NCBI GenBank assembly: GCA_947179295.1
Contig: CAMXAZ010000019.1
Location: forward strand, 1 to 45,850
Direction: 5' to 3'
DNA: 45,850 nt
Source of the DNA: an uncultured Muribaculaceae bacterium
GTDB lineage: Bacteria; Bacteroidota; Bacteroidia; Bacteroidales; Muribaculaceae
The position numbers and the translations under genes were made by a program. Below, one piece after another: positions 1 to 45,850 of the stretch (positions within the stretch are counted from its first letter, which is position 1; each line of letters opens with the position of its first letter). The notes beneath the pieces were generated by a model that searched no databases, was not told the origin of the DNA, and saw nothing but the letters and a program-made list of their open reading frames with translations.

Positions 1-15
1 TTTACAACAGGTTAT

Positions 16-50
16 AAAAAAAGAGGCTGCGCCTATTTTGACACAGCCTC
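16..50 (-). terminator. Rho-independent terminator of rpsO
   Basis: A perfect 7-bp inverted repeat (GAGGCTG at 23-29, CAGCCTC at 44-50) is followed, on the minus strand, by a run of seven U (A-run at 16-22). It lies 40 bp past the rpsO stop codon. Confidence 0.85.
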
Positions 51-89
51 CTTGTAATCTTCAAGTCGATTTTCTCTGTCGGGAGAAAA

Positions 90-365
90 TTACTTTCTGA
101 TACCGAGTTCTTTCTGGGCGATGATGGCACGGTAGCGGTTGATGTCCTTGCGGATCAGGTAGTCGAGAAGACGACGACGCTTACCTACCAAAGCCTTAAG
201 AGCTCGTGCGGTCGTATAATCTTTATGATTTGACCGAAGGTGTTCAGTCAAATGAGCGATACGGATAGAGAATAATGCAATCTGCGCTTCAGGCGAGCCA
301 GTGTCAGTCTTGCCCTTACCGTACTTCTCAAAGATTTCTACTTTTTCATCAGAGTTCAAGTGCAT
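90..365 (-). CDS. rpsO: 30S ribosomal protein S15
   Basis: Primary 16S rRNA-binding protein of the small-subunit platform. The 91-residue product is close to the usual 89 and has the classic S15 layout: the N-terminal helix, the TGSPEAQIA segment (residues 22-30), the HLRSNHKDY region (42-50) that contacts 16S rRNA, and the basic GKRRRLLDYL helix. It is monocistronic in appearance, with its own promoter about 55 bp upstream and a strong terminator downstream. The leader of about 50 nt could in principle carry S15 autoregulation as in other bacteria, but I see no clear pseudoknot. Identification is secure. Confidence 0.98.
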   Translation of the reverse strand: MHLNSDEKVEIFEKYGKGKTDTGSPEAQIALFSIRIAHLTEHLRSNHKDYTTARALKALVGKRRRLLDYLIRKDINRYRAIIAQKELGIRK

Positions 366-419
366 TGATACAGATGTTTAAAAGTGGTTAATGAATATAA
401 ATTGTCTCAAAAGAGCGCA

Positions 420-450
420 CAAAGGTAAGAATTAAATTTAATATATCCAA
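420..450 (-). promoter_or_regulatory. Promoter of rpsO (Bacteroidota type)
   Basis: On the minus strand TACCTTTG (420-427) matches TAnnTTTG exactly. TTGG (447-450), one base from TTTG, lies 19 bp upstream. The predicted transcription start near 415 gives a leader of about 50 nt. Confidence 0.6.
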
Positions 451-544
451 CCTTTGCAGTGCTTTTCTGAACTGTTTTTCGTTTTTATCCTCGGATTTTG
501 CCTCTGTCAGCCTTGTTTTTGGTGAGGTCAGGGCTTGGGCGTGA

Positions 545-883
545 TCAGTCGAGGTTGTTGAGATTGTCTTTCGCGGGGTTGCGGAAGTGGATCTTGTGGT
601 CGAGATATTCCTGGGTTGCGATGAGGGTGGGTTTGGGCAGACGTTCGTAGAAACGTGAGATTTCGATCTGCTCGCGGTTTTCGGAGATTTCTTCGAGGTT
701 GTCGTTGAGCGATGCGAATTCCTGGAGTTTCTTTTCGAGGTCGTGTTTCATCTCGCCTGCGATCTGGTTTGAGCGCTTTGCGATGATGCAGACTGTTTCA
801 TAGACGTTTCCGGTGTCCTCGCTCATTGAGATGAGGTCGCGTGTCTGAGTGTTGAGAGGTGCGTTGGTCTTCTTGTAGTCCAT
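545..883 (-). CDS. rpoZ: DNA-directed RNA polymerase subunit omega (Rpb6-like, Bacteroidota type)
   Basis: Small RNA polymerase subunit that supports beta-prime folding and enzyme assembly. The 112-residue protein has the form seen across Bacteroidales: an N-terminal KKTNAPLNTQTRDL segment, the helix VYETVCIIAKRSNQIAGEMK (about residues 27-46) that aligns with the omega/Rpb6 core, and the tail RLPKPTLIATQEYLDHK. It follows bamD by 54 bp on the same strand, so the two are probably cotranscribed from the promoter upstream of bamD. The C-terminal extension beyond classical omega is normal for this phylum. Family assignment is by recognition of the conserved segments. Confidence 0.88.
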   Translation of the reverse strand: MDYKKTNAPLNTQTRDLISMSEDTGNVYETVCIIAKRSNQIAGEMKHDLEKKLQEFASLNDNLEEISENREQIEISRFYERLPKPTLIATQEYLDHKIHFRNPAKDNLNNLD

Positions 884-937
884 TATATCTCTTTTGTTTA
901 CGTTGTTTCTTTCTGTTGTCTTTCCGGGGCCTGCGGC

Positions 938-1798
938 TTATTCTTTGACGTAGCGCTGGGCGATTTTGAAAATATTGTCGGCTTCCTCGCGGTTGGGGGT
1001 GTCGGGGTAGTTGTTGATGTATGAGTAGTACTCGTCGATCACCTCGCGGAAGCGGTCGGGTTTCTTTTCGTCGATACTCTCGCGGGCTTCCTGGTAGCGG
1101 GCTTTGAGTATCAGAAGTTCGAGGTCTTCCTTATATTTTGAATAGGGATAGTCTTTGATGGCGTTGCGGGCTACGATTACGGCACTTTCGTAGTTGTTGC
1201 CCATGTAGGTGCCAAGGTTGTAGTAGAGCTGGGCGTTTTCGAGCTGTTTGAGGGTCAGTTTGTCCTGAAGCTCGAAGATGGCGTTCTGGGCGTTGGCTAC
1301 TTTGTCGCTTTTGGGGAAGTAGTCGAGAAAAGCCTGGAGCTCCTGGATGGCGTTGATTGTGCCGCTCTGGTCGAGCTGGGGCTCAGGGGAGTCGAGATAA
1401 TAGCCGTAGCCGGCATAGTAGCGGGCGAGCTCGGTGTACTTTCCTTTCGGGAAGCGGGTGTAGTAGGTCTTGAAGAATGAGCCTGCGGTTTCGTAGTCTT
1501 TGTTTTCGTAGTTCGAAAGGGCAAGGAGGTAGAGCGAGTCTTCGGCCTTTTCCGAACCTTTGAACTGGGTGACGATGTCTTCGAGCACGGTGGCTGCCTG
1601 GGTGTATTTTTTCTGCTCGAACGCGCGCTTGGCGAAGTCGAGCCTATAGTCGGCGTCATGGCTTTTGAGCACCTTCTGATACTCGCCGCAAGAGGCGAGA
1701 AGCATTGCTGCGCCAAGCATGACTGCGTATTTTCTGAGTGATCTGATCACGGTTTTCGGTGGTCTGTGTTCGTGAATGAATTGAGAGTTTGTTTTCAA
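938..1798 (-). CDS. bamD: Outer-membrane protein assembly factor BamD
   Basis: Lipoprotein of the BAM complex that inserts beta-barrels into the outer membrane. A hydrophobic segment ends in a lipobox LLASC, with the acylated cysteine at residue 37. The rest is helical TPR repeats, including the FEQKKYTQAATVLEDIV and SLYLLALSNYENKDYETAGSFF units typical of BamD. The start needs care: the best promoter -7 box lies at 1803-1810, which puts transcription start almost on the listed ATG. Translation may therefore begin downstream, for example at the GTG codon for residue 17, which keeps a basic n-region before the signal segment. It is upstream of rpoZ in the same operon. Confidence 0.92.
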   Translation of the reverse strand: MKTNSQFIHEHRPPKTVIRSLRKYAVMLGAAMLLASCGEYQKVLKSHDADYRLDFAKRAFEQKKYTQAATVLEDIVTQFKGSEKAEDSLYLLALSNYENKDYETAGSFFKTYYTRFPKGKYTELARYYAGYGYYLDSPEPQLDQSGTINAIQELQAFLDYFPKSDKVANAQNAIFELQDKLTLKQLENAQLYYNLGTYMGNNYESAVIVARNAIKDYPYSKYKEDLELLILKARYQEARESIDEKKPDRFREVIDEYYSYINNYPDTPNREEADNIFKIAQRYVKE

Positions 1799-1802
1799 CT
1801 TG

Positions 1803-1836
1803 CAAAATTAGCTATTTTTTCGTGATATTTCACAAC
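1803..1836 (-). promoter_or_regulatory. Promoter of bamD-rpoZ
   Basis: On the minus strand TAATTTTG (1803-1810) matches TAnnTTTG. A degenerate upstream box (GTTG, 1833-1836) lies 22 bp away. Its closeness to the listed bamD ATG argues for a later start codon or a leaderless message. Confidence 0.5.
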
Positions 1837-1864
1837 CGAGGGACGATTATTTGCAAAAAACACT

Positions 1865-1872
1865 TAAATTTG
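1865..1872 (+). promoter_or_regulatory. Candidate -7 box for the GHL10 hydrolase gene
   Basis: TAAATTTG matches TAnnTTTG and lies 27 bp before the start codon. No good TTTG box is seen at the expected spacing, so this is tentative. Confidence 0.35.
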
Positions 1873-1899
1873 TGGCTCAAAATTCCCTTTTGATCCTTC

Positions 1900-3420
1900 A
1901 TGAAATCACATTTGATACGTTTCGAGATATTTGTCATGCTTCTGACAGTCTTGTTTAATTCTTCCGATCTGTCCGCTGCCGGGCCGAAGCGGGAGATGAG
2001 AGGCGTGTGGCTCACCACTGTCTGGGGCATTGACTGGCCGTCGGTCACCGGCTCTTCTCAGAAGGTGCGCAGACAGCAGCAGGACGAACTGAAGGCGCTG
2101 CTTGACAGATGTCAGGCAGCGAATCTCACAACTGTTTTCTTTCAGGTGAGAGGCATGGCCGATGTCATGTATGAGTCATCGTTGGAGCCGTGGTCAGCTT
2201 TCGTGTCGGGCAGACGCGGTGTGTCGCCGGGCTGGGACCCATTGAAATTCGCGGTCGAGGAGTGCCATCGCCGCGGTCTGGAGTGCTATGCCTGGGTCAA
2301 TCCGTTCAGGTGGAGTTCGGGCACGGACTACAACAGTGCTCCTGACCGCCGCTGGAAAGAGCAGGGATGGCTGCTGACCTATGGCAAATATACTGTTTTC
2401 AATCCCGGTCTTGAGGCTGTCAGGCAGCATGTGGTCGACATCTGCCGCGAGATTGTCAGCGCTTATGACATAGACGGTCTTGTTTTTGATGATTATTTCT
2501 ATCCAAACCGCATTCCGGAAGACAGTTCGGCTCCCGATTATGATCTATGGCAGGCGGAAGCTCCCTGGATGACATTCGGCGACTGGCGCAGAGCCAATGT
2601 CCACAAAACCGTGGCCGATGTCCATGCCTTGGTCTCTGATCTGAAACCGGGCCTGCGTTTCGGCATCTCGCCGGCGGGAATAGCCGGGAAAAAGCACACT
2701 TCGGCGCCGAAATGGGGGATGACCGGCTGTGAGGTCAAAGGTGACGACTGGCAGTATTCCGAAATTTATTCAGATCCTCTCGGCTGGCTCTATCAGGGGA
2801 CTGTGGATTTCATATCGCCTCAGATTTATTGGCCCACCACTCATGCCGTGGCTCCTTACGAGCCGCTTGCGCGCTGGTGGAGCGAGGCTGCAAATCTCTA
2901 CGGGCGGCATTTCTACGCAAGCATAACGTTGGCGCCGCTTGACAAGCGCAATACCAACAGTGAGCGTCAGGAACTGCTGCGCCAGATAGGAATCAACCGT
3001 GCTTCAAGCCTCGATGGCGATCAGGGCACGGTGCTCTACAGTGCCAAACATTTATATAAGCTGGCTTCCGATCTGACAAAATCACCGTTTGCGTTGAAGT
3101 CGTTGACTCCGCAGGTGCGCCGGGGATCGTCGATAGACCCGGTGGAGGCTCCGACGGCACTCCGGTTAAAAGACGGGGTGCTGTCGTGGCGCGGGAAGGG
3201 AGGCACGGCAGGTCCGGCGCGCTATGCGGTCTATGCTTTCCCGAAAAATCTGCCTCATGACGAACTGACTGAGGAGAATGGTGACGGCCTGCGAGCCTGC
3301 TATCTTCTCGGCGTTGTCTATGGCGAGGAGTTCAGAGTCGGTTCACCGGGATCATATTCATATGCAGTGACGGCTCTTAACGGTTTTTCAGCTGAATCCG
3401 AGCCGGTTTTTCTGAAATAG
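1900..3420 (+). CDS. Family 10-like glycoside hydrolase (GHL10, YngK/DUF187 type), exported
   Basis: Predicted secreted or periplasmic TIM-barrel hydrolase of the GHL10 family; members act on polysaccharides or peptidoglycan-like glycans but the substrate here is unknown. An N-terminal signal peptide (about residues 1-27, ending near DLSAAG) is followed at once by the family signature MRGVWLTTVWGIDWPS (33-48). Further barrel motifs are VFFQVRGMADVMYES, YAWVNPFR and the acidic FDDYFYP segment, which probably carries active-site residues. The C-terminal 80-90 residues look like a fibronectin-type or Ig-like beta domain. The 506-residue length is normal. The gene is divergent from bamD and converges on a small conserved ORF 12 bp past its stop. 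Confidence 0.85.
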   Translation: MKSHLIRFEIFVMLLTVLFNSSDLSAAGPKREMRGVWLTTVWGIDWPSVTGSSQKVRRQQQDELKALLDRCQAANLTTVFFQVRGMADVMYESSLEPWSAFVSGRRGVSPGWDPLKFAVEECHRRGLECYAWVNPFRWSSGTDYNSAPDRRWKEQGWLLTYGKYTVFNPGLEAVRQHVVDICREIVSAYDIDGLVFDDYFYPNRIPEDSSAPDYDLWQAEAPWMTFGDWRRANVHKTVADVHALVSDLKPGLRFGISPAGIAGKKHTSAPKWGMTGCEVKGDDWQYSEIYSDPLGWLYQGTVDFISPQIYWPTTHAVAPYEPLARWWSEAANLYGRHFYASITLAPLDKRNTNSERQELLRQIGINRASSLDGDQGTVLYSAKHLYKLASDLTKSPFALKSLTPQVRRGSSIDPVEAPTALRLKDGVLSWRGKGGTAGPARYAVYAFPKNLPHDELTEENGDGLRACYLLGVVYGEEFRVGSPGSYSYAVTALNGFSAESEPVFLK

Positions 3421-3432
3421 CACTCCGCCGCT

Positions 3433-3657
3433 TCAGCTGACGTTGGCCAGGCTCCGGCGGTGACGGGCGGTGTCCTGAGCGACATAAAAGCGAATAACGG
3501 CATAGATGATGCTCTGATTCGGGGTGAGCGTGTCTTCCGGATTCTGTCCGAGAATGAATTCCATGCTCAGAGCATTGCTGATCGGTGTGCGGTCGGCGCT
3601 TGAAAGAGAGTTGATGGTGTCGATTACGCGGGGCGAGATAATGACTGATGAGTTCAT
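3433..3657 (-). CDS. Small conserved hypothetical protein (74 residues)
   Basis: I do not recognise a functional family. The start chosen is the internal ATG at 3655-3657 (protein begins MNSSVIISPRVIDTINSLSS) because a TACATTTG promoter box lies about 58 bp upstream of it, and a longer in-frame start at 3750 would sit upstream of that box. The protein has no signal peptide or membrane segment. It looks mostly helical, with a SADRTPISNAL segment, a SIIYAVIRFYVAQDT helix and a basic end. The composition and spacing resemble small cytoplasmic regulators or adaptors, but that is only an impression. It converges on the GHL10 gene. Confidence 0.55.
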   Translation of the reverse strand: MNSSVIISPRVIDTINSLSSADRTPISNALSMEFILGQNPEDTLTPNQSIIYAVIRFYVAQDTARHRRSLANVS

Positions 3658-3714
3658 GGCAGGAATTTGTTTTGAGTGTGAGAGTTGAAGAGAATGAGAG
3701 TTGGAAGTGATATG

Positions 3715-3722
3715 CAAATGTA
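3715..3722 (-). promoter_or_regulatory. Candidate -7 box for the 74-residue ORF
   Basis: TACATTTG on the minus strand fits TAnnTTTG and would give a leader of about 53 nt to the ATG at 3657. The -33 box is not clear. Confidence 0.4.
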
Positions 3723-3797
3723 GTGCTTTGCATGGGCGATAATCCTGCACATGTAAGTTAAAATAAGTTGTAGGTCTCTCTGCCTTTCTCCCGCTCC

Positions 3798-4310
3798 TCA
3801 GTTTTTCATATTTCCGAAAAGCATCATGTATTCCTGCTCGAAGTTCGGAGTGAATATTCCGTTGCCGATTCCAGCGAGAATTTCCTCGCGCGGCCAGAAG
3901 CGGCCTCCGTCAAGTTCGTCTGAGGGCTTCGGCTCGCAGGCGGTCACTGTGCTGAATGCATTGACAAGTTCTTTTTCGCGCTCGGATTCAAATACATATC
4001 GCTTCAGGAACACCGGTTCGAAACCATCGATTCCAAGTTCCTCGCGGGCCTCACGGCGGAGCGCTGTGTCGGCATCCTCGCCAAAGTCGATGTGGCCGCC
4101 AACGGCTGTGTCCCATTTCCCAGGCTGTATGTCTTTCCATTCAGGTCTTTTTTGAAGATACAGACGCCCCTGCCTGTCAAAGACGTGGAGATGTACTACC
4201 GGATGCAGCAGTTTGCTCCCGGAATGACATTCGCCGCGGGTTGCGCTTCCGATAACTGCCCCTTCTTCATTGACCACCGGGAATATTTCTTTTGAATTGT
4301 CACTTTTCAT
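3798..4310 (-). CDS. NUDIX hydrolase
   Basis: Pyrophosphohydrolase of the NUDIX superfamily; the exact substrate cannot be read from sequence. The Nudix box is complete at about residues 72-94 (G-HIDFG-E, then R-EAREELG, matching Gx5Ex7REUxEExGU). The N-terminal part, with KEIFPVVNEEGAVIG and RGECHSGSKLLHPVVHLHVFD, resembles the isopentenyl-diphosphate isomerase-like/YfcD branch. Yet the Cys/His pattern of true type I isomerase is incomplete, so a nucleotide-diphosphate or uncharacterised YfcD-like role is safer. It begins 27 bp after the htpG terminator, so it needs its own promoter or read-through; I see no good promoter. Confidence 0.85.
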   Translation of the reverse strand: MKSDNSKEIFPVVNEEGAVIGSATRGECHSGSKLLHPVVHLHVFDRQGRLYLQKRPEWKDIQPGKWDTAVGGHIDFGEDADTALRREAREELGIDGFEPVFLKRYVFESEREKELVNAFSTVTACEPKPSDELDGGRFWPREEILAGIGNGIFTPNFEQEYMMLFGNMKN

Positions 4311-4330
4311 GTTGTGCGGTTGTGTATAAT

Positions 4331-4378
4331 AAAAAAGGTAACGCCGACCTCTGCAATTGTTCGGCAGTCGGCGTTACC
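4331..4378 (-). terminator. Rho-independent terminator of htpG
   Basis: A perfect 12-bp inverted repeat (GGTAACGCCGAC at 4337-4348, GTCGGCGTTACC at 4367-4378) is followed on the minus strand by U6 (4331-4336). Confidence 0.9.
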
Positions 4379-4428
4379 CTGCTTACATAAAATGTAGGCT
4401 GATTTTTTTAATTCCTATGGGCGGCCAA

Positions 4429-6471
4429 TCAGAGCATGGCGGTTGAACGCTTGATGAATTCGCTCAGATCGCGGCCTCGCAGGAGTCCGTTGGAAAGAAG
4501 CGCAAGGTCAATAGCTTGTTTCACAACCGGCTTTTCAGCTGCATAACGGCCGATGATCTCGTCTTTTTCCTTGCGGGCTTTCTCTACGCTGTCAGTCAGG
4601 CGCTGCTCTTCGGCTTTTTGCTCGTCGGTAGGCTTGTTGTCTTTGATCTCGGCGCGGAGAGCGGTGATCTTTTCGTTGTCGGAGTCGATCGAAGCGCTCA
4701 GAGGAGCGAGCTTGTCAGCCAAGGCCTTCTCGGCTTCGTCAAGAATCCTTGCTACCACAGGCTGCGAGGTGTTGACGATGAGGTTGTAGCTGTCAGGCAG
4801 TTCGGCATAGAAACTCATGCCGGCCTGAGTGGCAGCCATGTCTTTCATACGGCGCATATACTCGTTCTGAGTGATCAGAATCGGGCTTGCTGCCGGATCG
4901 AGCGATTCGAACGACACGAGGAATTCGGCTTTTTCAACTGCCGGGATCTGGCTGCGGAAGAGCGGAGTCAGCAGTGAAATCTGGTCGGCGTTCAGGCCGC
5001 TGTCCTTGCTGTCTTCTTTCGGGATCAGCTTTTCAGCTACTTCGCTGTCAACTCTTACGAAACGGGTCTTCTCCAGCTTGCTTTCAAGCATCGAGATGAA
5101 GTGTCCGTCGAGTTGTCCGTCCATGAGCAGCACATTGTAGCCTTTCTCGTTGGCGGCGTTTATGAAACTGAACTGTCCGGTCGGGTCGGTTGCATAGATG
5201 TAGACCACGTTGCCGTCTTTGTCGGTCTGTGCGCTCTCAACGAGAGTGTGGTATTCTTCGAGGGTGAAATATTTGCCTTCAGTGTCGCGCAGAAGCACAA
5301 ATTTCATGGCGGCGTCACAGAATTTTTCATCGGTCAGCATACCGTATTCGATGAAAATCTTGATGTCGTCCCATTTCGACTCGAAGTCGGCTCTGTTTTC
5401 CTTGAAAAGTTCTTCGAGGCGCGAGGCTACTTTCTTGGTGATGTAGCCGGAGATTTTTTTGACTGCTGTATCGCTTTGCAGATAGGAACGCGACACGTTC
5501 AGCGGAATGTCAGGCGAGTCGATCACGCCCTGAAGCAAGGTCATGAACTCAGGCACCACGCCTTCAACAGAGTCAGTGACAAACACCTGGTTGCAGTAGA
5601 GCTGGATGCGGTCTTTGCGAATATCGAGATTGCTCTTGATCTTGGGGAAGAAGAGGATGCCGGTCAGAGTGAAAGGATAGTCTACGTTGAGGTGAATCCA
5701 GAACAGCGGATCTTCCTGGCCGGGATAAAGCTCGCGGTAGAATTTGCGATAGTCTTCGTCAGTCAGTTCCGACGGCTTTTTGGTCCATGTGGGTTCGGTG
5801 TCATTGACTACCTTGTCTTTGTCGGTATCCACGTATTTGCCGTCTTTCCATTCCTGAACCTTGCCGGAGATTACGGGTACGGGCAGGAAACGGCAGTATT
5901 TTTTGAGCAGGGTGTCGATGCGGGCCTGTTCGAGGAATTCCTTGTTGTCATCGTCGATGTAGAGGACTATGTCGGTGCCGCGTTCGGTCTTGTCGGCGGG
6001 GCCCATGCTGTATTCGGGACTTCCGTCGCACTCCCAGCAGACGGCTTCGGCTCCTTCCTTATAGCTGAGCGAACGGATTTCAACCTTCTTTGCAACCATG
6101 AATGCCGAGTAGAAACCGAGGCCGAAGTGGCCTATGATGGCATTGGCGGTGTCTTTATACTTGTTGACGAATTCTTCAGCGCCTGAAAAGGCGATCTGAT
6201 TGATATACTTGTCTATATCCTCGGCTGTCATGCCGATGCCGCGGTCGCTGACTGTAAGCGTTCCGGCTTCCTTGTCGACTTTGACGCGCACGTCCATCTC
6301 GCCGAGTTCGCCTTTGAATTCGCCGAACGATGCGAGAGTCTTGAGTTTCTGAGTGGCGTCAATCGCGTTTGAAACTAACTCGCGGAGAAAAATTTCGTGG
6401 TCGGAGTAGAGAAACTTTTTGATGACCGGAAAGATGTTCTCGGTCGTTACTCCAATCTGTCCTTTTTGCAT
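4429..6471 (-). CDS. htpG: Chaperone protein HtpG (Hsp90)
   Basis: ATP-dependent cytosolic chaperone of the Hsp90 family. The N-terminal GHKL ATPase domain shows the early signature LRELVSNAIDA (about 30-40), the DRGIGMT loop (95-101) and the GHFGLGFYSAFMVA lid/ATP motif. The middle domain carries the KKPSELTDEDY and RIQLYCNQVFVTD segments and the catalytic-loop arginine in NVSRSYLQ. The C-terminal part contains a charged helical stretch (KITALRAEIKDNKPTDEQKAE and onward). At 680 residues it is longer than E. coli HtpG (624), as is usual in Bacteroidales. It appears monocistronic with a strong terminator. No CIRCE element or obvious heat-shock promoter was found in the 197-bp upstream gap. 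Confidence 0.97.
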   Translation of the reverse strand: MQKGQIGVTTENIFPVIKKFLYSDHEIFLRELVSNAIDATQKLKTLASFGEFKGELGEMDVRVKVDKEAGTLTVSDRGIGMTAEDIDKYINQIAFSGAEEFVNKYKDTANAIIGHFGLGFYSAFMVAKKVEIRSLSYKEGAEAVCWECDGSPEYSMGPADKTERGTDIVLYIDDDNKEFLEQARIDTLLKKYCRFLPVPVISGKVQEWKDGKYVDTDKDKVVNDTEPTWTKKPSELTDEDYRKFYRELYPGQEDPLFWIHLNVDYPFTLTGILFFPKIKSNLDIRKDRIQLYCNQVFVTDSVEGVVPEFMTLLQGVIDSPDIPLNVSRSYLQSDTAVKKISGYITKKVASRLEELFKENRADFESKWDDIKIFIEYGMLTDEKFCDAAMKFVLLRDTEGKYFTLEEYHTLVESAQTDKDGNVVYIYATDPTGQFSFINAANEKGYNVLLMDGQLDGHFISMLESKLEKTRFVRVDSEVAEKLIPKEDSKDSGLNADQISLLTPLFRSQIPAVEKAEFLVSFESLDPAASPILITQNEYMRRMKDMAATQAGMSFYAELPDSYNLIVNTSQPVVARILDEAEKALADKLAPLSASIDSDNEKITALRAEIKDNKPTDEQKAEEQRLTDSVEKARKEKDEIIGRYAAEKPVVKQAIDLALLSNGLLRGRDLSEFIKRSTAML

Positions 6472-6668
6472 GATATATTCAGTTTTGTTTGATTTTTGTT
6501 ATATATAATAATGTGGTGGCTCGCCGATGGCGAATGCATACACACATATAACACTACAGCAAACAGAATGCCAGACTGCAAAACTGACAAATCTTGTTAA
6601 ATAATATGCAAAAATGACAGACCGCTGGCCGGAGAACCGAAATTGAAGTCAGGGCTGTCGGAGCGCAA

Positions 6669-7739
6669 TCAGAATTTGATTTCCGTGGTATCACGCGGTA
6701 CATTGATATTGTGCCGGTCAAAAATCCCTACGGCATTCCTCACGAAGCCGTTGCGATAGGTGTCCATGCTCTTGTGCAGGGCTTTGCTTTCGGCCGGCAG
6801 CAGGCGGAATTTGCCGTCGGAACTGCCGGGCTCTGTGAATACAAGTCTGTAAGAAGCCTCCTTGACATATGCCCTGCCGAAGATGTCGCGTGCAAGTTTT
6901 ACACGAGCCATCGCGCCGCCGCGGGTGTCAGTGGTGCGCATTGCCGAGATGAAATTGCCGAGCGAGTAGACTGTGAAACAAGGACGTCCGGTCTTTTCGT
7001 TCAGCCGGAGTTCCATAGGCTGTATCACGTGAGGATGGCCGCCGATAATCAGCTCGACGCCAAGATCGCGCAGATATTTGGCAAGGTTTTTCTGAGCGCT
7101 GTTGGGCAGCAGTTTGTATTCCTCGCCCCAGTGGATGCAGACAGCTATCAGTTCGGCTCCCTTCTCACGGGCTTTTTTTACGTCAGAGGCGATCAGTTGG
7201 CGGTCGATGTAGTCAATCTCTATATCAGAGGTTTTGCTGATGCCGTTTGTTCCGTAGGTATAGTTAAGGAATCCGATTTTGAAGCCGTTGATGTCATGGA
7301 TCATCGGCAGTATCGAGTCGCGGTGGGCGCGGTTGCGGTAGACTCCGAGATAGGGCACACCTTTTTTCTCGAAGGTGCTGATAGTGCGTCTCACTCCGCG
7401 GTCGCGGCGGTCGAGAATGTGGTTGTTGGCCGAGAGCATAAGATCGAATCCGGCTTCTGTGAGTGCGTCTACATAGTTGTCATGCGCGCAAAACATCGGA
7501 TAGCCTGAATAGGGCGCGCCGCCAAGAGGGGTCTCAAGATTGACCACTGCGAAGTCGGCCGATTCAATGTAAGGCCTTAGGGCTGTGAAATAGGTGCCGT
7601 AGTCCAGCGAGCCGTCAGCCAGGCGCGCGGCATCGATCTGACGCTGGTGTTGCATGGCATCACCGGCGAATACTATCTCGGCGCTGTCCTGCGGAATCAG
7701 CATCGAGAGCAGTGACAGGAATACTGAAATCATGCTCAC
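6669..7739 (-). CDS. CapA family protein (metallophosphoesterase-like)
   Basis: Member of the CapA/PgsA family, related to the poly-gamma-glutamate biosynthesis protein and built on a calcineurin-like metallophosphoesterase fold. The metal-site motifs appear in order: GDAM (about 26-29), NLETPLGG, SANNHILD, HWGEEY and GGHPHVIQPME. Many Bacteroidales carry such a protein without making polyglutamate, so the physiological substrate is open. A short hydrophobic N-terminus (MSMISVFLSLLSMLIP) suggests export or membrane anchoring. It lies just downstream of the folD terminator on the same strand, so it is probably transcribed separately. A C-rich tract on the coding strand directly precedes the start. 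Confidence 0.85.
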   Translation of the reverse strand: MSMISVFLSLLSMLIPQDSAEIVFAGDAMQHQRQIDAARLADGSLDYGTYFTALRPYIESADFAVVNLETPLGGAPYSGYPMFCAHDNYVDALTEAGFDLMLSANNHILDRRDRGVRRTISTFEKKGVPYLGVYRNRAHRDSILPMIHDINGFKIGFLNYTYGTNGISKTSDIEIDYIDRQLIASDVKKAREKGAELIAVCIHWGEEYKLLPNSAQKNLAKYLRDLGVELIIGGHPHVIQPMELRLNEKTGRPCFTVYSLGNFISAMRTTDTRGGAMARVKLARDIFGRAYVKEASYRLVFTEPGSSDGKFRLLPAESKALHKSMDTYRNGFVRNAVGIFDRHNINVPRDTTEIKF

Positions 7740-7780
7740 GGAGGAGGGGGCTTGGAGGGTGAGGGGGAGTGAATAAAAGA

Positions 7781-7825
7781 ACCGGTCTGTAAGGTGAATC
7801 GGTTATGATCACCCTACAGACCGGT
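7781..7825 (-). terminator. Rho-independent terminator of the panC-panD-ffh-folD operon
   Basis: A 17-bp inverted repeat with one mismatch (7781-7797 and 7809-7825) is followed on the minus strand by CUUUUAUUC. It lies 15 bp past the folD stop. Confidence 0.88.
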
Positions 7826-7839
7826 CTGAAATATTCTTG

Positions 7840-8721
7840 TTAATTGTAGATCTCTTTCTTTGCGGCAAGAAGGGTGTTGCGCATGAGCGAGCAGATGGTC
7901 ATCGGGCCGACTCCGCCCGGAACAGGGGTGATGAATGCACACTTCTCTGCGACATTGGCGAAATCAACGTCACCGCTCAGGCGGAAACCGCTCTTGCGGG
8001 TTGCATCGGGCACACGGGTGGTGCCTACGTCGATGATTGTGGCGCCGGGTTTGACCATGTCGGCGGTGACGAATCCCGGACGGCCGAGGGCGGCGATGAT
8101 GATGTCTGCCTCAGCGCAGGCTTCCTTGATGTTGGTCGACGCGCTGTGGAGCACTGTCACTGTCGCGTTGCCCGGCTGTGCTTTCTGCATCATAAGATTT
8201 GCCACCGGCTTGCCGACGATGTTGCTGCGACCGAGAACCACACATTTTGCTCCGCGTGTCTCCACTCCGTAGCGTTTCAGAAGTTCCATGATGCCGGAAG
8301 GAGTCGCAGAGACGAAACAGGGCAGGCCGATCGACATGCGGCCCACGTTGACCGGATGGAATCCGTCGACATCCTTGCGGTAGTCGATCGCTTCGATGAT
8401 TTTCTGTTCCGAGATGTGGCGCGGAAGGGGGAGCTGCACAATGAAGCCGTCAACTTCCGGATCGTCGTTGAGCCGGCTGATGGTGTCAAGCAGTTTTTCT
8501 TCGGTCACATCATCCTCATAGCGGATGAGGGTCGAGCGGAAGCCACAGGCTTCACAGGCTTTCACTTTGTTGGCTACGTAGGTTTCGCTGCCTCCGTCGT
8601 GGCCGACAAGGATGGCTGCGAGGTGGGGGCGGCGTTTGCCCTGAGCCACCATTTCTTCGACTTCAGCGGCAATTTCGCGCTTGATGTCGTCGGCAGTCTG
8701 TTTTCCGTCTATGAGGGTCAT
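7840..8721 (-). CDS. folD: Bifunctional methylenetetrahydrofolate dehydrogenase/cyclohydrolase
   Basis: Cytosolic one-carbon enzyme that interconverts 5,10-methylene-, methenyl- and 10-formyl-tetrahydrofolate. The catalytic YxxxK pair is Y48/K52 in the segment [13 protein letters not shown]. The folate-site motif VQLPLP, the DVDGFHPVN segment, the nucleotide-binding loop [14 protein letters not shown] and the C-terminal PGGVGPMT signature are all present. The 293-residue length is typical. It is last in an apparent operon with panC, panD and ffh, 59 bp after ffh, and is followed by a strong terminator. Confidence 0.97.
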
Positions 8722-8780
8722 AGTCTTTGTGGTGTGGGAATAGGGGGTGAGATAATAATCGGTTTTCTTCAGCCGGCAGT

Positions 8781-10115
8781 TCAGCGGCGCATACCCTTCA
8801 TGCCTCTCATAAGGGCCATCGGGTTTTTGATGCCTGAAACGGCCTTCATCATCTTGCGGGCATCGTCAAACTGCTTTATGAGGCGGTTGACTTCCTGAAT
8901 ATCTGTGCCGGAGCCTTTGGCTATGCGCTTGCGACGGCTGCCATTGATGATTTCGGGATGCTGGCGTTCCTGCTCGGTCATTGAGCGGATGATGGCCTCG
9001 ATGCCTTTGAATGCGTTGTCGTCAATGTCGATGTCCTTGATGGCTTTGCCTACACCGGGTATCATTGAGGCAAGTTCCTTCAGATTACCCATTTTCTGGA
9101 TCTGCTGGATCTGCTGGAGGAAGTCGTTGAAATTGAACTGATTCTTGGCAATCTTGCGCTGGAGTTCGCGGGCCTGTTTTTCGTCATAGGCGTTCTGTGC
9201 CTTTTCAACGAGCGATACGATATCGCCCATGCCGAGAATACGGTCGGCCATACGCGAGGGGTGGAAGAGATCGAGCGCATCGAGCTTTTCGCCTGTACCG
9301 ACGAATTTGATGGGCTTGGTCACTACGGTGCGGATCGAGAGGGCCGCACCGCCACGGGTGTCACCGTCGAGTTTTGTGAGGACAACGCCGTCGAAGTCCA
9401 GACGGTCGTTGAATTCTTTGGCTGTGTTGACGGCGTCCTGACCGGTCATGGAGTCGACCACAAACAGAGTTTCCTGAGGCTTGACCGCTTTCTTGATTGC
9501 CGCGATCTCCTGCATCATCTGTTCGTCGACGGCAAGACGGCCGGCGGTGTCGATGATCACCAGGTCAAGATGGTTTGTCTTGGCGTAGCGGATGGCGTTT
9601 TCGGCAATCTCTACCGGATTCTTGTTGCCGTCTTCTGTATAGACGGGAACGTCGATCTGGCCGGCGAGTACTTTCAGCTGGTCGATGGCCGCGGGGCGGT
9701 AGACGTCACATGCCACGAGAAGCGGACGTTTTCCCTGCTCTGATTTGAGTTTGCGGGCGAGCTTGCCGCTGAAGGTGGTCTTACCGGAACCCTGCAGACC
9801 TGACATGAGGATGACAGTCGGATTGCCCGACAGATTTACCTGGGCTGTCTCGCCACCCATAAGCCGTGCCAGCTCATCGTGGACAATCTTGACCATGAGT
9901 TCGCCCGGCTTGATGGCGTTGATCACATTCATGCCCAGAGCCTTGGCTTTTACCTCGTCGGTAAACTGCTTGGCTACTTTGAAGTTTACGTCGGCTTCGA
10001 GGAGCGCGCGGCGCACGTCCTTAAGGGTTTCGGCTACGTTTATCTCGGTGATCTTGCCTTCACCTTTGAGTATCTTGAAACTTCTTTCAAGTCTTTCGCT
10101 TAGATTTTCAAACAC
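8781..10115 (-). CDS. ffh: Signal recognition particle protein Ffh
   Basis: SRP GTPase that binds signal peptides of nascent membrane proteins and delivers ribosomes to FtsY. The N domain (1-90) is followed by the G domain with P-loop GLQGSGKTT (about 108-116), the DVYRPAA and DTAGRLAVD motifs and [10 protein letters not shown]. The C-terminal M domain is rich in methionine ([15 protein letters not shown] and onward) with the 4.5S RNA-binding segment [12 protein letters not shown]. The C-terminal end RGMKGMRR is normal. At 444 residues it is full length. It sits 24 bp downstream of panD in the same transcription unit. Confidence 0.98.
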
Positions 10116-10139
10116 GTTGGGTGGCTGGGGATTGAGGGT

Positions 10140-10490
10140 TTATAAAAGTTTGTTGGTACGGGTGTCGGGGAAGAGCACCACGGGCTTGTGGGTGCGGGCT
10201 TCCTCCGGGGTCATCTGTGCGTAACACATGATGATAACTACGTCGCCCACCTGCACCTTGCGTGCGGCGGCGCCGTTGAGGCAGATGACGCCTGATCCGG
10301 ATTCGCCTGCAATGGCGTAGGTGTCAAAGCGTTCGCCGTTGTTGTTGTCGACAATGTAGACTCTTTCGCCTGGAAAAATTCCGGCGGCTTCCATCAGTTG
10401 GCTGTCGATGGTGATGCTTCCTATGTAGTCGAGCCGTGCTTCTGTCACGGTGACACGATGGATCTTGCACTTGAGTAGTTCGAGTGTCAT
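10140..10490 (-). CDS. panD: Aspartate 1-decarboxylase (PanD), pyruvoyl type
   Basis: Converts L-aspartate to beta-alanine for pantothenate and CoA synthesis. A longer in-frame ORF starts at 10553, but the start at 10490 ([15 protein letters not shown]) is chosen because it gives the standard 116 residues and places the self-processing site exactly at Gly24-Ser25 (YIGSITID). Ser25 becomes the pyruvoyl group. The ATG overlaps the panC stop as ATGA, so the two pathway enzymes are translationally coupled: PanC uses the beta-alanine that PanD makes. Confidence 0.96.
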
Positions 10491-11335
10491 TTCCTTGCGG
10501 GGTATTTTATGTTGTCGATCAGACGGACTTCGCCGCAGAACACGGTGGCGCATCCTACGGGGCTTTCCGATTCGTCCCAGTCTGTGATTGGCTGCATACT
10601 GAGCGCGTCGACAATTTCGTAATATTCTACTTGCAGGTGAGGAAGAGAGTTGAGTTCATCGATGACATAGCGTTTGGTCTGCTCCACGCTGTGGTCAAGC
10701 GCCCATGAAAGACTGCCTTCGAGAGTGCGGTGGATGGCGGGGGCTATGGCGCGCTGCTCGGCGTTGAGGCGTACATTGCGCGAGCTCATGGCCAGGCCGT
10801 CGGCCTCGCGTTTGATCGGGCAGTCCACTATTTCGAGATCAAAGCCTTCAAGCTCGACCATTCTGCGGATCACGGCTATCTGCTGGAAGTCTTTTTCACC
10901 GAAATAGGCGCGGGTCGGACGTGTGAAGTCAAAGAGTTTGCTGACTATCTGGGCTACTCCGTTGAAATGGCCCGGACGCATGGCGCCTTCCATCACTTCG
11001 GCCACCGGACCGAGATCAAACACGCGGGTGTCTTCCTGAGGATAGATTTCCTCCACCGAGGGAATGAAAGCTACATCGACTCCGGCTGATCTCATCAGCT
11101 CGCAGTCGGCCTCCTCGGTGCGTGGATAGGTGGCAAGGTCCGTGGGGTTGTTGAACTGTGTGGGGTTGACAAACACGCTTACCACCACGAAATCATTCTC
11201 GCGGCGGGCGCGCTCGATCAGTGACAGGTGGCCGGCATGAAGTGCTCCCATCGTGGGGACAAGGCCGACGCTTCCTGCCTTGCGGGCGGTGTCAAGCTTG
11301 GCTTTTAATTCTGCTACAGTGCGAATTATTTCCAT
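10487..11335 (-). CDS. panC: Pantothenate synthetase (PanC)
   Basis: ATP-dependent ligase that joins pantoate and beta-alanine to form pantothenate. The nucleotidyl-transferase motif [14 protein letters not shown] (about 27-40, HxGH) and the KMSKS-like AMSSRNVRL segment are both seen, as is the [13 protein letters not shown] substrate-binding region. The length of 282 residues is normal. It is the first gene of panC-panD-ffh-folD, with a well-spaced promoter 32-64 bp upstream, and overlaps panD by 4 bp. No panB is in the window. Confidence 0.97.
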
Positions 11336-11366
11336 TTCTTCTGTATATGTCTGAAATTTCAGAGTG

Positions 11367-11399
11367 CAAAATTACACATTATGTATTAAATTTCCCAAA
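11367..11399 (-). promoter_or_regulatory. Promoter of panC-panD-ffh-folD
   Basis: On the minus strand TAATTTTG (11367-11374) and TTTG (11396-11399) are separated by 21 bp, a full match to the Bacteroidota consensus. The leader is about 25-30 nt. Confidence 0.75.
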
Positions 11400-11449
11400 A
11401 AAGTTTGCAGGTTTCGGTTTACAGATGGCGATTGACGGGATTTTTTTCG

Positions 11450-11457
11450 TAATTTTG
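11450..11457 (+). promoter_or_regulatory. Candidate -7 box for recR
   Basis: TAATTTTG fits TAnnTTTG and would give a leader of about 70 nt to the recR ATG. The upstream TTTG box is not evident at the usual spacing. Confidence 0.4.
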
Positions 11458-11535
11458 ATGTGAATTTCAGAGCCTGCCAAGGCCTATGCTATTAAAAAAT
11501 GGCGCTTAATCTCGCCTTCTTATCCACACAGCAAA

Positions 11536-12162
11536 ATGCAACAGGAATTTGCCTCGAAACTCCTTGAAGGTGCCGTCACCGAACTTTCGCGTCTGCCCGG
11601 CATCGGGCGGAAAACCGCTCTGCGTCTCGCGCTCCATATTCTTCGCTGCGACGAAGGGGCTGGAGTGGCTCTTGGCGAGTCGATCATCAGAATGAGGCGC
11701 GGTGTGCGTTACTGTTCGCTCTGCCACAATATTTCCGAGACCGAAGTTTGCCCGATTTGTGCCGACTCGCGTCGTGACCGGTCAACGGTCTGTGTGGTGG
11801 AGAGCGTCAAAGATGTCATGAGTTTTGAGAACACTCGTCAGTACGGTGGTCTTTATCACGTGCTCGGAGGAGTAATTTCACCGATGGACGGCATCGGCCC
11901 CGACCAGCTTGAGATCGACTCTTTGGTCGAACGTGTGGCTTCCGGAGAGGTGAGCGAAGTGATTCTTGCTCTCAGCGCCACGATGGAAGGGGAGACCACC
12001 AATTTTTATCTCTACCGGCGCCTTGCTCCTTATGCCGATGTTCGCATAACTCAGCTTGCCCGTGGTGTTTCAGTCGGCAACGAAATTGAATATACCGATG
12101 AGATAACCCTCGGCCGTTCCCTGCTCAACCGCACACTCTTTTCAGACTCCATCCGCCGCTGA
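11536..12162 (+). CDS. recR: Recombination mediator RecR
   Basis: Ring-forming protein of the RecFOR pathway that helps load RecA at gaps. The helix-hairpin-helix region [19 protein letters not shown] (18-36) leads to a zinc finger with C60, C63, C72 and C75. The Toprim domain follows ([26 protein letters not shown]) and the C-terminal Walker-B-like and [27 protein letters not shown] segment closes it. The 208-residue length is as expected. It is followed after 32 bp by a YhcG-like nuclease gene in the same direction. Confidence 0.97.
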
Positions 12163-12194
12163 AACTTCATCACACATATTATATCTGCACTAAA

Positions 12195-13250
12195 ATGAAA
12201 AAAGGATCTCTCTCCGATATTGAAGTATCAAATCTCTATGATGACGTGTGTGCCATAATTGAAGATACGCGTTATCGTGTGGCAGTATTTGTTAATTCCG
12301 AAGCATGTCGTATGAATTGGAGTGTCGGCATGAGAATTAAGGAAGACGTACTTCACAACTCCCGCGCGGAATATGGCAAGCAGGTGGTCAGGCATCTGGC
12401 TGAGAAACTTGTGGGCAAATATGGAAACGGTTGGGGGTTCAAGAAACTGCAACATTGTCTACGCGCTGCGTATACTTTTTCTGAAGATGAAATTGACTAC
12501 GCAGTGCGTAGACAATTGAGTTGGACTCATCTGCGTTCTCTTATGTTTGTGGAAAACGAACTCGCACGCAGATTTTATATGGAGATGTCTCGATTGGAAA
12601 AATGGTCAACCCGTACTCTTGATGAAAAGATTGATTCTCAACTGTATGAGCGGACAGCGATCAGCCGTCGACCGGAGGAAATAATCAAGTCTGAACTCAA
12701 TACTATAAAAGATACAGACCGAATACATCCCGATATGGTGTTCAGGAGCAGTTATTTCCTCGATCTTGTAGGATTACCGGATGTATTTAGCGAAAACGAT
12801 CTCGAAACGGCGATTCTTAATCAAATACAGCAGTTTATTAAAGAGTTTGGTTCTGATTTCGCTTTCGTTGATCGTCAGAAGAGGATACCGGTCGACGGGA
12901 CTGTATATAAGTTGGATTTATTGTTTTACCACAGGGGATTGCGCAGGCTGGTTGCGATTGATCTTAAGCTTGGTCGTTTCAAGCCTGAACATGAGGGCCA
13001 AATGCTGCTGTATCTTCGTTATCTCAACAGCAACGACAGAAAAGAAGGGGAAGAAGCTCCAATCGGTCTCATATTGTGTTCTGAGGGCAACACAGAGCAT
13101 ATCGAATATTTGATGCTTGAGGAAGATTCTCCGGTTAAAGTCGCTCAATACTACACAAAACTTCCTGATAAGAAACTCCTTTCAGAAAAACTGCAGCGAG
13201 CTATCGCTATTGCTAAGGAATATCAGCAAAACAAAAAAATTGAAAAGTGA
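12195..13250 (+). CDS. YhcG/DUF1016-type PD-(D/E)XK nuclease family protein
   Basis: Predicted DNA nuclease of the YhcG family, often carried by mobile or defence-linked regions. The N-terminal DUF1016_N domain (about 10-150) contains NWSVGMRI, AEYGKQVVRHLAEKL, GWGFKKLQH and RQLSWTHLRSL. The C-terminal DUF1016 nuclease domain (about 165-345) has the PD-(D/E)XK core: D241 in YKLDLLFYH and D256-L-K258 in LVAIDLKLG, followed by HEGQMLLYL, whose Gln is typical of the fold. All catalytic residues are intact. Its codons are more AT-rich than those of recR, which suggests a separate origin. It converges on a GNAT gene with only 2 bp between the stop codons. Biological role unknown; related proteins are discussed as recombination-promoting or anti-phage nucleases. 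Confidence 0.88.
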   Translation: MKKGSLSDIEVSNLYDDVCAIIEDTRYRVAVFVNSEACRMNWSVGMRIKEDVLHNSRAEYGKQVVRHLAEKLVGKYGNGWGFKKLQHCLRAAYTFSEDEIDYAVRRQLSWTHLRSLMFVENELARRFYMEMSRLEKWSTRTLDEKIDSQLYERTAISRRPEEIIKSELNTIKDTDRIHPDMVFRSSYFLDLVGLPDVFSENDLETAILNQIQQFIKEFGSDFAFVDRQKRIPVDGTVYKLDLLFYHRGLRRLVAIDLKLGRFKPEHEGQMLLYLRYLNSNDRKEGEEAPIGLILCSEGNTEHIEYLMLEEDSPVKVAQYYTKLPDKKLLSEKLQRAIAIAKEYQQNKKIEK

Positions 13251-13252
13251 GG

Positions 13253-13777
13253 TCACAGGAATTTCTGGCAGATGTAGGCATCCGAATAGCGGCCGCCTGA
13301 CATAAGCCATGATTTTAGACGTCCGCTGATTTTGAATCCGGCTTTTTCGAAAAGTCGGCGTGATGCTGCATTTTCTTCTCCTACAATGCAGTAAAGCTGG
13401 TGGAGTGAAAGTCTGCCGTGGCAATAATCAGCAGCGAGGTTTAGCGCACGCAGCCCGTAGCCCTGCCGGCGTGAGCCGGAATCAATCAGAATGCCTACGC
13501 CGCAACGCGAATTGGCCGGATCGAAGTCGTAAAGGTCGAGAGTGCCGATGGTCTGCGTCATCCCCTCAGGGCCGCAGAGGTCTATCATCAACCGGAGCTG
13601 GCGGGCGGCGTAGATGTCGCCATCGTAGTTGTTGACATAATCCCACAACTGTTTGCGCGAGTATGGCGCAAGTGTGAGGCCGACACCCCACACCGCCGGA
13701 TCGTTTTCCCAGCGGTAGAGGGTGTCGACATCAATAGGTTCAAGTGCCCTGAGGCTTATAGTGCCGTCTGTCAGCAT
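13253..13777 (-). CDS. GNAT family N-acetyltransferase
   Basis: Acetyl-CoA-dependent acetyltransferase of the GNAT fold. The N-terminal RALEPIDVDTLYRWENDPAVW resembles the RimJ/SpeG branch. Motif A has the acetyl-CoA pyrophosphate loop RRQGYGLRAL (about 104-113), and motif B has the NAASRRLFEKAGFKISGRL segment. The length of 174 residues is normal. Substrate unknown; proteins of this branch act on ribosomal-protein N-termini or polyamines. It follows trxB by 17 bp and is probably the last gene of the ftsK-lolA-trxB-GNAT run. Confidence 0.88.
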   Translation of the reverse strand: MLTDGTISLRALEPIDVDTLYRWENDPAVWGVGLTLAPYSRKQLWDYVNNYDGDIYAARQLRLMIDLCGPEGMTQTIGTLDLYDFDPANSRCGVGILIDSGSRRQGYGLRALNLAADYCHGRLSLHQLYCIVGEENAASRRLFEKAGFKISGRLKSWLMSGGRYSDAYICQKFL

Positions 13778-13794
13778 TTTCTTGGCTGAAAGGT

Positions 13795-14739
13795 TTAGAG
13801 GCCTTCTTCGTTGAGGAAGCGTTCGGCTTCGAGCGCAGCCTTGCAGCCTGAGCCGGCAGCCACGATAGCCTGACGGAATACGGGGTCGGCAACGTCACCT
13901 GCGGCAAAAACTCCTGGGATATTGGTCTGCATTGACGAGCCTTTGACCTTGATATAGCCGGCTGCATCGCAGTCGATGTACTGGCGGAAGATCTCGGTAT
14001 TGGGATTGTGGCCGATGGCGAGGAAGAATCCGTCGATGGCGAGGTCGTAGTGCTGTTCGTTCTGTGTGCCTACGTTCTCCACAAGGTGTGCGCCTTCGAG
14101 ATATTCTTCGCCGTAGAGGCCGGTTGTGTTGGTGTTGAAGAGCACTTTGATGTTGCTCTTTTCAAGTACACGTTCCTGCATCACTTTAGAGGCGCGGAGG
14201 TGGGGCTTGCGTACGATCAGGAACACATCGGATGCCAGATTGCTCAGATAGAGAGCTTCTTCACATGCTGTGTCACCGCCGCCTACAACTGCCACGCGCT
14301 TTTTGCGGTAGAAAAATCCGTCGCAAGTCGCGCAGGCTGATACTCCGAGACCTGAATATTTTTCTTCGTCAGGCAGACCGAGATAGCGGGCCGAAGCACC
14401 TGTAGAAATGATCACGGTGTCGGCGAGAATCTCCAGACCGTTGTTGGTCACTGCCTTGAACGGGCGCTTTGAAAAATCGACTTCTGTCACAAGACCCGAA
14501 CGGATGTCGGCTCCGAATTTGAGCGCCTGAGTGCGCATGTCTTCCATCAGCTGCGGGCCGGTGATGCCGTTAGGCTGTCCGGGGAAGTTTTCCACCTCGG
14601 TTGTGATGGTCAGCTGACCGCCGGGCTGGAGGCCTTCGATCACGAGCGGCGAGATGTTGGCGCGTGAAGCATAGATTGCTGCGGTGTAGCCTGCAGGGCC
14701 TGAGCCGATGATGAGGCAACGGGTTTTGATTTCTGCCAT
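13795..14739 (-). CDS. trxB: Thioredoxin-disulfide reductase
   Basis: Cytosolic FAD-dependent enzyme that passes electrons from NADPH to thioredoxin. The FAD-binding motif GSGPAGYTAAIYASRA (12-27), the redox pair C136-A-T-C139 and the NADPH-binding motif GGGDTACEEALYLS (about 152-165) are present, and the C-terminal ATGD-like GVFAAGDVAD segment closes the FAD site. The 314-residue length is standard. It lies between lolA (134-bp gap) and the GNAT gene. Confidence 0.97.
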   Translation of the reverse strand: MAEIKTRCLIIGSGPAGYTAAIYASRANISPLVIEGLQPGGQLTITTEVENFPGQPNGITGPQLMEDMRTQALKFGADIRSGLVTEVDFSKRPFKAVTNNGLEILADTVIISTGASARYLGLPDEEKYSGLGVSACATCDGFFYRKKRVAVVGGGDTACEEALYLSNLASDVFLIVRKPHLRASKVMQERVLEKSNIKVLFNTNTTGLYGEEYLEGAHLVENVGTQNEQHYDLAIDGFFLAIGHNPNTEIFRQYIDCDAAGYIKVKGSSMQTNIPGVFAAGDVADPVFRQAIVAAGSGCKAALEAERFLNEEGL

Positions 14740-14873
14740 AAGTCTCTTGTTTTTTGAATTGATGTTTTTGAACGGTTAGATTTTAAGTTGGTCAGACAAT
14801 TTTAAGTTGTTCAGTCTATTGAACCATACCTATTATATAATGTATATTTTTTCTGATTGTTCACTCTTGCGTT

Positions 14874-15488
14874 TTAACGCAGGTCTACCACCGGCAATCC
14901 GGGATGCTTTGCTGCGTCATAGCGGAAAAATGACACCGGGAGTGCCTCGCCGGGCTTCACGGAGCTGACAGTGATGCTGACGCTGCGGCGGTTGGCCATG
15001 TTGAGCACTATGCGGGTCGGGTAGAGGGTAGTGGCGTTGAGGGTCAGATCCACGCTGTGGATATCGCTTCCTGCCTGCGTGGCTGTCAGTCTGATCTTCT
15101 TCTCTCCGGCGGCTGATTTGAGCATTGATGCGCGGTAGTGGGTCTTGAACGAGTTGATGATCGCAAACGGGTTGACCTGCTGAAGCTCTTCCGGACTTGG
15201 CTCGGTGATGTTTACTTCGCCTACGTGGGTCGAATAGGTCCACTGTGTGCGTCCGTCGTACCACGATGAGATCTGCGGAGAGACAATCGTGAAGCGGTCA
15301 CCCGAAATGGTCAGTGTGCCGCTGTTGCTCTGCCCGTCAGCGGTGATTGTGTATGATGCCGAGAGTGATTTCGATGCTCTGATCTTCGCAGCGGCTTTGT
15401 CAAGCACGGCTGTGGCTGATTCCGCCGCATGGAGCGGCAGCAGGCAGCAGAGGGCGAGGAGCAGAAGTATGATGTTTTTTGTCAGCAT
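14874..15488 (-). CDS. LolA-like outer-membrane lipoprotein carrier protein
   Basis: Predicted periplasmic chaperone that takes lipoproteins from the inner membrane to the outer membrane. An N-terminal signal peptide (about 1-22, cleaved near HAA) is followed by the LolA/LolB-type beta domain: SASYTITADGQSNSGTLTISGDRFTIVSP, then the WYDGRTQWTYSTHVGEVNITEP segment and the NPFAIINSF helix, all typical of LolA in Bacteroidales. Its size (204 residues) fits. It sits 40 bp downstream of ftsK, an arrangement often seen in this order. Confidence 0.85.
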   Translation of the reverse strand: MLTKNIILLLLALCCLLPLHAAESATAVLDKAAAKIRASKSLSASYTITADGQSNSGTLTISGDRFTIVSPQISSWYDGRTQWTYSTHVGEVNITEPSPEELQQVNPFAIINSFKTHYRASMLKSAAGEKKIRLTATQAGSDIHSVDLTLNATTLYPTRIVLNMANRRSVSITVSSVKPGEALPVSFFRYDAAKHPGLPVVDLR

Positions 15489-15528
15489 GGTTGTGTTTCT
15501 TATCTGCGTTTTTTTTGAACGGTGAATA

Positions 15529-18500
15529 TCAACGGTTTTCGAGGATATGTTCGAGTGTCACGGGGTCTACAAGCACCTGGCGTGGCTTGCCTCCCTGTGA
15601 GGGGCCTACGATTCCTGCGGCTTCCATCTGGTCCATGATCTTTCCGGCTCGGTTGTAGCCAATGGAGTAGCGGCGCTGCAGCGATGAGGTTGATGCGGTG
15701 TCGGTCGATACAACCAGACGGGCACATTCGTCGAACAGAGGGTCGCGGTCGCCGAGAGTGGCGCCGCTGATGTTGCCGCCTTCGCCTTCCGGTGTGTATT
15801 CGGGCAGTTCGTAGGGCGACTGATAGCCTACCTGCGATCCGATGTTCTCGCAGATGGCGCTTACTTCCGGGGTGTCGATGAAGGCACACTGCACTCGTTC
15901 GAGCTTGCCGTTGATCGAGAAAAGCATGTCGCCGCGGCCTATCAGCTGGTTTGCACCGAGCTGGTCGAGAATGGTGCGTGAGTCATTGCCCTGGATCACA
16001 CGGAAGGCTATACGGCCCGGAATGTTGAGCTTGATTCCGCCGGTGATTACGTTGACTGTCGGGCGCTGGGTTGCTATGATCAGGTGGATGCCTGCCGCAC
16101 GGGCCACAGCGGCCAGACGCGATACCGGGTTCTCAATTTCCTTGCCCTGACGGATGATCAGGTCGGCGAACTCGTCGATGATCAGCACAATGTAGGGGAG
16201 GAAGCGGTGCTTTTCCGGATTGAGCTTGCGGGCTATGAACTTGTCGTTGTATTCCTTGATATTTCGTGCTCCGGCCTGTTCAAGAAGCGAGAGACGGTTG
16301 TCCATCTCGATGCAGAGAGAGTTGAGCACGGTGACCACCTTTGACATATCGGTGATGATGGCGTCTTCGCCGGGGAGTGATGCGAGATAGTGGCGTTCCA
16401 GCTCGCGGTATAGACTCAGTTCGACGCGCTTCGGGTCAATGAGCACGAATTTCAGTTCCGAGGGGTGCTTTTTGTAGAGAAGCGAGGTGATGATGGCGTT
16501 GAGACCTACGGATTTACCCATACCGGTGGCGCCGGCCACGAGCAGGTGAGGCATTTTGGCGAGGTCGGCCATGAAAATGTCATTCGAGATGGTCTTGCCA
16601 AGTGCCATCGGGAGTTCCATTTTGGAGTTGCGGTAGACTTCGCTGTCAAGGACCGAACGCATCGACACAACCTGAGGGTCTTTGTTGGGGACTTCGATGC
16701 CGATTGTGCCTTTGGCAGGTATAGGGGCGATGATGCGGACTCCTTCGGCTGCAAGTTGCAACTGCAGGTCGTCACCGAGACTTCTGATAGAGCGTGTGCG
16801 CACACCCTCGGCCGGAATGATCTCATACAGGGTCACGGTCGGCCCGATAGTGGCTTCGATCTTGGAAATTTCCACTCCGAAAGTGCGCAGGGTTTCTGTC
16901 AGGCGGCGTTTGTTGAACTCCATTTCCTGGATATCCACGCTGGGTCCGTTGTCTTTCGCAGGGCGCAGAAGGTCTACGGAGGGGAAGCGGAAAAGCGAAA
17001 GTTCGGCGCGTGGGTTGTAAAGCTCCGAGGCCAAAACCTCTTCGGCTGTCGTCGGGCGCACTGTGGTGGCCGCCAGCGGAGCCTGTAGGGGCTGAAGAGC
17101 TGTCTGTGAGGCTGAGTTTTCGCGCTGATCTGCCACATCGTCAGCAGCATTGTCGCTGTCGGCAAACAGAGGGGTGTTGAAATCCTCTTCCTCTTCTTCG
17201 GCTTCCTGTATGCTTTCTGCCTCGATGCTGTCGGCGGGAGATTCATCGTCAGATTCGATGTCATCGGAATGATCGCGGCTGTAGTTGTCGGCTATGTCGC
17301 TGTCATCTCCGGCAAAAAGCGGGCGCAGCAGGTTGTCTTCACGGCTACCGGCGGACTGAAGATTGTCTGAGTTCGGGTTATTGTCCTCGAAATCGGCAAC
17401 TTCGATCTCTGCAATCTCTTCGTCGGTTTCATCAATGATATCGCCGCTGCCATTGTCGGACCGATCCGCAGACTCATTTTTTGCATGACTTTCCACTGCA
17501 TTTTCCGGCATGGCCGGCTGCATTGTCACTGCCGCTGCGGGCTGCATGGCGGCCTGGCGCTGCGCTTCGGCTTCAGCGGCTTCACGGCGGCGCTGAGCCT
17601 CGGCTGCTTCAGCCGCTTTGCGTTCGGCTTCGGCGGCAGCTTCGCGGGCGAGGCGTTCGGCCTCTTCGGCCTCGCGTATGCGCTCACGTTCGGCGCGGCG
17701 CTGTGCCTGACGTTCATTGTAGGCGCGGATGCCCTGTGAAGCCACTCCGTAGATGCGCTTCAATTCTGTCAGATAGAGAATGATGACAAGGCCACCCATT
17801 ATAATGCTGATGCCCAGTGCTCCCCAGATGCCTGTCAGTGTGATCAGGCGGTCATTGAGCAGATGGCCGTGGCGTCCGCCCCAGTAGACGGGCGAGGCGA
17901 ATTCATAGGTCACCAGACCGCATACAATCGAAAGTGCCACCGCTGTAAGCAGGCAGCGCATGGTAAGCGGCCAGAATGCCGGACGATAGACGCGCAGCAT
18001 CGACAGTCCGCAGGCGGCCAGATAGTAGATCAGCAAGAATGATCCTATTCCGAGCCAGTTGTAGAGAAGCGTATGGGCTATCCATGCTCCTGCCGGGCCT
18101 CCGGCGTTGCGTATCATTGTCGGGTCGAAATCGCCGTTGAGCATAGCGCTCTGGTCTGACCCTATGTTGGCGAAGTAAGAGATGGAGACTATCAGCATGT
18201 AGCCGGCAAGAATGGTGAAGACCAGGCCGAGGAACATCACGGTGCGTGAGTCTCGAATCAGTTGCAGCGTTTTGGCCACTCCGGCGCGCGGACGGCGGCG
18301 GCTGACTGCTGTCTGCTCCGGGGCAGCGGTTGATCCGGCTGCGGTGCCATAGCCGGGCTGATTGCCCTGAGGCGCATAAGTTGTCTGCTGAGGGTTTCCC
18401 GCAGAGGCTGTCTGCCTGTCGTTGCCGGCGTAAGATGGTTCGGCATAAGGTGCCGCGGCAGGTGTGTCGGCCGGCCGTGAGGCGGAGTCGCGGCGGTCGC

Positions 18501-18585
18501 TACGACGTCCGTTGAGCATCTCTTCAGCATCGAATGCGGTATCTGTGAACGAGGGTTCGTCAATCGGGGAGTATGATGTGGACAT
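15529..18585 (-). CDS. ftsK: DNA translocase FtsK/SpoIIIE
   Basis: Septum-located motor that moves chromosomal DNA during division. After a disordered, Gln/Pro-rich N-terminus there are about four membrane segments (roughly 113-137, 167-193, 205-230 and 248-275). A strongly alanine/glutamate/arginine-rich coiled-coil stretch follows (about 288-355), then a long acidic linker (to about 510). The motor domain has the Walker A loop GATGMGKS (near 683) and Walker B IIDEFADL. The C-terminal winged helix is the DNA-orienting gamma domain with the SSLQRRYSIGYNRAGKIMDQM segment. The length of 1018 residues exceeds many Bacteroidota FtsK proteins because of the coiled coil and linker. It heads the ftsK-lolA-trxB run. 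Confidence 0.96.
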   Translation of the reverse strand: MSTSYSPIDEPSFTDTAFDAEEMLNGRRSDRRDSASRPADTPAAAPYAEPSYAGNDRQTASAGNPQQTTYAPQGNQPGYGTAAGSTAAPEQTAVSRRRPRAGVAKTLQLIRDSRTVMFLGLVFTILAGYMLIVSISYFANIGSDQSAMLNGDFDPTMIRNAGGPAGAWIAHTLLYNWLGIGSFLLIYYLAACGLSMLRVYRPAFWPLTMRCLLTAVALSIVCGLVTYEFASPVYWGGRHGHLLNDRLITLTGIWGALGISIIMGGLVIILYLTELKRIYGVASQGIRAYNERQAQRRAERERIREAEEAERLAREAAAEAERKAAEAAEAQRRREAAEAEAQRQAAMQPAAAVTMQPAMPENAVESHAKNESADRSDNGSGDIIDETDEEIAEIEVADFEDNNPNSDNLQSAGSREDNLLRPLFAGDDSDIADNYSRDHSDDIESDDESPADSIEAESIQEAEEEEEDFNTPLFADSDNAADDVADQRENSASQTALQPLQAPLAATTVRPTTAEEVLASELYNPRAELSLFRFPSVDLLRPAKDNGPSVDIQEMEFNKRRLTETLRTFGVEISKIEATIGPTVTLYEIIPAEGVRTRSIRSLGDDLQLQLAAEGVRIIAPIPAKGTIGIEVPNKDPQVVSMRSVLDSEVYRNSKMELPMALGKTISNDIFMADLAKMPHLLVAGATGMGKSVGLNAIITSLLYKKHPSELKFVLIDPKRVELSLYRELERHYLASLPGEDAIITDMSKVVTVLNSLCIEMDNRLSLLEQAGARNIKEYNDKFIARKLNPEKHRFLPYIVLIIDEFADLIIRQGKEIENPVSRLAAVARAAGIHLIIATQRPTVNVITGGIKLNIPGRIAFRVIQGNDSRTILDQLGANQLIGRGDMLFSINGKLERVQCAFIDTPEVSAICENIGSQVGYQSPYELPEYTPEGEGGNISGATLGDRDPLFDECARLVVSTDTASTSSLQRRYSIGYNRAGKIMDQMEAAGIVGPSQGGKPRQVLVDPVTLEHILENR

Positions 18586-18697
18586 ATATGTATAATCGGG
18601 TGATCGCTTGGTCGAGATCGCTTATTGGAATTATCTTGAAATTATCGCTGTGTTTTGAGTAAGTGTGCTTTTGATGTGACAAAGCCTAAACAGATAG

Positions 18698-18729
18698 CAA
18701 AATTACAATTTTTATTTCACAAATTCAAC
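18698..18729 (-). promoter_or_regulatory. Probable promoter of ftsK-lolA-trxB
   Basis: On the minus strand TAATTTTG (18698-18705) is a full -7 match. A GTTG box (18726-18729), one base from TTTG, lies 20 bp upstream. The predicted leader is about 108 nt. Confidence 0.55.
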
Positions 18730-18756
18730 TCGGTAATTTTTTTTGGAGTAAAAAAA

Positions 18757-18790
18757 GCAACCGCCCTCCCGAAGCCGGGAAAGCGGTTGC
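18757..18790 (-). terminator. Rho-independent terminator of the rhamnogalacturonan lyase gene
   Basis: GCAACCGC (18757-18764) pairs with GCGGTTGC (18783-18790); an inner CCC/GGG extends the stem. A run of A at 18750-18756 gives U-rich RNA on the minus strand. Confidence 0.82.
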
Positions 18791-18827
18791 CGTTATTGGA
18801 TCTTATATAAAGTACGGGATGCTTGTC

Positions 18828-21800
18828 TTATCGTTTTACGAACTTGAATGTGCGCATTGACTTGCCGTCTTCAACCACGAGGACGTAGACACCGGGTTCG
18901 AGAGTGTCGATGATATCTTCGCGGTCAGAACCTACGGCTGTGCGGAGAATCATGCCGCTGAAGGCATTGACCACAGTGTAACGGGCGTTGCCGCCGTTGG
19001 CGATGATGTCTTCGATCTCTGAGAGGCGGAGGAGGTTGAAGTGTTCCTCTACTTCTTCAGCCGAGAGTGCCTTGGGATATACGATGAATTCGTCAATGGC
19101 TCCGCCGAAAGTACGGTGTCCGCTTTCGTCATCACCTCCGATGAAGATGAGCTCGCTTGCCGAGAAGTTAATACCTCCGGTTTTCACACCTGTGAGGGTT
19201 GCAGCTTCCTTACCGTCTACATAGATGGTTGTTGTTTTTCCTGCGAAGTCGCGCACACAGGCAATGTGGTGCCAGTTGCCGTCAAATACGTAGTTGGCGT
19301 CTTCAATCTTGCAGTCTGACTTTGTAACATTATCGTCGATGGCGAAGCAGAGGTAGCCGTTCTTGCGTTCGAGGCCGATCCAGTTGCCTGTTCCGCCTTC
19401 CACGTTGGTGGTGTTGTGTGTGCCGATGCAGAAGAGATAGCCGTCGTCGTCGGTTGATTTAACCCAGAGTTCGGCAGTGAAGTCGCCTTCGCCTACGTTG
19501 ATTGCATCATAGATGGGCTGGGTGAAGTATTCGGCGTTGTCAAATTCAACTGCTCCGGCCTTCACGCCCTGAACGGATGCGATGCCTGCGGTTGCGGTTG
19601 CTTCACCGTGGGCGAGGTTGGGGGTTGTCTCGCCGATTTCGTCCATCGGGAAGTAGAGGATGTAGTCGCCGGCCTGTGACTCGTAGTGTTCCTTGACCTT
19701 GCTTGCGCTCATCACTCCGCGGTAGAGCGAGAGTTCGTCGAGTTTGCCGTTGTAGGAGTTGTCAAATGCGGTCACGTCGCCGATGATGAGGGGTTCGTCA
19801 TCGCTGATGATTTCTCCGGTGGGATCATCGCCTGAGGCTACGAGTTCGCCGTCAACATAGAGATTGAGTAATTTGTTGACAACGTCGCGGGTGGCCACGA
19901 TGTGGTGCCACTCGCCATCGAAGTATTTGTCGGCGCCGGTGACTTCGATCTGCTTCTTGGTCACGTTGTCGTCAATAGCGAAGCGGAGTTCCTTCACGCC
20001 CTTGTTGTCCTTGTATTCTATGCCATACCAGTTGCCGGAACCGTTATTGGGTGAAATGACACCCTTGTTAAGCAGATAGCAGTTCTTGTCAGCGGCGGTA
20101 GAATTCATCCAGAGCTCAATGGTGAATGAGTTGCTGCCGAAGTCAATGAGGTCATAGCCTTCCTGTACATAGCGGTTCGATCCGTTGAGGCTGAGTGCGT
20201 TGCCGCGCTTGCCTTCTACGGCTTCGCCGTTTCCGCCGTTGGCGGTGGCGATTTCACCGAGGATTGAGTTGGGGGTGGTTTCACCTACTTTTTCGAAGGG
20301 ATAGTGGGCCACAAGTTCGATCGAGGTGTTCATGCGCACCTTGATAGTGCCGGTGATGGTCGCATTCTGGTCTTCTTCAGCACCGGTGGTGGTGATGGTG
20401 AATGTGAATTCGCCTTCGGCATTGGGTGTGCCTGAGATTGTGCCGGTGAGGGTGGCGGGGTCGAAGCTGTAGGTCATGCCTTCGGGGAGGCCTTCGATTT
20501 TTACGCCTGTGGCGCGGATCACGGTGAAGCCGATAGTCTGGATTTCATCGCCAAGATAGATCACCTGGTTGAGCGCGCCGCCGTTGACGGTGATTGCACC
20601 CGCGGTGTTGAAGGCTTCCTCAAGGTTGTAGCTGAGGTGAGGAGGCTGGTTGTAGCCTACATTCTGCCATGCTATGGCCACGCGGTACTGACGGTCCTGC
20701 ATCAGAGTGTTGACGCGGTAGTCAGTCGGAATGGTGGTCGAGAAAATCAGGAGATCTGATTCTGTATTACCGTCATGGAGAATGATTTCTTCGCGCCAGT
20801 CACCGAAGAGGTCAGCTTGGAGGTTGGGAGTGGCTTTGGTTGAGTTACAGGACTGTGCGTTGGAATAGTTGTAAAGATTCCAGGTAGCGGAATTTGAGCT
20901 CAACGCATTGTTGCGTTTGGTGATGGCGGGCGATGATTTTCCTGAAGATGAGTCGTAGCCTCCGTCAAAAAGTTCATCGAGCAGATCGCCGTCCCAGTAG
21001 ATGCGGAAGTTGCTTGAAGGAACTTTGCCTTCGATTGCAATCTCTCCTGTGCAGGTGAATGTTTTGTTGGCGCGGGTGCTTCCATTATAGTATGCGTTGG
21101 GCCATACTTCGTAGCCGCGGAAATCTGATGAAATGTTGGCGGCAAGACCGCGGCCGATGTCGTGGCCTGACTGGGCGTTACCCCAAAGAATTTCACCGGT
21201 GCGGGCATCGCGGAAAGTCGCATCCCACTTATAGGAAGAATTCGTTTCTTCGTGGACCATGAAGATTTCAAGGCCTTCGCGGTCGGGGTCCATGTCAGCG
21301 AGGTGGAGGGCATCGCCGTGGCCTGCACCTGTGCGGAGTACGGTGACTCCGTCATGGTCAAGGATGGCAGATCCGTAGACAATTTCGTCAAAGCCGTCGC
21401 CATCGCAGTCGCCGATTGTCAGAGAGTGGGCGCCTTCGCCATAGAGGCCCTTGCCTGAAGTCTCTGATTTGTGGAGCCATTTTTCTGTGAGTTTCTGTCC
21501 GTCGAAGTTCACTGCCCAGACATAGGCGGCGGTGTAATAACCGCGGCAGAAGATGGCCGACGGAGTTTTGCCGTCAAGGTAGGCCACGCCTGCGAGGTAG
21601 CGTTCGCAGCGGTTGCCGTTGCTGTCGCCCCACTGGCTGTTTGTGCGGATTGTGCGTGGAGGATTATAATTGATGGTGTGGATTTCGGCTCCGGTCTCGC
21701 CGTTGAATACGGTAAGATATTCGGGTCCGTCTACGACTATGCCGGCATGATCGCTACTATTTTTCTTTCCGTTAGACTTTGTGCGGTGATCGTCTGTCAC

Positions 21801-22541
21801 TTTGGCATCGCCGAGAAGCACTGCTTTGCCCTGTCCGTCAATGGTACCGGGAGCTGTCTTGCAGATGAGCTCAGCCTTGCCATCGCCATTGAAGTCGTAG
21901 ACCATAAACTGGGTGTAGTGGTTGCCTGAGCGGATGTTCTGGCCGAGGTCTATGCGCCAGAGCTGGGTGCCGTCGAGTTTGTAGCAGTCGAGGATGGTGT
22001 TACCGGTGTAGCGGTATTGGTCACCGTTGTCTGCCTGGTTGGTCGGGAACCATTTTACAATGAGTTCCCATTCGCCGTCGCCATCGACATCGCCTACGGA
22101 AACGTCGTCAGGAGTATAGGTGTAGTTGCGCATCTCTTTATAGCCACCTTCGGGCGATGTGCCACCTTCGGGACGGTTCAGATGTACACGCAGGAAATTT
22201 TCAGCCCAGGCGGCTACTTCCTTTGAGGTCTCGATGTCGGTGCCGTTGAGGATGGCTTTGACCTGATACTTTGCTCCGGGAGTGCCGGCGGGGTCAGTGA
22301 AGTTAGTTACTTTGAGTGGGGTTTCGTTGATCTTGCTGCCGTCGCGGTAGACGTCAAACAGCAGGTCTTTCGAGTCGCCGAGCAGCGAACGCCATGAAAC
22401 GAAGACGCCATTGTCAGCCTTTACGGCTATGACTCCGCGATCAAGCTTTTCGGCCTGAATCGAGTGAGAGTACTTGGACTGCTGCGCCGACATTCCGAGC
22501 GACATCAGCAGCGCCATGCACGATAAAAAAGTTTTTTTCAT
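18828..22541 (-). CDS. Secreted rhamnogalacturonan lyase (PL11) with two LamG domains and a type IX-like C-terminus
   Basis: Polysaccharide lyase of family 11, which cleaves the rhamnogalacturonan I backbone of pectin by beta-elimination. A signal peptide (about 1-19, cleaved near MSA-QQ) leads to the PL11 propeller (about 25-650), rich in metal-binding loops such as VGDVDGDGEWELIVKW and IGDCDGDGFDEIVYG. A putative Ig-like domain (about 665-740) and two LamG/concanavalin-like domains (near 746-950 and 961-1165) follow, each opening with a GETTPN element, so they arose by duplication. The last 65 residues end LEPGVYVLVVEDGKSMRTFKFVKR-like and resemble a type IX secretion sorting domain. No SusC/SusD pair is adjacent, so it is an orphan pectin enzyme here. 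A 160-nt leader precedes it. Confidence 0.9.
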   Translation of the reverse strand: MKKTFLSCMALLMSLGMSAQQSKYSHSIQAEKLDRGVIAVKADNGVFVSWRSLLGDSKDLLFDVYRDGSKINETPLKVTNFTDPAGTPGAKYQVKAILNGTDIETSKEVAAWAENFLRVHLNRPEGGTSPEGGYKEMRNYTYTPDDVSVGDVDGDGEWELIVKWFPTNQADNGDQYRYTGNTILDCYKLDGTQLWRIDLGQNIRSGNHYTQFMVYDFNGDGKAELICKTAPGTIDGQGKAVLLGDAKVTDDHRTKSNGKKNSSDHAGIVVDGPEYLTVFNGETGAEIHTINYNPPRTIRTNSQWGDSNGNRCERYLAGVAYLDGKTPSAIFCRGYYTAAYVWAVNFDGQKLTEKWLHKSETSGKGLYGEGAHSLTIGDCDGDGFDEIVYGSAILDHDGVTVLRTGAGHGDALHLADMDPDREGLEIFMVHEETNSSYKWDATFRDARTGEILWGNAQSGHDIGRGLAANISSDFRGYEVWPNAYYNGSTRANKTFTCTGEIAIEGKVPSSNFRIYWDGDLLDELFDGGYDSSSGKSSPAITKRNNALSSNSATWNLYNYSNAQSCNSTKATPNLQADLFGDWREEIILHDGNTESDLLIFSTTIPTDYRVNTLMQDRQYRVAIAWQNVGYNQPPHLSYNLEEAFNTAGAITVNGGALNQVIYLGDEIQTIGFTVIRATGVKIEGLPEGMTYSFDPATLTGTISGTPNAEGEFTFTITTTGAEEDQNATITGTIKVRMNTSIELVAHYPFEKVGETTPNSILGEIATANGGNGEAVEGKRGNALSLNGSNRYVQEGYDLIDFGSNSFTIELWMNSTAADKNCYLLNKGVISPNNGSGNWYGIEYKDNKGVKELRFAIDDNVTKKQIEVTGADKYFDGEWHHIVATRDVVNKLLNLYVDGELVASGDDPTGEIISDDEPLIIGDVTAFDNSYNGKLDELSLYRGVMSASKVKEHYESQAGDYILYFPMDEIGETTPNLAHGEATATAGIASVQGVKAGAVEFDNAEYFTQPIYDAINVGEGDFTAELWVKSTDDDGYLFCIGTHNTTNVEGGTGNWIGLERKNGYLCFAIDDNVTKSDCKIEDANYVFDGNWHHIACVRDFAGKTTTIYVDGKEAATLTGVKTGGINFSASELIFIGGDDESGHRTFGGAIDEFIVYPKALSAEEVEEHFNLLRLSEIEDIIANGGNARYTVVNAFSGMILRTAVGSDREDIIDTLEPGVYVLVVEDGKSMRTFKFVKR

Positions 22542-22705
22542 GCTAACAGGTTAAAGTAAAAATTTGATAAGTTTTCTGATATTATGGTTATTGAATAGTT
22601 GAACTGGGTCCGAAACGCATGGACAGGAGCTTAGAGGAAGAGGGCCTTTCACAGGATTTCGCCTCATGATGCCACTGCCCGTTAAGTTTTGATGGTATCA
22701 GGTGA

Positions 22706-22737
22706 CAAAATTAATGATTTTTAGCCAAAAACGCAAA
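22706..22737 (-). promoter_or_regulatory. Promoter of the rhamnogalacturonan lyase gene
   Basis: On the minus strand TAATTTTG (22706-22713) and TTTG (22734-22737) are spaced by 20 bp, a full consensus match. It implies an unusually long leader of about 160 nt. Confidence 0.75.
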
Positions 22738-22833
22738 TCCGAAGGGTGATGGCGAACAGAATTTACTCAACTTATGTTTATATTTCGTAGACGTTCACGT
22801 CTGTTTTGTGGACAAATTTAAGACAAATATATA

Positions 22834-23337
22834 ATGAAAAAGATTGGTATATTTTATGGAACCACCACAGGTTCGACCCTCGAAGTGGCCGAGGCAATAG
22901 CCCGCGAACTGAACGTAAATCCTCAGGATGTGCATGATGTGGCCAGTACGGCTCCGTCAGATGTGGCTGACTATGACGTGATAATTCTCGGCGCGAGCAC
23001 CTGGGGTTCAGGCGATCTGCAGGAAGATATGGCCGGCTTTCTTGACGGTCTGCAATCGCTTGACCTTGAAGGCAAGGAGGTGGCCATTTTCGGCTGCGGC
23101 GATGAGTCGATGGCCGATACTTTCTGCAATTCGGTAGGGGAGATCTACCATCGTCTCCACAACACAAAGGCGATGTTCATAGCTCCTTTCAGTAATGATG
23201 ACTACCGCTACGACCATTCAGCCAGTGATGTCAAGGGCATGATAGTGGGACTTTGCATCGACAATGTCAATCATCCCGAAAAGACCGAGGAGCGAGTCAA
23301 GGCATGGTGCGAGGAAATCAAAAAGGAAAGTGAGTGA
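22834..23337 (+). CDS. Flavodoxin
   Basis: Small FMN-binding electron carrier. The phosphate-binding loop TTTGSTLEVA (about 10-19) and the flavin-stacking segments GASTWGSGDLQED (52-64) and FGCGDESMADTFCN (88-101) are typical of long-chain flavodoxins (167 residues). In anaerobic Bacteroidales it serves as a one-electron donor to pyruvate-oxidising and related enzymes when iron is limiting. It is divergent from the lyase gene and upstream of rpmH. No terminator separates it from the rpmH promoter. Confidence 0.95.
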   Translation: MKKIGIFYGTTTGSTLEVAEAIARELNVNPQDVHDVASTAPSDVADYDVIILGASTWGSGDLQEDMAGFLDGLQSLDLEGKEVAIFGCGDESMADTFCNSVGEIYHRLHNTKAMFIAPFSNDDYRYDHSASDVKGMIVGLCIDNVNHPEKTEERVKAWCEEIKKESE

Positions 23338-23395
23338 GAAAAGGGTGAAAGGAGGGGTGAATAGCGCGGAAAAGTGTTATAAAATGTGAAATTTG

Positions 23396-23427
23396 TTTGA
23401 CTGTATCAATGTTTTTTCTTAAATTTG
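23396..23427 (+). promoter_or_regulatory. Promoter of rpmH
   Basis: TTTG (23396-23399) and TAAATTTG (23420-23427) are spaced by 20 bp, a full Bacteroidota consensus. The leader is about 38 nt. Confidence 0.82.
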
Positions 23428-23471
23428 CACCTCAAAATGCAGAATAACGAAAAAAATAAAAATATACGGCA

Positions 23472-23627
23472 ATGAAAAGAACATTTCAACCTTCTAACAG
23501 AAAGAGAGTTAACAAGCATGGTTTCCGTGCTCGCATGTCTACCCCCGATGGACGCAAGGTCCTCGCCCGTCGTCGCGCCAAAGGCCGCGCTCGCCTGACC
23601 GTTTCTGACTCTATCGCCGGAAAGTAA
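23472..23627 (+). CDS. rpmH: 50S ribosomal protein L34
   Basis: Small basic large-subunit protein of 51 residues. The sequence begins [20 protein letters not shown], a near-perfect match to the L34 family, and continues [22 protein letters not shown], with the short C-terminal tail SDSIAGK seen in Bacteroidota. It has its own strong promoter and a terminator 27 bp downstream. The usual neighbour rnpA is not found in the window, which is common in this phylum. Confidence 0.97.
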
Positions 23628-23653
23628 TCAGCTCTCACATCTGAGAAAAATTT

Positions 23654-23681
23654 AAGCCGGTCTCCGCAAGGAGGCCGGCTT
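23654..23681 (+). terminator. Rho-independent terminator of rpmH
   Basis: A 12-bp stem with one G-U-type mismatch (23654-23665 and 23670-23681), closed by a GCAA tetraloop, is followed by UGUUUU. Confidence 0.85.
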
Positions 23682-23831
23682 GTTTTGCATACAGGTATAT
23701 GGGCGGTGGGGTGTTACCCTGACCGGCTCTAAAGGAACCCGCCTTGCAGACACCCGCTGATCGCGGAGTCTTATCTGGCTCGTCGTGGCCTGCGGATTTG
23801 TCTGGGTTACGCTGTGTTGAATCCGGATGGT

Positions 23832-23856
23832 GATGTCCGATAGGACATCGATTTAC
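23832..23856. repeat. Hairpin repeat A1 (7-bp stem plus GATTTAC)
   Basis: GATGTCC and GGACATC form a 7-bp stem with loop GATA, followed directly by GATTTAC. A second copy with a compensating base-pair change lies at 23923-23947. Confidence 0.7.
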
Positions 23857-23862
23857 TCGTAG

Positions 23863-23901
23863 CCCGTGACACCGCAGCGCAAAGCGCGCAGGTGTCACGG
23901 G
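23863..23901. repeat. Hairpin repeat B1 (11-bp stem, 17-nt loop)
   Basis: CCCGTGACACC (23863-23873) pairs perfectly with GGTGTCACGGG (23891-23901). The 17-nt loop holds its own GCGC-AAA-GCGC inverted repeat. It lies between the two A-type hairpins. Confidence 0.72.
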
Positions 23902-23922
23902 TCTGCGATCCCCCCTGCATGT

Positions 23923-23947
23923 GGTGTCCGGCAGGACACCGATTTAC
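23923..23947. repeat. Hairpin repeat A2 (7-bp stem plus GATTTAC)
   Basis: GGTGTCC and GGACACC form a 7-bp stem with loop GGCA, followed by GATTTAC. Relative to A1 the second pair is G-C instead of A-T, a compensatory change that preserves the stem. Confidence 0.7.
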
Positions 23948-23995
23948 CGCTCCGGATGGAATGCCCCCACCTCTAAATCCCTCTTATAGAATAAA

Positions 23996-24034
23996 AGCCC
24001 GTGGCTTTGCGCTTGTGCGCATGAGCCACGGGCT
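23996..24034. repeat. Hairpin repeat B2 (11-bp stem, 17-nt loop)
   Basis: AGCCCGTGGCT (23996-24006) pairs perfectly with AGCCACGGGCT (24024-24034). Stem length, 17-nt loop length, inner GCGC pairing and the CCCGTG/CACGGG ends match hairpin B1. It lies 45 bp past the stop of the minus-strand barrel gene, so it may also act as that gene's terminator, although no U-run follows clearly. Confidence 0.68.
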
Positions 24035-24078
24035 ATGTGATTTCGGAGGGTTTTGTAATAACCTCCGTTGCTCAGAAA

Positions 24079-24687
24079 TCAGAAGAGGTAAGCTGCTGTG
24101 ATGGTCCAGTAGCGGTTTTTGCCTTCAATACCGGCCTTGCCGTATTCGTCGTCAATAGCGCGGACGGCTTTGGTGAGACCGAGGCCGTAGCGGGCGTTGA
24201 GGTCGATGTGGCTCAGGAAACGCAGGCCGATACCGAAGTTAAGGGCCCAGTCAACCGAACGGTTGCGGTAGGCATCGTGGATGTTCTTGCGGCTGGTGAG
24301 GAATGACACGCTCGGACCAACACCGAGGTAGGGAACAACGACTTTGCTGATCAGCGGCAGCGAGAAGTTGTATCTGAAGTTCAGAGGCAGTTCGATGTAG
24401 CTGCGGTTGTCCTTGGAAATTTCCTGCTCGGCAAGAAATTTGGCGTTGCGGCGGACATACATTGCCGAAAGGTCAGCTGAAATGCCGATGACGGGAACGG
24501 TGAATTCGCCCATCACACCTGCGGTCCAGCCGGTCTGGTTGTCGGCGTCGAGCACGCTTTTGTTGAAGTGCATGTCATTGACGGTAAGTCCTACTTTGGG
24601 TCCGAAACGGAACTGCGCGTCGGCAGTGAATGTGGTTGCGCTGACAATGAACGCAAGCACCAGCATGATAGCTTTGATGGATTTCAT
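24079..24687 (-). CDS. PorT-like outer-membrane beta-barrel protein
   Basis: Predicted small outer-membrane barrel. A signal peptide (about 1-24, cleaved after the DAQ region) is followed by alternating hydrophobic strands beginning FRFGPKVGLTVNDMHF, with turns such as YIELPLNFRYNFSLP and YLGVGPSVSFLTS, and a final strand ending in aromatic FxF-like residues (YWTITAAYLF). This is the pattern of the outer-membrane protein beta-barrel 2 (PorT) domain. The 202-residue length is right for an 8-10-strand barrel. Its function is unknown. No clear promoter was found upstream. Confidence 0.82.
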   Translation of the reverse strand: MKSIKAIMLVLAFIVSATTFTADAQFRFGPKVGLTVNDMHFNKSVLDADNQTGWTAGVMGEFTVPVIGISADLSAMYVRRNAKFLAEQEISKDNRSYIELPLNFRYNFSLPLISKVVVPYLGVGPSVSFLTSRKNIHDAYRNRSVDWALNFGIGLRFLSHIDLNARYGLGLTKAVRAIDDEYGKAGIEGKNRYWTITAAYLF

Positions 24688-24763
24688 GAATTGTGATTGT
24701 GTGATAAATTAAATTGTGTATGATTGGATTGCTGCGAAAAATATGGTCTGCCATGAAACACAG

Positions 24764-24796
24764 ATATAGGACCTGTCTGGTGGTCAGGTCCTATAT
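24764..24796 (-). terminator. Terminator of the carboxyltransferase subunit gene
   Basis: A perfect 12-bp inverted repeat (ATATAGGACCTG at 24764-24775, CAGGTCCTATAT at 24785-24796) lies 24 bp past the stop at 24820. The following RNA is only weakly U-rich, so termination may be partial. Confidence 0.65.
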
Positions 24797-24819
24797 GCGG
24801 ATGCTGTATTTTCGGTCGG

Positions 24820-26724
24820 TCAGTTTTCAAATTCGATCAGAGGGGTGTCAGTGGCCACCTGGTCGTCTACGCTCACAAGCACTCGTTTGACTACGCCGCT
24901 GATTTCGGATTCGATATCGTTTTCCATCTTCATGGCCTCGTAGACAAGCACGGTGTCGCCGGGCTTGACTTCCTGGCCGGGTTTCACGTTGATTGAAACG
25001 ACTCTGCCGCTCATCGGGGCTGCGATAACCGGGCCGGTGATGGGTTCGGCAGTTTCTGCCGGCGCTTCTTCGGCTGCCGGAGCCGCGGGGGCTTTGACTG
25101 ATTCTTCGGCTTCGAATTCTTCTTTGCGGCGTTTACGGAGGAAGCCGTTTGCCACAGAGGGCAGGAGTTCGAGCAGGAGATATTCTTCGGTGTTCGATGC
25201 GAGTTTGCGGCCGCCGAGTTCCGGGAGTTCGGGATTTTCCGGCTTGCGGTAGGCGCTGACGTCATAGGGCTTCTCTTCGGGACTGCCGGTGATTTTTTCA
25301 CGGAAGGCGGGATCAATGGCTACCGGGGTTTTGCCGTATTCGCCTTTGACGAGCGAGATGAACTGGTTGGATTTGTTGGTGTAGTCCGGCTTGCCGTTTT
25401 TGCGGTCGAGGGCCACGAGTACTGCCTGGCTTCCTACTATCTGGCTTGTCGGGGTGACGAGGGGGATCAGGCCGGCATCGCGGCGCACCATCGGGATCAG
25501 GCGCATGGCATCTTCCAGAAGGTCTTCGCTCTGGAGCTGCTTGAGCTGGGCCACCATGTTGGAGTACATGCCGCCGGGAACTTCCGCTGTCTTGACAAGT
25601 TCGTTGGGTTTGGGGAAGCCGAAGTAGGCCTCGATCTTATGGCAGGCATCGAGGAGAGCTGCTTCGTCTTTGGCTTTGGCGAATTCGATGGCGCTGTCGA
25701 AGAGGGCGAGCACTTCGGGGGGAAGTTTGTCGGTCAGCGGATCGAAGGGGCGCGGCATGTTGTCTTTGTTGAGGTCGAACTGTGCGAGCTCTTTGCGGGC
25801 TTCGAGCAGTTCAGTGCGGATACGGCCCACGGCTTCCATATTGACTTCAACTTCGACTCCCATGCGCTGGCAGAAGATCCAGATGAGTTCGATGGCCGGA
25901 GCTGCGGAGCCTCCGCCGAACCACCAGATGTTGGTGTCGAGGATGTCAACTCCGTTGATAATGGCCATGAGCGAGGATGCCAGGCCGTAGCCGGGGGTGC
26001 AGTGGGTGTGGAAGTCAACGGGAACTTTGACTTCGCGTTTGAGGGCTGAGATTATTGAGGCGGCCCGGAGGGGGTTGACCAGTCCGGCCATGTCTTTCAG
26101 TGTGATGATCTTTGCGCCGAGCGCTTCCATCTGCTTGGCTTTGCTGACGAAGTATTCGTCAGTGAAGATCGGGGCCGGGCCTTCTTCACGTGATCCGAAC
26201 ATTGCTTTGAGCTTGCCGAGGAAGCCTTCTGGTTTGGCGGGAGCTTCGGGTTTGGGATCGACGGTGTAGCATACGGCTCCGTCGGCTATGCCGCCGAGGC
26301 GGTTGATGAGACGGATTGATTCCTTGACGTTGTCAATGTCATTGAGTGCGTCGAAGATGCGCATTACGTTCAGACCGTTGGCTATCGCTTCCTTGTAGAA
26401 GCCTTCAAGCACCGAGTCGGGATAGGGCACGTAGCCGAAGAGGTTGCGGCCGCGGGAGAGGGCGGAGAGGAGCGCTTTGGGGTGGTCACTCTTTGAATCC
26501 ATTGCCTCGGAGAAGGTGCGGAGGCGCTGCCAGGGCGATTCGTCGAGGTAGCGCATCACTGAGTCGGGTACTGCACCGCCCCAGACTTCCATGATGTGGA
26601 AGCGGGCATCCTCATAGTAAGGAAGGAGGCGGTTGATGGTCTCCTGTTTCATGCGGGTCGCAAAGAGCGACTGCTGGCCGTCACGCAGTGTGAGGTCGCG
26701 GATCTGAAGTTTGGGTCGTGTCAT
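24820..26724 (-). CDS. Oxaloacetate decarboxylase alpha/pyruvate carboxylase subunit B-type carboxyltransferase with biotin domain
   Basis: Biotin-dependent enzyme subunit that moves carboxyl groups between oxaloacetate/pyruvate and biotin. The HMGL-like TIM barrel begins with IRDLTLRDGQQSLFA (8-22) and contains the metal-site segment DFHTHCTPGYG, the TLKDMAGL motif with the probable carbamylated lysine and the LDTNIWWFGGG loop. The conserved VPGGMYSNM sequence follows. The C-terminal biotinyl domain has the EAMKMEN site with biotinylated lysine K599, joined by an Ala/Pro-rich linker. No sodium-pump beta/gamma subunits or biotin carboxylase are adjacent, so pump and carboxylase roles cannot be separated here. 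An insert (GSREEGPAPIFTDE) is notable between barrel segments. Confidence 0.9.
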   Translation of the reverse strand: MTRPKLQIRDLTLRDGQQSLFATRMKQETINRLLPYYEDARFHIMEVWGGAVPDSVMRYLDESPWQRLRTFSEAMDSKSDHPKALLSALSRGRNLFGYVPYPDSVLEGFYKEAIANGLNVMRIFDALNDIDNVKESIRLINRLGGIADGAVCYTVDPKPEAPAKPEGFLGKLKAMFGSREEGPAPIFTDEYFVSKAKQMEALGAKIITLKDMAGLVNPLRAASIISALKREVKVPVDFHTHCTPGYGLASSLMAIINGVDILDTNIWWFGGGSAAPAIELIWIFCQRMGVEVEVNMEAVGRIRTELLEARKELAQFDLNKDNMPRPFDPLTDKLPPEVLALFDSAIEFAKAKDEAALLDACHKIEAYFGFPKPNELVKTAEVPGGMYSNMVAQLKQLQSEDLLEDAMRLIPMVRRDAGLIPLVTPTSQIVGSQAVLVALDRKNGKPDYTNKSNQFISLVKGEYGKTPVAIDPAFREKITGSPEEKPYDVSAYRKPENPELPELGGRKLASNTEEYLLLELLPSVANGFLRKRRKEEFEAEESVKAPAAPAAEEAPAETAEPITGPVIAAPMSGRVVSINVKPGQEVKPGDTVLVYEAMKMENDIESEISGVVKRVLVSVDDQVATDTPLIEFEN

Positions 26725-26818
26725 AACTTTTGAGATAGTTGAACGAGTAGGTTTGACCGTAAGCCCGGCTGCGATGGCGTGGAAGTGGGTCAGGGCGCCG
26801 AGGCTTGATAGCTGTCGG

Positions 26819-26826
26819 CAAATATA
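26819..26826 (-). promoter_or_regulatory. Candidate -7 box for the carboxyltransferase gene
   Basis: TATATTTG on the minus strand matches TAnnTTTG and would give a leader of about 90 nt. The -33 box is poor. Confidence 0.45.
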
Positions 26827-26964
26827 AGGGATTTAATCTTATTAAAGAAAAAATTCCGTAATTATTTTTTAATTGTTGTGAAAAAAGTGGCGAATGTGCC
26901 TTACAGGAGTCTGTGGCGATTCCTGGAGGGTGGAGTCGCAGGGTGAAATTGCGTTGTAGAGCGA

Positions 26965-27603
26965 TCAAAGATAGGGGTTGGATGCTTTTTCGTGTCCGAT
27001 GGTTGTTTCTCCTCCGTGGCCGGCGAGTACTACTGTCCGGTCAGGGAGTGTGAGAAGCCGGCGCCTGATGGAGTCTATGAGTGTGGCGTGGTCTCCTTTG
27101 TGCAGGTCGGTGCGGCCTATTGATCCGGGGAAGAGGGCATCGCCGGTGATGACGAAACCTGATTCGGGGCAGTAGAGTGCGAGGGAGCCGGGCGAGTGGC
27201 CGGGGACTGCGATGATTTCTACGGGTTCTTTGCCGAGGTAAAGGGTGTCACCGTCGTGAAGTTCGATGTCGAGGCTCTGCGGGGCAAGCGGCAGGCGCAT
27301 ACCGAAGCGGGCTGCCTGTTCGGGAAGGGTGCGGGCAAGGAAGTCGTCAGCGGGATTGGCTTTGATTTCGAGTCCGTATTTTTCTTTTATATATGTGTTG
27401 CCGAATATGTGGTCGAGGTGGCTGTGGGTGTTGATCAGCTGGGTCGGCCGGAGGCTGTTGCGGGAGATGAAGCTGTCAAGGGCGTCTTTTTCGGCCTGGT
27501 CTATCATGCCGGGGTCGACTATGGCGGCTTCAAGGCTTTCGGGGTCCCACATGACGTAGGTGTTGACTCCGAACATATTGAATACGAAACGGCTTACTTT
27601 CAT
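26965..27603 (-). CDS. Metallo-beta-lactamase-fold hydrolase (glyoxalase II-like)
   Basis: Zinc-dependent hydrolase with the THSHLDH motif (about 59-65), the GHSPGS loop, GDALFPGSIGR and a C-terminal GHGGET histidine, all ligands of the binuclear metal site. The start at 27603 (MKVSRFVFNMFGVNTY) gives 212 residues; the upstream in-frame extension to 27960 is arginine-rich read-through of the rsmG gene in another frame. The ATG overlaps the rsmG stop as ATGA, so the two are translationally coupled. Members of this group act on S-lactoylglutathione-like or acyl-thioester substrates, or on persulfides; the exact substrate is not clear. Confidence 0.9.
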   Translation of the reverse strand: MKVSRFVFNMFGVNTYVMWDPESLEAAIVDPGMIDQAEKDALDSFISRNSLRPTQLINTHSHLDHIFGNTYIKEKYGLEIKANPADDFLARTLPEQAARFGMRLPLAPQSLDIELHDGDTLYLGKEPVEIIAVPGHSPGSLALYCPESGFVITGDALFPGSIGRTDLHKGDHATLIDSIRRRLLTLPDRTVVLAGHGGETTIGHEKASNPYL

Positions 27604-28220
27604 AGTTCTACGTAAATAAGATCTTTGGTCTTGAAATAGTCTTCTGCGAACCAGTCGCTCAGAGGTATGTCGAGCATGGGGCGCTTGACTCGGCCGAGTT
27701 CGGGGGCAAGGTCTCCGCCTTTGAGGCAGACGAGTCCGTTGGGGATGCGGTTGCGCTGTTCTGGCGAAATGTTGCGGCCGATGATCCTGACGAGTTCGTC
27801 GAGCTGCATTACGGCCCGGCTGATCACGTAGTCGGCTTTTAGTTTGCATTCGCCCATGTCGCCATGCTGGAAGGTGACGTTGGCGAGTCCGATTTCGGAT
27901 GCGATTTCGGAAGCTACGCGGATTTTCTTTCCGATGCGGTCTATCAGATGGAAGCGGCATCCGGGCCAGAGAATGGCGAGGGGGATGCCGGGGAAGCCGC
28001 CGCCGGTGCCGAGGTCGATCAGCAGCGATCCGTCCACGGGAGTCATGAATCGGGCTATCGCCAGTGAGTGGAGTATATGGTGGGTGTAGAGGTTGTCAAT
28101 GTCTTTGCGGGAGATGACGTTGATTTTTTCATTCCACTCAGGGTAGAGGCGCCCAAGGGCGGTGAAGCGTTCGATCTGCTCCGGAGTCAGATCCGGAAAA
28201 TATTTGAGAATTTCGTCCAT
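27600..28220 (-). CDS. rsmG: 16S rRNA (guanine(527)-N(7))-methyltransferase
   Basis: SAM-dependent enzyme that methylates G527 in the 530 loop of 16S rRNA. The motif DLGTGGGFPGIPLAILWP is the GidB SAM-binding loop; the preceding NVISRKDIDNLYTHHILHSLAIA segment is equally typical. The start at 28220 (MDEILKYFPDLTPEQIERF) is preferred over an ORF start at 28298 because the family begins there and the extra N-terminal 26 residues are Pro/Ser-rich. The product is 206 residues. It overlaps the downstream hydrolase gene by 4 bp. Confidence 0.95.
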   Translation of the reverse strand: MDEILKYFPDLTPEQIERFTALGRLYPEWNEKINVISRKDIDNLYTHHILHSLAIARFMTPVDGSLLIDLGTGGGFPGIPLAILWPGCRFHLIDRIGKKIRVASEIASEIGLANVTFQHGDMGECKLKADYVISRAVMQLDELVRIIGRNISPEQRNRIPNGLVCLKGGDLAPELGRVKRPMLDIPLSDWFAEDYFKTKDLIYVEL

Positions 28221-28351
28221 TTTGGTTGATGAGTCTGATAGCGGACCGGGGTGTGTCGGGAACGGGTGCGGTTTCCTGCCGGTCAGTCTGTTTAACAATC
28301 GGAAGTCTTCAGGCGTTTATATCAGATGGAACCAATTATCGCCTGATTATG

Positions 28352-28359
28352 CAAAATTA
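28352..28359 (-). promoter_or_regulatory. -7 box of rsmG
   Basis: TAATTTTG on the minus strand fits TAnnTTTG. It faces away from the -7 box of the divergent CvfB-like gene, only 23 bp apart. Confidence 0.5.
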
Positions 28360-28382
28360 GGGGTAATTTGTGAAAAAATGGT

Positions 28383-28390
28383 TAAATTTG
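28383..28390 (+). promoter_or_regulatory. -7 box of the CvfB-like gene
   Basis: TAAATTTG fits TAnnTTTG and lies 18 bp before the ATG at 28409. It excludes the longer ORF start at 28370, which would be upstream of transcription start. Confidence 0.55.
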
Positions 28391-28408
28391 CACAAAATAA
28401 TACTCCAT

Positions 28409-29248
28409 ATGCTTAAGATCGGAAAATACAACACTCTGCGGGTGGCCCGCAATGTTGATTTCGGCGCCTATCTTCAGGATGCCGACGGAAATGAGGTGCT
28501 GCTGCCCTCGCGCTATATCGTTCACCCGCTTCAGCCGGGCGATGACATAGAAGTGTTTGTGTATAAGGATTCCGAGGGGAGGCCTATCTGCACTACGGAG
28601 CATCCGTTTGCTCAGGTAGGCGAGTTTGCCTATCTTCAGGTTAACGATGTCAATCAGACCGGAGCTTTCCTGGACTGGGGCATCATGAAGGATCTGCTCG
28701 TGCCTTTCCGCGAACAGACTATAAAACTGTCGCGCGGAATGGTGGTGCTGGTCTATGTCTATCTCGACGATGCCACGAAAAGAGTTGTGGCTTCGGCGAA
28801 GATCGACAAGTTTCTCGGTAATACCTATCCGCGCTACAGACTCGGCAGTCAGGTGAAGGCACTTGTCTACAAGCGGACCGATCTGGGATATAAGGCGATT
28901 GTCGACGATCTGTTTCACGGTATGATATATGAAAACGAGCTTTTTGCTCCGCTGGAAATCGGAGAGGCTATCACGGCATATGTGAAGCAGGTGAGAGACG
29001 ACGGTAAGATAGATCTTGTGCTGAGCGGCGGCAATGACGGCCGGGTGGATGCTCTGATGGAGCGAATCTTGGAGCGTCTGGCCAATGAGCCGGAGGGTTT
29101 TCTGCCGATTTCGGATTCGGCGGCTCCGGAGACTGTCAGAGCTACGTTTCAGTGTTCGAAGAAAGATTTCAAGAAGGCTATAGGCCATCTCTATCGTGAG
29201 CGCCGGATTGTGATTGCTGACGGTGGCATCAGGCTGGTCAAGAAGTGA
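28409..29248 (+). CDS. CvfB-like S1-domain RNA-binding protein
   Basis: Predicted cytoplasmic RNA-binding protein with several S1-like OB folds and a C-terminal winged helix. The start MLKIGKYNTLRVARNVDFGAYL (ATG at 28409) is chosen by promoter position and by the family. Recognisable segments are GAFLDWGIMKDLLVPFREQ (S1 domain with the DWGIMKDL motif typical of the family), GYKAIVDDLFHGMIYENELF and the final KKDFKKAIGHLYRERRIVIADGGIRLV winged-helix part. The product is 279 residues, as in CvfB. In Staphylococcus this family affects virulence-gene RNA; in Bacteroidales the role is unknown. Confidence 0.88.
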   Translation: MLKIGKYNTLRVARNVDFGAYLQDADGNEVLLPSRYIVHPLQPGDDIEVFVYKDSEGRPICTTEHPFAQVGEFAYLQVNDVNQTGAFLDWGIMKDLLVPFREQTIKLSRGMVVLVYVYLDDATKRVVASAKIDKFLGNTYPRYRLGSQVKALVYKRTDLGYKAIVDDLFHGMIYENELFAPLEIGEAITAYVKQVRDDGKIDLVLSGGNDGRVDALMERILERLANEPEGFLPISDSAAPETVRATFQCSKKDFKKAIGHLYRERRIVIADGGIRLVKK

Positions 29249-29307
29249 TTTCTCCTATGTGAAAAAATAATCGTTCAGACATAGCTCTGATGAAGGGTTT
29301 GTCCGGA

Positions 29308-29364
29308 AAGAAAAAAGAGAAAGAGGGGTCTGCTGTTCATTCAGCGGGCTCCTTTTCTTTTTTT
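29308..29364. terminator. Bidirectional terminator between convergent genes
   Basis: An 11-bp stem with three G-U pairs (29325-29335 with 29342-29352) has an A-rich left flank and a T-rich right flank, so it can stop both the CvfB-like transcript and the ABC-F transcript. Confidence 0.78.
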
Positions 29365-29409
29365 TCTTGGCGTTTTTTATGAACTTTGGCGCTTTGTTGC
29401 GCTTTGGGG

Positions 29410-31398
29410 TCAGCGGGAGATTTCTTCGAATTCCATTGAGGCGAGTTCCCAGAGCGACATAGCGTTTTCGAGCTGCTTGGTGGCTGTGGCGTGGCGGTCG
29501 TAGATGTCGGCCGGCGGATTGCCTGCGGCGATGGTTGATTCGATGTCGGCTACTTCCTGTTCGAGACGCGCGATTTCGGCTTCGGCTTCTTCGACTTTTT
29601 TGCGGGCTTTGCGGACGAGCTTTTCGTGTTCGCGCTGTTCGGCATAGCTGAGCTTGCGCTGAGCCGGAGCGGTCTGGGTGGTTGATGCCGGTGCATCACC
29701 GGAAGTGTCGGCGTCTTTGGGTTTGGAAGCTGCCGGGGTTTTGTCGGTGACAGGGCGGATGGTGTTGCGTTCGAGCTCGGCGAGTGATGCGAGTTTTTTC
29801 TTTTCAAGGAATTCGTAGATGCCGCCGAGGCATTCGCGTACCTGACCGCCGCCGAATTCGTAGACTTTCTCAACAAGGCCGTCAAGGAATTCGCGGTCGT
29901 GGCTGACTACGATGACTGTTCCGTTGAAGTCTTTGATAGCCTGCTTGAGGATGTCTTTGGTTTTCATGTCGAGGTGGTTGGTGGGCTCGTCGAGGATAAG
30001 AAGGTTGACAGGCTCAAGCAGGAGGCGGATCATGGCAAGGCGAGTCTTTTCACCGCCGGAAAGGACTTTGACTTTTTTGTCGGATGCTTCTCCGCCGAAC
30101 ATGAAGGCGCCGAGGATGTCGCGGATCTTGGTGCGGATATCGCCGACGGCCACGCGGTCGATCGTGTCAAACACGGTGATTTCTCCGTCAAGCAGCGTGG
30201 CCTGGTTTTGGGCGAAGTAGCCGATCTTGACATTGTGGCCGATTTTGAGGTTGCCGGTAAACGGTATCTCGCCCATGATACATTTGACAAGGGTTGATTT
30301 GCCTTCGCCGTTTTTGCCTACGAAGGCCACTTTTTCGCCACGCTTGATGGTGAAAGTGGCGTGGTCGAAAACCTGATGATCGCCGTAGGCTTTGCCGACG
30401 TTGTCGGCGATGACCGGATAGTCGCCGGAACGTGGTGCGGGCGGGAACTTGAGGTTGAGGCGGGAGGTGTCGACTTCGTCTACCTCGATGCGCTCGATTT
30501 TGGCAAGCTGTTTGATGCGGCTCTGGACCTGGACACTTTTAGTGGCTTTGTAGCGGAAGCGTTCAATGAAGTCTTCGGTGTCCTGAATCATTTTCTGCTG
30601 ATTCTGGTAGGCGCGCATCTGCTGGTCGAGACGTTCCTGGCGCAGGACAAGATATTTGGAGTAGTTGACGGAGTAGTCGTAGATTTTGCCGAGCGAGATT
30701 TCAATTGTGCGGTTGGTGACGTTGTCGATGAAGGCGCGGTCGTGGCTGACGAGCACCACGGCTTTGGCTTTTGTGATGAGGAAATTTTCGAGCCATTGGA
30801 TCGACTCGATGTCGAGGTGGTTGGTGGGTTCGTCAAGCAGGAGCACGTCGGGGCGGGCGAGGAGTATCTTGGCGAGCTCGATGCGCATGCGCCATCCGCC
30901 GGAGAATTCTGAAGTGGGACGCTGAAAGTCGCTGCGGAGGAAGCCGAGGCCGATGAGTGTCTTTTCGATTTCGGCTTCGAAGTTTTCGCTCTCTTCGATT
31001 GCGAGGCGGTCGGTCAGCGAGGTCATTGTCTCGATGAGTTCCCGGTAGGCGTCAGATTCGTAGTCGGTGCGGGTGAGGAGCTCGTTGTTGATTTCGTCGA
31101 GGCGCGCCCGCATTTTGTCGACGTGGCTGAAGGCGCTGCGGACTTCGTCGATGACGGTGGAGGTGTCGCTGACGGTGATGTGTTGCGGAAGGTAGCCTAC
31201 TGTGGTGTCGCGCGGCATGGCCACGTTGCCGGATGTAGGTTTCTGCAGCCCGGCTATGATTTTGAGCATTGTCGATTTGCCGGCTCCGTTTTTGCCGACA
31301 AGGGCGATGCGGTCTTTGGGGTTTATGATATAGGATATGTTGTCAAAGAGAGATTTTGCGCTGAATTCGACCGAGAGGCTGTTGATTGAAATGCTCAT
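29410..31398 (-). CDS. ABC-F family ATP-binding cassette protein
   Basis: Soluble twin-ABC ATPase of the ABC-F class, which acts on ribosomes (translation or antibiotic-protection factors) and has no membrane domain. The start at 31398 (MSISINSLSVEFSAKSL) is preferred because the listed longer start overlaps the promoter -7 box. Two Walker A loops, GKNGAGKS (35-42) and GKNGEGKS (near 360), two signature motifs (FSGGWRMR and LSGGEKTR) and two LLLDEPTNHLD-type Walker B sequences are intact. The C-terminal 100 residues form a charged coiled coil, as in Uup/YdiF-type members. The product is 662 residues. No resistance-specific linker is obvious. Confidence 0.94.
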   Translation of the reverse strand: MSISINSLSVEFSAKSLFDNISYIINPKDRIALVGKNGAGKSTMLKIIAGLQKPTSGNVAMPRDTTVGYLPQHITVSDTSTVIDEVRSAFSHVDKMRARLDEINNELLTRTDYESDAYRELIETMTSLTDRLAIEESENFEAEIEKTLIGLGFLRSDFQRPTSEFSGGWRMRIELAKILLARPDVLLLDEPTNHLDIESIQWLENFLITKAKAVVLVSHDRAFIDNVTNRTIEISLGKIYDYSVNYSKYLVLRQERLDQQMRAYQNQQKMIQDTEDFIERFRYKATKSVQVQSRIKQLAKIERIEVDEVDTSRLNLKFPPAPRSGDYPVIADNVGKAYGDHQVFDHATFTIKRGEKVAFVGKNGEGKSTLVKCIMGEIPFTGNLKIGHNVKIGYFAQNQATLLDGEITVFDTIDRVAVGDIRTKIRDILGAFMFGGEASDKKVKVLSGGEKTRLAMIRLLLEPVNLLILDEPTNHLDMKTKDILKQAIKDFNGTVIVVSHDREFLDGLVEKVYEFGGGQVRECLGGIYEFLEKKKLASLAELERNTIRPVTDKTPAASKPKDADTSGDAPASTTQTAPAQRKLSYAEQREHEKLVRKARKKVEEAEAEIARLEQEVADIESTIAAGNPPADIYDRHATATKQLENAMSLWELASMEFEEISR

Positions 31399-31452
31399 AG
31401 CGGATTGCGGGAGATGGTAGATGAGTTTTGAGTGATTTTGTTTTTCGGATTG

Positions 31453-31484
31453 CAAAATTACTCAGAATCCCGCAGATTGCCAAG
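31453..31484 (-). promoter_or_regulatory. Promoter of the ABC-F gene
   Basis: On the minus strand TAATTTTG (31453-31460) matches the -7 consensus; CTTG (31481-31484), one base from TTTG, lies 20 bp upstream. It places the start codon at 31398. Confidence 0.62.
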
Positions 31485-31575
31485 AGTTTTGTCAGGGAGC
31501 ATGGTTGTGAGGCTGCTGGCACGGAGTGCGCGGCAGGGAAGATGGTGGCGCAGTGACGGAGGGTGCCTGGGGCGT

Positions 31576-32184
31576 TTACCGCATGAAGGGGTGTCCGTGG
31601 GCCGGATCAGGAATGAAGGATTCGTAAGTGCAGTCGTCGTAATAAACCACAATGCCTGTGACTCGTTTGCCTTTTCCGGTTGTGAGCGTGATGGAGTCAT
31701 CGTTGGAGTCGGTCACGGCAGATGAGGAGGGGAATCCTGCTGATGGTCGGGTTGGCGGTTCGGCCGGTTGTTCGGCCGGAGTGGCAAAAGTGAATGTTGT
31801 GTTGGCCTCCGGCGCAGATGGCGTTGCTGCTGATTTTTCTGAAGAATTTTGCATGGGGGTGTCATCGAAGTCTAAGCCAAAGTCAATTTGCTGTGTGACT
31901 GGTGTTTGCTGATGCTCTGGCGTTGAGGGCCGGCTGTTTTGAGGCTCTGAGATTTCAATATTTCCGTTCGTCACCATATTTCCCTCGCCAAACATCAGCC
32001 ATACGATGTTTAGATCGGGGTAGGCGCTGTGGATTTTGCTGATGATTTCGTCGCTCACCTTCTTGTTGCGTCCGGCAAGTAGCTGGCTGCCAGTGGGGCG
32101 AGGGATTCCGCATTCATCTGCAAACTGGGTTATGCTGATCTGACGGCTGTCGAGATAGTGTTTGAGTCTTGAAACGAGGTCCAT
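31576..32184 (-). CDS. XRE-family helix-turn-helix regulator with disordered linker
   Basis: DNA-binding protein with an N-terminal XRE/Cro-type domain (about 1-70): VSRLKHYLDSRQISITQFADECGIPRPTGSQLLAGRNKKVSDEIISKI, where the turn and recognition helix are TQFADECGIPRPTGSQLLAG. The DLNIVWLMFGEG segment that follows is the usual link in Bacteroidales regulators of this type. A 110-residue Pro/Ser/Thr-rich linker without structure leads to a short conserved end, TGIVVYYDDCTYESFIP. There is no signal peptide. It has its own promoter made of two ATTTGC words spaced by 20 bp. It sits where the window turns from GC-balanced to AT-rich, so it may regulate the accessory region or itself. Confidence 0.85.
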   Translation of the reverse strand: MDLVSRLKHYLDSRQISITQFADECGIPRPTGSQLLAGRNKKVSDEIISKIHSAYPDLNIVWLMFGEGNMVTNGNIEISEPQNSRPSTPEHQQTPVTQQIDFGLDFDDTPMQNSSEKSAATPSAPEANTTFTFATPAEQPAEPPTRPSAGFPSSSAVTDSNDDSITLTTGKGKRVTGIVVYYDDCTYESFIPDPAHGHPFMR

Positions 32185-33186
32185 AATGCAAATTCTTTAG
32201 AATTTTGAATTGTAATGCGATTGCAAATGTAATTATATAATTTTGAATATGCAAATTTAAGAATGAAAACCCGAAAATTTGAGAATTGAAATTAGATTAG
32301 TGTGGATTATTAATTGTAAAGTCGATTGCCTTGTGGTGAGTTTGCTATTGTAAATATGGAATTTAAAGCAATGGTTTAGAATTAATTTGTAAAATCCTAT
32401 ATAATCGTGGTGTTATATATGGGTGTGGATTTGAATTTAGTGACGGCCTGTAAGTGGGTGTGGGACGATGTGATATATTAAAGCTTTGATTCGGATTATT
32501 TTTATAATATAGGTGATAATTAATTAGTTATTTTGAATGTTAATGCTTTATAATTTGCAATTGTGATGCGTAGATTTGAAATTCGGACAGATAGCAAATG
32601 TGAATTAGAATTGCAAAAATAGATGATGTAAATATAAATTCAAGAATGTAAATGGCTTGAATTTGCGATTTGAAAATTGAAATCGGGATGTCATAAGTCT
32701 TAATAAATGTAAACGCAAAGAGCGGCAATGCAAATGAGAATCTTGTATTTGGATTGCAAACTTGCATTTGCAATTTAGAATAGCATGTATTTAAGTTTGT
32801 AAACCTAAAATGCTTGATCTATGAACAGATTTTCAAAAATTGACGGCATCCATCTGATGCTCATTGTTATAACAAGTCACAAATATGAAAATACATACTG
32901 ATTAACGATAATTAACCAATGATATTTGCTTTTTATATTCCCAATACATTTATTATATTGCATTATCTATTGATAACACTTCTCAACAAAGCGATATTTG
33001 CGCCGGATTACGATTCAGCCTCGAAATATTGAATTCTCATCCCTATTATTTGTCCGGGTTTTCCACTCTGCTCCTTATACATCCTCTGTCTTGGGCTTCC
33101 TATGGTACAGTGCGTGAGTATTTTGTAATAAGTAACTTTGAGCATTGAAGATTTTAACAAACTTCAGCAATGTTGCTTACTGATTT
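32185..33186. other. AT-rich intergenic region with scattered GCAAAT words
   Basis: About 1 kb without a credible gene. The hexamer GCAAAT or its complement ATTTGC occurs at 32188, 32223, 32251, 32553, 32594, 32661, 32730 and 32766, with related GTAAAT at 32350, 32628 and 32648. Two of these copies form the promoter of the XRE gene. The region from about 32,820 to 33,180 holds no repeats that I see and only a 26-codon ORF at 32821. A possible minus-strand ORF at 32540-32773 is judged spurious. Confidence 0.6.
32224..32255 (-). promoter_or_regulatory. Promoter of the XRE regulator gene
   Basis: On the minus strand TACATTTG (32224-32231) and TTTG (32252-32255) are 20 bp apart, a full consensus. 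The leader is about 35 nt. Confidence 0.75.
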
Positions 33187-33218
33187 TTTGAATTTTCGGA
33201 GTAATTTTAATAAATTTG
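33187..33218 (+). promoter_or_regulatory. Promoter of the TPR/HTH regulator gene
   Basis: TTTG (33187-33190) and TAAATTTG (33211-33218) are spaced by 20 bp, a full consensus. The leader is only about 14 nt. Confidence 0.8.
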
Positions 33219-33237
33219 CACTCTGATAGCTCTCTTA

Positions 33238-34929
33238 ATGATAAAAACGCTCTTAATATCTGCTCTCTCCATTTTGTTCATTGCCTGTAGTCATAGGGGT
33301 AATGTGGTGGATTTTGACTATATCGAGAAGGTGATTTCCGACTCGCCTGAAAAGGCGATCGTGATCCTCGACAGCATCGACCGGAGTTCTCTGACTGAGG
33401 CCGACCGCCATCTGGCCGATCTTCTGTCAATCAAATCTCGTGACAAAGCCTACATCACCCATACTTCAGACAGCCTTGTGCTTGATGTGATGGATTACTA
33501 TTCTTCACACAAGGATGACCGATTATATCCCTTGGCTCTCTATTATGGCGGTCGTGTCTACTCCGATCTTGGCGATTACCCGACAGCTCTTCGACATTTC
33601 CAATCGGCGCTTGATGTCATTCCGGATGATACGGATAATTTGGAATTAAAGGCTGCTGCTTTAAGCCAGACCGGCCGGCTGCTATGCAACATAAGGCTGC
33701 CACTACAGGCTATACCATATTTAGAAAAAGCAATTGAAGCAGGCAAACTGCTCGATGACACTTTCGGGCTGGCCTATGACTACAGTCATCTATACCAGTG
33801 CTTTGCTCATGTCAACGATCTACCATCCGCCCGACGATGCAATGCCGAGGCCATGAAATACTCCGAAGCGTTGCCTGCGATCGAACAGGCTGATATGAAA
33901 ATAGACTTAGCCTTACTGCTGTATCAGGAAAATAAAATAGATTCAGCCTTATATGTTATCAGAGGTTTGCCGGACAGGGTAGACCCATTGCGCAGATGCT
34001 ATGCACTCGCAGTCGCCGCACAGATATACAGAGACGCCGGAGTGCCTGACAGTGCCTATATCTACGCCAGGGAACTGGCTCTGGCGGGAAATGACAATAG
34101 CCGGATAGGATTCAAAATCATGTTTGCGCCGGAGCTTAAAAGCGTAGTGCCCGAAGACACACTCCGTTTTTATCTGCCACAATATAAACAGACAATCGAG
34201 AAATATCTCGCCCAGCATGATGCCAAGGAAACACTCATCCAGAATTCTCTTTATAACTATCAGCTTCATGTGCGCGATAAAGAGAAAGCTGAAACAGCGA
34301 GAAACAGAATGTATTTCCTTGTCTATGCCATATCTGCATTGGCTGCTTTTGTTATTATGGGTCTGCTCTATCTCAGAACGCGTAATTTAAGGCAGATTGT
34401 GCATCTTCAGAAAGCCTTGAATACTATAAAAACATTGAGATACGATCAGGCTGACAATAGCAAATCTTTAGAACCAATGACCTCCCGGACTTCCGCCTGC
34501 TCAGAAACTGAAATTCTGCGCCGACAGATCTTGCATGAGTTTGAGGCGATGGAAAATGCCGATAGCTCCGCATTTTCAGTCCGTCAGGGAATACTTTGCT
34601 CTGAGGCATTCCGCCGGCTGGAGGAAGTCATACGGAAACAGAAGTCCATACCGGATTCTGATGATTTGTGGGATGAACTGGCGATGGCTGTTGAAAAAGA
34701 TTCCCCCGACTTTAAAGTGCGTCTGGCCACTCTTACCAACTGCAAAATGTCAAACGCCGACTTTCAGATAGCATTATTGATCCGCTGCGGGATTTCCCCG
34801 TCAAATATGGCCATCTTGCTGAACCGCACAAAAAGCACAATTTCTTCACGTCGGTCGTCTCTATGCTGCAAAATATTCGGCCCAGGACCAAATATCAAGT
34901 TGCTTGATTCCATAATACGTTATTTATGA
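33238..34929 (+). CDS. Membrane-spanning TPR lipoprotein with C-terminal HTH (putative sensor-regulator)
   Basis: Predicted envelope sensor that controls transcription directly. A lipobox LFIAC puts an acylated cysteine at residue 17. A periplasmic TPR-rich domain follows (about 25-335), with clear units such as YPLALYYGGRVYSDLGDYPTALRHFQSAL and the paired ALSQTGRLLC unit. One membrane segment (359-378, YFLVYAISALAAFVIMGLLYL) is followed by a basic cytoplasmic stretch and a C-terminal helix-turn-helix-like region (about 500-545, SNADFQIALLIRCGISPSNMAILLNRTKSTISSRRSSL). The class is known in Bacteroidota as TPR-containing regulators, sometimes called hybrid sensors, but I know of no assigned ligand. 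It lies just upstream of the propeller-peptide operon and is its best candidate regulator. The N-terminal lipid plus a transmembrane helix is unusual. Confidence 0.75.
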   Translation: MIKTLLISALSILFIACSHRGNVVDFDYIEKVISDSPEKAIVILDSIDRSSLTEADRHLADLLSIKSRDKAYITHTSDSLVLDVMDYYSSHKDDRLYPLALYYGGRVYSDLGDYPTALRHFQSALDVIPDDTDNLELKAAALSQTGRLLCNIRLPLQAIPYLEKAIEAGKLLDDTFGLAYDYSHLYQCFAHVNDLPSARRCNAEAMKYSEALPAIEQADMKIDLALLLYQENKIDSALYVIRGLPDRVDPLRRCYALAVAAQIYRDAGVPDSAYIYARELALAGNDNSRIGFKIMFAPELKSVVPEDTLRFYLPQYKQTIEKYLAQHDAKETLIQNSLYNYQLHVRDKEKAETARNRMYFLVYAISALAAFVIMGLLYLRTRNLRQIVHLQKALNTIKTLRYDQADNSKSLEPMTSRTSACSETEILRRQILHEFEAMENADSSAFSVRQGILCSEAFRRLEEVIRKQKSIPDSDDLWDELAMAVEKDSPDFKVRLATLTNCKMSNADFQIALLIRCGISPSNMAILLNRTKSTISSRRSSLCCKIFGPGPNIKLLDSIIRYL

Positions 34930-34963
34930 GCCTCATGGCTTCCGGTAAATTAAGATTTGCCCG

Positions 34964-35020
34964 GTACGGAAATTGTACGAATTCCCGTACTAAAGTGTAT
35001 TTCCGTACTTTTTCCGTACT
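34964..35020 (+). promoter_or_regulatory. Array of five GTAC sites, candidate activator-binding region
   Basis: GTAC cores at 34964, 34975, 34987, 35005 and 35016 are separated by 11, 12, 18 and 11 bp, about one or near two helical turns. The last two are direct repeats TTTCCGTACT; the first is inverted (GTACGGAAA) relative to them. The array ends 7 bp before the operon's -33 box, the place for an activator. Confidence 0.6.
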
Positions 35021-35026
35021 GATATA

Positions 35027-35059
35027 TTGCAACGCTTCCTGACATAAGCGATAAATTTG
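35027..35059 (+). promoter_or_regulatory. Promoter of the propeller-peptide operon
   Basis: TAAATTTG (35052-35059) is a full -7 match. The -33 box is weak (TTGC at 35027-35030, 21 bp away), as expected for an activator-dependent promoter. Transcription should start near 35065. Confidence 0.6.
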
Positions 35060-35077
35060 CAAACAAAAAATTAGTTT

Positions 35078-35137
35078 ATGAACCGACTCCTTAAATCAAT
35101 CACATTAGCCATCCTCCTTCTCTTTGCAATGGTATAG
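35078..35137 (+). CDS. 19-residue signal-peptide-like ORF at the head of the operon
   Basis: The first ORF after the promoter encodes MNRLLKSITLAILLLFAMV then stops. It has a basic n-region and a hydrophobic core, just like the start of an exported peptide, but nothing after it. It is 20 bp before the first propeller gene. It may be a leader peptide that couples translation, a membrane microprotein, or the remains of a deleted peptide precursor gene. No homology can be judged at this size. Confidence 0.4.
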   Translation: MNRLLKSITLAILLLFAMV

Positions 35138-35157
35138 AAAGTCATTATAATTAACAT

Positions 35158-36216
35158 ATGAGAACGTTTAATTATTGTATAGTACTATTATTTATAATAT
35201 TCAGCAGCTGTGCCGGAGGTGAAAAATCAGGAACCGATGGCAGAACTGATTCTGAGCACCAAGCTTTGACAAGACAGGGCGATTTCAAAACGATTCTTAT
35301 AGATTTGAAAGAAAATACTACAATAGACCAAAATTTGGAGCCTATATCTACGGTTGTGTTTGATGAAAACGCAGAGGAAGTAATTGGAATTCCACAAAAC
35401 ATTAAAGTCAAGGGTGACACGATCTATGCTATAGATTCCTATAAAGCTCCAGGTTTTTACGCTTATCTGAGGAATGGAGAGCAATTGTTCGCATATTGTA
35501 AAGTTGGCAACGGGCCTGAGGAATATTTCAACTTGACGGATATCAATGTAGGGGTAAATACGATTTCTGCATTTGACAATACCGAAGGAACAATAATCAC
35601 GATAGACAAAGCCGGCAACTTTGTGAGCAAAGAAAATGTTGGAAGCAACACATTTGGTGCAATTATTGATAATAATGGTGAATATTGGATTGATTTATCA
35701 AATCAGGAAGATGATTCTGCTAAACTATCATGGAGGCAGGCAAAAGGCACGGAATACTCACAAGTGTTACCTGTACCGGAAACATTGAAAGGGATGAAAA
35801 TAATGCCTCTACAACAATTTCATAGGCTTGAGACAGATGAGTTCACATATCTTCCTGCATTTGAAAATAAGATATATACTCTTGAAAAAGGGAATGCTTA
35901 TTTGAGATATATTCTTGATTTTAAGGATTATTGGCATTCAGAGGCAGATTTAGAAAAATATCGTGGTCCATCTTGGGCTTTACGGATGAAAGAATTTCCG
36001 ATTACAAGATTAATCTGTCAAGAAAATGCCAAATGGTTGATAGCCGGTTTTTACTATAATGGTAAGTTGCACATCTATGTTTATGACAAGATAAAAGGTA
36101 AAGGGCATACATATTACGACAATAAAGAACGGTATTATATACCTATGGATATTTATGAAAATGAGCTGTTCATGCTTATGCGAGACGGCAATTTGGAAAT
36201 ATTGAAAATTGATTAG
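35158..36216 (+). CDS. Six-bladed beta-propeller lipoprotein 1
   Basis: Predicted envelope lipoprotein of the Bacteroidota 6-bladed beta-propeller family. A signal segment ends in lipobox FSSC with the acylated cysteine at 18. The body contains repeated short strands with Asp/Gly-rich turns and the family signature GNGPEEY at 117-123, in the context YLRNGEQLFAYCKVGNGPEEYFNLTDINV. The 352-residue length matches its paralogues downstream. First main gene of the operon, 36 bp before the Trx/DUF1573 gene. Ligand unknown; such folds usually bind small molecules or peptides or build protein scaffolds. Sequence is more AT-rich than core genes of the window. Confidence 0.78.
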   Translation: MRTFNYCIVLLFIIFSSCAGGEKSGTDGRTDSEHQALTRQGDFKTILIDLKENTTIDQNLEPISTVVFDENAEEVIGIPQNIKVKGDTIYAIDSYKAPGFYAYLRNGEQLFAYCKVGNGPEEYFNLTDINVGVNTISAFDNTEGTIITIDKAGNFVSKENVGSNTFGAIIDNNGEYWIDLSNQEDDSAKLSWRQAKGTEYSQVLPVPETLKGMKIMPLQQFHRLETDEFTYLPAFENKIYTLEKGNAYLRYILDFKDYWHSEADLEKYRGPSWALRMKEFPITRLICQENAKWLIAGFYYNGKLHIYVYDKIKGKGHTYYDNKERYYIPMDIYENELFMLMRDGNLEILKID

Positions 36217-36252
36217 AATAATTTGGTCGTTCTTACACACATTTGTTAAGCC

Positions 36253-37125
36253 ATGAAGAAGTCAGTCATCCAGATAATATTGATGTTTCTTGCAAGCATT
36301 ACCTTATGGTCTTGTGCATCTGAAACAGATGCTTATGCCAAATTCGTATCGGAATGGCAGGGACGGGAGATAGTGTTTCCTGATGTAATGACAGATGTTA
36401 TTACAGGAGATACAATTGATCTGTCAGATGCAGATTTTACGATTCTCACATATGTTGACAGTACCGGTTGCACCGGTTGCAAGATGAAGTTACCGATTTG
36501 GAAAGAGTTTTTCAGTTCGTTGGACTCGATTGTCGGAGAGAGGGATTTCAATGCAGTAATTGTTGTCAATGCAAAAGACAACCGCGAATTGACCTATCTT
36601 ATCCAACGCGATGATTATCCTTATCAAGTTGTTAATGATGTAAACGACTCTTTGCAGATACTTAATCAGTTTCCTGACGACATTATGCTCCGTACTTTCC
36701 TCTTGGATCGAAACAATCATGTTGTAGCTATTGGCAACCCCGCTTACAATGTAGGTATTGCAGAATTATACCGAGCCATTATTTCAGGAAGAAAGACATT
36801 CAATAAGGGCGGGACTCAGATGATTACTGTCGATGATTCAAAAAAAGAAATCGGAGAAGTCAGATTGGGAGAAGTTTTAACGGTCAATTATGCGCTTAAG
36901 AATGAAAGTATGGACACCGTGTTTGTCAGAGATGTCATTTCATCATGTCATTGTACGGAAGCTATCATTTCAGATAGCGTCATTCCTCCAAATGATACTT
37001 TGCCGATCCAGATTAAATTCCATGAGGATTCTATCTCAGGAGATTTTGTCCGCAATGTCTATGTCTACTATCAAGGATTTGAAAACCCGACAATTTTGGA
37101 AATTTCCGGCATTGTCATAAAATAA
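36253..37125 (+). CDS. Thioredoxin-like/DUF1573 lipoprotein
   Basis: Two-domain envelope lipoprotein. The lipobox LWSC puts an acylated cysteine at 21. Residues about 40-180 look like a thioredoxin-type fold with a C73-TG-C76 pair in YVDSTGCTGCKMKLPIW, a plausible redox or metal-binding CxxC motif. The C-terminal part (about 195-290) is a DUF1573 Ig-like domain with the SSCHCTEA segment that replaces the usual SCGCT motif. It lies between the first propeller gene and the NVEALA peptide gene, 33 bp from the latter. This suggests, as inference, that it acts on the cysteines of that peptide or of a partner. Partner and redox direction are unknown. Confidence 0.78.
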   Translation: MKKSVIQIILMFLASITLWSCASETDAYAKFVSEWQGREIVFPDVMTDVITGDTIDLSDADFTILTYVDSTGCTGCKMKLPIWKEFFSSLDSIVGERDFNAVIVVNAKDNRELTYLIQRDDYPYQVVNDVNDSLQILNQFPDDIMLRTFLLDRNNHVVAIGNPAYNVGIAELYRAIISGRKTFNKGGTQMITVDDSKKEIGEVRLGEVLTVNYALKNESMDTVFVRDVISSCHCTEAIISDSVIPPNDTLPIQIKFHEDSISGDFVRNVYVYYQGFENPTILEISGIVIK

Positions 37126-37158
37126 ACATTTATTAATCATCTAAATCAATTTTTTATC

Positions 37159-37413
37159 ATGAAAAAAGTCGTTTTCGTGTTTCTCATTGCAGTGGTGACT
37201 GTATGTTGTGCCTTGGAAGCTGTCAATGAATCGTCCAAAACTGACTTAAGTTGTCTTACACTTGCAAATGTTGAGGCTCTTTCAAATCAGGAAGATACGT
37301 CAGGCTACAGCAATACGGGGCCAGCAGAAGAAAAAAGATGCTATGGCGGCGGTCATAGGATGGTGTGTCGCTGTATAAACTCTCATCCATGCTCAGGTAC
37401 AGATTGTTATTAA
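37159..37413 (+). CDS. NVEALA-family secreted peptide precursor, cysteine-rich
   Basis: An 84-residue precursor. An N-terminal hydrophobic signal (about 1-18, MKKVVFVFLIAVVTVCC) is followed by a short propeptide region. The family motif appears as LANVEALSNQED (residues 35-46), with Ser in place of the last Ala. The C-terminal 24 residues have five cysteines (C61, C70, C72, C78, C83) and many Gly, Arg and His, ending TDCY. No lanthipeptide, radical-SAM or YcaO enzyme is near. NVEALA proteins are known only as small Bacteroidota exported proteins without clear function. Neighbours are a Trx-like lipoprotein upstream and a run of propeller lipoproteins downstream, so it probably is the product on which the operon acts. 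Confidence 0.82.
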   Translation: MKKVVFVFLIAVVTVCCALEAVNESSKTDLSCLTLANVEALSNQEDTSGYSNTGPAEEKRCYGGGHRMVCRCINSHPCSGTDCY

Positions 37414-37526
37414 CATGTTTGGATGAAGAAGTCGGTATAGTCTTTCGGTTTCAGCTCGCTCAATAATACTTAAGTAATATTATTTGATATGAGTCATTCC
37501 CCCAATTTAATAAATAAACTTCCGAA

Positions 37527-38642
37527 ATGAACCATTTATTCATTAGAATATTATTTACGACATATTTTATCGGATGCGTATTGTCATGCTCAAAGGATAA
37601 TAATGTACGAGACACAGATGTGCCACAGTCCGTTATTAATATCGATATGTGCATGGATTCTTATGACAGTTTATGTCGTGATCATCATGTTTCATTCGTA
37701 ATTTTGAAAGAGGATGATGAAACGATGTTTATAGATATAGATAAAGTGAGGTTTTTCAATGGGAATTACTATATTCTCGACAGAAGTTCGGCTCGGAAAC
37801 TCGTGTCATTTACCTCCGATGGATCACCTATGGGAAGCTACGGGAGACAGGGCAATGGACCTGGAGAATACGTTTTCCCATGGGATATGGATGTAGATTC
37901 AACCGGTGTGTATGTATTGGATACAAATAACCGAAAAGTAATCCGTTATTCCCACGATGGTACATTCATCAGTGAATCAAAGCTCAAGTTTCTCGCAGAT
38001 GCTTTCAAACGCCTTCGGAATGGAAATTTCATATTTAATATCACTCCTGACGGGAAAGCATCACCAAGCCTCTGTATTACTGACCCATCAGGACATATAC
38101 AGACTTCTTTCTGCTATTATGAAGACGGATATGTTGGTGGTTGTACGACAAACAATGTGTTACGTGAAACCTCTGATGGTATATTATATTACAGAAGCCC
38201 GTTAGATACTTTAATAAAAATGGATAAAAACGGCAATATAACCGGCCGATTAATTTTTGATTTCATGGGAAAGGGAATATCTCAGATAGCAAAAAAAGAT
38301 TTTCTGGCATTTCGGCGCAATGAAGAAGACAAATCTTATCTGAGGCTTGTAGACACGCCATTTCCCCTGTCGGGCAGCCTATTGATAGGGCTGGTGGAAG
38401 ATGAGAGCTCGCAGTACACAATTATTTGTGATCCGGTAAATAATATGTGTGGAAGCCGTAAGTTTACAAGCAATTCTTCTGTATATGACATCATCGAGCC
38501 TCTGACATCTGTAGGCGACTCTGTCGTAGTAAGTCTTATGAATGAGGAGCTGGCACATCGTTGTCGTGATTATGCGACTCTTCCGGACTCGATAAAAGAT
38601 TCTCTTAAATCAGGAGCTCAGATATTGGTTTTAAATAAGTAA
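37527..38642 (+). CDS. Six-bladed beta-propeller lipoprotein 2
   Basis: Second paralogue (371 residues). The lipobox VLSC puts an acylated cysteine at 21. The family signature GNGPGEY sits at 109-115, in YGRQGNGPGEYVFPWDMDVD, followed by strand-turn units such as GVYVLDTNNRKVIRYSHDG, a classic blade. It starts 113 bp after the NVEALA gene, the largest gap in the operon, which contains a TACTTAAGTA palindrome (about 37467-37476) but no promoter. It may be a ligand-binding or scaffold protein on the periplasmic or outer face of the envelope. Confidence 0.78.
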   Translation: MNHLFIRILFTTYFIGCVLSCSKDNNVRDTDVPQSVINIDMCMDSYDSLCRDHHVSFVILKEDDETMFIDIDKVRFFNGNYYILDRSSARKLVSFTSDGSPMGSYGRQGNGPGEYVFPWDMDVDSTGVYVLDTNNRKVIRYSHDGTFISESKLKFLADAFKRLRNGNFIFNITPDGKASPSLCITDPSGHIQTSFCYYEDGYVGGCTTNNVLRETSDGILYYRSPLDTLIKMDKNGNITGRLIFDFMGKGISQIAKKDFLAFRRNEEDKSYLRLVDTPFPLSGSLLIGLVEDESSQYTIICDPVNNMCGSRKFTSNSSVYDIIEPLTSVGDSVVVSLMNEELAHRCRDYATLPDSIKDSLKSGAQILVLNK

Positions 38643-38694
38643 CATTAAAGTATAAGTTGAAAGAATAGCAAGTTACATAAATCGATTAAATCTT

Positions 38695-39846
38695 ATGTAT
38701 AGGAGATCTATAATACCCGTAGCCATTTTTACTGCACTTTTATCTTGTTCGCCCAAAGATGCTGAACAGGCAGAATCACTGTTTCCGACTGCCAACGTTA
38801 CTGCCGGTGAAAAAGTAGATGCCTTGTCCGCTATATTCCCGGACTATCGCCTGATACCTCTTGAAACGAATGATTCCTGTCTGATTGACAGTAAGAGAAT
38901 AAAGATACTCAAACGCGACTCCTGCTATTATGTGCAATCGTACAACGATATACTAAAGTTTGACGGAGACGGAAAATTTGTGGAAAAGCTATCGAAAGTC
39001 GGAAATGCCAGAGATGAATATCCGATAATTCTTGACTTTGACATTGCTGATATTAACGGCAGGCCGGAGATAATGATTGCAGCCAACAAGACTATCAAAC
39101 GATATGATGCCGATACTTTTGGCTTTATCGGAGACATAAAAGGAGAAGAATACATAAACCAGCTCCATTATGTCAATGACAGCACTATTCTGACGGTTTC
39201 TCCGGATGATGTTGTGTTTAAAGTGATGACGCTTGGTGGGAAGACCAGAAAATCGTTTATGGAAAAGGATTTGGCCAATGCAGGACAGAAACTGGTGCAG
39301 TTCCGCCGGTTGGGCGATGGAAGGATAGCATATCAGCTTGACGATACCAACAATGCTGTCGTGTATGATGAAAAATCTGATTCATTTTCATATTCAACGC
39401 TCATTCCGGCTCCCGGAAAGGTGCTGACGGTAGATGACAACCGTGAATATTTCGAAAGATACGGTTTCAGGGAGCAGCCAAAGAAGATCTCATCCGAATT
39501 CATTTGTATATCTTCTTTCCAGACAAATGGTGATGCCTATGTGATCACTTGTTTCCATCCGGACGCGGTAAAAACAATGACCGCAGGAAACAAGGATGAA
39601 TCTGTAGCATATGTCTATTCTGACAACGGTATAGGAAATTTGGAAAACGATATTCAGACAAGCGATATGCTTTTTCTGTCGACACTGACATGCTGCGACA
39701 GCGACGATGGTTTCCTCTTCATGATCCCCGGTGAAAGTTTCGCCGATGAATCGATGGCCGATCAGAATCCGGTCCTGTTGGAAGCCGGCAGAATTTGTTA
39801 TCATGATCAGGTTACAAACCGCCCGGCAGGCACAACAGAAAGATAA
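38695..39846 (+). CDS. Six-bladed beta-propeller lipoprotein 3 (divergent)
   Basis: Third paralogue (383 residues), lipobox ALLSC with acylated cysteine at 18. The signature is degenerate: GNARDEY (103-109) instead of GxGPGEY, so the Gly-Pro turn of the conserved loop is lost while Glu-Tyr is kept. Blades such as KTIKRYDADTFGFIGD can still be seen. It is the longest member. The gene follows the second paralogue by 52 bp and leaves only 3 bp to the next, so translation may be coupled. The change in the loop suggests altered ligand binding rather than decay, because the reading frame is intact. Confidence 0.74.
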   Translation: MYRRSIIPVAIFTALLSCSPKDAEQAESLFPTANVTAGEKVDALSAIFPDYRLIPLETNDSCLIDSKRIKILKRDSCYYVQSYNDILKFDGDGKFVEKLSKVGNARDEYPIILDFDIADINGRPEIMIAANKTIKRYDADTFGFIGDIKGEEYINQLHYVNDSTILTVSPDDVVFKVMTLGGKTRKSFMEKDLANAGQKLVQFRRLGDGRIAYQLDDTNNAVVYDEKSDSFSYSTLIPAPGKVLTVDDNREYFERYGFREQPKKISSEFICISSFQTNGDAYVITCFHPDAVKTMTAGNKDESVAYVYSDNGIGNLENDIQTSDMLFLSTLTCCDSDDGFLFMIPGESFADESMADQNPVLLEAGRICYHDQVTNRPAGTTER

Positions 39847-39849
39847 GCC

Positions 39850-40965
39850 ATGAAAGCAATATCAATCCGGACTGTTGTAATGTTTATTTTCATCTTGATT
39901 CTTCAGTCATGTAAGAATCAAGGTGCAGTAGACAACGGTGGTGCTCCAGTGGTCAATCTTGATCCCGGCAATAAGGAATTGTCACATGAAAATGTGATGG
40001 AGATCATTGACTGGGTCGAAATCAAGGCGGATAGCTCGCTGTTCATAGGAAATGCGGCTAAAGTTGAGGCCTTTGGATCTGAATATTATATAATGGATGA
40101 CCGAAATCAGAAGTGTATTCTCAGATATACCTCGGAAGGGAAACTAAAAAATAAGATTGGGCGTTACGGCGATGGTCCGGGAGAGTATTCAACAATCATT
40201 GATTTCTCAATTGATGAAGCTAATAGCCGGATTTTCATTCTCTCAGGAGAATCATCCATTTACATATATTCGACAGACGGAGTTTTTGAACGCAAAGTAA
40301 AGCTTGCTGATGATATTATAAGCAAAGTGTCATGTAATCCGAAAGGATTGATGGCTTCATCCGGCTATTCATCAATAAAAATCAAAACTGACGGATTTCT
40401 GCTTTCTGAATTTGATGACAACTTTAAGACTATCGGTCAGTGGATTCAGTTTACTGAACCTATGCGTCCTCCGTTTGTTCCTTTCGGAGCGGATTGTCTT
40501 GTTACGCATGGAGACCGTACTTACTATTTTGACGACATCAATCTTAATGTTGTTGTCTATGACTGTAATTCCAACAAGCTTGATTCTCTCATGTCATTCA
40601 GTATGAACAACAGAATGCCGAAAGAGATTTTCAACGATAACATGAGATTTATTACAGAACAGACAAAATACAACTGGGTGAAAGATTTTGTGATGACAGA
40701 TTCCAACGTGATAGTCGGATATATCTATGGCGGCAATTATTCAATCACCATAATTGACAGGATGGGTAACATTGTGACCTCCGGCATATACCACGGACCA
40801 TTCCCCCAATGTTATGCAGAAGAAGATGATACAATAATATCTCCTGTTCCTGTTGACATATACCTGAATTATTGGGAAAATCAAAGTGGAATTATAAAGC
40901 CTGCATCTGATATCACGGACGATACAAACCTGCTGATAATGAAATGGAAACTCAGAAAATTATGA
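39850..40965 (+). CDS. Six-bladed beta-propeller lipoprotein 4
   Basis: Fourth paralogue (371 residues), lipobox LQSC with acylated cysteine at 21. The canonical signature GDGPGEY sits at 107-113, followed by STIIDFSIDEANSRIFILSG, a typical blade. Its start is 3 bp after the previous stop and its stop is 18 bp before the next start. The size and order of elements match the other paralogues, so the set arose by tandem duplication followed by strong divergence. The function is not known. Confidence 0.78.
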   Translation: MKAISIRTVVMFIFILILQSCKNQGAVDNGGAPVVNLDPGNKELSHENVMEIIDWVEIKADSSLFIGNAAKVEAFGSEYYIMDDRNQKCILRYTSEGKLKNKIGRYGDGPGEYSTIIDFSIDEANSRIFILSGESSIYIYSTDGVFERKVKLADDIISKVSCNPKGLMASSGYSSIKIKTDGFLLSEFDDNFKTIGQWIQFTEPMRPPFVPFGADCLVTHGDRTYYFDDINLNVVVYDCNSNKLDSLMSFSMNNRMPKEIFNDNMRFITEQTKYNWVKDFVMTDSNVIVGYIYGGNYSITIIDRMGNIVTSGIYHGPFPQCYAEEDDTIISPVPVDIYLNYWENQSGIIKPASDITDDTNLLIMKWKLRKL

Positions 40966-40983
40966 ACAATAAAAAGATTTCAG

Positions 40984-42039
40984 ATGAAAATTACATTACA
41001 ATCATATCTCTTGATAATTTTTCTTGCACTATTGACCTCATGCAGCAGGTCCTTGAGTGAAAAATCCGATGATATTCTCACCATTGACCTGACTCAGGAA
41101 CTGACATCTATAACTCCAATTGTAGTCAGAGAAATCAGTCTGTCAACAGGAGATGATCCTATCGGACATATGTCGAAGTTTGTGCCTGCAAAAGATGGGT
41201 TCTTCATTATGGATGCCTTCAGAAATACCATATGGAAATTCAGTGAAACAGGAGAAAAAATAGGTAAGCTGCATAGTATCGGCAATGGACCGGGGGAATA
41301 TAGCTGTGTGAGTGAGATTGACGTGTATCCTAACGGGGATTTGGCCGTATTTGACTTCAAGACTGGCAAGATTCATAGATATGACGGATTTCTCAATTTT
41401 GTTTCAAGCATAGAAATACCGGGAAGAGCCTGTGGTTTCTCTATTGGTAGCGACACATCTTATTTCGTGAACAAGGCTGGTGACAAGCATGAACTCAATA
41501 TAAATCTTGGGCATTTTAACACTGCTGACGGAGCCATTGAGCCTATTATAAAATCAAAACACAAACATGAGAACCTCGCCTTTGGCTCAGGGAATACACA
41601 TTTTTGGAGATCTGGAAACGATGTAATTTTCTATGACAGATTCACCCCCGATTTCTATTTGATAAAAAATGATTCCGTAAGCCCTTATTTTTCAATTCTA
41701 TCAGATGATATTCCGGATAGTGATGTTGTGAAAGCTCTGGTTAATGCGACAATGGACCATCAATACTCATTTTCAGGTATTGATGCTGCTACGATCATTG
41801 ACGTTCTGTATGCTTTCAAATGCGATGATATACTTTTGTTCGGGCTTCATTCAACTCCATCACGACACATTTGCTATCGGTTCAGTGACAATCAGATGTT
41901 TTCGCTCAATATGAACACACCTCCCTTCTATGGCGCTTTGCAAGGTGCTATCGGTGTGTATCAGGACTGTTTTGTGACCAATAAACAGCCTCTTGATGAC
42001 GGGAATCTATCTATTCTACTTTACAAATTCAATAATTGA
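40984..42039 (+). CDS. Six-bladed beta-propeller lipoprotein 5
   Basis: Fifth paralogue (351 residues), lipobox LTSC with acylated cysteine at 20. The signature GNGPGEY is at 100-106 in KLHSIGNGPGEYSCVSEIDV, followed by a blade GDLAVFDFKTGKIHRYDG. Lacks the extended N-terminal spacer of the first members, with the mature protein beginning SRSLSEKSDD. It lies 18 bp after paralogue 4 and 51 bp before paralogue 6. It has no catalytic motif that I can see. Confidence 0.78.
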   Translation: MKITLQSYLLIIFLALLTSCSRSLSEKSDDILTIDLTQELTSITPIVVREISLSTGDDPIGHMSKFVPAKDGFFIMDAFRNTIWKFSETGEKIGKLHSIGNGPGEYSCVSEIDVYPNGDLAVFDFKTGKIHRYDGFLNFVSSIEIPGRACGFSIGSDTSYFVNKAGDKHELNINLGHFNTADGAIEPIIKSKHKHENLAFGSGNTHFWRSGNDVIFYDRFTPDFYLIKNDSVSPYFSILSDDIPDSDVVKALVNATMDHQYSFSGIDAATIIDVLYAFKCDDILLFGLHSTPSRHICYRFSDNQMFSLNMNTPPFYGALQGAIGVYQDCFVTNKQPLDDGNLSILLYKFNN

Positions 42040-42090
42040 AAATATGGCAGTTTGATTTAAATCGGTCATAGAATCATATAATACTTACAA

Positions 42091-43230
42091 ATGAAGAATA
42101 TATTAAAATTAGTGGCCATTATTTGCTCCATGCTAATAAGCTCTTGTGCCAATACAAATAAAACTGATGCCGAAAAAGGGATTGATGTGATTAGCATAAA
42201 TAAATCCGGCCGATTCACATCCGATACATTGGTGGAATCAGTCACGTATTTGGGGTTGAAACCATTAGATGATTGTGAAATTTCTGGAATTGACAAAATA
42301 GTTCGTGTTGACAGTCTGTATGTAATTGGTGATTTCCGGCGAGGAATTATATGCGCATACGATTCTGAGAGCGGAAATCCAGAATTCATTATAAACAATA
42401 TCGGCCAGGGACCCGGTGAATATTCCGAATTGAGTTGCTTCTGTTGTGATAAATCTCGGATATACGTTGTTGATAACAGACGTCAGCAGATGTTGGCCTA
42501 TGATGCCTTGTCCGGTAAATTTATTGAATCTAAAAGAATGCCTATTATCCCGGATGATGTTGAGTCACTGGATAATGGCGGTTTTCTGTTTGTTACCGTG
42601 CCCCTTGGCTCCAGGCGAAAGTTGCCAAATTCAAATCACAGGGTTCACATATCAGACAAAGACCTGAATATTGTGGACAATTTATTCGAGTATAAAGATG
42701 ATGAGTTTGATCCTATTGGCCAGCGTTATTACTTGACGAAGAATAATAACAAGATTGTGTTCGGATCTCTTATGTTTGACGGTTATACGGTAATGGATGA
42801 TCGTGACCCATCAAAATATCATCAAGTCAAAATTGATTTTAAGAACGGACTGCAAGGGAAAAGTGATATTGATATGCGAGATGTCAAAAACTACGATCAT
42901 CTTACATTGCCTCCATTCATCAGTGGGAACAATGCCATAATATCGTACACTCTTGGCGATGGTTACATAGAGTATGGGCTGTGGAATAAAGATGTAAATG
43001 GAATACTTCCAATGCCATCAGACAATATTTCAAAGGCTATAATGCCTGTTGTTGGTGTTGATGGCGACAAATTTATCGGCTATTATGATTCATATGACAG
43101 ATATAAATCAGCCGTAGATCATGGATTTGCAAAAGCGTCTGAATCGGTGGAAGATATTTTGAAATCTGAAGGTAGTGCACTTGTAATATATAAGATGCGG
43201 CAACAAGTACCCTCTAATACCGAAAATTGA
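42091..43230 (+). CDS. Six-bladed beta-propeller lipoprotein 6
   Basis: Sixth paralogue (379 residues), lipobox ISSC with acylated cysteine at 19. The signature GQGPGEY is at 105-111 and is followed by SELSCFCCDKSRIYVVDN, which has three closely spaced cysteines (C115, C118 and its neighbour) that the other members lack. These could form a disulfide or bind a metal. The blade RIYVVDNRRQQMLAYDALSG is typical. It ends 84 bp before paralogue 7. Confidence 0.76.
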   Translation: MKNILKLVAIICSMLISSCANTNKTDAEKGIDVISINKSGRFTSDTLVESVTYLGLKPLDDCEISGIDKIVRVDSLYVIGDFRRGIICAYDSESGNPEFIINNIGQGPGEYSELSCFCCDKSRIYVVDNRRQQMLAYDALSGKFIESKRMPIIPDDVESLDNGGFLFVTVPLGSRRKLPNSNHRVHISDKDLNIVDNLFEYKDDEFDPIGQRYYLTKNNNKIVFGSLMFDGYTVMDDRDPSKYHQVKIDFKNGLQGKSDIDMRDVKNYDHLTLPPFISGNNAIISYTLGDGYIEYGLWNKDVNGILPMPSDNISKAIMPVVGVDGDKFIGYYDSYDRYKSAVDHGFAKASESVEDILKSEGSALVIYKMRQQVPSNTEN

Positions 43231-43314
43231 TTGAGCAGCCACCTCTACGCACCGATATTTATCAGGATGTCGCCAACTGAAATTCTATTTTAATTCAAAT
43301 ACGTGTTATTCGAC

Positions 43315-44388
43315 ATGAAGATCTCTTTTAATATTGTAATTCTGACTATTTGTTTTGTACTATCTGGATGTACACCTGAAGATCAGGCAACAACGATTTC
43401 ATTCGACAACCGGATCTCATTTTCTGAGTTCCCTGCCGTTGTAAGTCTCGATTCAGGTACTATTATCGATACAAAAACTATTGGAAATCTACAATTCCGC
43501 GTAATTGATTCTCTAATGGTCATAGCAACGGCTGAAAGAGAAAATTCATGGAAAGTCAGAAGTATTCCGGGAGATTCCACTTTGTTAGAGTTTATATCTA
43601 TAGGCAGTGGACCGGATGAATTCGTCTCCTCTCCTCTGATATCTCAGGCTTCTTTTTTTAATGGTGATGGAAATATATACATACTTCTACCTGATAATTA
43701 TCGGCAGCAACTTCGAAAAATTGATCTTTCAAAGTCAATTGATTCAGGACAAATGGAATCAGATGTAGAAAATAATCCTCGTATTAATAATTTTTCTGTT
43801 TATAGTAACTTCTCAGACACCAATACCCGAATATTTGTTTCGGTTAATCCATCCGAAGGGTCTATAGAACGAACAATCTTAAAAGACGGGTCGGAACTGT
43901 CTTTAAACAGCATACAGCATCTTAATCAATATAAAGTGCCTGCACCTGATAAACTTGGGCTACTTATGCCCAACATTATCTTCAATTGTGATAAGAACCG
44001 TATTGTTGAAGTATTAGAACTATATCCACAATTTAACATATATTCTCTTGATGATAACTTTTCAGTGACAGTCATGCCTGAAGGTAAGATAGATAGTTAT
44101 AAGCGATATATCGACAACGAAACAGCTGAAAATAAAGAGCTGATTTACAATGGAGTAAACGGATATGAGAAATTTTTCGTCATCAATAAGATTAATGGTG
44201 AAAAATCTGAACTATGGTTCTTTAATTGGGACGGTATGCCCTTATTGGACATAAAACTTCCTGAATTGGCTACTTCTTTTGACATAGATTTCCGGAATCA
44301 TACACTATATACATTAAATTTTAAAAACGACATATTTAAAAAATATGATTTAAAGGATATCTTAGAATCATCGGGTGTATCTCAATGA
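43315..44388 (+). CDS. Six-bladed beta-propeller lipoprotein 7 (divergent)
   Basis: Seventh paralogue. The start is the ATG at 43315 (MKISFNIVILTICFVLSGC) rather than the in-frame GTG at 43303, as it gives a clean signal sequence. The product is 357 residues, with lipobox LSGC and the acylated cysteine at 19. The signature is altered to GSGPDEF at 97-103, with Asp and Phe in place of Gly and Tyr. It is the most divergent copy together with paralogue 3 and is the last propeller before the signal peptidase gene (28-bp gap). Confidence 0.72.
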   Translation: MKISFNIVILTICFVLSGCTPEDQATTISFDNRISFSEFPAVVSLDSGTIIDTKTIGNLQFRVIDSLMVIATAERENSWKVRSIPGDSTLLEFISIGSGPDEFVSSPLISQASFFNGDGNIYILLPDNYRQQLRKIDLSKSIDSGQMESDVENNPRINNFSVYSNFSDTNTRIFVSVNPSEGSIERTILKDGSELSLNSIQHLNQYKVPAPDKLGLLMPNIIFNCDKNRIVEVLELYPQFNIYSLDDNFSVTVMPEGKIDSYKRYIDNETAENKELIYNGVNGYEKFFVINKINGEKSELWFFNWDGMPLLDIKLPELATSFDIDFRNHTLYTLNFKNDIFKKYDLKDILESSGVSQ

Positions 44389-44416
44389 TTGAAAGATACA
44401 GAAACACAGATTATAT

Positions 44417-45298
44417 ATGCTTGGGTTAAGCAAGTTCATCATGTACATGATCATGGCCGCGGTGATCGGGGTAGGGCTTTACTGGCTGATTCAGATAACC
44501 ACAGCCTGTTCATTCCACACTCCTTCGGGTTCAATGTCGCCGACATTGTTGCCCGATGAGAGTGGGTTGGTGAACAAGTGGAAAATGGGTGCGCGGATTT
44601 TTAATATTTTCGATGCCGCCGAAGGGAAGTCTTATGAGATAAGGCGGCTTCCGGGCTACGGTCAGTTGGAGCGAGGCGATGTAATCGTATTCAATTACCC
44701 GTATCTTGACTCCGACCGTAAGCGCGACAGCATTGCCATGAACCTCGCTACATACTATTGCAAGCGGGCTGTAGCCGTGGCAGGCGACACTCTGGAAATC
44801 CGCAATTGCTTCTACCATGTCAGAGGATGCCGCGACACTCTTGGTGTGGTCTCGGAGCAGGAGGCCTTGCAACGATATGTCAGTGGGTTCGCGCGTGAAA
44901 ATCCCGACCAGCACACATGGCCATCCTGGATGCGTTGCTGCCCGCGTGATTCAGTTGTCGGCTGGACGGTAAGAGACATGGGGCCGTTCCTGATTCCGGG
45001 CAAGGGGCAGTCTGTAGAGTTGGATTATAAAAATTGGCTGCTCTACCGGCGGTATATCGAATGGGAAACGAAATCCAGATTAAAATGGCAAGATTCTACT
45101 GCATTTATTAATGATAAGCCGATAAAAAGTTATATCTTTACAGAAAATTACTGCTTCGCTGCCGGAGACCACGTAATCGACTCTAAAGACTCGCGCTATT
45201 TTGGGCTTGTGCCTGAGAAATTCATAGTCGGCACAGCCGGAATCCGCTGGAAATCACATGTTCTTAACCGTATGTTCAAAGCTATCAATAAACATTGA
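44417..45298 (+). CDS. S26-family signal peptidase (LepB-like)
   Basis: Membrane-anchored serine-lysine signal peptidase of family S26. One N-terminal membrane segment (about 8-29) is followed by the active-site motif with the nucleophile S39 (PSGSMSPTL) and the general-base lysine K116 in YCKRAVAVAGD. The C-terminal GDHVIDSKDSRYFGLVP is the conserved box E. All catalytic residues are present. At 293 residues it carries an insert between the two halves of the catalytic domain (about 131-205, with CRDTLGVVSEQEALQRYVSG and paired cysteines), as in other Bacteroidota members. Its place at the end of the operon suggests a dedicated processing role, but it could simply be a housekeeping copy. Its codon use is partly GC-rich, unlike the propeller genes. 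Confidence 0.88.
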   Translation: MLGLSKFIMYMIMAAVIGVGLYWLIQITTACSFHTPSGSMSPTLLPDESGLVNKWKMGARIFNIFDAAEGKSYEIRRLPGYGQLERGDVIVFNYPYLDSDRKRDSIAMNLATYYCKRAVAVAGDTLEIRNCFYHVRGCRDTLGVVSEQEALQRYVSGFARENPDQHTWPSWMRCCPRDSVVGWTVRDMGPFLIPGKGQSVELDYKNWLLYRRYIEWETKSRLKWQDSTAFINDKPIKSYIFTENYCFAAGDHVIDSKDSRYFGLVPEKFIVGTAGIRWKSHVLNRMFKAINKH

Positions 45299-45303
45299 CT
45301 ACC

Positions 45304-45850
45304 ATGAAATATATCCCTGCCATACTTCTCTTATTGGCACTCCTCACATCCTGTTCATCCACAGAAACGGATAAAAAACATGAGGCAGATGAAACCGGGA
45401 CTGCCACGGCCGAGACCGACCGTATAGCCGAAGTCACCGTCATGGAGCTGCAGCCTACGGTGTTCAACCACGAGATCGTAAGCAACGGACGTATTTCAGC
45501 CCGTGAGAAAGTTGATGTGAATTTCCGGTCGCCCGGACTCATCGCCGCCATATATGTGCGTAACGGACAGCGCGTCGCCAAGGGGCAGCGCATAGCCACA
45601 CTTGACACCTATAAACTCGACAACCAGCTTGAGAAAGAGCAGGGGGCAGTAGCTTCAGCCACGCTTGAGATGCAGGATGTGCTCATCGGTCAGGGCTACG
45701 ACCCGGACCGATTTGAAAAAGTGCCCGACGATGTAATGCGGCTCGCCCGTCTGCGCAGCGGTCTCCAACAGGCTGAACTTAGCCTCGCAGCAACCCGCAA
45801 GGACCTTGAAGACGCCACCCTCATCGCACCGGTCAGCGGCGTCATCGCCA
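45304..45850 (+). CDS. RND efflux membrane fusion protein (HlyD/AcrA type), partial
   Basis: Start of a periplasmic adaptor of an RND-type efflux pump, cut by the window end (182 residues visible). The lipobox LTSC puts an acylated cysteine at 17 (signal MKYIPAILLLLALLTSC). The beta-barrel/lipoyl parts are recognisable: VSNGRISAREKVDVNFRSPG, then IAAIYVRNGQRVAKGQRIATLD, the typical lipoyl half, then a helical hairpin and the return segment ATLIAPVSGVI. It begins 5 bp after the signal peptidase stop, so the two are probably translated from one message. Its base composition is like that of core genes. Confidence 0.88.
   Translation, partial: MKYIPAILLLLALLTSCSSTETDKKHEADETGTATAETDRIAEVTVMELQPTVFNHEIVSNGRISAREKVDVNFRSPGLIAAIYVRNGQRVAKGQRIATLDTYKLDNQLEKEQGAVASATLEMQDVLIGQGYDPDRFEKVPDDVMRLARLRSGLQQAELSLAATRKDLEDATLIAPVSGVIA

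What the first reader, a model, noticed from the sequence alone, without database searches (positions are those of the whole stretch)
33238..45298. Candidate undescribed peptide system: TPR/HTH sensor, NVEALA peptide, Trx/DUF1573 lipoprotein, seven propeller lipoproteins and a signal peptidase
The sequence shows a one-directional cluster with small gaps (3-113 bp) and no terminator: a membrane-spanning regulator, a promoter with a repeat array, a peptide precursor with five C-terminal cysteines, a CxxC lipoprotein, seven lipoproteins sharing the GxGPGEY loop, and an S26 peptidase. Families are known separately; I know of no established function for the set. Inference: the peptide is the product, the Trx-like protein handles its cysteines, the peptidase trims it and the propellers bind or display it.
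Basis: partly seen in the sequence, partly recalled or inferred. Interest (0 to 1): 0.87.

Follow-up and report, generated by a model that had tools for sequence, protein, structure and literature searches.

The report
Shuffling peptide and propeller gene pairs
Gut bacteria of the order Bacteroidales carry small secreted peptides with a shared front end and swappable cysteine-rich tails, each tail tending to travel with its own propeller-shaped lipoprotein, which looks like an undescribed weapon-and-shield or signal-and-receptor system.

Summary
The cluster is real and belongs to a system found in Muribaculaceae, Parabacteroides, Bacteroides and Tannerellaceae genomes. Its core is a cassette: an NVEALA gene followed directly by a six-bladed-propeller lipoprotein gene (108 of 126 NVEALA genes scored). 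The precursor has a conserved leader ending in an A-x-[A/S/T] site and a hypervariable tail, usually with an even number of cysteines. Between genomes, tail similarity tracks the neighbouring propeller (r=0.80 in an independent set) while the leader of the same gene does not (r=-0.02). Between the window and Duncaniella muris the homology breakpoint lies in the NVEALA codons: leaders unrelated, tail DNA identical, propeller 97%. Recurrent partners are a Trx/DUF1573 lipoprotein, a membrane regulator, S26 peptidase, transglutaminase-like lipoprotein, Wzy_C protein and an MFP-RND pump. Most other window propellers have no peptide; relatives of three are paired with other tails elsewhere. Most likely a polymorphic secreted-peptide system with propellers as cognate immunity proteins; signalling with propeller receptors is the main rival. 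No function was tested and structure prediction could not be run.

The parts
33238..34929 (+). membrane regulator: periplasmic TPR part, one transmembrane segment, C-terminal HTH; full-length homologue of the BT3442 family
   Evidence: NF053779 37.9 bits, below its cut-off of 940; orthologue in D. muris L093
34963..35020 (+). array of four TTTCCGTACT-type repeats (three direct, one inverted), candidate operator of the regulator
   Evidence: 6 in the window with up to 1 mismatch, 2.06 expected; similar repeats after the regulator in L097 and D. muris, variant ones in L094
35080..35139 (+). 19-codon remnant of a small secreted gene that follows the regulator in D. muris and other TPR loci
   Evidence: read from the sequence
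35158..36216 (+). propeller lipoprotein 1 (PF17170), no NVEALA gene before it
36253..37125 (+). Trx-like (CxxC) and DUF1573 (CxC) lipoprotein
37159..37287 (+). NVEALA gene, leader part, ending at LANVEALS; homology to D. muris begins at these codons
37288..37413 (+). NVEALA gene, tail part: five cysteines, DNA identical in D. muris
37527..38642 (+). propeller lipoprotein 2, presumed cognate of the tail
38695..39846 (+). propeller lipoprotein 3, unpaired; nearest relatives elsewhere also unpaired
39850..40965 (+). propeller lipoprotein 4, unpaired; only fragments in D. muris
40984..42039 (+). propeller lipoprotein 5, unpaired here; nearest relative (L067) follows an NVEALA gene
42091..43230 (+). 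propeller lipoprotein 6, unpaired here; relatives L069 and L092 follow NVEALA genes with one tail type
43303..44388 (+). propeller-like lipoprotein 7, unpaired here; nearest relative (L098) follows an NVEALA gene
44417..45298 (+). S26 signal peptidase with Ser and Lys motifs
45304..45849 (+). HlyD-type membrane-fusion protein, cut by the contig end; MFP-RND genes end several related loci

Best explanation
A polymorphic secreted-peptide system. SHOWN by sequence: NVEALA precursors share a membrane-targeting leader ending in N-[V/I]-E-A-L-[A/S/T]-x-x-E and carry variable tails, usually with an even number of cysteines; between genomes the tail co-varies with the propeller encoded directly downstream and the leader does not; one leader/tail exchange with its breakpoint in the NVEALA codons is seen; unpaired propellers are common; regulator, Trx/DUF1573, S26, transglutaminase-like, Wzy_C and MFP/RND genes recur, often in one order. 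INFERRED: Sec exports the precursor, which stays anchored by its leader; the Trx/DUF1573 lipoprotein sets the disulfides; S26 cuts after A-x-A; the MFP/RND pump releases the tail; the tail acts on neighbouring, related bacteria; the cognate propeller binds the tail and protects the producer, and orphan propellers protect against tails made by others. In Parabacteroides and Bacteroides a second peptide class with a conserved tail, beside the winged-helix regulator, would be the inducing signal.
For: Adjacency: 108 of 126 scored NVEALA genes have a propeller directly downstream. Pairing: between-genome tail-propeller r=0.543 (51 pairs, 12 genomes) and 0.80 (49 other pairs, 23 genomes), at the permutation floor; leader-propeller 0.069 and -0.016. 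Exchange: tail 126/126 bases identical, 25 bp of the leader homologous, propeller 2 97%, against 86.5-94% for three upstream genes. Orphans: 64 of 166 full-length propellers are unpaired; relatives of window propellers 5, 6, 7 are paired with other tails; 4 of 12 propeller-positive family genomes have no NVEALA hit. Site: -1 is A98 S11 T6 V1 G1 of 117, +3 is E in 108. Two peptide classes. The regulator is a homologue of BT_3442, which opens a B. thetaiotaomicron cluster of putative pore-forming proteins (passages of PMC2954219). A secreted antibacterial protein with its immunity gene downstream, and orphan immunity genes, are known in B. fragilis (passages of PMC8406203).
Against: No killing, binding or expression data. 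Within genomes the leader also correlates with the propeller (r=0.508, p=0.0002), as young duplicates would give. Rank correlation over the 52 set-1 pairs is weak (0.05 tail, 0.12 leader): the signal comes from the minority of recognisably similar tails. Tails are mildly acidic (median net charge -2), unlike many cationic bacteriocins (recalled). The window tail has 5 cysteines. Linkage of tail and propeller plus recombination at the NVEALA codons could give part of the pattern without specific binding. A 2012 survey had found no beta-propeller among immunity proteins (passage of PMC3482391). S26, transglutaminase-like, Wzy_C and MFP/RND genes are each missing from most of the 71 loci, partly through contig ends. 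Some alike tails have weakly alike propellers (L075 against the window: tail 0.34, propeller 0.10).
Confidence: 0.5

Rival explanations
1. Peptide signalling: tails are pheromones or kin tags, propellers are their surface or periplasmic receptors, and the membrane regulator reads the bound state; unpaired propellers listen to others.
For: A membrane-spanning regulator lies in many loci; a conserved-tail peptide stands next to the winged-helix regulator; tail and propeller co-vary, as ligand and receptor would; tails are not cationic.
Against: Extreme tail diversity, up to 24 copies per genome and unpaired propeller arrays are more usual for weapons and immunity; no direct link between propeller and regulator was found.
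Confidence: 0.25
2. Propellers are dedicated folding or maturation partners of each tail (chaperone, scaffold for the disulfides), not immunity proteins or receptors.
For: One propeller directly downstream of most precursors; co-variation; the Trx lipoprotein sits in the same loci.
Against: 64 of 166 full-length propellers have no peptide before them, and 4 of 12 propeller-positive family genomes have no NVEALA hit.
Confidence: 0.1
3. Linkage only: tail and propeller move together because recombination falls at the NVEALA codons, and they do not recognise each other; the propellers serve another purpose such as nutrient binding.
For: Tail and propeller are neighbours and the leader is the more distant part, so linkage alone predicts the same direction of correlation; the one breakpoint seen lies at the NVEALA codons.
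Against: Pairing holds across genera at r=0.80, although many loci have several propellers that could be mismatched.
Confidence: 0.1

Closest known systems
Class II bacteriocin regulons with double-glycine leaders (recalled, for example the plantaricin and Blp loci)
   Same: conserved leader with variable short tails, several precursors per locus, a conserved peptide beside a regulator, partner genes directly downstream
   Different: leader ends L-[A/S/T], not G-G; partner is a beta-propeller lipoprotein; S26, transglutaminase-like, Wzy_C and MFP/RND genes recur instead of an evident C39 ABC exporter
Polymorphic toxin and immunity systems (PMC3482391, passages seen)
   Same: constant N-terminus, exchangeable C-terminus followed by a partner gene, unpaired partner genes
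   Different: tails are short (32-86 aa in 114 of 126), no known toxin domain, and that survey found no propeller among immunity proteins
Fab1/RFab1 of Bacteroides fragilis (PMC8406203, start of abstract and passages seen)
   Same: secreted, protease-activated antibacterial protein with its immunity gene directly downstream, orphan immunity genes
   Different: activated by fragipain, a cysteine protease; RFab1 has no recognizable domains according to the authors; the word propeller does not occur in that paper
BfUbb locus of Bacteroides fragilis (PMC5705921, section 9 and passages seen)
   Same: a small secreted antagonistic protein encoded beside variable beta-propeller genes, one of them truncated
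   Different: 27-aa signal sequence, ubiquitin fold, authors infer no immunity protein; whether those propellers are PF17170 was not tested
BT_3442-BT_3433 cluster of B. thetaiotaomicron (PMC2954219, passages seen)
   Same: first gene is the same kind of TPR regulator, next to a small gene
   Different: later genes encode a MACPF protein and other putative pore-forming proteins, not NVEALA and propeller pairs

Membership tests
NVEALA (PF14055) | match over the curated cut-off | tested here: met
   34.6 bits, cut-off 27
DUF5128 six-bladed propeller (PF17170) | match over the curated cut-off for each of the seven | tested here: inconclusive
   met for propellers 1-6 (59-95 bits); propeller 7 has no Pfam hit but hhalign 96.6% over its N-terminal half
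BT3442 family (NF053779) | score over the equivalog cut-off | tested here: not met
   37.9 bits against 940, though aligned over the full length
Class II bacteriocin locus | double-glycine leader | tested here: not met
   position -2 is L in 111 and -1 is A in 98 of 117
Class II bacteriocin locus | C39 peptidase ABC exporter | not tested
   not among the recurrent neighbours that were identified, but C39 was not searched for as such
Class II bacteriocin locus | killing by the mature peptide | not testable with these tools
   needs a bench assay
Polymorphic toxin system | constant N-terminus with exchangeable C-terminus | tested here: met
   leader/tail breakpoint in one pair of genomes, tail families that cross genera
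Polymorphic toxin system | cognate immunity gene directly downstream | tested here: inconclusive
   position met in 108 of 126 and co-variation found; protection not tested
Polymorphic toxin system | C-terminus is a recognisable toxin domain | tested here: not met
   no family other than NVEALA matches the window precursor in Pfam; NCBIfam gives two chance-level hits
Peptide pheromone and receptor system | added peptide alters transcription | not testable with these tools
   needs a bench assay

The most novel reading that the evidence does not exclude
An undescribed recognition system of Bacteroidales in which propeller lipoproteins are interchangeable, sequence-matched partners (immunity proteins or receptors) of secreted disulfide peptides; diversity arises by recombination at the codons of the NVEALA processing motif, so that tail and propeller move between genera as one module while the leader stays native, and the mature peptide leaves through a dedicated MFP/RND pump.
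Probability: 0.4. Interest if true: 0.88.

Novelty: new variant of a known kind. Interest (0 to 1): 0.78.

Why it matters
Antagonism among Bacteroidales helps to shape the gut community, and few diffusible weapons with matching immunity genes are known there (recalled). Here is a family found in 23 of 38 Parabacteroides genomes, with up to 24 copies in one, in which the partner can be read from gene order. If the reading holds, it gives functions to PF14055 and PF17170, makes propellers immunity or receptor proteins for peptides, and offers many natural cognate pairs for direct tests.

Tried and rejected
Anti-phage defence: a PADLOC scan of seven window proteins gave one weak restriction-enzyme match (E 0.0048). 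Solved relatives: the small secreted gene had none at E up to 1; propeller 2 matches NHL-type propellers and one exported protein, which speaks for the fold only; the Trx profile matches a StoA thioredoxin and one other. Whether the BfUbb locus of B. fragilis is an NVEALA locus could not be tested: a ubiquitin-family search of 393 genomes of the order gave four hits, in open frames of 397-1399 residues, none of BfUbb size.

Literature, nine searches of the open library: NVEALA in 0 papers; '6-bladed beta-propeller' with Bacteroid 7; DUF5128, DUF4934, DUF3244, BT3442, BF3164, DUF1573 6; PF14055, PF17170, PF16288, BT0662, BT0664 6, of which five are malaria or enzyme papers where the string PF14055 means something else to judge from titles; bacteriocin, propeller and immunity 3; BfUbb 15; orphan immunity 4; Parabacteroides leader peptides 0; Duncaniella bacteriocin 19, six listed. 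None of the listings or passages that I saw describes this set. The library lacks most subscription papers and preprints.

Limits: genes in the fetched loci were called by a simple longest-ORF script and families assigned with profiles built here, so counts carry error. Three of 129 precursors had no motif and were dropped; nine of 138 lay in duplicate loci. A few precursors (for example L094, L095, L128) were cut at a wrong motif. One search kept only precursors with A at -3, so that position shows nothing. The repeat patterns counted were chosen after seeing the sequences. Not done: structure prediction, complex modelling, search for C39 exporters, test of S26 specificity.
Full report
WHERE IT IS. 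The window is a whole contig of a 2.85 Mb genome. A scan of named genomes with the Trx/DUF1573 alignment found the nearest relative in Duncaniella muris DSM 103720 (L093, 96% identical protein), and 25466-34411 of the window matches that genome at 90% DNA identity. The tool counts the same genome (G236, contig of the same length) as of the window's genus, so the window is a Duncaniella (family Muribaculaceae, recalled).

OBSERVATION. Gaps between 35158 and 45298 are 36, 33, 113, 52, 3, 18, 51, 72 and 28 bp; the regulator is separated by 228 bp that hold a repeat array. The exact GxGPGEY loop is in four of seven propellers. Propeller 7 has no Pfam match but matches the propeller profile by hhalign at 96.6% over its N-terminal half. 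An HlyD-type membrane-fusion gene begins 5 bp after the peptidase.

CO-OCCURRENCE. PF14055 is patchy: 8 of 149 genomes drawn across the order, 8 of 119 of the family sample, 23 of 38 Parabacteroides genomes with up to 24 copies. Neighbourhoods were fetched in two ways. Set 1: 40 stretches around NVEALA matches plus the window; one place (G053, in an open frame of 568 aa) and the places on G201:C78 and G201:C32 were not fetched as stretches. Set 2: 41 loci found with the Trx/DUF1573 protein. In set 1, 40 of 41 loci hold a propeller and 29 the Trx protein; in set 2, 41 of 41 hold a propeller and 35 an NVEALA gene. The six without one (L102, L121, L122, L125, L126, L131) have the match within about 2.3 kb of a contig end or lie on contigs under 5 kb, so some may be cut; L125 keeps regulator and propeller with no NVEALA match between. 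Five loci occur in both sets and were dropped from set 1 for pooled counts. Of 71 non-redundant NVEALA loci: propeller 70, Trx 59, winged-helix regulator profile 27 (in four of these, L080, L084, L087 and L088, the hit is a response regulator or its relative), transglutaminase-like lipoprotein 24, S26 22, Wzy_C protein 21, membrane-fusion protein 13, RND pump 11, TPR regulator 6, small secreted gene 4. A full Parabacteroides locus (L113) reads: regulator (divergent), NVEALA, propeller, Trx, NVEALA, propeller, transglutaminase-like, S26, Wzy_C, MFP, RND. Base rate: all 6 PF17170 matches of the window's genome and all 5 of D. muris lie in this cluster, while 3 of 4 DUF1573 matches of the window's genome lie elsewhere. 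In the 119-genome family sample the 8 NVEALA-positive genomes are all among the 12 propeller-positive ones; by hand the hypergeometric chance is about 6e-10, which treats genomes as independent.

THE CASSETTE. Of 138 NVEALA matches nine lay in duplicate loci and three lacked a recognisable motif; of the 126 scored, 108 have a propeller directly downstream on the same strand (47 of 51 in set 1, 61 of 75 in set 2). In 117 precursors, kept because they have A at -3, the residue before the presumed cut is A 98, S 11, T 6, V 1, G 1, and E stands at +3 in 108; the site lies a median of 24 residues after the hydrophobic segment, farther than in ordinary signal peptides (recalled), which suggests an anchored precursor and a separate cut. 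Tails have an even number of cysteines in 102 of 126; the window tail, with five, is one of 24 exceptions. In an alignment of 16 Trx/DUF1573 proteins the lipobox Cys and both Cys of CxxC are invariant and a CxC of the DUF1573 part is kept in at least 90%.

COGNATE PAIRING. Similarity matrices of tails, leaders and downstream propellers were compared, with labels permuted within genomes. Set 1 without D. muris (51 pairs, 12 genomes), between genomes: tail-propeller r=0.543 (p=0.0002), leader-propeller 0.069 (p=0.06), tail-leader 0.017. Within genomes both correlate with the propeller (tail 0.864, leader 0.508), as recent duplicates would give; over all pairs 0.662 and 0.359. Set 2 without D. 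muris and the loci shared with set 1 (49 pairs, 23 genomes), between genomes: tail-propeller 0.80 (p=0.0005, the floor), leader-propeller -0.016. All 101 pairs, between genomes: 0.746 against 0.111 (the latter p=0.54 within-genome, 0.0025 on full permutation). Pairs were left out if no propeller lay downstream, the tail was under 20 residues, the propeller was 250 residues or shorter, or the propeller was already used. Spearman correlations over 52 set-1 pairs were weak (0.05 tail, 0.12 leader): the signal comes from the minority of recognisably similar tails. Tail families cross genera, for example the CPNGC family in Parabacteroides, Bacteroides and Tannerellaceae genomes.

ONE EXCHANGE. Between the window and D. 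muris only 25 bp of the leader align, the codons of LANVEALS; the tail is identical over 126 bases, propeller 2 is 97% identical and propellers 5-7 are 97-98% (for propeller 7 only 237 bp could be compared), against 86.5, 91.4 and 94.2% for three upstream genes, 77 and 70% for parts of the regulator and 95.7% for the Trx gene. Propeller 1 and, but for 30 bp, propeller 3 have no match in the D. muris stretch; propeller 4 survives there as fragments at two places; D. muris has instead another NVEALA gene, a Wzy_C protein and a transglutaminase-like lipoprotein. The cassette is thus less divergent than its surroundings, as expected after recent transfer.

UNPAIRED PROPELLERS. Of 166 full-length non-redundant propellers 102 directly follow an NVEALA gene; some of the other 64 may have lost theirs to a contig end or a missed call. 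The window has one peptide and seven propellers. The nearest relatives outside Duncaniella of propellers 5, 6 and 7 (L067; L069 and L092; L098) follow NVEALA genes with other tails; those of propeller 3 are unpaired; propellers 1 and 4 have only distant relatives. Four family genomes have PF17170 matches without an NVEALA match, one of them (G216) a single weak hit. This is the pattern of orphan immunity genes, but orphan receptors would look the same.

REGULATION. Three kinds of regulator alternate: the TPR-HTH protein (window, D. muris and four other loci), a membrane protein with a C-terminal winged helix (Trans_reg_C at or near cut-off in two of three scanned) and, in a few loci, a kinase with a response regulator. 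In TPR loci a small secreted gene follows the regulator; the window keeps only 19 codons at that place. The same regulator type opens a B. thetaiotaomicron cluster with a MACPF protein (PMC2954219, passages). TTTCCGTACT repeats follow the regulator gene in the window (four with up to one mismatch in 58 bp), L097 (three) and D. muris (one); L094 has TTCCGCTC repeats there. In winged-helix loci the 28 precursors next to the regulator have more alike tails (mean similarity 0.276) and less alike leaders (0.267) than the 36 other precursors of such loci (0.115 and 0.392). Five of the 28 are plainly of the variable kind, second in a tandem; without them the tails score 0.349, and without the response-regulator loci the other 30 score 0.118 and 0.491. 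This is what one would expect if one peptide signals and the others act.

MECHANISM. My best reading is antagonism with propeller immunity (0.5), with signalling second (0.25). Shown are the cassette, the co-variation, one exchange event and the recurrent partners. Processing, export, target and protection are inferred. Linkage is a partial alternative to recognition, and only binding or protection assays can settle it. No structure was predicted because the queue was full at all six attempts.

KNOWN OR NEW. No paper in the searched library contains NVEALA, and the other searches showed no description of the set. It works most like a class II bacteriocin regulon or a miniature polymorphic toxin system, but leader type, propeller partner and processing and export genes differ, so it is filed as a new variant and not as a member of either.

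Noticed in passing
PMC5705921 (B. fragilis 638R ubb region): The secreted antagonistic protein BfUbb is encoded next to variable beta-propeller genes, one truncated, with a 52-bp element 61-67 bp upstream of propeller genes; that locus may be related to the cassettes here.
   Followed up: partly
PMC10434189 (B. thetaiotaomicron BT0662 and BT0664): An O-antigen ligase family gene and a 6-bladed propeller gene lie two apart and are both listed in an iron-dependent expression table; possibly a related locus in a model strain.
   Followed up: no
L093:12887-13063 and L093:14901-15086: Two 5' fragments of propeller 4 in D. muris, on either side of the NVEALA-propeller 2 cassette; possible recombination scars.
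   Followed up: partly
L075:108-13234: Eleven propeller ORFs (at least one partial) with a single NVEALA gene, the largest array seen.
   Followed up: no
genomes G201, G264, G509: Large NVEALA expansions (14, 13 and 24 matches); in G201 and G264 many are stand-alone cassettes and several lie near contig ends.
   Followed up: no
L094, L096, L097: Public MAG records titled Staphylococcus, Clostridium and Lachnospiraceae carry these Bacteroidales loci; the titles look wrong.
   Followed up: no
window 33238-34929 against L093:7728-9398: The TPR regulator is 96-98% identical over its first 100 alignment columns and 35-76% after column 150, as if its sensing and DNA-binding parts diversify.
   Followed up: partly
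L061:8652-9611: The Trx and DUF1573 parts, one gene elsewhere, lie in two separate ORFs; split or frameshifted.
   Followed up: no
L117, L123, L124, L128: In Bacteroides MAGs two NVEALA genes stand in tandem before one propeller, one with the conserved tail and one variable.
   Followed up: no
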